A DNA stretch of 64,000 nucleotides from Cephalotus follicularis (taxonomy: Eukaryota > Streptophyta > Magnoliopsida > Oxalidales > Cephalotaceae): NCBI GenBank assembly GCA_001972305.1, contig BDDD01002133.1, positions 1-64,000 of the forward strand. The letters run 5' to 3'. Of this stretch, positions 1 to 64,000 are shown in pieces; within the stretch, counting starts at the first letter, position 1, and the number at the start of each line of letters is the position of its first letter. The notes under the pieces are model-generated. The model worked only from the letters and a program-made list of their open reading frames with translations. It did no database searches and was not told where the DNA came from. Position numbers and translations under genes: made by a program.

Positions 1-525
1 CTTTCTTTCCTTTTGCAGGTGGCATATGGCAGGTGAGGATTCCTCTGCATGTTCCATGTGAGGACATGTTCAGGGCATCCCTGGCAATACACAGACATGC
101 ACAACACGTTGAATCGCACCAGAAAAGGCGTTAGGTAGCCTTTAAACAATTCCCCCTTGCATGATGTTCTGTCGACGAAGAACATGTTGTCCATTCGTAC
201 AAAAGGCGTCGACGTCTTCCCTTAGACATCGATGTCTATTCCAGTTGGTAAGAAGGTGTCGAGGCTTCCTTCCCGAGTCGACGTGCATGCCCATGCATTC
301 ACGTGTGCCCTGGCTCACAAAGGAGTCGACGTCTTTCCAAAAGACGTCGATGCCTTTCACCCAGAACGTTGCCGTTTCAAGTTTAACATACACATTCCAT
401 TTCTAAGTCCATAACTAGGGTTTGCAAGCATCTTTCGAGTTCAAAACTCAACATTATTTATTAATCCAATTTTAATATTACATCCTAAATGGAATATTAC
501 AATTAGGAAAATACCGGGCGTTACA
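1..525 (-). mobile_element. Z: end of a minus-strand Ty3/gypsy-type LTR
   Basis: The block ends in CGGGCGTTACA, the reverse complement of an LTR start (TGTAACGCCCG) shared with C and K. The sequence just after it resembles the polypurine region that precedes the 3' LTR in those elements. It carries a GTCGACGTC-type motif array at 204-355, about 170 bp from the LTR start. The other end lies outside the window. This is an old LTR fragment; the family is judged by similarity to C and K. Confidence 0.7.
204..355. repeat. Motif array, GTCGAC class (in Z)
   Basis: There are about six copies of a degenerate GRCGTCGACGTCTT word with variants such as GACATCGATGTC and GACGTCGATGCC, separated by 10-40 bases. 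The nearest copy lies about 170 bp from the LTR start at 525. Confidence 0.75.
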
Positions 526-1618
526 AAGTCAGACCCACTATCCTCAAAGAAATTAACCAGTTTTGATATTCATCAGGAGGCTGATTATAAATACCAAAAC
601 TTAGTTATTTCCTCCAAGTGCTACCCCAGCACTAAAATTTAGTACAAATGGTCATACGGGAGACCTCTGCTAGGCAGTGATATCCCCAATATATCCATGC
701 TAGTAAACGAAGGCGTGGAAGGCCATCGACGGGACACCCTTGTGTCCCACCGCTTATGGACTTATTATTTACAATTTTGGAGGAATTTGAAGTCTCATCA
801 AATTTTAAATTACCAAAGTCATTTATTAAACCAATTTTAATCTTCCAATCCATTTGGAACGGCTTATTATGCTTCACGTGTTTCGATTGTTTGCAAAAAG
901 TAAACATCCATCTCATGCATCCTATGATCCACATAGAAATAAAAATGGTCTGGCTAGGGATTAAATCTATGAGCGATCACACGAGCGTATGTGATCACTC
1001 GGTCTCCTAGGTGAACTATTCAAAACTACTTTATTACAATATGCACCATGCATACATGGCCTTCACTTGGTCTTGCATGTTCCTTTATCTTCCTCTTCAA
1101 GCTCCTTTGCGATTCTTCCCAACTTTTATTTACAAAAATGGAATTTACAAAATACATTTAAAATAAAGAATAGAATACAAATGGAGGGATAGAGAGAATT
1201 ACACAAAAAGGAAAAATGGTGCTCGCACGCAACCATATTACAGACCAAATAAAGTACACGATAATAAAGCAATTTAAACTTTCCACAAAAGAAACCAAAC
1301 GCTAGGTTCAATCCCATTGCCTACCATCATGCATAAGACATTTAAATCTATATCCACAATAGAATTTAAATAAACACAAGCAATTTCAATTTCCGATGAC
1401 CAATCGAAATAATCCTAAGATTGCCGATATTCCAATAAAACTCCCACTAAATTATTTAAAATCTAGTTTCCCTCGGTTTAAGAAAAACTTAATTTTATAA
1501 AACAACAATGGGAAGAGAATTAAATTAGAATCTCAGCTACTTTAATCATTCCAAAATAGTCACAAAAAATCAAAATCGCAGTCCAATTGGTATTAAAACG
1601 GATCGCTCTGATACCACT
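526..1618 (-). other. Non-coding interior, probably of an LTR element
   Basis: About 1.1 kb without a credible ORF. Its right end carries a tRNA-Met primer-binding site next to LTR F, so at least that end is the 5' interior of the F element. The left end looks like the 3' interior of a different (Z-type) element. The junction between the two is not visible to me. The region is AT-rich with poly-A-like and TTTAAA patches. Confidence 0.4.
1605..1617 (-). promoter_or_regulatory. Primer-binding site of element F
   Basis: On the minus strand this reads GTGGTATCAGAGC, complementary to the initiator tRNA-Met 3' end. It lies directly beside the LTR edge at 1619. Confidence 0.8.
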
Positions 1619-3998
1619 TGTTGGAACCCGGGAGAGGTCCCGGTGGATTTTGGGTCTAGGATGCAAGTGTGTATAATTTTAATTTTTCAAAAACACCAAG
1701 ACTCGCAAGTCTAGGTTCACAATTACATCTTACTACCAAAATCTATTAGCCTAGGATCTCCGTTTAATATTCAAACGAACTAACGTAAACAAGCATACAT
1801 CCACTTTTCACAACATAAACATAGCGGAAACATATAAAAAGAAATCATACCAACGTTGGCTGCTCCATCACTTTGCCGCTACGCGCTTGCGGAAGCAACT
1901 GCCGGTTACCAGCTCCACTACCGGTTTCTGGCCAGTCCACAAAAATTTCAACCAAGACACCAACGGACTCCTGGAGCTCCGATCTATCCCCTGGTGGCGG
2001 AGAAACGACGGGAAGCGCCCCGAAACGGAGACGGTGGCAGAGGCAGTAGCGGAGACAATGCGGGTCAACCTGACCCGGCGAAAACGGGGTCTCCGTGACA
2101 TCGGACCGCCACCAACAGCCATGAAAACTTGTGATCTACATAGCTGGACCAAAGACCCGCCGTGAATCGGTGTGGAACGTCGCCCATGACGAACAGCGCT
2201 CCAAGTCGACAGGGTCGACCCAAAGCGCAAAGACCGGTCAAACAACGGCCGGTCACACCTAATCTAGGGTCAAACTAGGTAGAGCCGAGGCGACTCCACC
2301 TACCGTGACCACCGGCGGCGGAAGAGAAGGCTGGCAGCAGTGGGTGACGCGAAAAATGCGTCGGCAAAAACAAAGAGAAACGGGGGAGAAAAGAGAAGGA
2401 GAAAGAAAGGAGGACTCACCGTGGACGAGCAGGTCCTCTTCCCCGGTCACCGATGCCACTCGCGCCATCAACAACGGTCGGGAAGATAGCCTGGCGCACT
2501 GAGCATGCGTATCGTGCTCAGTCTCTCTTTCTCTCGGCAGGTAGAGCGCCCGTGCGCCAAAAGCCAAGCCAAAAAAATGAAAAATTCCACTTTTGACTTA
2601 GTCAAAATTAGACTTAATGCAATTTTGTCAATTTTCTCTTTTACAATAAAAGTTTCTCTATGTTTAAATTATGTGCACCCTGCACAACGTATGTTAGACA
2701 TACTCCCACTGTGGTATCTTTTGATATATAAATTTGATAATACGATGATAAATAAATAAATAAAAATCACTAATATCAAATTAATATATACTAGCTTAAA
2801 AACTAGATTTCCCGCAAAGCTAGCATGTGTGCAGCACACATCGCTTTTCCAATAATCAGGTGGGACCCGAAAGCCCGGTTTGAATCCGGTACGATTATAA
2901 ATTTCTCAGACCATCCCAAGAGTTCTGGTATGACTATCTCAATAGTCCCCGACTATTAAAACAGCCCCGGTGTGAATCCCATCACCACCCGGATCCGTAG
3001 AATAAACTACGTCTATAAGTCGACATCCAGTAAACCAGTACTTTATCCAGTCATCGGCATATGTGCCATGTATCCTACGTCATACTTGGCTCCAACCGCG
3101 ACCTAGGGTTCATAATAATGTCACCCCTAGGTAAAGTCGCGATAACTATAAATTCACGTACGCATTGAGACTTTCAGTAAACATCCCCGCAAACCCCGTT
3201 TGCAGTCTGCCTATACCTGATCAGGGTTTTAGAGTCTCAACGAACATAAATAATATAGAGCCGATCACCCTTCATTCAGGTGTGATGATCCCTTATTGTA
3301 AACTCGCCCACACATCTCAATGAAGCTCCCACAAGGCCCAAAGACAACCCTTTTGCCAGCACGTGGCTAGTGCTGGGGAACGCAAAAATTAAAGTCAAGC
3401 AGTTACAACACAATGCATGCCAGCCACTTAGGTCTAACGATACAACGTAGCTCCACGAATGGTCTACTAGTCACCATAGACTATACACTACCGAGACTAT
3501 AGGAATCCTATTGACATAGGTATGACTTTCCAAATAGGTTTCCTATGGTGGGTCTGTTTAGTCTCATGCTCCTTAGCACGAACCCCACATTATGCTTTAG
3601 GATAAATCCAAATGGTAATGAGATAGTCCATCCTCCACTAAACCCGGGAGCAAGCATAATACGACAAGTCTTTGCGGTTCATCTATTGCCCTAAGAAAGT
3701 GAACGAATGTCTGGGAACGTTCTGTCAGAAGGGAGTAAGGATCTCATTCTCATAGCCTCTCATGCATGAGATCCAACCCCTTGAATGACAGGGCACTACA
3801 TGTGTACTCGGATGACATGGTGATCACCCGATCCATTTAAAGAGAGTGTATAAATAGATTGTATAAATAGAGAGTGTAATATACACATATGCAGCTGCCT
3901 CACGGCTTAAAGAGATATCTCCAGTTAAGGAGTGCATCTCATACATATATATTTATGCAGAGCCACCTCGTGGCATCCAGGGCACCCCTACTCTAACA
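1619..3998 (-). mobile_element. F: 5' LTR of a minus-strand LTR element
   Basis: The 2.38 kb block starts TGTTGGAACCCGG and ends CTCTAACA, so it has TG...CA ends with an extended TGTT/AACA inverted terminus, and a tRNA-Met primer site abuts it at left. Immediately right, B's integrase resumes, so F probably inserted in B, or B is truncated here. Parts (about 3260-3800) resemble E (about 31010-31520) and the last kilobase of the window, so these form one broad LTR family. No coding domain was seen, so superfamily is not assigned. Confidence 0.65.
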
Positions 3999-4395
3999 GA
4001 TGGCATCTCTGTCACATACGATGTTGACTGGAACACCGTGTAGCCTCACTATCTCCTTCACATGCAAACGAGCCAGCTTGCTCACAGAATCAGTAACGTG
4101 TGTAGGTAGAAAGTGCGCTGATTTGGTGAGTCTATCCACGATAACCCGCACGGCGTTGTGGCTGTTCTAAGTCAGAGGAAAACCCTAAACAAAATCCATC
4201 GTAACATGCTCCCACTTCCACTTTGGAATTGGTAAAGGCTGTAGCAATCCTGCCGGTCTCTGGTGCTCGACCTTAAGTGTCTGGAAAGTCAAACACCTTG
4301 CCACATACTCGGCGATCTCTCGTTTCATGGCAGTCCACCAGTAATCCCTCTTCATGTCTTGGTACATTTTTGTGCTACCAGGGTGAATGCTGTAC
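3999..4395 (-). pseudogene. B integrase fragment (left of A)
   Basis: Minus-strand translation shows typical plant gypsy integrase text, including [17 protein letters not shown], the HHCC zinc-finger end, then [11 protein letters not shown] at the start of the catalytic core and EIVRLHGVPVNIV further on. The fragment ends where LTR F starts. It is the continuation of the B polyprotein on the other side of A and is a fossil. Confidence 0.8.
4391..4395. repeat. Target-site duplication of A, left copy
   Basis: TGTAC lies immediately before A's LTR start (TGTGATGACCC). The identical TGTAC follows A's last base at 11704-11708. Confidence 0.92.
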
Positions 4396-4595
4396 TGTGA
4401 TGACCCGAATTTCTAGTAAAGATATTAAATATGGAAATATGATTGCTGTTGTGTAATTGGAAAATATTTCAAGGGACCCGTAGTATGACCCTATGCTCGG
4501 GGAGTACGGGGGTTCCGCTCGGGGAGCGTGCACGTGTTCGGGGGGCAGCGCCCCCTGAAGAAAATTTTAAATTGGCTAAGTGATGAGAAGGAAAA

Positions 4596-4940
4596 CTGTC
4601 TAAAGCGCCGACATTTCCACTTAAAGCGTTGACGCATTGGTAGTGACGGTCGACACTTAGACCCCTTCTATCTACGCTTTAAACCAGCGCAAGGGAAAAT
4701 TGGACAAAGCCCTCAAACCGTCGACGCTTAGGGGTAAAGAGTCGACGCTTTGGTCAATGGTCGACGCTCTAAATGTAAAAGTTGACGCTTCAAGATCAAG
4801 TATTGAGGATTGACCTGGAGGAGACTTAAAGCGGCGACGCTTTGTAGGAAAGCATCAGCGTTTTAGTCGGGATTGAGGTGAAAAGCTCAGTATAAGGCCG
4901 TAACCGTTGATGCTTAGAGGTAAAGAGTCGACACTTTGCC
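4596..4940. repeat. Motif array, GCGTCGACGCTT class (A 5' LTR)
   Basis: Around a dozen copies of AAGCGTCGACGCTT-like words occur in 350 bp with variants GCGCCGACA, GGTCGACGCT and GCGTTGACGC. The array begins about 200 bp inside the LTR. Confidence 0.85.
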
Positions 4941-5214
4941 CTGTGTCAGGTGCATAATTCTAGCTTTTTATCCTATTTCAGAGGATTTAAATGAATTGTA
5001 GGACACGTGTCAAGCAAGGGATGGATGAATTATGATATTTTGCTAATATAGGGCATGTGGCATCACCTGAATTGATTGAATTCAATCACATGGAGGCAAG
5101 CTCACATGGGTGAAGTCATGGATGACACCATGCAAGCTTGACCTCCGAAGTTTGCCTCTCCTATATATGTGGGAGCATTCTCAGTTGAGAAATGAGTTTG
5201 TTTCTGCTAAGCTT

Positions 5215-5345
5215 GGAGAGGAAGAAAGGGAGAGAAAGAAGAAGAAAAGGAGAGAAAGAGAGAAAGAAGAAAGGGAGAGAAAGAAGAAGAGAGAAAGGAG
5301 AAGGAGAGAAGGAGAGAATGAGAGAAAGAGAAAGAGAGAGGGGAA
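5215..5345 (+). repeat. GA-rich low-complexity stretch (A 5' LTR)
   Basis: About 130 bases are almost purely purine on the plus strand, built from GAAAGAAGAAG and GAGAGAAAG units. The same stretch recurs at 10015-10140 in the right LTR. It gives meaningless Lys/Arg/Glu or Ser/Leu/Phe ORFs. Confidence 0.9.
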
Positions 5346-5652
5346 AGGAAGGAAAATTTTGTGGAGATTTCGGTGTAGAAATTTCTTCAACGTAGAGAAA
5401 GAAGGAAGGAGAATAAAGCAAAGTAAGGATTCCTATTCTTTTTCTAAAAAGTATTTTACGTTGTAAGGAAACTCTATTCTTTCACTCAAAAGTATTTTAC
5501 CTACCTTCCTAAGATATTTATATGAAAAATTGGATAAATATTAGCAATTGATAAGATTGCTAAAGGATTAAAGGTTTCACCCCCACGTAACGCACCGGAT
5601 TCCCGAGGCTCGCTTTGAGCATAAAGTGGACTCGGATCGGGGGCATTACAAT

Positions 5653-5664
5653 TGGTATCAGAGA
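5653..5664 (+). promoter_or_regulatory. Primer-binding site of A
   Basis: TGGTATCAGAGA follows the LTR after two bases and matches the initiator tRNA-Met complement at all but the last position. Confidence 0.85.
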
Positions 5665-6299
5665 GATTTTTGTGACTAGTACTGATTACAGTAATGGTAT
5701 TAGAGAGATTTTATCAGAGAGTTTGATATTATTATGGAATATGAAGAGTTTGATATTATTATATCAGAAAGTTGATTTTATGGTATTTGAGAATATGAAT
5801 GATATGGAAGTATTTGCTGATCTGATTTCTTTAGATTTTATTAAAGATTGAGTCAGATTATTTGGAGACTAGTATAAGATTTAATCACTATTAATGAGGA
5901 ACTTCGAGAAGAGAAATAAATTTTAAGAAGGATCCTACGGATGAGCCGAGATGAATTTCATACTCGCAATTGTCAAATGGAAGAAATGTATAAGTGTAAG
6001 TTAGCAAGAAAGGATGAATGCTTTAGAGAAGCTAAGTTAAGTACGAATGTTCTTTTGAGATTTGTATAGGAATGAGTGGAATAGTTATACGAGAAGTTAG
6101 AGAAAACTTGCTAATAATGTTAAGGAGTATCTGAGAGGAGATACCCGATGATGACGAGTCTAGCGATGAAGACTAGAATGATTATGAAGAAGCTTTATGT
6201 AAGAAATGAATAGTGAATGTAAGACATGTGCAAAGAATTGTAGATGTTAGTTCCTTGTAAGGTCTTGAATAGAATCATCTAAGGTTAAGGGCTAACTCG

Positions 6300-6890
6300 T
6301 AAGTTAAAGAGATGATCGACTTAAGACGAAGTCGCGGTCAAAGAAGGAACGTACCGGTCAACGAAGAAGAACTGCTTGCAAGACAACATCCGAAAGCCTT
6401 TTCGGAGTGACAGAATCTATGGAGACCGAAGTATGGATCCAAGGAAAGGAAGAGATCTTTAGAGCCTTGGATTACGTGGATCGTCAGAAGGAAGAGTTTT
6501 CGTTTGACAAGATAGAAGGAAAAGCATATCGATGGTGGGACATGATCGAGATGACGAAGACACGTCGGGAGATAGAAACGATGACGTGGGAAAAGTTTAA
6601 GGAAATATTTATGGACGAATATTTTCCTCATGCGATGAAGGATAAGATGAAAGAGGACTTTCTTCAATTTGAAGAAGGTAAGTCCGAATCGATAGCTCGA
6701 TACGAGGCGAAGTTGAAAGGTTGTCTCGATATGTGACTGACATGGTGTCAAAGGAGCAAAGAAGAGCGAATAAGTTTCGCAAGGGTTTGGAACCCAATGT
6801 TCAAAGGTTGTTGATAGCGTAGGATCCGCAAACCTACAAAGAGGTGTTGAGGAATGCAATAATTCGAAATACCCGCAAAAGCTAAAGGAC
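6300..6890 (+). pseudogene. A gag remnant
   Basis: Translation shows the plant Retrotrans_gag pattern: WIQGKEEIFRALD, then KIEGKAYRWWDMIE, then TWEKFKEIFMDEYFPHAM and a later ARYEAKL. It matches the gag of element I in order and content (WIQGIENIFRALN, EFKKIFMDKYFPQAI). It is a broken fossil. Confidence 0.85.
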
Positions 6891-7235
6891 CAAGGACAAA
6901 GAAAGATGAAGGTAGGTAGATCCTCTAGCTACTGCAGCAAGGAAGAAAGTCCATTGGAGAAAGAAAGGATGGAACTCAACAACTAAGAGCATCAGTTAGT
7001 ATATATGTCATGACATCTGAGAATGTGGAAGATTCTAATGACGTTGTGACAAGCAAGGATTGAATTTTGACGAATCATGTTTTGTTGGTTGGTATAAGAA
7101 GAAGGATAAGTTTCGATAACCAATCAACCAGACTTTGGTTACCGAAGTACAAAATTCAGTAAACCCCTAAGTTTCATATCAACAATCCAAGCTGGACGAT
7201 TGTTGAAAAGCGGCTAGGAAGGTTACCTTGCTTAG

Positions 7236-8200
7236 GTGGTGAACACTGAGGAAGAAAGGATGAAGATGGAAGATGTTCACATGGTTAAGGATTTTATGGA
7301 TTTGTTTCCCGAAGATATATCGGGCATACCACTTGATCAAGAGATAGAGTTTGCAATGGACTTAGTACCCGGAATGACTCTACTTTCAAGGAGCCCTTAT
7401 CGTATGATGTTGACTGAGTCAAAAGGATGGAAGAATCAGTTGTAAGAGATTTGGATAAAGGACTTATCCGACTAGGTGTATCACCATGGGATGCACCGGT
7501 GTGGTGTGTAAAGGAGAAAGACGGGACAATGAGACTCTGTATAGATCATCAAGAACTGAATAGGGGTACCATCAAGAATAAGTATCCATTGTTAAGGATC
7601 GATGATCTGTTTGATCAGCTTAAGAATTCTTAAGGACCAACCTTAGATAAAGTTGTTATTAAGTAAGGGTCAAGAAGTGGGAGGTACCGAAAACTGCTTT
7701 TCGGGCAAGATATGGACACCTTGAGTTTTGGTAATATCATTGGATTGAGAAATAATCCAACTGCTTTTATGGAGTTGAGGAAGAGAGTGTTCAACAATTG
7801 TTGGGCCAGTTTGAGATAGTTTGATTGATGGCATTTTTGTATACTCCAAAAGTCAAGTGGAACATAAAGAGTATTTGACCAAGGTGCTGCAGACATTTAA
7901 GAGGGAAGAATTGTATACTAAGTTCAGTAAGTGCCAATGTTGGATGAAGGAAGTATCCTTCTTGGGCCATGTAATTTCAAAAGAAGGTATTTTAATGGTC
8001 CCTGGTAAGACCATGACAATAAAGGAATGGTAAAGAGCAATGTTGGAAGCAGAAATATGAAGTTTTCTTGGATTGATAAGCTACTACCGAAGGTTCGTTG
8101 AAAGTTTCTCTCACATTGCGAACCCTCTTACAAGCGTGACACGGAAGAATGTTAAGTTCCAATGGTCTGATCAATGCGAAGAGAGTTTCTTGGAGTCTTA
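7236..8200 (+). pseudogene. A reverse transcriptase remnant
   Basis: Recognisable plant gypsy landmarks appear in order: a DLFPEDISGIPLDQEIEFAMDL linker, [20 protein letters not shown] with the palm-domain entry, and later [20 protein letters not shown] in the thumb/connection region. Closest relative in the window is element I. It is a heavily decayed fossil. Confidence 0.85.
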
Positions 8201-9147
8201 AGGATTATGAGTATACCATCCAGGAAAAGAGAACGTCTTGGGGGATGTTTTGAGCCACAGGAACATAAAGGTTTTGACAGCAATGATTATCACACAAGAG
8301 AAGTTATTAAGGGATTTCCACAGTTTGAACTTGGAAGTTAGAAAGCAAGGAGAAATAGCTTTCTTACGTCAAGTTATGATTTGACTGTCTTTAGTTGAAC
8401 TAAAGAATCAAGCAATGTTAGTTTCATGATCCTAAGTTTAAAGAAGATAACGGCCAGAGGTGTTAAATATCTATATGTCGGGAGAAAACAAATGTCGTGA
8501 CAGCTGGTTAAAGTCACGAGAGCATAGGAAAGTTAGCAACGATGAGTTTCATACAAGAGGAGTTATCAAGGTATTTCAAAAGGTTGAGTCTGGAATGTAA
8601 AAGGAAAAGAGAACAAGATTAATTATGTCAAGTCATATCCCAACCGTCTTTAGTGAAAAGAGTTAAGCTGCATCAAGTTGATGATTCGGATACTCAAGGA
8701 GATAGCGGACGGAGATGTGGAACGCTTATGTTCGAGAAGAAGAAAAAGGAAGGATATTGTTGGAAACAGAAATGGTGCAAAGAATAATTGGGAAAGTAAA
8801 GAAGCATCTTCTAACAGCCCAAAGTGAATAAAAGAGTTATGTCGATAAGAGACAAAGGGAATTACAGTATGACGTGGGAGATTATGTTTTTCTTAAAGGT
8901 ATTGCCTTGGAAAGGAGTAAAGAGAATTGACAAAAGGGAAAGCTTATTCCATAATACTTTGGACTATTGGAGATTATGGGATTCTAAAGAACAAGTTCTG
9001 TGAACCAAGACGATTCAATTAATAGAAGTGTTGTGAAGGGATCATGAAGTCTACGAAGCCACTTGGAAATTGGAGGAAGTAACGAGACATGAATACCCTC
9101 GTCTTTTGATAATAAGGTATAACAAATTTTGAGGACAAAATTTTTGT
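8201..9147 (+). pseudogene. A 3' pol remnant with chromodomain-like tail
   Basis: Decayed sequence ends with a tail that translates to YEATWKLEEVTRHEYPRL, the C-terminal chromodomain signature seen in element I (EEATWESEETMKREYPNL). A full integrase core is not visible between the reverse transcriptase remnant and this tail. It is a fossil. Confidence 0.65.
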
Positions 9148-9158
9148 AAGGAGGGTAG
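9148..9158 (+). promoter_or_regulatory. Polypurine tract of A
   Basis: AAGGAGGGTAG lies two bases before the right LTR, the usual position for the plus-strand primer. The same tract occurs in reverse at element I (35593-35607). Confidence 0.8.
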
Positions 9159-9269
9159 ATTGTGATGACCCGAATTTCCAGTAAAGATATTAAATATGGA
9201 AAGATGATTGCTGTTGTGTAATTGGAAAATATTTCAAGGGACCCGTAGTATGACCTTACGCTCAGGGAG

Positions 9270-9355
9270 TACGGGGGTTCCGCTCCCCGGTAAGCAGAAG
9301 GGGGGTCCCGCTGCCCGGACAGCGGGAGGAGGTTCGGGGGGCAGCGCCCCCAGAA
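9270..9355 (+). repeat. GC-rich palindromic block in A 3' LTR
   Basis: It includes CCCGCTGCCCGGACAGCGGG, which can fold with a 7-bp stem, and GGGGGCAGCGCCCCC, a near-perfect palindrome. The second also occurs in the left LTR near 4541-4556. Surroundings are AT-rich, so this is a sharp local GC spike. Confidence 0.7.
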
Positions 9356-9396
9356 TAAAATTTTAAATTGGCTAAGTGATGAGAAGGAAAACTATC

Positions 9397-9740
9397 TAAA
9401 GCGCCGACAGTTCCACTTTAAGCGTCGACGCTTTGGTAGTGACGGTCGACGCTTAGACCCCTACTATCTGCGCTTTAAACCAGCGCAAGGGAAAATTGGA
9501 CAAAGCCCTCAAACCATCGACGCTTAGGGGTAAAGAGTCGACGCTTTGGTCAACGATCGACGCTCTAAATGTAAAAGTCGACGCTTCGAGATCAAGTATT
9601 GAGGATTGACCTAGAGGAGACTTAAAGCGGTGACGCTTTGTAGGAAAGCGTCAGCGCTTTAGTCGGGATAGAGGTGAAAAGCTCAGTATAAGGCCGTAAC
9701 CATCGACGCTTAGAGGTAAAGAGTCGACGCTTTGCCCTGT
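9397..9740. repeat. Motif array, GCGTCGACGCTT class (A 3' LTR)
   Basis: This is the counterpart of the array at 4596-4940, with more perfect GTCGAC cores (for example AAGCGTCGACGCTTT). Confidence 0.85.
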
Positions 9741-10014
9741 GTCAGGTGCATAATCCTAGCTTTTTATCCCATTTCGGAGGATTTAAATGAATTGTAGGAC
9801 ACGTGTCAAGCAAGGGATGGATGAATTATGATATTTTGCTAATATATGGTAGGTGGCATCAGCTGAATTGATTGAATTCAATCACATGGAGGCAAGCTCA
9901 CATGGGTGAAGTCATGGATGACACCATGCAAGCTTGACCTCCAAAGTTTGCCTCTCCTATATATATAGGAGCATTCTCAGCTGAGAAATGAGTTTGTTTC
10001 TGCTGAGCTTGGAG

Positions 10015-10140
10015 AGGAAGAAAGGGAGAGAAAGAAGAAGAGAGGGAGAGAAAGAGAGAAAGAAGAAAGGGAGAGAAAGAAGAAGAGAGAAAGGAGAAGG
10101 AGGGAAGGAGAGAAAGAGAAAGAGAGAGGAGAAAGGAATG
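10015..10140 (+). repeat. GA-rich low-complexity stretch (A 3' LTR)
   Basis: Purine-only run matching 5215-5345. Confidence 0.9.
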
Positions 10141-11703
10141 AAAATTTTGTGGAGATTTCGGTGTAGAAATTTCTTCAACATAGAGAAAGAAGGAAGGAGA
10201 ATAAAGCAAAGTAAGGATTCCTATTCTTTTTCTAAAAAGTATTTTACGTTGTAAGGAAACTCTATTCTTTCACTCAAAAGTATTTTACCTACCTTCCTAA
10301 AATATTTTATGTTCATATTTTACAACTCAATTTAATTTAACTTTCCCATCGACATGATCGGTATATCCGTCTGACAGAGTGGAGGAAGTTAATTTTTCTT
10401 TAATATTTCAATTAAGCAATTTTATGCTCGATATTTAAATAACTTATTTTTATATATCTTTCATAATTGTTACGTTCCTGTATTTTAAATTTCTGCCAAT
10501 ATTCGTGGTAAATGTCTATATTAAATTTATGTAAATTCTTAAATTCTATGTTGAATTATTGCCAATTTCTTAACGAAATTCTATATTACTATTTTAAAAT
10601 ATTTCCGTTTGAAATATAAATTCTAGAAAATGTTGTACGAAGTTATTTATGGATGCTTTGAGCTGATCACTCGAAGTATAAAGAAATGATTATTTTTACA
10701 AATGAGAAAATGCAACAAACTGAGATGAACAACGACTGGATTCCGATCCAGGGTGGATTAATCTAGTAAAAGATTAATGTTAAGGAGTGGAGAATGCTCT
10801 CGGGCATGCATTCTTAGTAATGATAGTAATCGGGGAGTACACAATGCCCCGGTGAAGCGAAGGTTCAATAGGGTTATTTACGTTTTTACAACCCCTCAGT
10901 ATTTATGAAATATTCTGATTCATGAGATAGGGTCAGAAAAAGAAATAAAATGTTCTGTTTCATGAGATATGAGCAGAAAAGGAAATGAATGTGAAATGTT
11001 TTGGCTTTATAAAATAATACAAGACAATGGTTTTCAAGGAAGTTATGTTTTCAAGTATGGCTGGACTATATATACCAGAAAATGTGTGATTTTAGAAATG
11101 TTTTGATGTTATGAAAATTATCAGAGAAATGGATTTCGAAACGAAATGTTCTAGTTTTATAAAACTAAAAGACGACTTTCAATGTTGTTCTGAAATGTAT
11201 GATCTGAAAACGTTTTGATAAAGATTATCAAAAATAATGGATTTCAATAACTTTTATGACTATGATTCTTACTGAGCTATTTTGGTGCTCACTCCTTTCA
11301 ATGTTTTGTTTTCAACTAAAATTTTCTAGGAAGAGATTGAACGAGGAAAGTCAAGCTTTAGCAGGAGTTCATAAGTGATATTTCGAAGAGAAATTATGTG
11401 ATGAAATAACATTCTTTTTGTATAAACAGTTTATGACATTATCAATTAATGTTTTTCGTTGTGTAATGCTTTATGATAGATCCTGTGTCGATATAAGATG
11501 TTGACTATGAATATGATGATTTCAATGAGAGTATAATATTTAAAGTGTAGTATGACACGTTAGAAGATATTTATATGAGAAATTGGATAAATATTAGCAA
11601 TTGGTAAGATTGCTAAAGGATTAAAGGTTTCACCCCCACGTAACGCACCGGATCCCCGAGGCTCGCTTTGAGCATAAAGTGGACTCGGATCGGGGGCGTT
11701 ACA

Positions 11704-11708
11704 TGTAC
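11704..11708. repeat. Target-site duplication of A, right copy
   Basis: TGTAC is identical to 4391-4395. Confidence 0.92.
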
Positions 11709-13440
11709 TGAGATTTATGAGCCCCGTAAAGCAACTCACTCTTCAACCCATGTTCATTCGAAAGACACACCTGTCCCCGAAATCTTAACGCACCATTAGC
11801 ATGTACCCGAAAATCAGACTCTGAGTCCAGATTCTCTCGAATCTTTTGTAATTCAGGATCGTGTGCTTGAGCATTCTTTATTTCGTCAAGCAAAACTGGT
11901 TGTACTCTCATGCTAGCCATAAAGACTCCAGGTGATTGATTAAACGGAAACCACTCTTGGAAGTCCTTAAACATTTTCCATTCCGACACCATCGTACTGG
12001 CAATCATAGCCTTGCGACTCAAGGCATCAGCGACCACATTTGCCTTCCTCGGGTGGTACTGAACACTACAATCATAATCATTAAAGAATTCTACCCATCT
12101 TCGTTGCCTCATGTTCAGTGTATCCTGACAGAACAGGTACTTCAAACTCTTATGATCTGTAAGGATCTCAAACTGCGCCCCATAAATATAGTGCCTCCAC
12201 TTTTGAAGGGCGAATATAATAGCTGCAAGTTCAAGGTCGTGTGTCGGATAGTTTTCTTCATATGGATTTAGCTTCCTGGAATCGTAGCGATCACTCTTCC
12301 TCGCTGCATCAGCACGCAGCCCAAGCCCTTACCCGATGCATCACTATAGACTGCGAAGCCCTCATTACCATCAGGTAATGCCAAGATAGGAGCAGAAACT
12401 AACCGATCCTTCGGTTCACAGAAACTAGCTTCACAATCTTCATCCCAGACAAATAAGGTCTTCTTCTGGGTGAGTTGAGTCAAGGGCACGACTATCCTTG
12501 AAAAATTCTGGATAAACCTCCTATAATACCCCGCCAAGCCAAGAAAACTACGTACCTCCGTCACATTCTTCGGTTGTGGCCAGTCTCGCACCACTTCAGT
12601 CTTTGACGGATCCACTGTCAAGCCTTCCCCATATACAATGTGACCGAGAAAGATCACATGATCAAGCCAGAATTCACACTTGCAGAACTTGGAGTACAAC
12701 CGATGCTCTCTGAGAACCTACAATACTAGCCTCAGATGATGAGTGTGTTCCTCCTCACTCCTTGAATATACCAGTAAGTCATCAATAAACACTACAACAA
12801 ACTGATCCAGGTATGGCCGAAATACGTCGTTCATCAATGACATGAAATCTACCAGTGCATTGGTAACACCAAACGGCATCACCAAGAACTCGTAGTGACC
12901 ATACCGTGTCCAGAAGGTAGTCTTCTCAATGTCTCCTTCCCTTGCTCTCAGTTGGTGATAACCCGATCTCAAATCGAGCTTGGAAAACACCCTTGAACCT
13001 TGCAACTGGTCAAACAAATCCTCGATGTGGGGTAAAGGATACTTGTTCTTGATAGTTGCCTTGTTCAACATTCTGTAGTCGATGCAAAGCCTCATCGACC
13101 CATCCTTCTTCTTGACAAATAACACAGGCGCACCCCACGGAGAAACACTAGGTCTAACAAAACCCTTATCAATCAGGTCTTGTAACTGTAACTTCAGCTC
13201 TTGCAACTTGGCTGAAGCCATCCGATAAGGTGATTTAGAGATAGGAGACGTTCCAGGAACAAGATCAATTACGAACTCCATACTCCTCCTCGGTGGTAAA
13301 GACCACAAGTCATCAGGAAATACATCTAGAAATTCACACACAACTGGAATCTCCTCCATGCTCAAACCCTTCTCTTTCCTTCGATCAATTACATAAGCTA
13401 GGTATCCCTCGCATCCCTTCTCTAGCTACTTTGATGCTCA
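11709..13440 (-). pseudogene. B reverse transcriptase, RNase H and integrase start
   Basis: Reading minus from 13365: [18 protein letters not shown], then a [20 protein letters not shown] palm entry, [32 protein letters not shown] and [10 protein letters not shown] (the catalytic F-I-D-D box). [15 protein letters not shown] and [16 protein letters not shown] (RT/RNase H linker) follow, then [15 protein letters not shown] (RNase H) and [19 protein letters not shown]. Order and spacing are those of plant Ty3/gypsy pol. It carries breaks and is a fossil, but catalytic landmarks are well kept. Confidence 0.9.
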
Positions 13441-14020
13441 AATAAAGGATATGATCGGTGTCTAAAACCTTTTGTCTCCCTTGAACTGGAATGTCGTTTC
13501 GTTGGGTAGACAAAAATCCACAGTTTTATTATAACAATCCATACGAGCACGGTGAGCTGAAAGCCAATCCATCCCTAGTATAACATCAAAGTCATGGATA
13601 GGCAGTACTATCAAATCTGCATACAAAGAAATGCCTGCCATAGACATCTCACAACTCCTATATATCGAGTCAGTGTACATAGAAGTCCCAGTCGGTGTAC
13701 TCACATAAAGAAAATATGACATGCAGTCAGGGCCGACATCTAAGCAAGATGCAACACGTGTAGATATAAAAGAATGCGACACTCCAGAATCCATCAATAC
13801 TCTAGCAGAAAAACCATATATATACAGAGTACCTCCAACAACGGAAGTCGACGCTGGAACCTCTGTCTGAGCAAGTTCAAAAACTCTACCTTTTGCGAAG
13901 CCCTTGCCGGTGTCCTTCCTTTGTGATGGTCTCGCTGCCGCACCACTACTACTTCCTGGCCCAGTAGGCGCTGTAGCTGAACTCTTCAGATAGTCTTTCA
14001 CCGAATGACCAGGTGCCCCG
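13441..14020 (-). pseudogene. B protease region
   Basis: Minus-strand translation gives KGRVFELAQTEVPASTSVVGGTLYI, then the aspartic-protease-like site VLMDSGVSHSFIS and later VILGMDWLSAHRA, the flap-side motif of plant gypsy proteases. The same architecture appears at 44604-44999 and in element I at 38648-39040. Confidence 0.85.
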
Positions 14021-15039
14021 CACCTCAAGCACCAGCCATTAAACCTCCAACAATCTTTCTGTTCGTGTCCCGTGCCAGCCCAGTAGAAACAACCTTCGGA
14101 TCTAGCATTACTCCCTTGGCTGGGAGAACCCTTTGAAGCTGTCTGCTGAGATTTGCTCTTTGACGACTTCGTCGGAGAACCACCATCTTTCCATTTCGAC
14201 GATGCTGGTCTGGATTTTGTAGGACTCTGTTTATTCTGTTTTGCGCGAGCTCTCTCAGCCCAGTCTTCACTGGATATGCTCTCCAGTAGTCTTGCTTTCT
14301 ATGCAACTTCCACAGAAGTCCCCAGTTCCATAGCCCTAATTCTTGATTGAAGATCTGGCCACAGACCTCTCAGGAATCTCTGTATCTTCTTCACTTCATC
14401 ATCTACCAGATAGGGTGAATGTCTGGCTAGCTCTATGAACCTTGCTTGATACCCTGTCACTGTCATCTCTCCCTATCGTAACTCCAAGAGCTCCGTCTCT
14501 CGTTGCTCTTGTTCAATCCGTGGAACATAGGTCTCCAAGAACTCTGTCTGGAATCTGCCCCAAGTGCTGTCAAGCCTCTGAGATTCCCACTTTGCTTTGA
14601 CCATCTCCCGCCAATGAGTGGCCTCACCCCATAGACGGTATACAGCAAACTTCAGTTTTTGATTGTCAGTCCAGTCCATCACTTCAAAGATTTTTTCCAA
14701 ATCCTGCAGCCATCTCTCGGCAATTGTGGCATCAAGTTCCCCCTGAAAACTGGGTGGATTCTGCCCCATGAACGTTTCAATGTCCCTCCCAAACTGGTTA
14801 CCATCCTCTCTTGGGAAATGGTCAGGAGCTCTATGTTACGGCCGAGCTTGCGCGTAGTACGAGCGCATCTCCTCCGCATTAGCCATATTAAAGGCCATAT
14901 GTTGCTAAAAATAATTCGATATTCGGGTCATCGGATCTCTCTCATCCTGGGGAACATTCATCCCTTGCGGAACATTCGCTTCCTCAGGGGCATTGGCTCC
15001 AACAGTTGTAGCCCTAGCACGAGTTCTCCTTCGGTCCAT
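14021..15039 (-). pseudogene. B gag
   Basis: The start codon context is equivalent to that of K (a MDRRRTRARA-like opening at about 15039). The capsid-like part reads NPPSFQGELDATIAERW, LEKIFEVMDWTDNQKLKFA and ETYVPRIEQEQRETELLELR. A CCHC knuckle (CGAPGHSVKDY context) lies near 14000-14030. Identity to K gag is high, about 85% by eye over the best stretch. It carries breaks. Confidence 0.85.
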
Positions 15040-15135
15040 TGGTTCCTATAAGAAGGATGATGATTAGTCACGACTTTAGGAAAACAACTCATTAATTGCC
15101 AAGGAAAATATCCTAGCTAAGCATATATGGAATAT

Positions 15136-15147
15136 GCTCTGATAACA
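15136..15147 (-). promoter_or_regulatory. Primer-binding site of B
   Basis: The minus strand reads TGTTATCAGAGC, tRNA-Met type with one difference, four bases from the LTR edge at 15152. Confidence 0.75.
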
Positions 15148-15524
15148 TGTCTGTCACGCCCCGGTTTCATGTAGACATACATAAGGTGGCAAAGGCAATT
15201 AACATTAAGATCCAGCTTATATAAATACCATAAAATTTAAACTTTTCAAACAGATATCAGTTGTGGAAGCATTAAACTCGTAAGCTGAAAACACGTAACG
15301 TGCATCCCATACTGCACGCTACTCAATACAAGTTTGTCAAAGTTAAAAGCCCACAAAACGGAGCATGATCCATATTACATTACCCAGTGACATTAAAAGT
15401 CTAGCAACTGGAAACTACAGTACACAACACCCAAAGGGACATAACCCCTAGTAAAACATTAATAAAAATTTGTACTTCATCCATGTTGGTTCCCTTGCTG
15501 GTCCACTGCATCAATCTATAAAGT

Positions 15525-15556
15525 AGGGGGTTAGCCTTTGTCCTTACTCGACTAAG
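15525..15556 (-). promoter_or_regulatory. Conserved LTR block 1 (B)
   Basis: The minus strand reads GACTTAGTCGAGTAAGGACA then AAGGCTAACCCCCTAC. It matches nine other LTR positions in the window on both strands. See the finding on block 1. Confidence 0.7.
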
Positions 15557-15640
15557 TCATAAAAGTAGTTTGAGACCAAAATTATGTGCATGTCATGTGA
15601 TGTATGCATAGATGATGCAGTACAGTGGAAATACCAGTTT

Positions 15641-15676
15641 ACATATATATATATATATATATTAACAGTAATGCAG

Positions 15677-15706
<30 letters not shown>
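15641..15706. repeat. Two AT microsatellites
   Basis: Dinucleotide (AT)n runs at about 15643-15662 and 15680-15706 within B's 5' LTR. Confidence 0.95.
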
Positions 15707-15707
<1 letters not shown>

Positions 15708-16496
15708 AGAATATATATATAATTTAACAGTACGGTAAAATATAAGCGGGAACATATAAGAAAATATATGTATGTAACAATAGTACAGTGGTAGCCCGGC
15801 TAGAGCTACATCAAACAGGCACAGTAGTGTTCGAATAGGACCAGTAAACAGTACAGTAGATCCACAATGGGACTACAACAGGCAGGCAGTATGTGTAACG
15901 CCGCCAACTCCTAGCCCCACGTTACACTCCCACTTCGTTGCCTTCTCCAGGCAACCAAGCGAGACAATAGTACAGTACAGTGAGTTACCCAGCCAACTCC
16001 TGGCTCCTAGGTCAACCCTGCCACTAGCCGGCGCTGGCAGTCTCCGCCATGCAACTAGTGGCTCAAGCACAACCACATAAAATTCACAGAGCAAACAGTG
16101 AATAGTCACAGCAAACAGTGCAGTAATGACCGTTAGATCAACATCAGGCAGTTTATTTCAAACTGTTTTTGAAAGTCATAAACAGTTGACATATGTATTT
16201 TCAGTAGAGGAAAATACTTTTAAACAGTTCAGTAGGTGGAAATTTCTTTCCCAGTTGTTCGAAAATATGTTATTTTCAAATATCTATTTTGTACTCAAAA
16301 TAGTCATTTTCTGTTTCACATATGCATTTCTAAATTAACATACTAATCTAGAAATCATAAACAGTTTATAATCAGTTAATAAACAGGCAGTAAATAGTAC
16401 ATATGCAATGCATATAGATGTCCTAATGCATCCTAAACGGAGTCGGGATCATCGCGCATCTTTTTAAGCAAGAGAGAACTAAACAGTAGCTTGGCA

Positions 16497-16690
16497 GTCG
16501 GATGGATTCTTCACCAATCGACTGTTCTGAGTAATCAGTACAAGAGTGGTCGGCTAGTTCCTTCTACCAGTCGACTTGTTCATCAGGCAATCAGCTGTTA
16601 TCCTTCAACAGTCAACTGTTTCGGTTGAGGAACCGGATGTCTTCCTTCGACAGTTGACTGTTCTGGGAAACCAGTTACGTGTAATCCAAT
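16497..16690. repeat. Motif array, CAGTCGACTG class (B LTR, distal)
   Basis: About seven degenerate copies occur: AATCGACTGTTC, CCAGTCGACTTG, CAGTCAACTG and CAGTTGACTG among others. Taking D out, the array lies about 1.1-1.3 kb from the LTR start, the same place as the GTCGACGTC array 2 of C and K. Confidence 0.75.
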
Positions 16691-17814
16691 ATATATCACT
16701 TAAACGGATCATTGCAAGCATCCACATATATTCTCAAGATAGAATATCATCAATCAGTCCACAAGAGGTTCATAGAACACAACAGTAAACATGCATTTTA
16801 TCCAGCAAATCATTACCATAGTAAGAATCAACATGCATGTACATAATCTCAATTGCTTCTCAACATTAGGCATGGTAGATGGAAAATCCGTAGTAATCAT
16901 GGCACAACAACTAAACTCACAGCTCACACAACCATGTATTCAATCATAGGACATCCAGTAAGTTTGAGCTCAAAATACAAACATAACTTCCCCTACCTTT
17001 TGATTCCAAGTTAGGAATCTGTAAGTCCACCTCTTTGTGTTCCAACAGTGACGTTTTGAGCTCCTGTAGCGACCCAAACCCCAAGGGTTTGACACGCTAC
17101 TAACAGTATCATTCATTATCCAATATTCAGTGAAAATTAAAAACTTTTAACAATATAATAATGCATATGGAATAAATCCAATTAAATATCATTTGTGTGG
17201 ATAAACCCAGTGTTATACAATACTGTTCAAAAAAGCTCTGCCACAAGTCGGCAGGACAAGAAATACAATATTCAAAAATATAAATAAGTTGGTCGTCGAT
17301 CTGCTGTGGTGGAGACTCACCCGGGGCTTCAATCCTCGGCTAGCTGCGAAGCTCCACCTGTACCTGACCCATTACATTAAAATGCAATGGGTCAGCGACC
17401 ACTGGTCGTGTAGGAACTACAACCCACTCTTGCATGGAGATGCAGATGTAGCAGGCAGTATGCGATGCCACGAGATGCAAACACTTCATTCATTTGCTAC
17501 TAGTAGTCAATAACAGTACGATCCATTCCGTATCATTCCTTAACAGTCATTCACAATCATTAACCGCCATAACAAATCCTTCCTCGGCATCCCCTACTAA
17601 AGCGGGAGCAATAACGTAATTCAGACATTAAGGCAGAGGAGCCAGGACAGGAATAATCATTACATTTTAGGTAGACCGGTTCCTCGGGTTTTATCGGCTG
17701 TAGGAAGAGCAATAGACGCGCTCTAGGCATTATAGGCGGAGGATAGGAACATAAACACTATAAGGTAACAGTAATAGTAACAGTAACATTAACATTTAGT
17801 TAGTGTGGCTTCTC

Positions 17815-18005
17815 GGTTGGTGATCAGTCGGCTCAACTCAATTGGTGATCCGACGGCTCATCTCGGTCGGTGATCCATTGGGCTATCTCGGTGATCCCGT
17901 AGGCTCATCCAAATGATAGCCTTACCGGCTCATCTCAATGGGTGATATGACAGCTCGTCTCTGTTGGTGATCAGTCAGCTCATCTCAATTAGTGATCAGG
18001 CACAT
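17815..18005. repeat. Minisatellite in D 3' LTR
   Basis: About eight imperfect copies of a 20-25 bp unit around CTCATCTCGGTCGGTGATC. The matching array in the other LTR is at 27520-27715. Confidence 0.85.
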
Positions 18006-18479
18006 TACAGTACATTGACACTACAATACATTTCATTAACATTACACTAACATTTCAATAACACTACAGTACGTTGACAACTCACTGTGTGGTCTACCTT
18101 CATTATGCTATCTTCCATCACATTGTATTTACACTACACCTATTATATAATCATATATTCCACTTCATTTACTGCACTTATCATTCATACTGCACTTATA
18201 CCCCCCTTTTCTATTAATATATACACTAAGCACACAATCACGTTACGAGGCATGCAAGCGGGTACTGTTTAGTGTTATAGGAGGTTGCATGCTTCATGGA
18301 CACTGTTCGGCACTTTAGGGGCATGCACAGGATGCATGAGACACACTGTTCGGCATATACATGCATGGATGCATATAGGTGCTATTGAGCATTCAGCATG
18401 CAGAGGACGCATAGTACAAGTTAAGGCACCCATATTGGGATGCATGTTCTGGGTAGTGCTCGTCGTAATGGCATGGACG

Positions 18480-19215
18480 AATGGATGACTCTATTGCCCA
18501 TCCCTGGAGAGCCCTGGTACTGAGCCATGCTCGGGGCAACTGACAGATGAGCTCTAGCATTCAGTGTTGTATCCAAGGGCGCATGTAGGGGCTGACATGA
18601 GCATGGCGGAGGACAACGCATGCTCAGGACGCATGCTTGGTACAGGGGCACATGCTTGGGGCGCATCGTAGAGGATCACTCGACGCGATTGCATGCCCGC
18701 CATTGCTCGCTTGGACGCGTAGCAAAGGAAACATGCGTTGGGCTCTCGGGATACATAGCAGAGGACTAGCTTGGCATAAGGGATGCGGAGAAGGGTTTAT
18801 GGCACACCTCAGTTGGCATGGCAGAGGAGAGTTCCGGTGCACCCAAGTGGAGAGCTCTGGCGCATGTTAGAGGAAGCCATAGTTGGCTACTCGGATGCCA
18901 AGCAGAGGAGGGCCATGGCGTTTGGCACCTCGGTTGTTTGGCAGAGGAAAACACTCACTTGCGTGCATGCTGAGGAAGCATGCAGAGGAGAGCTCTTATT
19001 GCCGTTACATGCACGCATGGCAGAGGACGGAGTGCTCGGGCGATCGACTTTTCATGCTTAGGATACATACAAACAGAGGAGAGCTCGGCATGTACGGTGG
19101 CAATGGCAGAGGAAGGTGATTTCACATGTACGGTAACATATGGCAGGGGAGAGTGCTTCGGGGTCGAGGCATGCTTGGGAAGCATGCAGAGGAGGACAAG
19201 GCGCTGTGGCATGAT
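18480..19215. repeat. Irregular GCAGAGGA-rich repeat block, D 3' LTR
   Basis: The words GCATGC, GGCAGAGGA and GAGAGCTC recur every 30-80 bases over about 700 bp. Copies at 28190-28935 in the 5' LTR match. All ORFs here are in both strands and several frames at once, so they are not genes. Confidence 0.75.
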
Positions 19216-19814
19216 GCGCTAGGGCGTGTGGAACCTCGGTTGCGTGTCCTCAGAAGCAAAGGTGCATGACACTAGCGTCCTTGGCATAGCTCCTCTGTAC
19301 AAAGGCGCCTGGGTTCCTTGGTACCATGCGTTTCTCTGCACAATGGTTCCCTCAGACGCATACATTTGGAGGCTTTGGACATATGCACCGAACGCACGTA
19401 TTAGGGCAGCTTTTCGAGTACATGCTCCTGGTGCTAAGGTGCGTGACGATAGCGTGTGTGAAGCCAGAGGACGCCATCTTTACTTTAAGGCTAAATATAA
19501 ACTATGTCTAACACCCATCAATCACAGAGGACCATAAATTTCATGAGATTCAGTTTACCATGTAATCCTTCATCAGAATCTAGCCTATTCCTTATTACAT
19601 ACTATTTATAACAGTACACAGTAAAAGAAAAGGCACTGAGTAGGAGTAGTTCCTACCTGGAATCCGACGAGATTGCTTGTACAATTTCCTTTGCCGCTTT
19701 GCTCCTCTTCTCAAATTTCCAAGTTGCTTGTTTCACATCCTTTCCAAGGTGGAAATGAGGGACTTAAGTTGGAGAGGAGGAGAAAGCTAGGGACTTTCCA
19801 GGCACCACTCTTCT

Positions 19815-19818
<4 letters not shown>

Positions 19819-19849
<31 letters not shown>

Positions 19850-19850
19850 N
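19819..19850. repeat. CT microsatellite ending in a one-base gap
   Basis: (CT)n runs to a single N at 19850, after which the sequence jumps to the last 141 bp of a C-type LTR. The N is likely a placeholder for a larger missing stretch. Confidence 0.85.
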
Positions 19851-19991
19851 ATCATTCCCTCTTCCAAAATCTAACCTTTTAAATTTTGGAAAGCATCGTC
19901 TAAGTCAAAAATCATGCCATTCCCATAAATTCAATAATAATATTTCGATAAAATTGAAATATTACATTGCGCAAAAATCTCGGGCGTTACA
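19851..19991 (-). mobile_element. C 3' LTR, visible part
   Basis: It matches 24515-24655 closely and ends TCTCGGGCGTTACA at the purine tract. Confidence 0.85.
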
Positions 19992-20005
19992 ATCCACCCT
20001 CCTTC
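19992..20005 (-). promoter_or_regulatory. Polypurine tract of C
   Basis: The minus strand reads GAAGGAGGGTGGAT next to the LTR. K has GAAGGAGGGTTGAT at the same place. Confidence 0.85.
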
Positions 20006-20375
20006 AAAGAAATTCGTCCTCGAATTTCCTTAACACACTCTACATGATTAGGGGCACCGATCCTTAATCTTCTCTTCATGTTATTGGCATAACTTTCCTG
20101 TCGGCTTCGTGCCACAAGTAAACCTTTCTCAATGATCTTGACTTCTCTCGAAGTCCCATCCACGAGATTTGACCTAAGTGATGGTCGTTCATTATCTCGA
20201 TCGTTCGTACAACCGTTCGATCATTCATTAGACTGTTACGTCAGCGGTCATTTATCCTTGTACTTACTAGTTTAGCCTTCGAAGGTTCTAGCTTAATCAC
20301 CATAACGTTCGCTCAATCACGACTTTGATCGTCCAATAAATCAAGAACAATTTCAATATGTGATAAAACAATGCA
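20006..20375 (-). other. C interior between gag and polypurine tract
   Basis: Non-coding; matches K 49962-50315 (for example repeated CGATCGTTCG and ATGATCGAACG words). No pol domain is seen. Confidence 0.7.
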
Positions 20376-21545
20376 TCATAGATAGTAAAAAGTACCTCTC
20401 AAGATGCCCTTGCCGGTTTCCTTCCGCTGTGAAGGTCCAGCTGTAGCAACACCATCACCTGCAGGTCCAGTGGGCACTGTCACTTGCTCCATCGGACAAT
20501 CCCTCCTTAAATGGTCAGGTGCTCCACACTTCATACATGATCCATTTTTCCACCAGCAATACTCTGGTTGATGGCCCTTACGGTCACAATAGGGACAGAC
20601 TCCCATCCTAGCATTACTCCCCTGACTAGGAGTGCCCTGATTAGCAGTTTTCTGAGATTCATTATTTGTCGACTTTGTCGGAGAATCACTACTTTGCCAC
20701 TTAGATGAAGCCGCCCTAGATTGCTTGGAAGTTTGGTTGCTCTGTTGTGTACGAGCCCTCTCGGTGTGGTCTTCACTTGCTATGCTTTCCAGCAATCTTG
20801 CTTTTTGGGCAACCTCCACAAAAGTTCCCAACTCCATAGCTCTAATCCTTTACCGAAGGTCCGGTCGCAGACCCCTCAGGAACCTCCGAATTTTCTTTTC
20901 CTCATCCGCCACCAGATAGGCGGAGTGTCTGGCAAGCTCCATAAACCTGGCCTGGTATTCAGCCACGGTCATCTCTCCTTGTCTCAGCTCTAGAAGTTCT
21001 GTCTCTCTTCGTTCTTGCTCTATACGAGGAACATAGGTCTCAAGAAATTCTCTCTGGAATCTCTCCCATGTACTATCAAGTCCGGTTGACTCCCACATAG
21101 CCTTGACCATCTCCCACAAGTGGATGGCCTCGCCCCATAACCGGTAGAGAGCAAATTTCAACTTCTGGTTTTCTGTACACTCCATAACTTCGAAGATCTT
21201 CTCAAGATCTTGCAACCATCTTTCTGCAATAGTAGCATCTAGCTCTCCTCGAAAGCTAGGAGGATTCTGCCTCATGAATCTCTCTAAGCCTTTCCCAAAA
21301 GAGTTCCCATCTTCATGGTCATGCTGAGCAGGAGTTCTATGTCGGGGTGGAGCTTGCGCGTGGTATTGGCGCATCTCCTCCGCATTAGACATATTAAAGG
21401 CCATCTGTTGCTGAAAGTAATCCGCAATGCGCACCAACGGATCTCTATCATCATGTGGAACATTCACCCCTTGCGGGACATTTTCCGCCCTGGGGGCGTT
21501 GGCCTCAGCGGCTCAAGCTCTTGCACGTGTTCTCCTTCTGTCCAT
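20376..21545 (-). pseudogene. C gag
   Basis: It matches the K gag along its length. The capsid-like region (NPPSFRGELDATIAERW, LEKIFEVMECTENQKLKFA, ETYVPRIEQERRETELLELR) is followed by a Ser/Gln/Thr-rich linker. Two CCHC knuckles follow (CPYCDRKGHQPEYC, CMKCGAPDHLRRDC) and an ILRGTFYYL end. It is broken but well preserved. Confidence 0.88.
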
Positions 21546-21644
21546 TGTTCCTATATGGAAAAGATGTCATTAGTAGTCATCTCAAGGAAACAATCCGTTA
21601 ATTGCCAAGGAACTTATCCAAGCTAAGCATATAATGGATATATC

Positions 21645-21655
21645 CTCTGATACCA
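21645..21655 (-). promoter_or_regulatory. Primer-binding site of C
   Basis: The minus strand reads TGGTATCAGAG, a tRNA-Met type match, three bases from the LTR edge at 21659. Confidence 0.85.
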
Positions 21656-22116
21656 TCTTGTCACGCCCCGTTTTCCAAACGACATAAAAGTGGTAGCAAT
21701 AAACATAATAATCCAGCTTATCCATTTTACGATAAAATTTAAACCTTTTAAATATAGATACATCAGTTGCGGAAGCCTTTAATATAAGCCGAACTAACAA
21801 CGTAACACGCATCCCATACTACGTGTTACAATAAAACAACATCATCGTTAATTTCTCTCGAAACGGAGCGTGAATTAACCTTCATTTTTAACCATAAATA
21901 ACTTTTAAGGGGAAGTTCACATTTATAAATCAAAACCCAAAACATCGTTCCAAAACCCATATACAAAATTATCCAAATTGAACAAGTACAAGTTACCATC
22001 CTCTCCAACATGAGTAGGATTATCATAATACATAATCAGCTTAAACAACCTTCAAATAGCAGCTCCCAAAAAGGCCTTAACCGCACTTGTCTGACTGTCT
22101 CCGTCAATCTGAAATA

Positions 22117-22150
22117 GTAGGGGGTTAGCCTTTGTCCTCACTCGGCTAAG
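22117..22150 (-). promoter_or_regulatory. Conserved LTR block 1 (C)
   Basis: The minus strand reads CTTAGCCGAGTGAGGACAA then AGGCTAACCCCCTAC. It is almost identical to K at 53171-53205. Confidence 0.75.
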
Positions 22151-22256
22151 TATAAATACATTTTGGGATCAAGTAATGAATGACACGAAATGAATGCATT
22201 CATGATGCAGTACATAAGTAACACAGGATATAGATGAATATACATACACCTATATC

Positions 22257-22302
22257 TATATATATATATATATATATNNNNNNNNNNNNNNNNNNNNNNN
22301 NN
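22257..22302. repeat. AT microsatellite plus 25-N gap
   Basis: A (TA)n run is followed by 25 Ns (22278-22302), an assembly gap at a simple repeat. Confidence 0.95.
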
Positions 22303-22997
22303 CTGTAGCTGCAGAAAGGAGGACCAAACATGCCAAACTAGGTTTAACCTTGGCAACCGAGGCCTTGCTAAGATCTTTACTGAGATCCGTACAAACTCGT
22401 ATACCAACGTAACGTATGGTGACACTTAACTAAACAATACTACAGCGTACTAAAGAATTTACTAAAACTAAACTCTTTACACATATACTATAACACACCT
22501 TTTTATATAAAAGGTTTTTCCTGGCACTTTTACTAAAGTTTACAAACCTTAATACATATGTTTTTATTCATGACATGTTTTTCCTGACCAATATGTAAAA
22601 CTTATTTACATTACAACAGTTCATAAAATATGTATTATTAAATGAACCTTTACCTGACACTGCCTTTACATATAAAAGGTTTTCTTAACGCTTTGCCAAA
22701 GTGTATTAATTTTAATACAATATGCCTGTACTCATAAAAGCTTCTTAGCCTCATGTAAAATTACATAACAAAAGTTCATAAAATACTATGTGATTTTGAT
22801 GAACTTTTCCTAACTTTTCCTGAGAATATATAAACTCGTTTTATATATATTATATATATACAAAGTTTCTTAAATATGAATATTTAATGAACTTTTCCTG
22901 ACACTTTAAAACTATTGATGATTTGGGACAACCCACTCATTGACTTTTGACATTAGACACAATTTTCCTGACTACGGGTAAACCCTACAAAACTAAC

Positions 22998-23252
22998 TTT
23001 CCTCAACGCGTCGATGTCCATTGCCCCAAAAGCGTCGAGGTTTTCCTTCAAGGTCAGTGCTTGCAACAGTACAAATCGCGTCGACGTCTTTCTGTAGGCG
23101 TCGATGCCTACAGGTCAAAATCCTTGGGCGTCGATGTTCATCACAACGCGTCGACGTTTAAGGTAGGAACCTTAACACGTTCTCGCGTTATGAACAAGAC
23201 TTAATGCACAGCAACCAAAGACGTCGATGCCTTCCATAGACGTCGATGTTTA
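22998..23252. repeat. Motif array 3, GTCGAC class (C LTR)
   Basis: About eight copies including GCGTCGATGTC, GCGTCGACGTC and GACGTCGATGCC, 1.4-1.66 kb from the LTR start. K has the counterpart at 51730-52000. Confidence 0.85.
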
Positions 23253-23454
23253 AGTGGTACCAGCAGGTATCATTTCGTCCAATCTCCATTTCCAAGGAAG
23301 AAAACATCCTCCATTCACGCATGCAATTCCAGATACATTACTCACAGTGTAACATGCACAACAGGTTATCCGCGTGTATAACCAGATCATCAACCCACCA
23401 GAAATCCATAAAGTCCAGAAAGTAACATTTGCATTCTGCAGATGTTTGAAATAG

Positions 23455-23543
23455 ACATCGACGCTTAACTAAGACGTCGACGTCTATTGCCTCATCGCAC
23501 AAGGACATCGATGCTTACCACAAGAGCATCGACGTCTAAGAGT
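23455..23543. repeat. Motif array 2, GTCGAC class (C LTR)
   Basis: Four copies (GACATCGACGC, GACGTCGACGTC, GACATCGATGC, GCATCGACGTC), 1.1-1.2 kb from the LTR start. K counterpart is at 51447-51530. Confidence 0.85.
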
Positions 23544-24295
23544 CCAGAACACTGTCTCTTCCGTTTTATCCACAAACAGGGGTACTCAACCCTTATGCAC
23601 ATACAATCAAGCATGGGATTCACCCAGAAATCAACATGCATGCATAATCTACACCAACAGGTGTTCATATCATCAACCAAACATTTAGTTCAACTCCCAA
23701 CAAGCATGCAATTCATGCATTTCATTCATGGCAACACATTAACTTTGAACTCAAATATGTACATATAATTCCCCTACCTCTGGTTTCAAGTTAGAAACCT
23801 TGTAAGTCCACCTCTTTGAGTTCCAGGAATTGATCACAGCAGCTCCAAGGTTGTCCCGTTGCTGCAAGCTATCAGCTCCAAGCTCCCAAGCTCCACTGGT
23901 TCAACAATGGTGATATTCTTCTTTCACACTCACTGTTTCTTTCTTTTCTTCTTCTCAGGTGTTTTAAACGAGAGAGAGAGGTGGGGATGGGGTTGTTCTT
24001 ATGCAGATGGCTCCCTCTCCCTCTTTCTTTCTGCACTAAATGAACCTTCCCGTGTCCTCTCCCTCTTCCCCATTCCATTTCTGCATTCTCACTTTTGTTT
24101 CCTTCTCCTTTCCTTTTGCAGGTTGCATGCATCACAACACTTGTTACATTCTCCATCCATCTTCAGTCATGCAGGTCAGGAGGCTATTATGCATGGCCAA
24201 CACGTCCCACTTCGTGTCCCAAGGTGCCTGCAACAAGCCCAGAATGGTCTCCCTTTGCACGTTAGTCTGTCAGTTCATAACGTGACTGATATTCT

Positions 24296-24452
24296 TTTCA
24301 AAGACGTCGACGTCTTCTCTAGACGTCGATGTCTTTTCCTCTTTCACACAAGGGCGTCGATGCCTTCGTCTGCATCGACGTGCATGTTCATGCATTTACG
24401 TGCGCCCTTTGCTCCCATAGGCGTCGACGTCTTTACAAAGACATCGACGCGT
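24296..24452. repeat. Motif array 1, GTCGAC class (C LTR)
   Basis: About six copies such as AAGACGTCGACGTCTT, a perfect 16-bp palindrome. The outermost copy is about 203 bp from the LTR start. K counterpart is at 50530-50695. Confidence 0.88.
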
Positions 24453-24896
24453 TTAGCCCAAAACTGCACCGTTTTGCCTCAAATTGCATCATTTAGAATT
24501 TCTTTATCATTCCAATCATTCCCTCTTCCAAAATCTAACCTTTTAAATTTTGGAAAGCATCATCTAAGTCAAAATCATGCCATTCCCATAAATTCAATAA
24601 TAATATTTCGATAAAATTGAAATATTAGCATTACGCAAAAATCTCGGGCGTCACACTCTTCCTCCTCTCATTAATTTCGGCCCAAGAATTACTTTAAAGC
24701 CCATACTCCATTTCTAACCCCATTAACATTAGTACTTTGAGCCCAAATAGCAATGAAAAAAATATTTCAATCCCAATTTTTTATTAATTCAATTTCCAGT
24801 CCCAATAACAGTATCACTTTTGGCCACAATTTCTGTTAATCCAATTTCGTCCAGTCCAATAGCCATTCTTTTGTATTATAAATTCTGGGTATTACA

Positions 24897-26745
24897 ATCC
24901 TCCCCCCCCCTGCCTCCCCTTAGGAGAATCTCATCCCGAGATTCTAGACTCAGATCTGGCGAGGAAAGATACCGTTTCCATATCATTGTCAGTACACTGG
25001 AATTACCGTAACATTATCATTACACATTTATCCTTCTGGTGACAGTCTAGAGGCTAACTAAATACATATACTGTCACATACAAGTATATATAGCTAGTTA
25101 ACCGTGTACACCATCCAGACATAATATCAGTTTAATACGATTCAGTAACAGTACAGTCCTTAGCCATATGCTCGATAAAAGTACATTCTTTAATCATTCG
25201 TCTCATATCCAGGGCCATTCGGCCCATAATCATACGATTCCGTTACTTTCCATTACCATTTCATCAATACAATACATTAAGCCCGCTTTCTAGCCTCAGA
25301 AGGTGTCAGTCCGTTATCAATTCGATCCCAAAATTTTGTCAATTCTGCCCATCATTGTCACCAACACGCTCCCGTTGCACACTCTGATGTCATATCTGGG
25401 GCCAATAAGAGACTTCTTGGCCTTTCGGCCTCCTTTACAACCATGAGTGGAGCCAAACTTTGCCCCATCTTGAGCTAAGCTAAGAAACTCAGCTTCTCTT
25501 TTGGTTCATTTCTATGAGGTTTCAATCATTTTTTCGCCAATGATCTTCTTCGCTTTGTAACATATAGGTGGTGAAGAGAACTTTATGAGAGTCAGAACAT
25601 TCCAAAACTCTTAAAAGTCCTTTCCATTTTACATTAACCACTTCATAGCTATCAACGATCTGTGCCAGATAAGCGTCACATCATCGTCTTAACAGTTTAT
25701 CCGCTTGCGTAGCAGACATCATTTAAATCGGTTAACATTTCAAGATTCCAATAGACTGGAAAAGAAACTGTCCCAGTACATTGAAGGTCACACCTCCCTG
25801 TTACAATCCATATAATCCATCATACAATCATCATTTCATAACCGTATAATCAATAACTTGTTCACTCCGAACCGTGCAATCCGTAACCTTTCAATCCGTC
25901 TGTTCATAATCCATTCAATAACAGACCATTCAATCACAATCCATTCATTCCTAGTCCATTCAGTCTTAATCCAATATCTTAACATTCTTCTGGGAATCTA
26001 GAAGCTGACTAGGTATATATATGTCACCCCGTACCAATATATATAAATAGTTAACCTCTAGTGGTTGACTAAATATATATATACTGTTCCATACCAGCAT
26101 ATATACAAGTAGTTAACCGCATCCCCTTTTTAATCAGTCATTCATTCACTTAATCGTCCAATCAATCATTCAATCATTCACTCAGTCATACATTCAATCA
26201 TTCATTATGCAATCATAAATTCAATCCTTCATTCAGTCAATCCATTATGCAATCAATCATTCACTCAAATACTCATTGGCTAGTCCTCGAGGGTTCTACC
26301 TTAGGGTCCATTAAACCATTCACTCAGTCAATCATTTAATCAGTCAATTATCATTCGATATAAAATTCGTTCTGTCAAACACTTATGCTTTTAGGTCCAT
26401 TAGATCAATCACTTATTCATCCGGTCCATAAAGTCGGTCACTTATCCATTTCAGTTCTTCCCATCAGTCACTTATCCATTTTACACGTCATGGACCTCAC
26501 TACCATTTCAGCCTCTTGGGCTACATTCACTCCTTTTGCATCTCTATTTGCTCGAGTACGTCAAATTGATGACTCGTCTCTCACTCCACGTGCAGTTTTA
26601 CTTCGACGACCGTCAAATTTCACTTTTTGTATAACTTCAAAGGGTTAATATCCACTTATCTTGTCCGCATGCAATTAACTTTATAATCCAAGGACTCCTT
26701 ACTGGAGTATCCAGAATAGGAGAACCGTGGCTCTAATACCAAGAC
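24897..26745 (-). other. D interior, non-coding
   Basis: A purine tract (minus strand) lies at 24897-24920 and a primer site at 26730-26741. Between about 25800 and 26480 the words CATTCA, CAATC, CAGTC and TTCATT recur very densely. No gag or pol residue is recognisable in any frame. Confidence 0.75.
26730..26741 (-). promoter_or_regulatory. Primer-binding site of D
   Basis: The minus strand reads TGGTATTAGAGC, one difference from the tRNA-Met complement, four bases from the LTR edge. Confidence 0.75.
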
Positions 26746-27519
26746 TGTAGCACCCCAAACCCCAAGGGTCAACCCCCAAGGTTTGACACGCTACTAACAG
26801 TATCATTCATTATCCAATATTCAGCGGAAATTAAAAACTTTATATAATAATGCATGCAGAATAAATCCAATTAAATATCATTTGCGTGGATAAACCCAGT
26901 GTTATACAATACTATTCATAAAAGCTCTGCCATAAGTCAGCAGGTCAAGAAATACAATATTCAAAAATATAAATAAGTTGGTCGTCGATCTACTGTGGAG
27001 GAGACTCACCCGGGGCTTCAATCCTCAGCTAGCTGTGAAGCTCCACCTGTACGTGACCAATTACATTAAAATGCAATGGGTCAGCGACCACTGGTCGTGC
27101 AATAACTACAACCCACTTATGTATGGAGATGCAGATGTAGCAGGCAGTATGCAATGCAATGAGATGCAATAATAACAGTACAGTATAACACTTCATTCAT
27201 TCACTACTAGCAGTCAATAACAGTACGAACCATTCCGTATCATTCCTTAACAGTCATTCATAATCATTAACCGTCATAATAAATCCTTCCTTGGCATCCC
27301 CTACTAAAGGAGGAGCAATAACGCACTCCAGACGTTGAGGTAGAGGAGCCGAGACAGGAATAATCATTACATTTTAGGCAGACCGGTTCCTTGGTTTCCT
27401 CGGCTGTAGGAAGAGCAATAGATGCGCTCTAGGCGTTATAGGCGGAGGAGAGGAACATAAACACTATACGGTAATAGTAACAATGACAGTAACAGTAACA
27501 TTAACATTTAGTCAGTGAG

Positions 27520-27715
27520 GCTTATCTCGGTCGGTGATCAGTCGGCTCATCTCAATTGGTGATCCGATGGGTCATCTCGGTCGGTGATCCATTGGGCTAT
27601 CTCGGTGATCCCGTAGCCTCATCTCAAAGATAGCCTTGCCGGCTCATCTTAATCGGTGATCTGATGGCTCATCTCAGTCGATGATCAGTCAGCTAATCTC
27701 AATTGGTGATCAGGC
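27520..27715. repeat. Minisatellite in D 5' LTR
   Basis: Imperfect copies of the CTCATCTCGGTCGGTGATC unit, as at 17815-18005. Confidence 0.85.
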
Positions 27716-28189
27716 ACAGTACAGTACATTGACACTACAATACATTTCATTAGCATTACACTAACATTTCAATAACACTACAGTACGTTGACAATTCACT
27801 GTGTGGTCTGCCTTCATTATGCTATCTTCCATCACATTGTATTTACACTACACCTATTCTCTAATCATATATTCCACTTCATTTACTGCACTTATCATTC
27901 ATACTGCACTTATACACCCTTTTCTATTAATATATACACTGAGCACACAATCACGTTATGAGGCATGCAACCGAGTACTGTTTAGTGTTATAAGAGGTTC
28001 CATGCTTCATGTACACTGTTCGACACTTTAGGGGCATGCACAGGCTGCATGAGACACACTGTTCGACATATACATGCATGGATGCATGCAGGTGCTATTG
28101 AGCAATCAAGATGCAGAGGACGCATAGTACAAGTTAAGGCGCCCACGTTGGGATACGTGTTCTAGGCAGTGCTCGTCCTCATGGCATGG

Positions 28190-28935
28190 CCGAATGGAGG
28201 ACTCTATTGTGCACCCCTGGAGAGCCCTGGTACTGAGCCATGCTTGGGGCGCCTAACAGACGAGCTCTAGCATTCAGTGTTGTATCCGAGGGTGCATGCA
28301 GGGGGTGACACAAGCATGGCGGAGGACAACGCATGCTTAGGACGCATGCTTGGCTCAGGGGCACATGCTTGGGGTGCATGGCAGAGGATCACTCGACGCG
28401 ATTGCATGCCCGCCATTGCTCTCTTGGACACATAGCAGAGATGGACACATGCGTTGGGATCTCGGGATACGTAGCAGAGGACTAGCTCGACATAAGGCAT
28501 AAGGAGAAGGGTTTATGGCACACCTCGGATGGCATGGCAGAGGAGAGTTCTGGTCCGCCCAAGTGGAGAGCTCTGGCACATGTCAGAGGAAGCCATAGTT
28601 GGCTTCTCGAACGCCAAGCAGAGGAGGGCCATGGCGTTTGGCACCTCGGCGGTTTGGCATTGGAAAACACTCGATTGCGTGCATGTTGAGGAAGCATGCA
28701 GAGGAGAGCTCTCATTGCTGTTACATGCATGCATGGCAGAGGACAGAGAGCTCGGTCGGTCGACTTTGCATGCTGAGGATGCGCGTACAGACAGAGGAGA
28801 GCTCGGCATGTACGGCGGCAATGGTAGAGGAAGGTGAGTTCGCATGTACGGTACCATATGGCAGAGGAGAGTGCTTCGGGGTTGAGGCATGCTTGGGAAG
28901 CATGCAGAGGAGGACAAGGCATTGTGGCATGATAC
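28190..28935. repeat. Irregular GCAGAGGA-rich block, D 5' LTR
   Basis: The copy of the block at 18480-19215. Confidence 0.75.
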
Positions 28936-29463
28936 GCTAGGGCGTGTGGAACCTCGATTGCGTGTCCTTAGAAGCCAAGGTACATGACACTGGCGTCCTT
29001 GGCATAGCTCTCCGGCACAAAGGCACCTGGGTTCCCTGGTACCATGCGTTTCTCTGCACAATGGTTCCCTCAGACGCATACATTTGGAAGCTTTGGACAC
29101 ATTCACCGAACGCACGCATTAGGGGAGCTTTGAGCGCATACGTGCTACATTTCGAGTACATGCTCCAGGTGCTAAGGTGCGTGATGATAGCGTGTGTGAA
29201 GCCATAGGACGCCATCTTTACTTTAAGGCTAAATATATACTATGTCTAACACCCATCAATCACAGAGGACCATAAATTTCATGAGATTCAGTTTACCATG
29301 TAATCCTTCGTATGATTCTAGCCTATTCTTTATTACATACTATTTATAACAGTACATAGTAAAAGAAAAGGCACTGAGTAGGAGTAGTTCCTACCTTGAA
29401 TCCGACGAGATTGCTTGTACAATTTCCTTTGCTGCTCTGCTCCTCTTCTAAAATTTCCAAGTT

Positions 29464-31705
29464 GCTTGTGATAGAATCGGATTAACCAATTCCTATGCCA
29501 TAAATGGATTAAGGTGTATAGGGTGTAGAAAAAAATTTTATATAACAAAATATGCAGTGGAAGAACACCCAGTAAATGCGAAAACACTCCATTATGGCTT
29601 GACCACAGGCCACATGGATCACCACATCAACACAAGAGTTGAAATGGTGTCACCATAGCAAGTAATGGTGACACACAAACTTGGGAACTAGAGAGGGAGA
29701 CAAGGAGATATACCTACGGGTGTTGGCTCCTTCATCTTTGTCGTTACTAGCTTGTGAAGACTCCTTCTTTACTGCCCTCCAAAACGTTCAGCTACTACTC
29801 CCAGAAGATGCACACCAGAAGGAAGTAACAAAACAGTTTCCTTATGCACTCTCTCTCTCTCTCTCAAAATTTATAAAAAGGAAAATTGAGTTTGATTAAT
29901 GCAATAAAAAATAATCTACCCTAGATAAGTAACTTGCTTGGTGTTTGTAGGTGAAAGAAAATTCTAAGTGCAGAGGGAATACTCTCCTCGTTTTGCACAG
30001 CAAAAACCCCAACAATAAAAAATGAAACATTTTCTGCACAAATAGCTTCTCACCAACCCACATTCCCTCTCTCCCACTCTCCCATAAACATGGGATCACG
30101 GTCCTCACGCCCAGGGAGTCTGTAGCCATGTTCCCCACGTTTCCATAACGTGCATTGATGGGAGAAACCTACTGGAGATGTCAGAGAAAACGTGCCCATG
30201 AAGTGAGATCGTGCACAGACTACACAACCCGCGCTAAGTGTCGACGCTTTCAACAATAGCGTCGACGCTTATGGATTACATGGCACTAAACGTCGACGTC
30301 TTTCTACAAGTCATCAACGCTATATAAGCCTTAAGCGTCGACGCTTCCCTGAATGCGTCGACGCTTTGTCTAAAGGAATGTGCTGACGCTTTCCCAGAAG
30401 GGGTCGACGCTTTGAATGGTATATAAAGCATTTTGAGTATAAGTCCAACTTATTCAATCCCTTCTAATATTGATTAAGTAAGATCAAACAAATGTGTTTC
30501 CACAAAATGCAAAACCCACATAACCGATATTTGACACCAAGACTTAATATGTCTAACATATTAAAGAACTAATCATTATTGGGCAGGGACCCTATAAAAT
30601 CTTGGTTAAAACCGGAGGTGTTCATAAATTACAAAAATACCCCTATGATTCGGTTTAGCCATTCTAAATGGTCCTAGACCAATTTAAATTCTCTCAGACT
30701 AATATCTAATATTATCCAGATGGAAAAATCAATCTAATTAATTTTTCCATAATTTATTACACACCTCATTAACCCTAGATTTTCTAAGTTGTCGGTTCAC
30801 GTGTACTATAATCCCTTGTCATACTTGGCCCCGATTGAGGTCTAGGGTAAGGATATGTGTCAACCCTGGATAATACCTCAATGGCTAAAATATTTGATCA
30901 TTACTAGGACCTTTGGTAAACTCTCTGGAAATCTAATTTACAGTCTACCTTAACCTTGGCCAAGGATTTCATGAGTCCAAAGTATAATCAGATCATAATA
31001 GAGCCGATCACCTTCGCTCAGGTGTGACAATCCCATATTGCACACTCACTTATATTCGTATAGATTCGATCATACCCAAAGACCACCCTATTGCCAGCCT
31101 TGCGCAAGGACTGGGTGAGGTGGAGATCAAAGCATAACCGTTTCCATACAATATAGAGCAGTCGCTCAGGTCTAAGGATCAGACGAGTTTGAGAACTTGC
31201 TAAGTGATCATCACTTATACATGACCGCAGCAAGTAGAAGTCACTACTGACACTAGAATAGCGACTATCCAAAGAGTGTCTCCTACGTGGGTCCTGTTCA
31301 GTGTACACGCTCCCAGCACGCGCCCCGTATTTGCCCTAGTGTCCAACACAGATGGTAGTGAGAGAATCCATCCTCCAATTCCATGAGCAGACAACATACG
31401 CGCAAGTCTATCCGGTTCACTAATGCCCACAAAGTTAACCTATGACTTGGAACTAATTTGACATAAGGAATAAGGTAACCAATCTCATAGCCTCCATGCT
31501 AGGCATCCAACCTTATGTCAGGACATCACAAGTGTAAGCAGGTAAATAATAAACTACTTCAATTAAGTGACAAAACACAAGTGATATAGCCATAATAAAA
31601 TTAGCACACATCATATATACAAGGAATAAGATTGTTTCATACAAGATAAGATATAATATGACAACCCATCTAATGGCTTGTCGGGTCACTATATCTAATA
31701 GCTTG
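29464..31705 (-). mobile_element. E: solo LTR with GCTTG target duplication
   Basis: E occupies 29469-31700 (2232 bp). GCTTG occurs at 29464-29468 and 31701-31705, and the host LTR reads continuously across it when compared with 19720-19735. No interior is present, so it is a solo LTR. Its right end matches the LTR start at 63656 in opposite orientation and parts match F. A GCGTCGACGC motif array lies at 30238-30416. Confidence 0.85.
30238..30416. repeat. Motif array, GCGTCGACGC class (in E)
   Basis: About seven copies including GTGTCGACGCTT, GCGTCGACGCTT and GTGCTGACGCTT. Unlike the gypsy LTRs, it lies far (about 1.3 kb) from the LTR start. Confidence 0.8.
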
Positions 31706-31753
31706 TTTCACATCCTTTCCAAGGTGGAAGTGAGGGAGACTTTCCAGGCACCA

Positions 31754-31758
<5 letters not shown>

Positions 31759-31789
<31 letters not shown>

Positions 31790-31811
31790 TTTGTTGAGGG
31801 TCCTGGCCAAA

Positions 31812-31849
<38 letters not shown>
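31759..31849. repeat. Two CT microsatellites
   Basis: (CT)n runs at 31759-31787 and 31816-31849 in D's 5' LTR. Confidence 0.95.
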
Positions 31850-31853
<4 letters not shown>

Positions 31854-32634
31854 TGGCAACAACAATCCACACTACCTTCTTTCTCCTTTTATAACTAGCA
31901 TGGGAAGTCTCTAGAACCTATGAGTCACTTCCAACCCATGTCTTCTGTAGTTTTGGGCTGCCCATATTCAGCCCAACACTCTCTTCCTCCTCTTAATAAT
32001 TTCGGCCCAAGCATTATTTAAAGCCCATACTCCAATTCGAAATATTAGTACATTAAGCCCAATAGCAATGAAAAAATATTTCAAGCCCAATTATTTATTA
32101 ATTCAATTTCCACTCCAATAACAGTATCACTTTTGGCCCCAATTTCTGTTAATCCAATTCCGTCCAGTCCAATAGCCATTCTTTTGTATTATAAAATTCC
32201 GGGTATTACAGGACCCCAGAAGCTCCAACTCCAATCTAGTAGCTCCAACCTGTCACGTCCAAACTCCTCCTGGTTCAAAAATTGAGAATCTCTCCTTCTT
32301 TCTCTCATGAATCTTCACTATTTTTCTCTGTAATTTATCACTGGTTTCTTTCCTTCCATGCACTGGGCGTGAGAGATGAAGAGCATAGCATTTTATGCAG
32401 GTGGTTCTCTCCCTCTGTTCTCCAACCCATTTCCCATGGCACTAAATGCCATATCCCCTCATCTCTGCATGCACATAAACACAGGACTGATTTTTTCCTG
32501 TCCCATGACCTGCATGGTGCACAGGTGTTCACTCTTCCCTCTAAATTTGTCCGCATGACGCACATATGGCGCCCCTCCTCCTTGTCAGTCATTGCATGTG
32601 ATTTTGTCACATGCAAATAAAACAGAGCATGAAC

Positions 32635-32787
32635 CAGTCGGTTGTTCTTCCTCGACAGTCGGCTGTCCTCTTGGCTGTGGTTGCCAGGTGGCTCGACAGC
32701 CCTCCAATCGGCTGGTTCGTCCTACCAGTCGACTATTCCATTAAACGGTCCACCAGTCGGTTGGTCTATTGCACCAGTCGACTGTCC
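32635..32787. repeat. Motif array, CAGTCGACTG class (B LTR, proximal)
   Basis: About six copies including CCAGTCGACTG, ACAGTCGGCTG and CCAGTCGGTTG. The nearest is about 150 bp from the LTR start at 32939. Homologous LTR C carries GTCGACGTC words at the matching place (24296-24452). Confidence 0.85.
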
Positions 32788-32939
32788 CCGTCAATATTTC
32801 AACCATCATACTTCTAAGTGTTTTGATTTGATTTGCAAATCAAAATATTAGCTGGGAAATTCATCTTCCTCATTAATGTAATAACAAGATTACATTTGGA
32901 ATTCAAATATTACAACGTGCAAAAATCTCGGGCGTTACA

Positions 32940-34274
32940 TTCATGTTCATGGTAAGCTTTTTTTTCACTACATTCATTTTTAAGAATGTACGAGAGGATG
33001 TTTTGTTCTCATTCGCTTAGTCAGTTGGACTAATCCCCTCACAGACTGCTTTGCAGACCAGCCAGCCGGAGGAAACCCTCCAGCTCAGCAGTAGATAACT
33101 AGCAAGGTAGTTTTGAGCTCAGCACCTTGGAGCGCCAGCTCGGGCATTTAACACTTTCATATAATGGAGCATTCTTTGGGTTATGTTACCCTTCTTTTGT
33201 AGTAGAGTAGCTAAGAGTATATCTTCTGTATAGACAGTAAGCTTTGTTGTTCTTTTGCCTACCAGGGGAGGCAGTGTATGTATACCATAGGACATATATG
33301 TAATGGTTTTATACCTTTGAGATATGTTATGGATGTTTTGAGTTGGCAGATGTGTTTATCATGTGTTTTTATGAACTTTTCATGTTTTGAGTTTTGTGAT
33401 CCCATGCCTGGCAGGGGAGCTAAAGAGTCCCCAGGCTAGTAGCGGGGATGAGCCCAGTAGGGGTGTTGTGTTATGTTATGCTTGGGAGCAAAGGTTTTGT
33501 TTTAAGAGCTTACCCCGGGGAGGCAGGTGTCCCCAGGGTGATGTTGATGTTGGGCCTTGATAAGGGAGCAAGGAAGGTGCCCCTGGAGAGATTGGCCAGG
33601 GGTGCCATGTTAGAAGTAAGGCCCATGACGAGTTATAAGTTAAGTGCCTTATGTTTTAGGTTATGCTGTGCGTTTTGATGTTGTGTTGTTGAGTTGAGCA
33701 AGGTTGTACGCCGGGGGACAACTTATGTATGCGTGGTCTCCAGGGGAGTTTAAGTGAGCACGTGAGGCGTGCGTAGGTTTCTCCCCATGCGCTTATGTTG
33801 TTTCTCCCAGGGCGTTAGTTATGCACAGCGTTTTGGACTTGGGCTAAGGATGTTTAGCCCAGGAAGGAGAAAGACCCGAGGACAAGGAATGTCCCCGGGC
33901 ATGTTGGTTAAGTGTGCTCGTGAGTTACACGTGCATGCTCTCCCCGGGCATGCTTTGCGCGTTATGTTAAGTCCATGTGAGGAGCACGTGGGGCTTAAGT
34001 GATGCGGTGCATTTGGAGCCTTGGTTTGGTAAAGCTTTGGGCTTAAGTGATACGGTGCGTTTGGAGCTTTGGTTTTATGTTGTGCTGGGGGCATGAGCAC
34101 GAGTGGAGTTGGATCCTCTGCCCCGGCTGCCCTGTTAGCTGCCCGTCCAGCCCAGCCCAGGCTTTCTCCTCGGGCAGTTGTAGTTTAAGAGGGTTGTTGG
34201 CAAGAGGAGCGCCATCCCCGGTTAGGGCACGTGTCCCATAGAGTTAGCAGGAACGAGTCCTGACACGTTACATG
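32940..34274 (+). mobile_element. O: plus-strand LTR tail
   Basis: The block contains a form of block 1 (GCTTAGTCAGTTGGACTAAT at 33017-33036), a repeated CCCCGGG/GGGGAGGCAG-rich stretch (33400-34000), and ends CCTGACACGTTACA. Its left side is cut by B's insertion. It has no ORF I believe. Assignment as an LTR rests on block 1 and the terminal sequence. Confidence 0.5.
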
Positions 34275-35562
34275 TACACTTTGTCATTCCCAATTCAACG
34301 AACCAGGGGAAAATAACTCAAATAAACATGCAACTGCACATGCATAATCGGTTTGCATAACACAGTAATCATTCCAACAATCCCAATAATCCAAAAACAA
34401 TAAGCAATTCATGCATAATATCAATGGCATGAACATTAACTTCAATTCCAATTTTTCATGTATATAACCACTACAATCTCCTACCTTTTGAAGCAGTAAT
34501 AACAGTACAGTCGAGCTGCATGTTCCATTGCCGAACATTTCCAATTATTGTTGAACCGAAACCGGTTCTTGCCAATTGATCCAATCCTCACTGCCAAATT
34601 CAATTGCCAACTCACACACTGTACAGCTCGTGCATTACCCATAAACAGCCTCCACCATGGACGATCTACACATAACCGTCGGAGACTCGGCGCCAAACGT
34701 CGTGTCACAGCCGGCAGTGAGTTCAACTCACTGAGTCTACTCACCGAACTTCAACAACTTCGGCCACCCCCCAAAAACACCAGACACCCATCAGTTCTAC
34801 ACACCACTGTCCAAGGTTCATCGAGACTCGGTGCCAAACGCCATGTCACAGGCGGCAGTGAGTCGGAATGGCTGAGTTGACTCAGTCGATCGATTCCCGT
34901 CGATTCCGGCCGAACAATGCTTCAACGGTGGTCAAAACGGGCAGAGCTATCCTTCTAGATGAAGACCCGCTCCATCCACAACGCTAACGGGGCCGGAATC
35001 ATGTGGTTGATGCTCACAGTGACGTGGAAGAAGAGAAGCAAAGAAGAGGAAAGAGCAAGGAAAGAAGAAGTTACCATCGGTGGAGGGTCTGGGTTGCTCG
35101 TTGTCCCTTCATGGTCTGGTGGCAGGCTCCGGCGTCGTCTCTGGTGCACTCTCTCTTCCCCTGGCGTGTGCTCTCTCCCGCTCTCTCGTGCTCCCTCTCC
35201 CCTGTCTCATTTCTTTTCTTTTACACCAGCGCCATGCACTCGTGTCCCCTTTTTTTCCTTTATTTGTTTCTTCCCATTTCTTTATTAGTATTTACCAGCA
35301 AATTACTAAAGCGTGGGTCCCGATTATTTCGTGCATTAAAATATTAATTACTCCAACCGCCACTAAAATAATCGAAATAATAATGCGAACACTAGGCCTT
35401 ACTATCGCGCATTAAAAATAGGTTTTACTAGCCATTTTGGGCGTTATAATTGCGTCTTCAATGCGTAATGACTTTTATTGCTCCGGGCCTCTATCGGCTT
35501 TATTACGGCCATACCCTGCACCAATTTCATAATAATTATTTATGAAATTCTGGGGCGTTACA
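34275..35562 (-). mobile_element. J: minus-strand LTR tail
   Basis: It ends TTCTGGGGCGTTACA (minus-strand start TGTAACGCCCC). Its middle resembles C 23600-23790 (CATGCATAAT...CCTACC order). Left side is cut off at O's end. Right of it the last 30 bp of I's 3' LTR resume, so J sits in that LTR. Confidence 0.55.
34670..34880. repeat. Diverged tandem repeat in J, period 141 bp
   Basis: GAGACTCGGCGCCAAACG at 34682 recurs as GAGACTCGGTGCCAAACG at 34823, each followed by a similar TCACAG...GGCAGTGAG stretch. Confidence 0.7.
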
Positions 35563-35592
35563 AATAACTTCATCAAAATCCCGGTCATTACA

Positions 35593-35607
35593 TTCTACCC
35601 TCCTTAC
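35593..35607 (-). promoter_or_regulatory. Polypurine tract of I
   Basis: The minus strand reads GTAAGGAGGGTAGAA beside the LTR, matching A's tract. Confidence 0.8.
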
Positions 35608-35630
35608 AAAAATTTTGTCCTCAAAATTTG

Positions 35631-37010
35631 TTATACAACAAACTTAAATAGATTAGGGTATTCTCGTTTCATCGTTTCTTCCGATTCCCAAGTAGCTTCT
35701 TCGACTTCGTGATTCCTCCACAAAAATTTTACTAATGGAATTATCTTGGTCAGCAAAATTTGTTCCTTATAATCCAGAATCTCCACCGGTTGCTCATCAT
35801 ATGATAAATCTTTATGCACTTGTATCGGTTCAGCACTCGGAACATGAGATGGGTTGGCCATATATTTCCGAAGAAGGGATACATGGAACACATTATGAAC
35901 GTGAGAGAGACTTTGTGGAAATGCATGCCTATACGCAACCTCTCCAATTCTTTCCAAAATCTCAAATGGTCCAATCTATCGTGTATTTAGCTTTCCTTTC
36001 TTGCCAAACCTCATTACTCCTTTCCACGGCGATATCTTTAAGAAAACATGAACTCCCACTTCAAATTGTAACTCCCTTCGTCCTTTATCCGCGTAGCTCT
36101 TTCGTCTACTTTAGGCTGTTAAGAGGCATTTCCAAATCAACTTTGCCTTTTCCGTAGTTACTTGTACCATTTCTGGTCCTAATAGCTTCCGTTCTCCTAC
36201 TTCCTCCCAACATATAGGTGTTCGACACCTTCGTCTGTATAGTGCTTCAAAAGGTGCCATTTGTATGCTAGCTTGGAAACTATTATTGTAGGCAAATTCA
36301 ATCATAGTGACATGCTGCTCCCACCACCCTTGGAAATATATAACACAAGCTCTTAGAATGTCTTCCAGCGTTTGAATAGTCCTCTCTGATTGCCCATTGG
36401 TCTGCGGGTGGTATGCCGTACTAAAATTCAGTCTTGTGCCCAAAGAATTTTGTAGACTCTTCCTAAATCTTGATGTGAAACGGGGATCTCGATCTAAAAC
36501 AATCGATACCAGTACACCATGTAATCTGATAATCTCTTGCTCATAAATCCTTGCCAATTGACACAATGAATGACTGTCCTTAATAGGTAGAAAATGAGAA
36601 GACTTCATTAAACGATCCACAATCACCCATATTGCATTATTCCCCTTAGCTGTCCTTGGATGTCCAGTTATAAAATCCATACTGATATGCTCCCACTTCC
36701 ATTTGGAAATGGGAAGTGATTGTAGAATCCCTTTTTGTAACTGATGTTCAGCCTTAACTTGTTGACAAACAAGACATCTTGTTACAAAGTCCGCAATTTC
36801 CCTTTTCATATTGTTCCACCAATATAGGTCTTGCAAATCCCTATACATCTTTGTACTCCCAGGGTGGACTAAAAAACTCGAACTATGTGCTTCCATCATT
36901 ACTTCCTTCTTCAAATCTGCATTGGATGGGACGCCCAATCTGGAATCGAATCTCAAAATACCTTCGATTCCCAAATTAAAATGTGATGTCTTTCCATTCC
37001 GCACTCCATC
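35631..37010 (-). pseudogene. I integrase and chromodomain tail
   Basis: Minus-strand landmarks: [17 protein letters not shown] (zinc finger), FVTRCLVCQQVKAEHQ, WKWEHISMDFITGHP (first catalytic D), FSTAYHPQTNGQSERTIQTL (catalytic E context), then RVHNVF-like HNVFHVSLLRKY (GPY/F-end region). The tail has PVEILDYKEQ...VEEATWESEETMKREYP, a chromodomain-like module. It carries breaks. Confidence 0.9.
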
Positions 37011-37079
37011 CGCTATTTCCTTAAGCTCCAGATCAACGAACTGACATTGCTTTATTCTCTCAAATAGAGGTGGTTGAGC

Positions 37080-38520
37080 TATGACTTAAGATAGGGAAGC
37101 TTCTTCTCCCCGTCTTCTAACTTCCAATTTCAACCTTTGGAAATCTCTTACTAACTCCTCTTGTGCGGTAATCGTCATAGCCAAATTTCCCGTGTTCTTT
37201 CGACTCAGGGCGTCCGCCACGATATTTGCTTTTCCCGGATGATATTGAATTGTGCAGTCATAATCCTTAAGAAGTTATAGCCAACTCCTTGACTCATGTT
37301 TAACTCCTTCGGGGTGAAAATATATTTGAGGCTGATCAGTGAAAATTTCACACTTTTCTCCATAAAGATAGTGCCGCCAAATCTTCAGTGCAAAAATGAC
37401 TGCAGCCAACTCAAGATCATGGGTAGGATAATTCTATTCATGCACTTTAAGTTTCTTAGAAGCATAAGCGATCACTTTCCCGTATTTCATCAGCACACAA
37501 CCAAGCCCTTTGCGAGACGCATCGCTATACACCACAAAACCTTCTGATCCAAATGGCAAGGCTAATATTGGTGCATTCATCAACCTCTCTTTTAATTCTA
37601 GGAAACTCCTTTCGCATTGATCGGACCATTCGAATTTAACATTCTTCTGCGTCAACCTTGTAAGAGGGTTCGTAATGCGAGAGAAATTTTCGACAAACCT
37701 TCTATAGTAGCCTGCCAATCCCAAGAAACTTTGTATCTCGGTTACCATTGTTGGTCTCTGCCACTCTCTTATCACCTCTGTTTTAGTTGGGACTACAGAA
37801 AAACCTTTCCGAGTGATCACGTGGCCCAAAAAGGATACCTCCTCCATCCAAAATTGGCATTTACTGAACTTAGCATAAAGTCATTCCCTTCTCAGTGTTT
37901 GTAACACATTAGTCAAATGCTCTTCATGTTCCTCTCGAATCTTTGAGTATACCAGAATGGCATCAATGAAAACTATCACGAACTGATCCAGAAATTTGCT
38001 GAATATCCTATTCATCAAATCCATGAATACAGCTGGAGCGTTCGTTAACCCAAATGACATTACCAAAAACTCGTAATGACCATATCTTGTTCTAAAAGCA
38101 GTTTTCGGTATATCATCTTTCTTAACCTTCCGATTGAAGATCAATATTTGAGAAGTATCGGGCATTCTTGAGCTGATCAAATAGATCGTCTATCCCTTGG
38201 CAATGGGTATTTATTCTTGATAGTAACTCGATTCAGTTCTCGGTAATCTATACAGAGTCTCATTGTCCCGTCTTTCTTCTTTACAAACAACACTGGTGCA
38301 CGCCATGGTGATACACTCAGTCGGATAAATCCTTTATCCAAAAGTTCTTACAACTAACCCTTCGATTCTTTCAACTCAATTGGCACCATTCTGTAAGGAC
38401 TCTTTGAAATAGGAGTCATTCCAAGGACTATGACAATTGTAAATTCTACTGCTCGATCCGGTGGTATGCCAGGTAGATCTTCAGGAAATACATCCGTAAA
38501 CTCCTTAAAAATATGAACAT
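37080..38520 (-). pseudogene. I reverse transcriptase and RNase H
   Basis: Minus-strand text includes [34 protein letters not shown] at the catalytic loop, [34 protein letters not shown] and [19 protein letters not shown]. Spacing is that of plant gypsy pol. It is a fossil. Confidence 0.88.
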
Positions 38521-38639
38521 CTTCTATCTTTGTCTTCTCTTAGCTGGTGTCCACCACATAGGCAAGATAACCTTCGCATCCACTTCTCAACAATCGTTTA
38601 GCTTGAATTGTTTAGATGAAGTTTAAAGGTTTACTAACA

Positions 38640-39045
38640 CCCGTACTTCAAAAGATAAACTCGGATTGATTGGTTATAGAAAACCTAATTTCCTTCTTAA
38701 AATAGTAGACACTAGCATGATTTGCTGAGAGCCAATCCATGCCCAGTATTACGTCAAAATTCAGGATTGCTAGAGGTATTAGGTCAACTAGCAATTTTCT
38801 ATCACAAAGCTCTAATTCACATGACCTATATACTTTATCAGTCATCAGGGTATTTCCATTTGGTGTTTCAACTGCTACACCTATCTCCAAATCTTGTGAT
38901 GGGGTACTTAAATATCTTACAAAAGATAAGGACACAAATGAATGTGTCGCTCCTGTATCAAACAATATATAAGCAGCTTTGGAGCATACGGAAAAAGTAC
39001 CTGTCACCACGTCATTGGGATTTTCCACCTTATCAGCTATCATAG
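38640..39045 (-). pseudogene. I protease
   Basis: The aspartic protease site is ILFDTGATHSFVS, with LNFDVILGMDWLSANHA downstream. Same layout as B and the fragment at 44604. Confidence 0.88.
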
Positions 39046-40065
39046 CATATGTCCTAGCCGGTGCTCTTTGTTGTACTCCACCCTCTCCTTGTCCTCCCAT
39101 CTTTGGTCGGGTGCATTGGTTTGACATGTGACCTTCCTGGCCACAATTATAGCATCTAATTGGTCGTTGAGATTGATTTTGCCCTGGTTGACACTCCCTT
39201 GCTTGATGTCCTTGCTTTCCACATTTATAGCAAGCTCCCGTCCCTTGTAAACACTTTCCACGATTAACCTTCGCACATTGCTGACAAGTTTTAGGGTCAG
39301 ACTTCGTCTTCTTATTTTTGTTGTCAAAGGAATCTCATGCCTTCCGCTTTCCTAGTCCTTGCTCTGCCCGTTTTTTGTTGATATTTTTGATTGTCCATCT
39401 CTATTCTCAACACACACTTCAATACTGCTTCATAAGTTTGTAAGTCTTGTGCTATCAATGACCTTCGAATATGAGGTTTTAAACCTTGGCAAAACCTGTT
39501 TGCCCTTCTCTCTTTCGTTGCTACCATGTGAGCCATATATCGAGCAATCTCTCAAAGTTTGCCTCGTATTGAGCTACGGTTTCTGACTCACCCTACTCCA
39601 AACAGAGGAAGTCCCCCTCCATTTTGTTCTTAATTGCCTGAGGAAAATATTTGTCCATAAATATTTTCTTGAACTCTTCCCATGTCATTGCTTCTAACTC
39701 CCGACGGGATTTCGTTCTCTCGATCATGTTCCACAATTGATCGACTTCTCCTTCTAACTTGTAGATTGAAAATTCTACTTTCTGATGGTCAGTGCAATTT
39801 AATGCTCTGAAAATATTCTCGATCCCTTGAATCCACGTCTTAGCTTCCATAGGATCAACCGTTCCCAAGAAGCCCTTCGGATTTTGTCTCACGAACTGCT
39901 CAAGGGTTGGCCTTGCTGGCAAAGGTTCTTGATGATTATTATTGTTGTTATTGGCAATAACCTAAGCCAATTGACTCAACACCGCGGTTAGAGAATTATT
40001 TTCTCCATTACCTTCTGCATTCTCATTTCTCCTTTGACCACGATCTCTTCTTATGTTAACCATCT
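39046..40065 (-). pseudogene. I gag
   Basis: FVRQNPKGFLGTVDPMEAKTW, IENIFRALNCTDHQKVEFS, TWEEFKKIFMDKYFPQAI and a cysteine-rich knuckle region (about 39110-39330) are visible. It differs from the B/C/K gag and matches A. It carries breaks. Confidence 0.85.
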
Positions 40066-40628
40066 AGTTAGCTAACAAAAGTTAGTTCTTAGCCTTAAAC
40101 AATTCTGCTCATACGTTAGGCAAAACAGTTAAATTCTAATACTCAGTACCTTGCAAGGAAACTAACATTTACACTTCATTGCACATTCGATATATATTTC
40201 TTACATAAAGCTTCTTCATTGCTACTCTATTCTTCGTCGTAGTGTTATCTGGTATCTCTTCTCGAATATGCCTAATCATCATCAACAAATTTTCTCTAAT
40301 CCCTCGCATAACTATTCCATTGATTCCCCAGATATACCTCAAAAGAACTTTCAGACCTGACTTAACTTCTCCAAAGCATTCATTCTTTCTTGCTAATTCC
40401 TGTCTATACACTTCTTCCATTTGATATATGTGAGTAAAAATTCTTTTCGGTTCTTCGCTATGATCCCTCTAAAAATTTCTTTCTCTTCGCGAAGTTCCTG
40501 ATTCCTAGTTATTAAATCCTATACTAGTCTCCGAATGATCTGACTCATTCTTTCATGACATCTAAAGAAATTAGATCAGCAAATATTTCCACACAGTTTA
40601 TATCCTCAAAATATAGCAATATTCAATT

Positions 40629-40639
40629 CTCTGATAACA
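40629..40639 (-). promoter_or_regulatory. Primer-binding site of I
   Basis: The minus strand reads TGTTATCAGAG, tRNA-Met type with one change, five bases from the LTR edge. Confidence 0.75.
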
Positions 40640-40644
40640 TTCTC

Positions 40645-42704
40645 TGTAACGCCCCGACCCGTGTTTACTTTATACTCAAAGCGAGCAACGAGGATCCGAT
40701 GCGTTACGTGGGGTGTGTAACCTTTAACCATTTTAACAATATAACTTATTGCTAACATTTATCATTAAATTCTTATAATCTCAAATGTGTCTTACAACAT
40801 TCAACACTAACTTCTAAACATCATAAACCATAACATTCGTCTCTATGGGACTACATCTATGCATCATCTGCCATAATACATTTCACAGCGGAAAAACATT
40901 AACTTATTACATCAAAAGCAGTTTATACCAAACATCATTGCATAACATAATTCCTTTCCAAAACTTCTTTTATGAGCTCCCTCAAAAGCTCGAATTTCCA
41001 TGTTCAACCATTTCCTGGAAAATTTTAGTTGAAAACAAAAAAATTGAAAGGAGTGAGAATCAAAACAACTCAGTAAGGATTATCGTAATACAAGAACATT
41101 GAAATTCGTTTTCTAGTATATTTTTATAAAAACCAGCACATTTCACACTCATTCCTTTTCTGATCATGTCTCATGAATCATAACATTTTATAAATAACTA
41201 AGGGGTTTTATAAACTTAAATAACCCAATTGAACCATGCTTCACCGGGGCCTTGTGCACTCCCCGATTACTATCCTTACATCACATGCATGTCCGCAAGC
41301 ACTCTCCGCTCCATTATCCCTCTTCGGATCGCAATCCAAGAGTTGTTCATCTCAATTCATTACCTTTTTTACATTTTGCAAATTCATTTCTTAATACATT
41401 GAGTGATCAGCTCAAAGTATTCATAAAACAGCATTGTACGATATTTCTAAAACTAATTTTTCGTATAGAAACATTCATCTTCTGAGAAAACTTAAAACAT
41501 TAAAGTTATAGTAGACATTTCAAGGAATCCAGGAAGATAATGTTCATAAACTTTGGTTGAGAAACGAAACTACAATAAATTTTTAAGGTTGTAATTTTCA
41601 TATGACAGTAGAATATGAATAGTGATTTTAAACATAGATTTCCGTCAAGAAATCAATAGAAATTCGAAACATATGCAACATAACAGTTGTAGAGGACATC
41701 TTAATGTTTCTAAAAAATTCAACCATTTGAATGTTCATCAAGAAACGAAAGAGTTATGAATAAAGATCGACATGTGTCCATACTTGGAAAAAGATCTTAT
41801 ATGAATCGACTAATCTGCATCGAAAACTAACTATTATGCATGTCTACTGGTTTGGGCGTCGATGCTTACGAATAGCGTTAACGTCTATGTACTTGTGCGT
41901 TAACTTCAATGGCTCTTCACGTTAACTCCATATGCCACTATCCTATTCTTGCTTTATTTACGTTGATTCTTATTCATAGCGTTGACATAAATGTCATTTG
42001 TGAGTGTTAACGTCTTCTTTATGCGTTAACGTCCAATGCTACTTGAGATATGAGCATCCTTTTTGCGTTGACGTTTAATAATAGCGTTGATGTCTTCCTC
42101 ATAGGTGTTGACGCTAAAAAGTCTTCACATTAACGTCCAAGGCTACTGTCCAAAATTGCACATCTTGGCATTGACATCTTCCATATGGCGTTGACCCGAA
42201 TAATGCAATCCCCAGAACGTCGACGAGAATAAAGAACACGTTGACGAGAATCATCTTGCAAATCCCAAAACATGTGCTCAAGCCCAGCACGTTGACGTAT
42301 ATAATATGGGCATTGACGCCAAAAAGGCTGTTCTTCATATTTTGCCTGTTTTGACCTTACTATTTTACTCGTATGTTTTGTTTACGCATGCCTTCACATC
42401 AACAAACAAGTTATGTGCTTTCAAAACCAAGATTATAAGGCAAAATCAAACAGTATTCTCTTTGTCGATTTAGGAATCGTGTTAGCGCACTAGTCGATGC
42501 TTTAAGGCATCCATCGACACTTAAGGTAACCGTTGATTCTTTAAACTATACATTTAATGCTTTTCTTCATACACATGATACCAAACACACAAAACATGAT
42601 GTAAAACAATCATGCAATGCAAAACAACATACTCCACAACATACAAGACTTAAAGCAAGCACACTTCCATAAACAATAACTTCATCAAAATCCCGGTCAT
42701 TATA
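40645..42704 (-). mobile_element. I 5' LTR
   Basis: 2.06 kb from TGTAACGCCCCGACC to CCCGGTCATTATA. Its end matches the 30 bp at 35563-35592. Motif arrays are at 41846-42315 and 42473-42542. Confidence 0.82.
41846..42542. repeat. Motif array, mostly decayed GCGTTGACGTC class (I LTR)
   Basis: More than fifteen words of GCGTTGACG, GCGTTAACG and a few GTCGACG types, in two groups (41846-42315 and 42473-42542). TTGAC or TTAAC mostly replaces TCGAC, as expected after CpG deamination. The outer group is about 160 bp from the LTR start. Confidence 0.8.
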
Positions 42705-43467
42705 GTTTCTGATGGTCTTGTGATCGAAGTGTATCATGGGACTGCAGAGGTGAGCCTAGGTGTTAGGAGTTGGCTGGAGCTTATACACCAAACTTATCTG
42801 CATTGCAGATCTTGATTGTTAGCTGTCCACCAAGTGTTGGAAGTACTGTTTACCTTTTCTATCATCATCAGAGTGCATGGTGGTAGTTAGGCGGTGCATC
42901 GTTGGGGCTAGGAGTTAGCGATCGATGACACCCACTATTGGTCTTTGGACAACTAATTGACTGTACCCTTGTGCGGTATTCTTGATGACTGGATGTTTGT
43001 AGCCACTTGGCATGGTTGCTTATATATGTATTGACATATATATATATATATACTGTTTTAAAAGTTATAAACTGTCATGAATGAATTGCATTTATATATT
43101 CTTTCTCATGCACAATTCCTACTTAGCCAAGTGAGGACAACGGATAACCACCTACAATTTCAGATTGACAGAGTGAAGTGGACAACTGATGCTGAAACTT
43201 TATTGGAGAGCTTCTTTTCTGTTTAAGGTTGTTATCATATTGTAATAATCATACCTCGTTACATTATTTTACATTTCCAAAATGTAAATTATAACATTGA
43301 ACTGTAATGAATAAGCACGTAGTATGGGCTGCATGTGTACGCTATTTTAAATAATCTAGTACATTGACTGCTTCCACATCAGTTAAAGAAAATTGGATAT
43401 TTCATTAATGCTGGATTATTAACTGATAACCATATATATGTTGTTAATGGAAAAACGGGGTGTGACA
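42705..43467 (+). mobile_element. M1: plus-strand LTR tail
   Basis: It ends AAAACGGGGTGTGACA and matches M2 (46057-46897) and M3 (about 60968-61706). It contains block 1 (43130-43184), block 2 (43315-43340) and an AT run. Left part is cut off where I inserted. Confidence 0.8.
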
Positions 43468-44017
43468 CATATGCTGGTAGGCGCTCGGACACATAGCAAC
43501 ATACCTGGATATCGGTTGAAAACGGAGATTATGCGATTCCTCCCTTTGCTCCTGGGCTTGCTCTAACGCCACACACCTTGGTTCTTGCTCTTCACGCTTC
43601 TATTACTCCTTTATCTCCGGGATATGAGTATTTATATTGGAGCACATTATGTATCGAACTCTCTTGAGAAGACTATTCCCCTTTGTCTCCTTCTTTCTAC
43701 ATCAGGCCCCATTCTCTCTCTTTTCTCGATTCTTCTAAAGTGGGAGAGTGTGAGAATGTCCAAAAATCATCTCACGGGCATCCCCAATTTTTATAATGGT
43801 GTGGGGATGATTTATAGAATGCTACACAAAACTGCCCCTTCTACAAGGGAAAATGGGCTGGAATTCCCAATGTGGCCGGCGCACGGCTCATCTTCCTCTC
43901 TTTGTCCATTATAAAGCCCAATAATACTTTCCTTAAGTCCATTCCATACTCGGCCCAAGGAAGAAGAGTAGGATTCAAACACATAATGTTTCTTTTATAA
44001 TACAAAAGGGCATTACA
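43468..44017 (-). mobile_element. P: minus-strand LTR-like tail
   Basis: It ends AAAGGGCATTACA, an LTR-type terminus. It contains the GGCCCA-rich sequence typical of the region near LTR starts in D (AAGCCCA, CGGCCCAAG). Boundaries are tentative. Confidence 0.4.
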
Positions 44018-44600
44018 TATTGCATCCTTGTTTTTATTGTGATTCTTTTATACTTGAGAAGTTCTATCTGAGTATGAAATTTGTTCAGTATATTTCATTG
44101 ATGAGTTACGAGTTTCTTTCTTTTTGGAGTCTCGTTGATGTTGTATTCATTCCATGGCTATTCCACATTATCTATGACTTTATATTTATTCTTGATCATG
44201 CCATATCGTTTTTTTAGCGCATCCCGTTTTGGTATGGATGCAGCAAGGAATGACTTGTCCCAACTCACTTAGTCATTTGGACTAACCCCCTCTTATTTAC
44301 ATTTTTCAGTTGAGGCAGCAGAGGATGATCCACCTGATCTACAAGACCAGTAGCACTTGAATTTAATAAAGGTAGACCACGGGAATACAGCCACCTTATA
44401 CTGGCAGAGTTGGCCAATAACACATGCATGCATGCGGACATAAGGGAATTATTATTATTTTCATGTTTGATAACTGCAATGTTAGATTAGGGTGTCCTTG
44501 CAAGCCATGAGGAGGCTGCAGACATATGTTCTTAACATATGACACACTCTTGAATCGTACATTCTTAGTTCTATTCGTGTTCTAACTAAAATATTGTCCA
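44018..44600 (+). mobile_element. S: plus-strand LTR-like tail
   Basis: It carries block 1 in the form CACTTAGTCATTTGGACTAA (about 44267-44286) followed by CCCCCTC and TTTTTCAG. No clear end is visible before the coding fragment at 44604. Confidence 0.4.
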
Positions 44601-44603
44601 ACA

Positions 44604-44999
44604 GTGAGAGCCCAACAAGGAAGTACTAGAGCTAGTGGAAGTGGTGTAGGTGGTGAACCGCAAAGGGATACTGGAAAAGGAGTGGTGAAAGGTAGAGTCT
44701 ATACTTTATCTAAAGATGACATACCAGAGTCTACGTCTATTATGGGAGGTACTATTTTCATATCTGGCATATTAGCTCGCGTCTTAATTGATCCGGGAGC
44801 CACATGCTTATTCGTTGCATCATAATTTGTTTGCAACTTGCATTGTGTGAATTCTTGTTTGCCATATATGCTGGAAGTGAATACTCCAACTGGTGATTGC
44901 TTATTGACTCATACCGTGATAAATAACTGTGAGATCATGATAGCCTGGGTTCAGCTATTAGCTGATCCTATTGTACTGCCTATCCGAGATTTTCATGTT
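44604..44999 (+). pseudogene. Gypsy gag-end/protease fragment before the N gap
   Basis: Translation gives QRDTGKGVVKGRVYTLSKD (like K's gag end and B's protease start), then STSIMGGTIFISGILARVLIDPGAT at the protease site, and VNTPTGDCLLTHTV and ADPIVLPIRDFHV. It is cut by the gap at 45000. Closest match in the window is B. It is a fossil. Confidence 0.8.
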
Positions 45000-45130
45000 N
45001 NNNNNNNNNNNNNNNNNNNNNNNNNNNNNNNNNNNNNNNNNNNNNNNNNNNNNNNNNNNNNNNNNNNNNNNNNNNNNNNNNNNNNNNNNNNNNNNNNNNN
45101 NNNNNNNNNNNNNNNNNNNNNNNNNNNNNN
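45000..45130. other. Assembly gap (131 N)
   Basis: The N run lies directly after the protease fragment; the sequence after it is not coding. Confidence 0.99.
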
Positions 45131-45555
45131 AGACGTCAGGGTACTATGTGAAGCTAGTGTTCTGGTAGTCTTTGATATTACTGGCCTAAAACTACTTCAA
45201 TAACCAAATACCTTCACACGAACGAAATTCAGAACATACAACACCTCATACAACAAAACGTAACGTACTAACAAAACGTAGTACAAAACACACAAACCAT
45301 AGTACACATACTTCTTTCGTAATTTTCATATCAAATTTCTTAGTTGCCAATGGAATTCACAGCTACCTACGGAATTTCGTAGCTGATCACGCGGTTGTGC
45401 TAAGGATTTAGCTGTTCTCGTTTATGACAACCTAAAACGGAATATTAGAACCAAAACTTTCGTGTATTGAACAAACAACTACACTTCCTTACGAATTTGT
45501 TTTGTATGCTCATTTTATCATTCCAGTTTTGTCCGTTTTATACGTCTTGTCAGAA

Positions 45556-46020
45556 AAACCGCAGTTGCGGGTATAATATATGCAGTTGCACGACCCGAAC
45601 TCGTGTACAAAACCCGAAACGTTCTACTAAGAGCAGTTGCACAAGAAATAAGAGCAGCTGCACGACCCCTAACGTAATAAGCGCAGTTGCGGTATCCCTT
45701 CTACAGTTACGGTTCTACACGTTAAACCTGTCATCGGAACCTGCAATTACACTTCTGAAAAATCGCAGTTGTGGATACTCCTTCTGCAGTTGCGATAGTA
45801 ATCTGCAGTTGCGTTTTTCCTACGAGTATAGAGTTCATCGTAACCTGCAATTGCGTATTTCTTCTGCAATTGCGAGTGTTTACTGTAAATACAGTTGCGA
45901 TACTTATGCGCAGTTGCATTTATTTCGTTCTTATCCTATCACCGTATACCTCAATTGCGCTTCTTGGTAACTTCAATTGCGTGTTCCTGTATCTGCAATT
46001 GCGATAAGCATTCGCAGCTG
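45556..46020. repeat. Motif array, CAGTTGCG class (M2)
   Basis: About 18 copies of GCAGTTGCG with variants GCAATTGCG, GCAGTTGCAC, GCAGCTGCAC, GCAGTTGTGG. Spacing is roughly 18-50 bases. CAATTG and CAGCTG cores are themselves palindromes. Confidence 0.9.
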
Positions 46021-46350
46021 GTTTGGTCATTGTACGTATTGTCTATCAAAAGTCACGTCTAACGGTGAGCCTAGGTGCCAGGAGTTGACTAGAGCTTATA
46101 CACCAAACTTATCTGCATTACAGATCTTGACTGTTAGCTGCCCGCCAAGTGCCAACAGTATTGTTTACCTTTTTTAGCATCATCAGAGTGCATGGTGTTA
46201 GTTAGGTGGTGCATCGTTGGGGTTAGGAGTTAGCAATAGATGACACCCACTACTGGTCTTCGGACAACTGATTGATTATACCCTTGTGCGGTATGCTTGA
46301 TGACTGATTGTTTGTAGCCACTTAGCATGGTTGCTTATATAAGTATCGAC

Positions 46351-46594
46351 ATATATATATATATATTGTTTTAAAGATATAAACTGCCATGCATAATGAC
46401 ATTCATATATTCGTACTCATGCATATTTCCTACTTAGCCAAGTGATGACAACCACTAACCTCTACAATTACAATATATATATATATATTGTTTTAAAGAT
46501 ATAAACTGCCATGCATAATGACATTCATATATTCGTACTCATGCATATTTCCTACTTAGCCAAGTGATGACAACCACTAACCTCTACAATTACA
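46351..46594 (+). repeat. Exact tandem duplication, 122-bp unit
   Basis: 46351-46472 and 46473-46594 are virtually identical. Each holds an AT run, the GCATAATGACATTCATATAT stretch and block 1. M1 and M3 have one copy, so the duplication is private to M2. Confidence 0.92.
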
Positions 46595-46897
46595 GATTAA
46601 CGAAGGAAGGTGGAGACTTGCCGCTGGAGCTTCTAGCTGAAGGCTTCTGTTTTAAGGTTGTTATATTGTACTGTAATAATTCATGCTTCGTTACGTTATG
46701 TTTACATTTCTGATATGTAATATATAACATGTATTGTATTGAGCTTGAGCACGTAATATGGGTTGCGTGCGTATGCGCTTATTTAAATCCAGTATTATTT
46801 AATGCTTCTGCGACAATTTAAAATTTTCTATTATTGGTAAATGCTGGATTAACTGATAACCATGTTTAATTAATGGAAATGAAAACGGGGTGTGACA

Positions 46898-47166
46898 GTG
46901 TGCTACTGAAGCTATACTTGGAGGCTTATGTTTTATGGTTGTTAAAGTTGTACTATAGTAAAGTCATACCCTATATGTTATATTTGCATTCTCAATATGT
47001 ATTACGTAACTTTGCTTGTACTGAATAAAGCTTAAGAATGTAGTATGGGCTACATGTGTATGCTACCTCAAATAATCCAGTATAATGTTAATGCTTCCAC
47101 AAAGTTTTAAATTTTCTGTTGTTGATAAATACTAGATTAGATGTTAACATTGTGTTAAATTAAAAC
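46898..47166 (+). mobile_element. Q: eroded LTR tail
   Basis: It has a block 2 form (GAATGTAGTATGGGCTACAT near 47037) and a decayed end (AAAACGGGCTGAAATAC). M2 appears to have inserted in it. The similarity to the M tails is clear but more diverged. Confidence 0.6.
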
Positions 47167-47284
47167 GGGCTGAAATACATCAAAATGCTCAGTACCTAAG
47201 TCACTATTAGTTTATAATAGCTGAATATGGGTTTACGGATCAAAGGGAAGTTCAAAAACTGCTTATTCAAGTTTTGCAGAAACC

Positions 47285-47350
47285 AACCGACTATTTCCCT
47301 GATCCAGTCGACTGTTTCAATAGCCAGCCAACTGGCCAAAAATGTCTAGT
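47285..47350. repeat. CAGTCGACTG-class words upstream of L's ORF
   Basis: CCAACCGACTATT, CCAGTCGACTGTT, CCAGCCAACTGG and CTAGTCGAGTG within 65 bp. Confidence 0.65.
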
Positions 47351-47452
47351 CGAGTGTTGATACGGGAATCAGGTTTTAAAAACCGATTTTTCCCTTCTCC
47401 CCAAAACAAAACTCTATTTTCCCCTCTCCCTAAAACACTCCTACTGATATTT

Positions 47453-48142
47453 ATGGCTTCTAAAAAGAGGAAAAGTGTAGGAACTTCCAAGAATGTGAGA
47501 TCATCAAACCCTGTGATTGATTTCGATGATGATCTCTTTCTCTCCAAAGAAAATGAACAAAGGTATCATTTAGTTCTAAATTATGTTAAGCTTCAAAATG
47601 AAAAATGGTTAGATAATGATATGTGTATGAGAAATATTGCTTCTATTAAGTCTTGGCTTGAGAATATGGGTTGGTTTGATTATTTGTGCTCATCCCACAA
47701 CATTTGCCCTAGGCTAGTGAAACTTTTCTATGCTAACTTAGAGAAAACTACTACTTGTGTTGCTAAATCCTTCATTCTTGGAAACCATGTTGAAATTTCT
47801 CTGGACACCATTGCTGAAGTATTAGCAATTTCTTGCTCCGACATCACTCACTTTAATTACATAGAAAAATTGGATGCCTTAGAAATTTGTCTTGAACGAT
47901 CCGATTTCAATCCTCTCATAACAATTACTAGTATTCATCTTCCCATTGCCACTTGTATTCTCTTGCTTATTGTCACAAACACTTTGTTCCCTAGAGAAGG
48001 CTCGCACACCTTACCATCCGAGCGAGACCTTAAACTAGTAGCTTGTATCAAAAATGGCACTCTTGTTAACCCTCCTTATCTCATTATTAACCACATGCTC
48101 TCTAGGCCAAACCACATTCCCTATCCTATGCTCATTAGTAGG
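47453..48142 (+). pseudogene. L ORF region, upstream of K
   Basis: An open frame begins MASKKRKSVGTSKNV and runs to the K insertion (about 230 residues). It includes FLSKENEQRYHLVLNYVK, LVKLFYANLE and a hydrophobic stretch LPIATCILLLIVTNTLF that could be a membrane segment or a buried helix. The RLVKLFYANL pattern recalls proteins annotated as 'putative plant transposon protein' (PF20167-like); this is from memory and unverified. Its position just before the 3' LTR is where some Sireviruses carry an extra, env-like ORF. Alternatively it is a domesticated or host gene. K's first bases extend the frame artificially beyond 48142. Confidence 0.5.
48138..48142. repeat. Target-site duplication of K, left copy
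   Basis: GTAGG precedes K's LTR start (TGTAACGCCCG). GTAGG also follows K at 53661-53665. Confidence 0.93.
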
Positions 48143-48678
48143 TGTAACGCCCGAGATTTTACACGATGTAATATTTCAATTTTATTGAAATATTATTATT
48201 AAGTTAATGAGAATGGCATAAATTTTGACTTGAATGGTGCTTTCCGAAATGTAAAGGGTTAAAGCTATTTCGGGAGCTGCTATCTGAAGGTTGTTTAAGC
48301 TATTTTTTATTATGATAATCCTACTCATGTTGGAGTGGATGATGTTTTGTACTTGTTCAATTTGGATATTGTATTTGGGGTTTTGGAACAATGCTTTGGT
48401 AATTGATTTATATATCTGAACTTCTCTATGCAAGATGTTTATGGTTTAAATGATGGTTATATCACGCTTCGTTTCTTGAGCAGTTAACAATGATGATGTT
48501 TTGTTGTAACACGTAGTATGGGATGCGTGTTACGATTGTTAGTTCGGCTTATATTTAAAGGCTTCCGCAACTGATGTACCTGTTTAATAAGGTTTAAATT
48601 TATCGTAAAATTGGTTAAGCCGAATTATTTATGTTAATTGCTATCGCCATATGTCTTTTTGGAAAACGGGGTGTGACA
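48143..48678 (+). mobile_element. K 5' LTR
   Basis: 536 bp from TGTAACGCCCGAG to AAACGGGGTGTGACA. Block 2 is at about 48505-48533. It is much shorter than the 3' LTR but matches it at both ends. Confidence 0.9.
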
Positions 48679-48681
48679 AGA

Positions 48682-48693
48682 TGGTATCATAGC
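48682..48693 (+). promoter_or_regulatory. Primer-binding site of K
   Basis: TGGTATCATAGC, three bases after the LTR. tRNA-Met type with one difference. Confidence 0.8.
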
Positions 48694-48791
48694 ATATATC
48701 CATTATATGCTTAACCTGGATAATTTCCTTGGAAATTAACGGATTGTTTCCTTGAGATGACTACTAATGACATCTTTTCCATATAGGAACA

Positions 48792-49961
48792 ATGGACAGA
48801 AGGAGAACGCGTGCGAGAGCTAGAGCCGCTGAGGCCAATGCCCCCGGGGCGGCGAATGTTCCACAAGGAGTGAATGTTCCCCATGATGACAGAGATCCGT
48901 TGGTGCGCATTGCGGATTACTTTCAAAAGCAGATGGCCTTTAATATGGCTAATGCGGAGGAGATGCACCAACACTGCGCGCAAGCCCAACCTCGACATAG
49001 AGCTCCTGCTCAGTGTGACCATGAATATGGGAACGCTTTTGGGAAAGGCTTAGAGAGATTCATGAGGCAGAATCCTCCTAGCTTTCGAGGAGAACTAGAT
49101 GCTACTATTGCAGAAAGATGGTTGCAAGATCTGGAGAAGATCTTCGAAGTTATGGATTGTACCGAAAACCAAAAGCTGAAATTTGCTGTCTACCGGTTAT
49201 GGGGCGAGGCCATCCACTGGTGGGAGATGGTCAAGGCAAAGTGGGAGTCAACTGGACTCAATAGTACATGGGAGAGATTCCAGAGAGAATTTCTTGAGAC
49301 CTATGTTCCTCATATCGAACAAGAACGAAGAGAGATAGAACTTCTGGAACTGAGACAAGGAGAGATGACCGTGGCTGAATACCAGGCCAGGTTTATGGAA
49401 CTTTCCAGACACTCTGCCTATCTGGTGGCGGATGAGGAAAAGAAAATTCGAAGGTTCCTAAGGGGTCTGCGACTGGACCTTCGGTCAAGGATTAGAGCAA
49501 TGGAGTTGGGAACTTTTGTAGAGGTTGCCCAAAAAGCAAGATTACTGGAAAGCATAGCAAGTGAAGACCGCGCTGAGAGGGCTCGTACACAACAGAGCAA
49601 CCAAACTTCTAAGCAATCTAGGCCGGCTTCATCTAAGTGGCAAAACAGTGATTCTCTGACAAAATCGACAAATAGTTCATCTCAGCAAACTGCTAATCAG
49701 GGCACTCCTAGTCAGGGGAGTAATGCTAGGATGGGAGTCTGTCCCCATTGTGATCGCAAGGGCCACCAACCGGAGGATTGCTGGTGGAAAAATGGAGCAT
49801 GTATGAAGTGTGGAGCACCTGACCATTTAAGGAGGGATTGTCCGATGAAGCAAGTGACAGTGCCCACTGGGCCTGCAGGTGATGGTGGTGCTACGACTGG
49901 ACCTTCGCAGCGGAGAGATACCGGCAAGGGCGTCATGAGAGGTACTTTTTACTATCTATGA
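48792..49961 (+). CDS. gag: K gag polyprotein, 389 aa
   Basis: A complete ORF from MDRRRTRARARA to VMRGTFYYL. Gag is the structural protein that assembles retrotransposon particles and binds RNA. Residues about 90-200 form the Retrotrans_gag-like region (NPPSFRGELDATIAERW, LEKIFEVMDCTENQKLKFA, ETYVPHIEQERREIELLELR). A Ser/Gln/Thr-rich linker follows (about 265-310). Two CCHC zinc knuckles are at C317-C330 (CPHCDRKGHQPEDC) and C337-C350 (CMKCGAPDHLRRDC). The start is chosen because C and B share the same opening and because it lies just after the primer site, as expected for a leader. No protease follows. Nearest relatives in the window are C and B gag. Confidence 0.93.
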   Translation: MDRRRTRARARAAEANAPGAANVPQGVNVPHDDRDPLVRIADYFQKQMAFNMANAEEMHQHCAQAQPRHRAPAQCDHEYGNAFGKGLERFMRQNPPSFRGELDATIAERWLQDLEKIFEVMDCTENQKLKFAVYRLWGEAIHWWEMVKAKWESTGLNSTWERFQREFLETYVPHIEQERREIELLELRQGEMTVAEYQARFMELSRHSAYLVADEEKKIRRFLRGLRLDLRSRIRAMELGTFVEVAQKARLLESIASEDRAERARTQQSNQTSKQSRPASSKWQNSDSLTKSTNSSSQQTANQGTPSQGSNARMGVCPHCDRKGHQPEDCWWKNGACMKCGAPDHLRRDCPMKQVTVPTGPAGDGGATTGPSQRRDTGKGVMRGTFYYL

Positions 49962-50315
49962 TACATTGTTTTATCACATGTTGAAATTGTTCTTGATTTT
50001 TTGAACAATCAAAGTCGTGATTGATTGAACGTTATGGTGTTAAGCTAGAACCTTTGAAGGCTAAACTAGTAAGTACAAGGATAGATAAACGCTGACGTAA
50101 CAGTCTAATGAATGATCGAATGGTGGTTCGAACGATCGAGAGAATGAACGACCATCGCTTAGGTCGAATCTCATGAAAGAGACTTCGAGAGGAGTCAAGA
50201 TCATCAAGAAGGAGTTAGTTGTGGCACTGAACTGATAGAAAGGTTAACAGATGGTTGAGGATGATACCCTTAATCATCCATAGTATATTAAGGAAATTCG
50301 AGGATGAATTTCTTT
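49962..50315 (+). other. K interior between gag and polypurine tract
   Basis: Non-coding and matching C 20006-20375. It holds ATCGAATGGTGGTTCGAACGATCGAG-like words with imperfect dyads (about 50112-50140). I see no pol remnant. Confidence 0.75.
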
Positions 50316-50329
50316 GAAGGAGGGTTGAT
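50316..50329 (+). promoter_or_regulatory. Polypurine tract of K
   Basis: GAAGGAGGGTTGAT directly before the 3' LTR. Confidence 0.85.
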
Positions 50330-50529
50330 TGTAACGCCCGAGATTTTGTACGATGTAATATTTCAATTTTATTGAAATATTATAATTAAGTTAATGAGAA
50401 TGGCATAAAGTTTGACTTGAATGATGCTTTCCAAAATGTAAAGGGTTAGATCTTGGAAGGAGGAATGATGGAGATGTTAAAGAAATTCTAAAAGGTGCAA
50501 TTAGAGGCAAAACGGTGCAGTTTTGGACT

Positions 50530-50695
50530 AAACGCATCGACGTCTTTGTAAAGACGTCGACGCCTATGGGCGCGAAGGGCGCATGTAAATGCATGCACAT
50601 GCACGTCGAAGCATACGAAGGCATCGACGCCCTGATACAAAGAGGAAAAGACATCGACATCTAAGTAAAGACGTCGATGTCTTTCAAAAGGATAT
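50530..50695. repeat. Motif array 1, GTCGAC class (K LTR)
   Basis: About seven copies including GCATCGACGTCTTTG and AAGACGTCGACGCC. Starts about 203 bp inside the LTR. Confidence 0.88.
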
Positions 50696-51446
50696 CAGTC
50701 ATGTTATGAACTGATAGAATAACGTGCAAAGGAAGGGGAAATCCAAGGCCTTGCAGGCACCAGATGCAACGTGTTGTGCATGCTAGAATGTTACCAGGCA
50801 TGCAACAGAACGTGTCCTCAACCTTGTGCATGCAAAGGGCACACATCCTCACCTGCAAATGCAGAAAACAGAGAGGAAAAGATCAAAAAAGAGAGAAGAA
50901 ATCAGGGAGAGAAGGAATGGGGAAATGGAACATGCAAATGCATGCAACGTGAATAGTGATGAGGGGAGAGAGTTCCCTAGAATAAATTCTCTCTCTTCGC
51001 TGCTTGTCTGGTTAAACACCTGAGTGTTAACAAGGAAAGAAAGAGACAGTGAGTGAGGAGAGGGAGTTTTGCCATTACTGGACCAGTGGAGCTTTTGGAA
51101 ACTTGGAGCTGGAGGCTTGCAACAACGAGAGAACCTTGGAGCAGCTGTGATCAACCCTTGGAACACAAAGAGGTGGACTTTCAAGGTTTCTAACTTGAAA
51201 CCAGAGGTAGGGGAAGTATATGTGCATTTTGAGTTCAAACTAATGTGTTTCCATGAATGAAATGCATGAATTGCATGCTGGTTGGGAGTTGAACTAAATG
51301 TTTGATTGATGATATGAACACCTGTTGGTGTAGACTATATATGCATGTTGATTTCTGGGTGAATCCTATGCTTGATTGTATGTGTATATGGGTTGAGTAC
51401 CCCTGGTTGTGGATAGAACGAAAGAGACAGTGTTCTGGACTCTTGC

Positions 51447-51530
51447 ACGTCGATGCTTTTGTGATAAGCATCGATCTATTTAGGCGATGAGACGATAGAC
51501 ATTGACGTCTTTGTTAAGCGTCGATGTCTA
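51447..51530. repeat. Motif array 2, GTCGAC class (K LTR)
   Basis: Four copies (CACGTCGATGC, GCATCGATC, ACATTGACGTC, GCGTCGATGTC). Confidence 0.82.
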
Positions 51531-51729
51531 TTTCAAACATTTGCAGAACTACAACGTTTGCTTCTGAACTTGTGGACTTTTGATGGGTTGATGATTTGGT
51601 GTTACATATGGATAGCCAGTGGTGCGTGTTACGCCATAAGTGGTGTATCTGGGAATTGTATGCACGAACGGAGGAGGGATTCTTCTTTGAAATGGAGTTT
51701 GGTTGTGGTGACACCTTCTGGTACCACTT

Positions 51730-52000
51730 AAGCATCGACGTCTATGGAAGGTATCGATGTCTTTGGTTTCCATGCATCAGGTCTTGTACATAACGCGAGG
51801 ACGTGTTAAAGTTCCTATCTTAAACGTCGATGCGTTGTGATGAACGTCGACACCTAAGGGTTTTGCTTCATAGGCATCGACGCCTACAGAAAAAACGTCG
51901 ACGCATTCATACTGTTTCAAGCTGTGACTTTGGGAATGAACCTCGACGCTTTTGGGGCAATGGACATCGATGCGTTTGGGAAAGACATCGACGTCTTTAC
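51730..52000. repeat. Motif array 3, GTCGAC class (K LTR)
   Basis: About nine copies including GCATCGACGTC, AACGTCGACGC, GACATCGACGTC. Confidence 0.85.
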
Positions 52001-52611
52001 TCCTGGGTTGTATGGTTTGACCCATTTTGGACCCGTTAGCTCCGGAACGATTCTAGAAGCGACCCTAGGCATGTTTGAGCATATGGTTGCATTTAATACC
52101 GCTGTGATTTGCTTTGTTGTGATACCGCATGATTTCTTAAATGCTCTAGATTTGAGAAATATGCATATGATATTGTGTGGAAATATATTTATTTCCTAAA
52201 AAGGACTGTACAAATGATTTCAAATACTTGAAATTATGTATACAGAAATAAGTAACTTCAAAGGATTAAATACTGTACAAAGACTAGTTATACATTTTGA
52301 ACAAATGTAGTATTGTCAAGTATTTTATACATAATAAATTACTTGGAAAATGTATTTTGACGGAAATAAATATTTTCCAAAAAGGATTGTGAAACGGTTC
52401 CACATAACTAAAATTATGTTATACGGACATGAGTATTTTGAAGGATCGGGTATATTTTTTAAAATATATGATTTCCAAGTATTTTACGATACACTAACTA
52501 CTTGAAAAGGCTTGAAAAGGGACCCTTGTATTTTGGGCAAAACATATATATATGTTACAAGAATTTATACTTATAAATTGCTTGAAAAGGATTGTGAAAT
52601 TTTGATCACTA

Positions 52612-52945
52612 TTAAACCCTGTTGGGTGAGTAGCTGAAAACAGTAACCTGTGTTAAAAGGACTAATGCCCATTTGGGATGTTTTGTTGCATGTATTTCTT
52701 ATGTGTTAATTAATTACTTGTGATGGCTTGTTTGGGTTACTAAACTCTGTTGGGTAAGTAGCCAAGAATTCCACTACTGAGCTCTGTTGGGAAAGCAGTT
52801 GGAAGTTCCGTATACGGTAGTCACTAAGCTCTATTGGGTAAGTAGCTAGGGTTTCCCACAAAATGGTTACTAAGCTCTATTGGGCAAGTAGCCGGGGAGT
52901 CCCATTTGGATGCTAAGCACTGTTGTGTAAGTAACCGGTTGTAGA
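52612..52945 (+). repeat. Minisatellite in K 3' LTR
   Basis: Six or so imperfect copies of a 40-60 bp unit around ACTAAGCTCTGTTGGGTAAG. C's LTR has no clear counterpart where the N gap lies, so the gap may hide it. Confidence 0.82.
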
Positions 52946-53170
52946 GCCTGGGTGTCAGCAACTTTAATATGGCTTGATGGGTCCTTAGTGACCTGATCGT
53001 TGTATCTGTCCCTTTGGGGACAGTCTTGTACTTGTGTTATTGTGACCCTCGGGTGATACCTGCTTGCGGATGTATATATGTGTTCATGTATATCCTATGT
53101 TATTCACGTACTGCATCATGAATGCATTCATTTCATGACATTCATTACTTGATCCCAAATGTATTTTATG

Positions 53171-53222
53171 CTTAGCCGAGTGAGGACAAAGGCTAACCCC
53201 CTACTTTTTCAGATTGACAGAG
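53171..53222 (+). promoter_or_regulatory. Conserved LTR block 1 (K)
   Basis: GCTTAGCCGAGTGAGGACAA, then AGGCTAACCCCCTAC, then TTTTTCAGATTGACAG. The CTAAC plus pyrimidines plus CAG looks like a 3' splice site. Confidence 0.75.
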
Positions 53223-53660
53223 ATAATCGGACAAGTGCGGTTAAAGCTATTTCAGGAGCTTCTATCTGAAGGTTGTTTAAGTTGTTTTGTATTATGATAA
53301 TCCTACTCATGTTGGAAAGGATGATGCTTTGTACTTGTTCAATTTGGATATTGTATTTGGGGTTTTGGAACAATGCTTTGGTAATTGATTTATATATCTG
53401 AACTTCTCTATGCGAGATGTTTATGGTTTAAATGATGGTTATATCACGCTCCGTTTCTTGAGCAGCTAACAATGATGTTGTTTTGTTGTAACACGTAGTA
53501 TGGGATGCGTGTTACGATTGTTAGTTCGGCTTATATTTAAAGGCTTCCGCAACTGATGTACCTGTTTAATAAGGTTTAAATTTATCGTAAAATTGGTTAA
53601 GCCGAATTATTTATGTTAATTGCTACCGCCATATGTCTTTTCTGAAAACGGGGTGTGACA

Positions 53661-53665
53661 GTAGG
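53661..53665. repeat. Target-site duplication of K, right copy
   Basis: GTAGG, identical to 48138-48142. Confidence 0.93.
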
Positions 53666-54145
53666 ATTCTAGCTTCTCTAAATCTTGATATATCAGATGA
53701 GCACCTTGTTAAACCCAAAACTAAGCAACTCAGTAACAAAGTCGGTCTTAAAATTTGCAATATTGAATTTGCGAAAGGATTATGGGTAAAGCAGCCAGTG
53801 ACAGGGAAAGCCCCCATGAGGGAACCTGGTGTTAGAATTGGTGGTGATGGTGATAGAGATGTAGAATAAGAAGAGCAAGAAGATGAGGGACATGATTTTG
53901 AAATGCGGTCGTATGTTGCTGGAGGGACTAGTTACGGAGGTAGTAGACCTACCTTGGATTCACTCCAAGCAAGGATGGATTTGGCTCAAGCAACCATTGA
54001 CTACGTTCGAGGAAAAGTGGATCAAATTTATGACAATCAAGCTACTCTCATGACTCGCCTCGATGCTCAAGATGCACAGATGGCCCAAGTGATCCATATG
54101 CTTCAAAATGCCTATCCACAGCACTATCCTCCCGGATCCTCTTGA
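53661..54145 (+). pseudogene. L ORF region, downstream of K
   Basis: Coding-like sequence resumes after K. It includes DEHLVKPKTKQLSNKVGL and a C-terminal part with LDSLQARMDLAQATIDYV and TLMTRLDAQDAQMAQVIHML, a pattern suited to a coiled coil, ending YPPGSS. An acidic linker lies between. It belongs to the same fossil ORF region as 47453-48142. Confidence 0.5.
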
Positions 54146-54707
54146 GCGATATCACATTCATGTTATTTTTACTTTTAGATTGATTATGAAATGCACTTGT
54201 TTTATAATTTGACTTAATTCTCTCTTCATATTTCTAGCTTCCCTACATAGCCATCGGGTATGTGTTGATGTTTCCTTTTTACAAGATGGAAAATTCTTGG
54301 TAAAAAGATGGAAAACTCCTTATACATATTCTTAGAATTGATTTTCTCTACTCATTCATCTCTACATTGATATATAAATTGAGTATCCAATTGTTAAGGG
54401 GGAGCTTTTATGCTTAAACACATGCTTCAGTTAAGGGGGAGCTTAGTTATCTCTTTGGTTAAATAGGAGCTTAGTTATCTTTTTGTTGTTTGACAAAAAG
54501 GGGAAGAGTCTATATGAATTTTGTGCTATATGAATTTTGTTGTGGCTATATGAATTTTTGTTGCCAAAAAAATTTGTACTGTATGAATGTTGTTGTGGCT
54601 ATATGAATTTTGTTGCTCAAACACTTTGATAATATGCTAGACTTGTTAAGTTTGCCAAAAGTATGCAAAATTCATTATGTTTTATCAATCATAAAAAATG
54701 GGGAGAT
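54146..54707 (+). promoter_or_regulatory. L 3' non-coding region with multiple purine tracts
   Basis: AAGGGGGAG occurs at 54396-54404 and 54433-54441, AAAAAGGGGAAG at 54495-54506, and AAAAAATGGGGAGAT just before the LTR. Multiple polypurine tracts ahead of the 3' LTR are a described Sirevirus trait. CTATATGAATTTTGTTG recurs three to four times between 54510 and 54615. Confidence 0.7.
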
Positions 54708-55846
54708 TGTTGGCCTTTGCCACCCCTTTAGATATTTTAAAATTTGATATTTCGATGATTAACAAACATGGAATACATGTATGCATATTTTTCTAACTTA
54801 CAAACTCATATACATACTTGAAATAATGTCCAAGGTGTTGCAAAGCTCAAAAATTTAGGTGCAGACCAAAACAGCCGATTGCCCAAGATGAACAGCAGAC
54901 TGTCTTAGATTAGAAGCCAACTGCCTGAGTTTGAACAGCTGACTGGAAACACAAGAAATTCCAGAAACTGGAATTGCACCTCATCTAGTCGACTGGAACA
55001 GGTCTCCAGCAGACTGTTAAGGTAAAACAACTGACTGCCAAGAATAGCTAGCCGACTGTCCAATTATTCCAGTAGCTTTTTGGATATCCTCTCTACCTCC
55101 ACCAGCTGACTAGAACAGGGATCCAGCCGGCTGTTTAGGTAAAATTGCCGACTGTCCAAATCCACCACCTGACTACCAGAACCAATGGCTATAATTTGGA
55201 AAACGCGCCATCAGCTCCAGCTGACTGCCATGATTGTCCAGCCGACTGAAATGGTTATGACTTTTAAAAATAGATCCATTGGAGGATGTCTTTACAAGAA
55301 AAAAAGGGGTATCTTCCTTCCTTGCATGATAGAAAAAGTTCTCAAGTCTTTCAAGAACAAAAACGCAACATCCACAACACTTTCAATAGCCAAAGAGATC
55401 AAAAATCCAAGGAATTCTACATATTACAAAGCATGTTATTCTTGTAACTCATATCATTAGACCTTTGTTTGTATTGAGATAAATTGTAAACAAATTCTCT
55501 GTGAATTTGTAAACACTAAACACATTCAATCACTTGTAAACAAGAGAGGTTGTCCCTTGTATAACTCGGTTGGAGGAAAGATTGTAATCGCTCAGTTGGA
55601 GCAAAACTATTGAAGCTCGGTTGGAGTTTCAAGCCCGGTTGGGGCATACTAGTGAAATACTCAAGGGGAGGCCTTGGGGAGTGGACGTAGGCGGTTTGCC
55701 GAACCACTATATATTTGTTTGCAATTCTCTCAACCTTACACTCTTTAATTTTTTGCAATTGTGTGTTTGTGTTAATTGAATTATTTTGTGGTATTATTGC
55801 TAGTAATTTTTATAAGTCTATTCCCCCCCCCTCTAGACTTCCTACA
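54708..55846 (+). mobile_element. L 3' LTR (Sirevirus-like)
   Basis: Starts TGTTGGCCTTTGCC after the GGGGAGAT tract. It contains a CAGTCGACTG-class array (54868-55252), CTCGGTTGGAG repeats (55566-55640), the CGGTTTGCCGAACCAC hairpin-like word (55691-55706) and a C8 run near the end. The end at CCTACA is tentative. About 1.14 kb, a normal size for this clade. Confidence 0.65.
54868..55252. repeat. Motif array, CAGTCGACTG/CAGCCGACTG class (L LTR)
   Basis: About fifteen copies (ACAGCCGATTGCC, CTAGTCGACTGG, CCAGCCGACTG and others). Starts about 163 bp inside the LTR. L is Ty1/copia-like, so this is outside the gypsy families. Confidence 0.85.
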
Positions 55847-56324
55847 ATCTTTTACAATTCCTTACAGTTCAATACTTATGTAATAAAACGTAAAACCCAT
55901 GAGTTAACAATATCCTTGCATCCGTTCTCCGTACATCTATGCTATCACTAATCTTCCTGTCCATGATCACTGCCACTAGCCCATGATCCATCTATGCCTG
56001 AACACATAAAGATGCACCATTCTGAAGGATGAGTTAGCCGAAAGGCCTCACAGAAACACAAAACCATGCTAATGATATGAATAGATATTGTAGGTATCAA
56101 TACATATCATGGCAATATGCGTGAACAATTGCGGTTAACGAATCCATACATATAACCGTCTCATACTAACATATACATAGACCGTTGGACGAATCATACA
56201 CTCATATCCATAAATCTATCAGCCAGTCGGGTGATTAGCAAGATATATACATTATCGCATACTAGCATATATAAGTAGTTAACCAAACAATCAATATCCA
56301 AAAGTCTAAACCCCATTTTCAAGT

Positions 56325-56755
56325 GGCACACAACTCAAGGTCTAGAACATCTAGTTGCCTATCGTAGAGTGATAGGTCCAACTAGAACTTATTGTCTATA
56401 GGCAAGTCCAAAGGTACTCAACTAGTTAAGAATTCATCCAAGTCAAATCACATTAATCAATAACATTCAGTAGCTCAACATCAATCTTAGGTCCCCCAAA
56501 GGTGACACACAGCTCTAGGACGAGAACATCTAACCTCCAGAAGGTGGCACACAATTCTAAGGCTAGTTACAGAGCTCTTCGATACACATAAGTATAAACC
56601 CTCTCGAAGGTGGCACACAACTCTAGAGTTATATAAACAGGAATCTATCGGTCCATCGATAGCAACTAACGTGGGTCTCAAGACCCCCGAAGGTAGGACA
56701 CAGCTCTAGAAAGAAGACATCTAACCTCCCAAAGGTGACACACAGCTCTAAGGTT
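56325..56755. repeat. Minisatellite in R
   Basis: Six to seven imperfect copies of GAAGGTGGCACACAACTCTA, spaced about 40-110 bases, often with a paired CATCTAACCTCC word. Confidence 0.82.
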
Positions 56756-56929
56756 AGTCACGAAGCTCGACTAAACACTTACTATAGACACTCCATTTAC
56801 CCTTGTTATACCATCTTTAAAACCGGGGAAGAAACTCTGTATTTACCTTACACGGGTCTACAAAAGGTCTGTAAAGAAAAACCATTTTGAAAACATGCTT
56901 TGAAAATATTTTCAAAAAAACTGTGGGCA

Positions 56930-57060
56930 TAAGCGGCAACGCTTAGCGCTTAAAATTCGATAGTAGGTTCTGAACATTTATAAAAGGCCTAAGCGTCGAC
57001 GCTCAAGACTAAGCGTAATCGCTTAGCCAAGCACTGCCAAAGGAAGGCTAAGCATTGGTT
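56930..57060. repeat. Motif patch, AAGCGTCGACGCT class (R)
   Basis: TAAGCGGCAACGCTTAGCGC, TAAGCGTCGACGCT and TAAGCGTAATCGCTTAG. Confidence 0.7.
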
Positions 57061-57877
57061 GTTTTAAAACAATTTCTCTTTTGAAATAAAGGCTAAGCAG
57101 CGATAGTTAGCATGATAGAACTTAGGGTTCTTGCCAAAATTTTTGCAAATCAGTCCATTTCCTTCAAATCTTCCAATTTCCAATTCAATACAAGTCATAT
57201 TAATCAATTCTATGCCATTAAAACCAGTTTTAGCCATTCAAATCCATTCTTTGTCAATATAGGTCTAAAACCTCCAATAGAACCTAACTCTCTAACATTC
57301 TATCACACCCCATTCCCAGAACCTCAGTATAGACCCTTAGGTCGTGGCAATCAACATATATTCAGCTTATATAAATTTACGAAAAATTAAAAACTTTCCA
57401 AGCATATAATATATCTTGCGGAAGCATTTAGTAATAAGCCGAATTTAAACACGTAACATGCATCCCATACTACATGTTACCACAATAAACATCATCATAG
57501 TTAACTGCTCTCGAAACGGAGCGTGAACAATATTCGATACAATAATCCATCAGTACATAAATTCCTCAATGCAGTAATCCAATGTTATATTTCTCAAAAG
57601 AATACAACTTCATCTTCACTTCACTTCCCCCCTCATGCTTGAACAACGTCAAGTTCACTGTATCAATCTGAAATTGATAGGGTTAGCCGAATCCACTGGC
57701 TAAGTAGAGAAAATATAAAAGTACCTTGGGCGCAGCGATAACAGATGTCATGAAATGAATGCATTCATGATATAATACACCATATATATACACATATACG
57801 CATATATGTATCTATCAACAGGCAACAATCATGCCAAGTGGCCACTACCACACAATCCATGTGTATCGACGCAATCC

Positions 57878-58035
57878 AGCACAAGGCTAGGAAAACTCGA
57901 CCACTCAATGATGTTAACCGACCAAGGCTAGGAAGGCACGCAAGCTGATCGTCCAAGGCTAGAAACAACATCCCACAATCAAACAAGTTAACCGACCCCG
58001 AGCTAGGAAAGCTGGCAGACAATCCGTCTCGTGGT
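57878..58035. repeat. Minisatellite in N
   Basis: Four diverged copies around CAAGGCTAGGAAAGCTC with GTTAACCGACC between. Confidence 0.7.
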
Positions 58036-58423
58036 GCTGGGAACAATCCATAAATCTGTTTTCAAATAGCTATATGTAATAACGCTTGAAATACCACATT
58101 CATTCAGAATGCATAATCAACAATTCAAATCCATTTCCAAGTAGTTTATATGTAATAAACGCTTGAAATACAAATATTTATTCAAAATATGTAAAAGCGT
58201 TTTGAAACCTCGTTTCACTCCATTGAAATATAGTATTTCATATCCAGTAATAATTTATGGCAAAATCATCACATACTCTTTCTGAAATGATAAAAACATT
58301 TTAGGAAGCATTTGATATATCAATCATACATATATCGATGCTAACCGGCACAAGGGGAGGTAAGCTCGATCAATCACAGCAATATGCAAGCAAACATATC
58401 CTCAGAATGTAGAAAGACCCTTT

Positions 58424-58712
58424 TGGCGTCAACACCTAACTCTAGGCATCAACGTGTATGGCACCCTGTGCTCCAAAACGTAACCAGTCACTTTTGCCGT
58501 CAATGTATACCCTCTACACATTGACATCCACAATCGTTCCTCTAGGCGTCAACGTCCCCTCTAGGAGTTAACGTGCATGGCAACCTCCTCAGGCACAACA
58601 CGAGCTCTAGGCGTCAACGTTGACACCATGTCTAAGACAGACACTTAGACGTCAACGTGTTCCCTCTTGGCGTCGACGCTCTAAGGTAAGGAACCTTAGA
58701 CGCCAACACGTC
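58424..58712. repeat. Motif array, decayed GCGTCAACGT class (N)
   Basis: About ten copies of GCGTCAACGT and GGCATCAACG, with only one intact GCGTCGACGC (58672-58681). More copies at 61725-61763 and 62405-62610. Confidence 0.8.
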
Positions 58713-58895
58713 GTGTGTCCTTTTGTAATAACCGCAATTTCAATTTGATGTATATTGATCCGATTATTGAAATAAAATATACATTTTAATTGAATTATTG
58801 TCCAATTGTTATGATCTTCTGTGGTTATTTATGATTGAAATGGATTGGGATTCAAATTGGGGAAAAACCGAACTAAGAAACCCTAATTTCACCTT

Positions 58896-58984
58896 GACAG
58901 TCGACTGCCATATACGAACAGCCGACTGCCTGACTCGTGGAACGTCCAGTCGACTGCCTGATGAATCCAGCCGACTGTAATTTC
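58896..58984. repeat. Motif array 1, CAGTCGACTG class (M3)
   Basis: Four copies (ACAGTCGACTGCC, ACAGCCGACTGCC, CCAGTCGACTGCC, CCAGCCGACTGT), 172 bp from the LTR start. Confidence 0.88.
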
Positions 58985-59994
58985 GACAGGACATGTGTCT
59001 GTGCAGGTGTCATCTGATATTAGGCGTGGCCTGCATGGGAGACAGGTGTCCTAAGCTGCCATTGCATGCAAGTAGAGGCCTTGCATGTCCTCTGCTCCAC
59101 CTGCATATGCAGAACCTGCAATTTACATGAATCAAGAAAGAAAAGAAAGAGAAAGACATGCATGAGAGGAAGAGAAGAAATGTGAGAGAAGAGAAATAAA
59201 GGAATCTGACAAAATTTCAACTATTAGGACCTTTATATCTTCTGAAAATGAATTGATAAGGGTGTTAGAAACACTAAACATTAAAGAAAATTGCAAAGGG
59301 TTGGATTGAGAGCTTGTATTGGAGAGTTAGGAACTTCAAGCTCAAAGAAGGAAGAGGAAGCTTGTGACTCCTCCTGGTAAGTTCGATTCTGACTTCCTGA
59401 ATTGTAGTATGATAATAAGGTATCTAGGAATGCTTAAGCTTGTGTTATATGAACATGGTTAGCATTTCTAGGATTGAATGAATTTAAAATAGAATGAGGC
59501 ACTTTGGTTCAAAATGTGAATGATTACCCTCTAAATCTGAATGTAGTGTTATAGTTACCATGATAAACTACTGAATTTCTTATGAGTATATATATCTACT
59601 GATCACTAAGAGAAAATGAATAGGGATAGTAGAGAAGTGCATAAGAGGAGATAAAAGAGAGTTAAATGAGCTTAATGAATTATGACTTAAGCTACTGAAA
59701 TTAATGGATAAATGTTACTGAATCTACTGGTTACTGATGCATGCACCTATAACATGCATAGATTGAACCTCTGAGATTAAAGGATTGATTGTGAAAGCTT
59801 GGAAAAGTGAGTTGGGAGCTTAAAGAGAAAGATCATTCAATTGATCTTGGGATAGCATATTGAGGTAGGGGTAGTGTTATGTATTGGAAGATATGTTCAT
59901 GCATGTTATGTATGTTGAATTTCTCATTGCATTGTATTGATTTGAATACTGAATTGCATTATAAAACTGGTCTGCCTGCATTTCTGGGCAAAAC

Positions 59995-60070
59995 CAGTCG
60001 ACTGGCATCAAATGCAGTCGACTGCTATACCCAACAGCCGGCTGGTTCTTGAGTGCAGCCGACTGTTCTG
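59995..60070. repeat. Motif array 2, CAGTCGACTG class (M3)
   Basis: Four copies (CCAGTCGACTGG, GCAGTCGACTGC, ACAGCCGGCTGG, GCAGCCGACTGT), about 1.27 kb from the LTR start. Confidence 0.88.
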
Positions 60071-61334
60071 GGCTGAATCTGCATAATGATCAATGAATTG
60101 TTACTGTTTGCATTGGTGTTGATTTGTACATGTTACCAACATAATGCACATACTGTATGATGCTAGTTAACATCATTACTACTAAATTGTCACTGATTGA
60201 ATGAATCATGTGCTATAGGCCCCAATTATGGTTTTAAACCTCCTTCAATTGCAAACTACTATTTGCAAGAACTACTGATTTGATTAAAGCTACCGTATAT
60301 ACTACTTATGATAGTATATACCTACTGTATGGTGATACTTAACACCATTGTTACTGATATTTCTATAATTAAACAAGATATGTGCTATATGCACAAATGA
60401 TGATTTTAAACATTACTTTCAATGAAAGTTATTATCTACCAAAAATTACTGTTTTGATATATGCTATTTATATTAGTATATATTTACTGTTTTGGTGATA
60501 TGAACAACACTTCTACTGATAATTTCAAGATCAAAATCATTTATGGAACTTGAAACAAAAATCATGATAGTTCACTATCATTTTCAAAAGAAGCTTATGG
60601 TTGAGATAAACCACTGATTTATCAATTATTGATTGTGAAATACTATTTTCACCTACTGTTTAGATTCTAATTATTGAATCAACTGAGTGGTACATGCACG
60701 ATTTATGATATTTACTATCATTTTCCAAAGAACGTTATTGTTTAAATGAACTACTGTTTTCCTCCACTTGAGAGGTATCGACTGTTTTGTTTCCGCATTG
60801 GAAACCACTGTACTGATATCGTTTCCTCATATGAGATGCACGATCACTAAATGTTTTGTTTCGAAAGAAACCATTGATATTGCATATTGATTATATATGT
60901 AATATTACTACTGATTGTACAGATTGAATTGATTGTCTATGCTACTGCCGTAGTTCGGTGATGGAGGTTATCACTGACTATGGATGTGATCCTGGGTGCC
61001 AGGAGTTGGCCAGAGTATCACCTACTGTGTGCACATTGCAGAATTACTGTTAAACTACCCGCCAACGCCGGTAGTAACTAATACCTTTTCTATCATTCTC
61101 GGAGTGTAGGGTGATAGTTAGGTGGTGCACAGTTGGGAGCTAGGAGTTAGCGACATGTGACACCCAAACCACTGAACGACTGAATTGATTGTACCCTTGT
61201 GCGGTATCTTTGCATATGTACTGTTTATGGCCACTTGGCATGACTGCTCTATATTGGCCACTGAACTGATATTTTGATATAAACTGTCATACATAATTGC
61301 ATTCATATATTCTTCTGCATACACTATCTTCCTG

Positions 61335-61382
61335 CTTAGCCAAGTGAGGACAACGGCTAACCCCTACCATTACAGATTGAGC
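61335..61382 (+). promoter_or_regulatory. Conserved LTR block 1 (M3)
   Basis: GCTTAGCCAAGTGAGGACAA then CGGCTAACCCCTACC, ATTACAGATTGAG. Confidence 0.72.
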
Positions 61383-62404
61383 AAGGACATTTGGAGCTTG
61401 CTGCCGAAGCTTCTGGAAGCTTCTGTTTATCGTTTTAAGGTTGTTGTTTTACTGTATTTCCGTAGTGTAATGAACGAACGAATCACACCTTGTTTACTGT
61501 TGTATTCCTTATGATAAGGATATTGTTGATCTGTAACCGCACGTAGTATGGGATGCGTGCGAAGACTTGAACTTTATACATTCTAGCTTATTGACTATTT
61601 TCCGCATACTGTTTTATACTGTTAAAAGTTATGCTGGAATGTATGTTTAATACTGATACTACCACATATGCTGGTCTTTGATGGATTGAAATAACGGGGT
61701 GTGACACCTTTTCCTTCATATGACAGATGAAAGCGTCGATGCGCACTCTAGGCATCAACGTCTGTGAGACCATAACAGCGTCTCTTCCACCGTATTCCAC
61801 AACCATGTGACAAGACAATGGATCTAAGCAAAACAAAACATGCATTACTTAATCCATACTCACCCAAAATAGCATATGCATAACAGGTTATGATTCAAGA
61901 CAAACCACAACCCACCATTTATGCATTTCATCAAACAACTCTTATTATAACTGAACTCAGAGATATAGTTATATGATCCCTGCCTCTGATTCCAAGTTAG
62001 GAATCGAGGTCCACCCCTTTAAGGTTTACCGAACAGTAGCTTTGAGCTCCAAGATCCGGCGTGGTAGTTCCAAGTTCGAGCCTCCAAGTTCCTAGGTTCA
62101 ATAATGGAGAGATATAACTTCCCTCATTTCTCACTTCTCTCACTGTTTCCTTTCTCTTTCAGTGGAGGTAGAAGAAGATGAATATGAGAGGTGTGTTTTA
62201 TGGAGGTTTCTCTCCCTCTCTCTTTCACCCGCAAGCAAGGCGCTATGCATCTCTCTCTCTCCTTCTTCTCTCTGCCGACATGACACCCATAAATCACTTC
62301 CTCCTCACTTTCTGTCACTGCAGAGCATAGGGAAGAGATAAAATGTCTTACACATGCTCGTGACGCGTCTTCTATCAGCTTTTTAACTTATTCTGCCAAC
62401 AGAT

Positions 62405-62610
62405 TTAGGCGTCGATGTCAACCTTAAGCGTTGATGTGTTGACCTTCTTCTTGTCGCTAACAGGTTCCTCAAACCGCGTTAACACCCACCTCTTTTTGCT
62501 CTCCATCACTGGATGTCGATGCCATCACTTTTCGTCAATGCCTTAAGACAAGAAGCCTTAAGCGTGCCTCATTGTTCCTTGGCATCAATGTCATCTCTTG
62601 GCATCGACGC
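62405..62610. repeat. Decayed motif array near N's start
   Basis: GGCGTCGATGTC, GCGTTGATGTG, GCGTTAACAC, GGCATCAATGTC and GGCATCGACGC occur here. If N starts near 62748 this is about 140-340 bp inside. Confidence 0.65.
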
Positions 62611-62748
62611 TCAAGTGCCCCTTTCCTTTGCATTTCTCAATTCAATGTCACTCCTTAACACTTTCCATTCAAAATTCAACATTAAGCTGAAAACACATAA
62701 TTCTCATTAATTCATCATTTAATTTACAATAGGAAATACAATAATACA

Positions 62749-63655
62749 TTAAGGAAACTCCCTCTACCAAAGACTGAAGCTTGTTCTTGGCCTCTAGATT
62801 GAGAAGTGGGACAAAGAACTCAATTTCTTGGTCAATGGAGCTTCAATCTTGTGTCAATCAAGTCTATGATAAATAATGTACCATTTCCATTCAATTTTTC
62901 AAGCTAATCAAATGTTTTGGGTGAGTTTTGAGAGTGTTTGAACTAGAGAGAGGGGGGTAGAAACAGGGAAGAGAAAGAGAAGAGAGAAACACGATAGTGA
63001 AATGTTTTTAGGTCGTTATTGATAGGCTCTCCACTCAAATCTACCTCTACACAATTTCAATACTGTAACAAACATATTGGATTTATTTTGCAAGAAAGCG
63101 TAGCTTTAAAATCGGCCATGATCGAAAAAATATTTCAAAAATTTTCTCCACAAAACGAATCCATACCCTAGGACCTTTGATGCTTAGATAAGTTGTTTAC
63201 ATATTAAAGAAAACAAAATCTACAATAATGGAAGAATAGCTCTCACCTGAATGAGCCACTCCTTCAAGATTCAGGATAGCTTCCAAGTAGAGGAAATCCT
63301 CCAAGGTGATCCATACCAAGTGATCTCTAAGATATTTCCTCCTTTTCTTATCAAGAAATCCAAGCCAAGAGCTTGAAGAAAAATCTTCCTCTCTCTCTCT
63401 CTATTAATTTTCGACTAAGACAAGATGAAGGGACAAAGTGTGTTATCTCACCCTTACTTATGCTAGCAAGTAATAAATAAGTAAGATAAGCTTGAGGAAA
63501 ATATCTACATTACTTAGCCTTTAAGTAATGGACTAAGTCAAATAGATTAACTTGTCATAATGAAATCATCTCATGGTTTGATTAATTAGTGTGTTACACT
63601 AATTTATTTCCTTTTACACTCGGTATTGGAGATCAACACTTGTATTGTGTGTGAC
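62749..63655 (-). other. Non-coding region, E/F-like LTR sequence
   Basis: Around 63241-63420 the order of words (CACTCCTTCA, CTTCCTCTCTCTCTCTC) resembles E 29720-29870 in the same orientation. No ORF is credible. Boundaries not determined. Confidence 0.35.
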
Positions 63656-64000
63656 TGTTTGATAGGGTGACCCAACAAGTCATTGGATGGGCTTATGTAT
63701 TGGACCAATCTATATATATAAACAATCTTTTTCCATATATATGACAGGTGCTACTTTGTTTATATTAATTATGGAAATATCACTTGTGTTTTATCACTAA
63801 ATCGAAGTAGTCTAAATAACCCTTTTTATACTTGTGATGCCCTGACATAAGGTTGGATGCCAAGTATAGAGGCAATGAGATTGGCTACCTTATTCCTTAT
63901 GTCAAATTAGTTCCAAGTCATAGGTTCACTTTGTGGGCATTACTGAACTGGATAGACTTGCACGTATGTTGCCTACTTTTGGGAATTTTAGGATGGATTC
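63656..64000 (+). mobile_element. H: start of a plus-strand LTR, E family, runs off the window
   Basis: Begins TGTTTGATAGGGTGACCC and matches the right end of E (31350-31700) in reverse, including the stretch around GTGATGCCCTGACATAAGG. Only the first 345 bp are in the window. Confidence 0.7.

Follow-up and report, generated by a model that had tools for sequence, protein, structure and literature searches.

Near-palindromic words cluster in the copia-type and gypsy-type LTRs of Cephalotus follicularis at a near-constant distance from the LTR start, and they do so genome-wide. The palindrome arrays that the initial annotation had noticed in LTRs of the window (the whole 64,000-nucleotide stretch of contig BDDD01002133.1 that was analysed) are real and lie where it had placed them. 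Two words prevail, CRTCGAYG (class A) and CAGYCGACTG (class B), other classes being rarer, and adjacent words mostly lie 20-22 bp apart, which corresponds to two turns of DNA. On balance, we favour the reading that these arrays may be multi-site U3 binding platforms for a dimeric, direction-sensitive and sequence-specific DNA-binding factor. The earlier proposal of a binding-site cluster in U3 gains support, as a cluster that looks binding-site-like from its sequence, occurs in both superfamilies and has class-specific words. The observations behind this reading are position, spacing, the direction of class B, class purity, a signature of selection on the words and the absence, apart from the words themselves, of detectable homology between class B arrays of copia and gypsy. 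The loci of the window are the following, offsets running from the LTR start, set by terminal signature, to the centre of the first word:

173..348 (-), six class A words, offset 177 bp, gypsy-type LTR with its start at 525(-)
4630..4908 (+), six class A words in an LTR starting at 4396, offset 235 bp
9426..9725 (+), eight class A words in an LTR starting at 9161, offset 266 bp, with four 21-bp neighbours
16499..16655 (-), six class B words, with an LTR end signature at 15152
24308..24445 (-), six class A words in an LTR starting at 24655(-), offset 210 bp, with distal words at 23012-23530
32639..32779 (-), six class B words in an LTR starting at 32939(-), offset 160 bp
45394..45998 (+, direction uncertain), third word class CGCARTTGCG, 14 matches, several of them 19-21 bp apart
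47288..47351 (+), four class B words at spacings of 21, 20 and 22 bp, at the beginning of a PF20167 ORF
48143..53660 (+), element K, Ty3-type, only gag seen, GTAGG flanks on both sides
48143-48678 (+), short 5' LTR of element K
48771-49961 (+), gag of element K (Retrotrans_gag / Ty3_capsid)
50330..53660 (+), 3' LTR of element K, 3331 bp, from terminal signatures, its end matching 48257-48678
50538..50675 (+, centres), proximal array of the K 3' LTR, six class A words, offset 209 bp
51451..51989 (+), distal class A words of the K 3' LTR, 14 in one scan, groups of four and nine in another
54708..55243 (+), head of a copia-type 3' LTR, TGTTGG after GGGGAGAT
58724..61706 (+), gypsy-type LTR, two class B arrays, 58902-58972 (offset 179 bp) and 59999-60060
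62413..62605 (-), six class A words from the word scan, with a putative LTR start near 62748

The 3' LTR of element K begins TGTAACGCCC behind a polypurine stretch and terminates GGGTGTGACA, and the words of its proximal array are spaced by 20, 49, 18, 30 and 20 bp. The LTR at 32939(-) has a head resembling that of K, yet it carries class B words and K class A words. Element K is inserted in the PF20167 ORF (47324-48202), and the class B words at the start of this ORF were seen in a single element, in which the ORF would occupy the position of env. The copia-type LTR at 54708 holds 13 class B words (centres 54876-55243, the first 169 bp inside). No LTR start was found for the CGCARTTGCG array, nor could one be placed for the class B words at 16499..16655, and the terminal signature did not recover the start near 62748 proposed by the initial annotation. 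Further near-palindromic repeats mostly resemble AT-rich or tandem-repeat noise.

Described at first as dyad-symmetric, the words are near-palindromes, and class B moreover has a fixed direction; no more than four repeats per 800 bp emerge with exact palindromic 8-mers, and near-palindromes were required for detection. Clusters are nearly pure in word class, 50 of 53 being of a single class with only 5 minority words among 320. Scoring as an array at least four words of one class, including one neighbour at 18-22 bp, we found arrays in 9 of 10 copia heads (L025 assigned by its copia gag, the others solely by their polypurine tract and LTR start) and 8 of 10 gypsy heads among 20 unselected LTR heads, versus 32 of 336 random windows of the same length, which themselves include LTRs. 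Inside the first 350 bp, the counts are 8 of 10, 8 of 10 and 15 of 336, respectively. One of the three heads scored without an array has another word class (L033), and in the two others (L039, L041) the array is cut after two words. Seven copia heads hold 13-19 class B words and two more hold 8 and 10 class A words, while gypsy heads hold 6-8 words, mostly 6, within 789 bp of each.

According to the initial annotation, the outermost copy lies 150-205 bp inside the LTR. This is roughly true for most LTRs, with offsets of 177 bp at 525(-), 210 at 24655(-), 160 at 32939(-), 209 at 50330(+), 169 at 54708(+) and 179 at 58724(+), but fails for those at 4396 and 9161. Class B is the more regular, its first word lying at 169-181 bp in seven unselected copia heads and at 160-173 bp in six gypsy heads. 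When offsets of 151-181 bp were allowed genome-wide, the first class B word of copia LTRs fell at 168-171 bp in 89 of the first 100 among the matches listed. Class A offsets are scattered from 124 to 266 bp. A search for LTR heads at 120-270 bp found none for 34 of 49 arrays, some of which are second, distal arrays of an LTR.

Spacing is likewise constrained. Similar near-palindromic 10-mers form 14, 20, 36 and 4 pairs at spacings of 19, 20, 21 and 22 bp in 344 kb (the window and 28 sampled stretches), against a background mean of 3.5 per spacing at 25-100 bp, where the maximum is 12, at 41 bp. Genome-wide, there are 224,538 GTCGAC pairs at distances of 10-40 bp versus 3,925 for the backwards pattern, and 81 of the first 100 among the matches listed are at 19-22 bp. 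Within the heads, 85 of 112 class B neighbours in copia and 18 of 32 in gypsy are 20-22 bp apart. The words had been described as spaced by unique stretches of 10-50 bp, which has to be corrected, as spacings are mostly 19-22 bp, with gaps between groups near 28-31, 49-52 and 60-66 bp. Helical phasing does not extend to every gap, since the 28-bp and 60-66-bp gaps are not whole turns and a period of 7.0 bp is also present; for class B at 25-110 bp it outscored the 10.5-bp period, and the 10.5-bp periodicity itself partly reflects sums of the 21-bp step.

Class B words point one way. Behind copia heads, CAGCCGACTG has 1,396 matches genome-wide and its flip 2, and 13 arrays from both superfamilies contain 99 words of the CAGCCGACTG type versus a single one of the CAGTCGGCTG type, in addition to 53 symmetric TA and 4 CG forms. 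Strand composition is excluded as the cause for gypsy arrays and for copia class A; gypsy words oppose the strand skew of their own spacers, and copia class B spacers lean to the same strand as their words. Mutation bias seems an unlikely cause in class A, where the words of the 4396 and 9161 LTRs differ by 6 C/T and 5 A/G changes, and the 3 word changes in total for class B (L027) are too few to judge. Class C, if its LTR is on the + strand, has the opposite, G.U-compatible bias, so that the sense-strand rule is not universal. The one-way bias of class B is not readily explained by a simple homodimer.

The words evolved more slowly than the spacers in all 12 between-family comparisons (ratios 0.16-0.74; 10 of the 12 overlap) and faster in all 3 pairs of LTRs of the same element (ratios 1.75-2.84), a contrast with a Fisher p of 0.0033 (three comparisons of each kind). 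Being slower between families and faster within an element's LTR pair, the words were under selection. This argues against the arrays being functionless by-products of tandem duplication of a 21-bp unit, an account that we consider highly improbable. Spacers are indeed more alike within an array than between loci, slightly in class B (identity 0.346 versus 0.279, with 0.26 expected) and more in class A (0.477 versus 0.344), which leaves room for duplication in class A, but class B spacers are nearly unrelated in sequence though constant in length, and the nearly equal offset in two superfamilies is not what passive duplication predicts. The families had been called unrelated, but the gypsy heads are homologous over about the first 60 bp and thus not fully unrelated, so that the coincidence between copia and gypsy involves two lineages only. 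Comparing masked units of copia and gypsy class B arrays with shuffles, we detected no likeness beyond the words (best identity 0.49, maximum 0.55, versus 0.42 shuffled, maximum 0.61). One U3 module moved between copia and gypsy by recombination or template switching, its position and spacing inherited, would account for the same word, the same direction and the nearly equal offset, and the best unit identity is slightly above the shuffled mean. Yet this identity stays below the shuffled maximum, first spacers and the upstream 20 bp are only 0.31 and 0.30 identical across superfamilies, and words are grouped mostly in fours in copia and in twos in gypsy, which makes such a transfer very unlikely.

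Bousios and colleagues reportedly described maize Sirevirus LTR palindrome clusters as small-RNA templates in 2016. In the accessible text of a later source, the maize small-RNA excess maps to these clusters, which are read as RNA secondary structure (PMC10760457). Words acting as hairpins in the LTR RNA, feeding small-RNA production or aiding packaging, seem an unlikely explanation of our arrays. Near-palindromic neighbours are able to pair, and 16 of 17 sense arrays fold below the mean of their own-letter shuffles, 8 of them by more than 2 standard deviations. For class A the test is ambiguous: covariation between adjacent words is found at two inner positions (0.68 versus 0.51 and 0.56 versus 0.37, both p <0.002) and, weakly, at some outer ones, but direct-repeat likeness is also above its null. 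In class B, one inner position covaries (p 0.012) and the 3-bp flanks pair slightly better than when re-paired (1.78 versus 1.53 of 6, P 0.013); however, pairing between neighbours is no better than with the remaining words of their array (P 0.22), the favoured sense form gives C.A mismatches, with 8.33 of 10 positions pairing in sense and 9.44 in antisense, and the sense fold is less stable than the antisense fold in 16 of 17 arrays. The earlier suggestion of RNA hairpins is therefore not sustained for class B as a selected feature. We consider it similarly improbable that the arrays are docking sites for host silencing, through recruitment of a repressor or of methylation, from which the elements gain nothing. 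The words are CpG-centred, and those of the 4396 and 9161 LTRs differ by transitions only, which is what decay of methylated CpG would produce, but the words are kept between families, and by the above criterion 17 of 20 sampled heads keep an array whose loss would be expected if it were purely harmful.

The initial annotation knew of no named element feature matching these arrays, but the palindromic 'RM boxes' that begin 200-400 bp inside Sirevirus LTRs match in kind (Bousios et al. 2010; PMC2829016). In the accessible part of that account, RM boxes are Sirevirus-specific and absent from classic copia, number at least 8 copies per element, with extra copies upstream of the env gene and a TATA box downstream, and include words with a TCGA core (CGGTCGACCG in Vitis, ACAATCGATTGT in Tnd-1), the one in Tnd-1 also lacking the CGG-CCG core. 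Our arrays share with them a dyad-symmetric word, found in at least 8 copies in nine copia heads, the upper half of the LTR and words with a TCGA core. As to a TATA box, TATAWA occurs 3' of the array in 5 of the 10 copia heads and in 1 of the 10 gypsy heads (within 790 bp of each). Unlike RM boxes, they use the same words in Ty3/gypsy-type LTRs also, element K having a Ty3 gag, the first copy lies at 147-181 bp in the nine copia heads, and most words, including the commonest (CAGCCGACTG, CAGTCGACTG, CATCGACG and CGTCGACG), lack the CGG-CCG core. The accessible RM-box text has no 21-bp step, strand direction or selection test, and the occurrence of the same words in gypsy LTR arrays, at a nearly equal position, goes beyond its description (PMC2829016).

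As far as the available portions of both sources go, no binding factor is known for Sirevirus palindromes, which are discussed as possible regulatory boxes or RNA structures (PMC2829016, PMC10760457). The maize clusters are palindromic arrays in Copia LTRs like ours, but maize Ty3 elements have no obvious RNA-structure peak in the accessible text (PMC10760457), whereas our Ty3-type LTRs have arrays, and sense pairs worse than antisense in our data. The targets of VANC in VANDAL elements are also arrays of short words in non-coding TE DNA, and their word differs between related TEs, as between the LTR at 32939(-) and K; they are bound by a known, element-encoded protein, belong to Arabidopsis DNA transposons and are described without the term 'palindrom' in the text accessible to us (PMC5735166). 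The 5' CpG islands of Del resemble our arrays in lying towards the 5' side of Ty3/gypsy LTRs, as a stretch that is variable and rich in CpG, but the accessible text has neither 'palindrom' nor 'repeated motif' and its eudicot group has no CpG island (PMC4029996). Short interrupted repeat cassettes (SIRC) of Arabidopsis similarly combine short repeats with unrelated DNA in between, many inside mobile elements, yet their repeats are direct and 10-29 bp long, about 57% of them lacking palindromes, and the available part of the paper describes no fixed place in an LTR (PMC10342631). Among the open-access papers listed, at the level of titles and beginnings of abstracts, we found no description of such arrays in Ty3/gypsy LTRs or of a 21-bp step.

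The two-turn step, the strict direction and the selection signature argue for DNA-binding sites. If the arrays are indeed multi-site binding platforms, each near-palindromic word would be bound by a protein dimer in a preferred direction, and the two-turn step would align adjacent dimers along one side of the helix, upstream of the LTR promoter, making cooperative binding possible. The copia and gypsy lineages would have come independently to carry the same word in the same slot, which would point to the same factor or one factor family, probably shared between the superfamilies, and related LTRs changing from class A to class B would have switched to another member of this family. Activation, or protection against silencing, would be a more probable effect of the factor than repression. 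AP2/ERF (GCCGAC core), bZIP (TGACG) and LBD (CGG-CCG) proteins are presumably candidates. A more speculative possibility, which we find rather doubtful, is that unrelated copia and gypsy lineages compete for or share a dimeric protein family via a standard U3 strip (first site at about 170 bp, 21-bp step, one direction, the word being a changeable address), the C.A-forming substitutions in the sense strand being the scar of a second pressure, under which the DNA palindrome is kept for the protein and an RNA hairpin that would supply the small-RNA defence of the host is weakened. That Ty3/gypsy-type LTRs have arrays of the words also found in copia suggests a common regulatory input on which both superfamilies of this genome depend, and two words at 21 bp constitute a concrete probe for finding the factor.

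The initial annotation had described arrays of short palindromic words at a fixed place inside LTRs, and these arrays are present in the window, which is packed with nested LTR retrotransposons. The words fall into class A (CRTCGAYG), class B (CAGYCGACTG), class C (CGCARTTGCG; a single array) and class D (AAGCG....CGCTT; a single head). Arrays are nearly pure: the window and 28 sampled 10-kb stretches contain 53 clusters that include a close pair, 50 of which hold a single class, and minority-class words make up 5 of the 320 assigned. Clusters 0.6-1.6 kb apart agree in class in 12 of 13 pairs, although several pairs come from a common locus or from LTR copies of the same element, so the 12 are not all independent; the thirteenth pair spans the LTR start at 58724. 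In one sampled stretch (L003, 9498-9831), GTTTCGTAAC is matched 13 times, some copies 21 bp apart, and possibly represents a further word class.

LTR ends and starts in the window were placed via terminal signatures and repeats, and the whole genome (1.58 Gb, 9,746 contigs, including the window), by its elements and size probably that of a plant, was searched for two chosen head patterns, giving 2,998 copia-type heads (backwards control, 17) and 722 gypsy-type heads (control, 0). TGTTGG heads are presumably copia, judging from a polypurine tract and LTR start that we take to be typical of that superfamily and from element L025; the gypsy heads were so assigned because they resemble the head of the following element:

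48143-53660 (+), K, Ty3-type element with gag only, 536-bp 5' LTR and 3331-bp 3' LTR, GTAGG on both flanks.

K is inserted in a PF20167 ORF, apparently that of the window's copia-type element.

The first ten heads of each list (0.8 kb each; a non-random sample, unselected for arrays, and drawn only from families fitting the two patterns) carry an array in nine of ten copia and eight of ten gypsy cases, against 32 of 336 random windows of the same length. The first word lies at 181, 169, 169, 169, 170, 169 and 170 bp in copia class B, at 147 and 159 in copia class A, at 171, 166, 160, 168, 173 and 170 in gypsy class B, and at 210 and 144 in gypsy class A. The misses are L033, with another word class, L039, with an array truncated after two words, and L041, where a nested LTR head follows two words. 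This apparent head (TGTAATATCCC) immediately follows the second word, which prompts the idea that arrays may be insertion targets. Genome-wide, the pattern of a copia head with the centre of a CAGCCGACTG word 151-181 bp into the LTR gave 1,396 matches, in which one head can count twice (backwards control, 7); of the first 100 matches listed, 48 have the word centre at 169, 35 have it at 170 and 89 fall within 168-171. Starting instead from 49 arrays of at least four words, the searched signatures placed an LTR head 120-270 bp outside the first word for 15; an additional match, in L008, seems spurious, and no head was found with these signatures for the remainder, several of which sit distally in an LTR as its second array.

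Both superfamilies carry the words: K has a Ty3 gag between its LTRs, and L025 has a copia gag and, within its LTRs, class A words whose clusters each include two class B matches as well. Copia and gypsy B arrays showed no likeness outside the words (identity of 0.31 in first spacers and 0.30 in the upstream 20 bp; best masked unit, mean 0.49, maximum 0.55, versus 0.42 and 0.61 when shuffled), and the BLAST hits linking the two are short (47 bp at most) and span the words with their spacing. Word class varies even among homologous gypsy heads, as LTR 32939(-) starts like K yet has class B in place of class A.

Spacing was counted independently of the words, from pairs of similar near-palindromic 10-mers. 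The window and 200 kb of sampled genome each show a peak at 19-21 bp, as does the full 344-kb set, which holds 14, 20, 36 and 4 pairs at 19, 20, 21 and 22 bp, against a mean of 3.5 per spacing at 25-100 bp (maximum 12, at 41 bp). The whole genome contains 224,538 GTCGAC pairs at distances of 10-40 bp (backwards pattern, 3,925), where the density of 332 per Mb in 280 kb sampled gives an arithmetic expectation of ~5,400; the first 100 matches listed all come from a single contig, and 81 of them have a distance of 19-22 bp and 10 a distance of 27-28 bp. A 10.5-bp periodicity fits two-turn spacing without being independent of it; over distances of 25-110 bp, class B gave a higher score for a period of 7.0 bp. 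Layouts are mostly fours in copia B (21, 21, 21, then about 50 or 62) and twos in gypsy B (21, 28, 21, 50, 21), of which gypsy A (about 20, 49, 18, 30, 20) is nearly the mirror image. Class B spacers are almost unrelated (identity of 0.346 within arrays, 0.279 between loci, 0.26 expected); those of class A are more alike (0.477, 0.344 and 0.27).

In LTR sense, class B words read CAGCCGACTG or CAGTCGACTG, and the flipped CAGTCGGCTG is nearly absent. Favoured and flipped forms number 31 versus 0 across eight clusters from six LTRs (where 9 further words have both changes and 18 have neither), 99 versus 1 over the heads' 13 B arrays (plus 53 and 4), all leaning the same way, and 1,396 versus 2 matches behind copia heads genome-wide. 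Class A shares this lean (30 CATCGACG-type versus 13 CGTCGATG-type). Base composition is not the cause in gypsy B arrays, since in sense their spacers are G-rich (skew +0.29) and their words C-rich (-0.12); copia B spacers lean the same way as the words. Class C words at 45394-45998 (+ strand) are mostly CAGTTGCG or CAATTGCG; should their LTR lie on the + strand, this bias is opposite to that of class B in terms of G.U pairing.

The words could act as RNA hairpins or as DNA sites. The favoured class B form produces C.A mismatches between neighbours in sense RNA: over 104 neighbouring pairs, out of 10 positions 8.33 are paired in sense and 9.44 in antisense, and folding is less stable in sense than in antisense for 16 of 17 arrays. 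On the side of RNA, 16 of 17 sense arrays fold more stably than the mean of their own shuffles (single-base, 40 per array), and the 3-bp flanks of class B neighbours pair slightly better (P 0.013). True class B neighbours paired no better than draws from the same array (8.350 vs 8.295, P 0.22). For class A, neighbouring words show covariation at two inner positions (each with p below 0.002); direct-repeat likeness also exceeds its own null, so family structure may cause both. Based on the pairing and folding tests, the conserved feature of class B is most likely a DNA site.

The two LTRs of one element start out identical, and in three same-element pairs the words diverge more than the spacers (11/100 vs 17/439, 3/40 vs 10/234 and 3/100 vs 15/1155 differences; a fourth repeat pair, containing no words, was dropped). 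Between families, words diverge less than spacers in 12 of 12 comparisons, 10 of them overlapping. The 18 word and 140 spacer differences between families (two comparisons of K with LTR 24655(-), and LTR 58724 with L005) differ from the 17 and 42 within elements (Fisher p 0.0033); words were identified by pattern match in either sequence, which tilts both sets slightly to conservation.

Sirevirus LTRs contain palindromic 'RM boxes', described as Sirevirus-specific, with at least eight copies per element beginning 200-400 bp inside the LTR near a TATA box and further copies preceding the env gene (Bousios et al., 2010, PMC2829016). The copia-type element of the window resembles this description, with class B words in its LTR and at the start of the PF20167 ORF. 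Palindromes of maize Copia have been discussed as RNA structures attracting small RNAs, with no obvious peak of such structure in Ty3 elements of maize (PMC10760457). As far as our literature searches reach, the arrays with the same words at nearly the same offset in Ty3/gypsy-type LTRs are new, as are the step of 21 bp, the strict direction of the words and their signature of selection.

Other repeats were noticed:

46351-46594, 122-bp unit, two copies head to tail, 100% identity.
17077-19731 and 26771-29469, direct repeats of 2.7 kb at a distance of 9.7 kb, 90% alike.
L001 (sampled stretch) 300-630, 27-bp tandem array whose unit includes TCCCCGGGCA.

The 122-bp doubling is either a recent duplication or an assembly artefact. 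Each 2.7-kb repeat carries GCAGAGGA nine times within ~800 bp.
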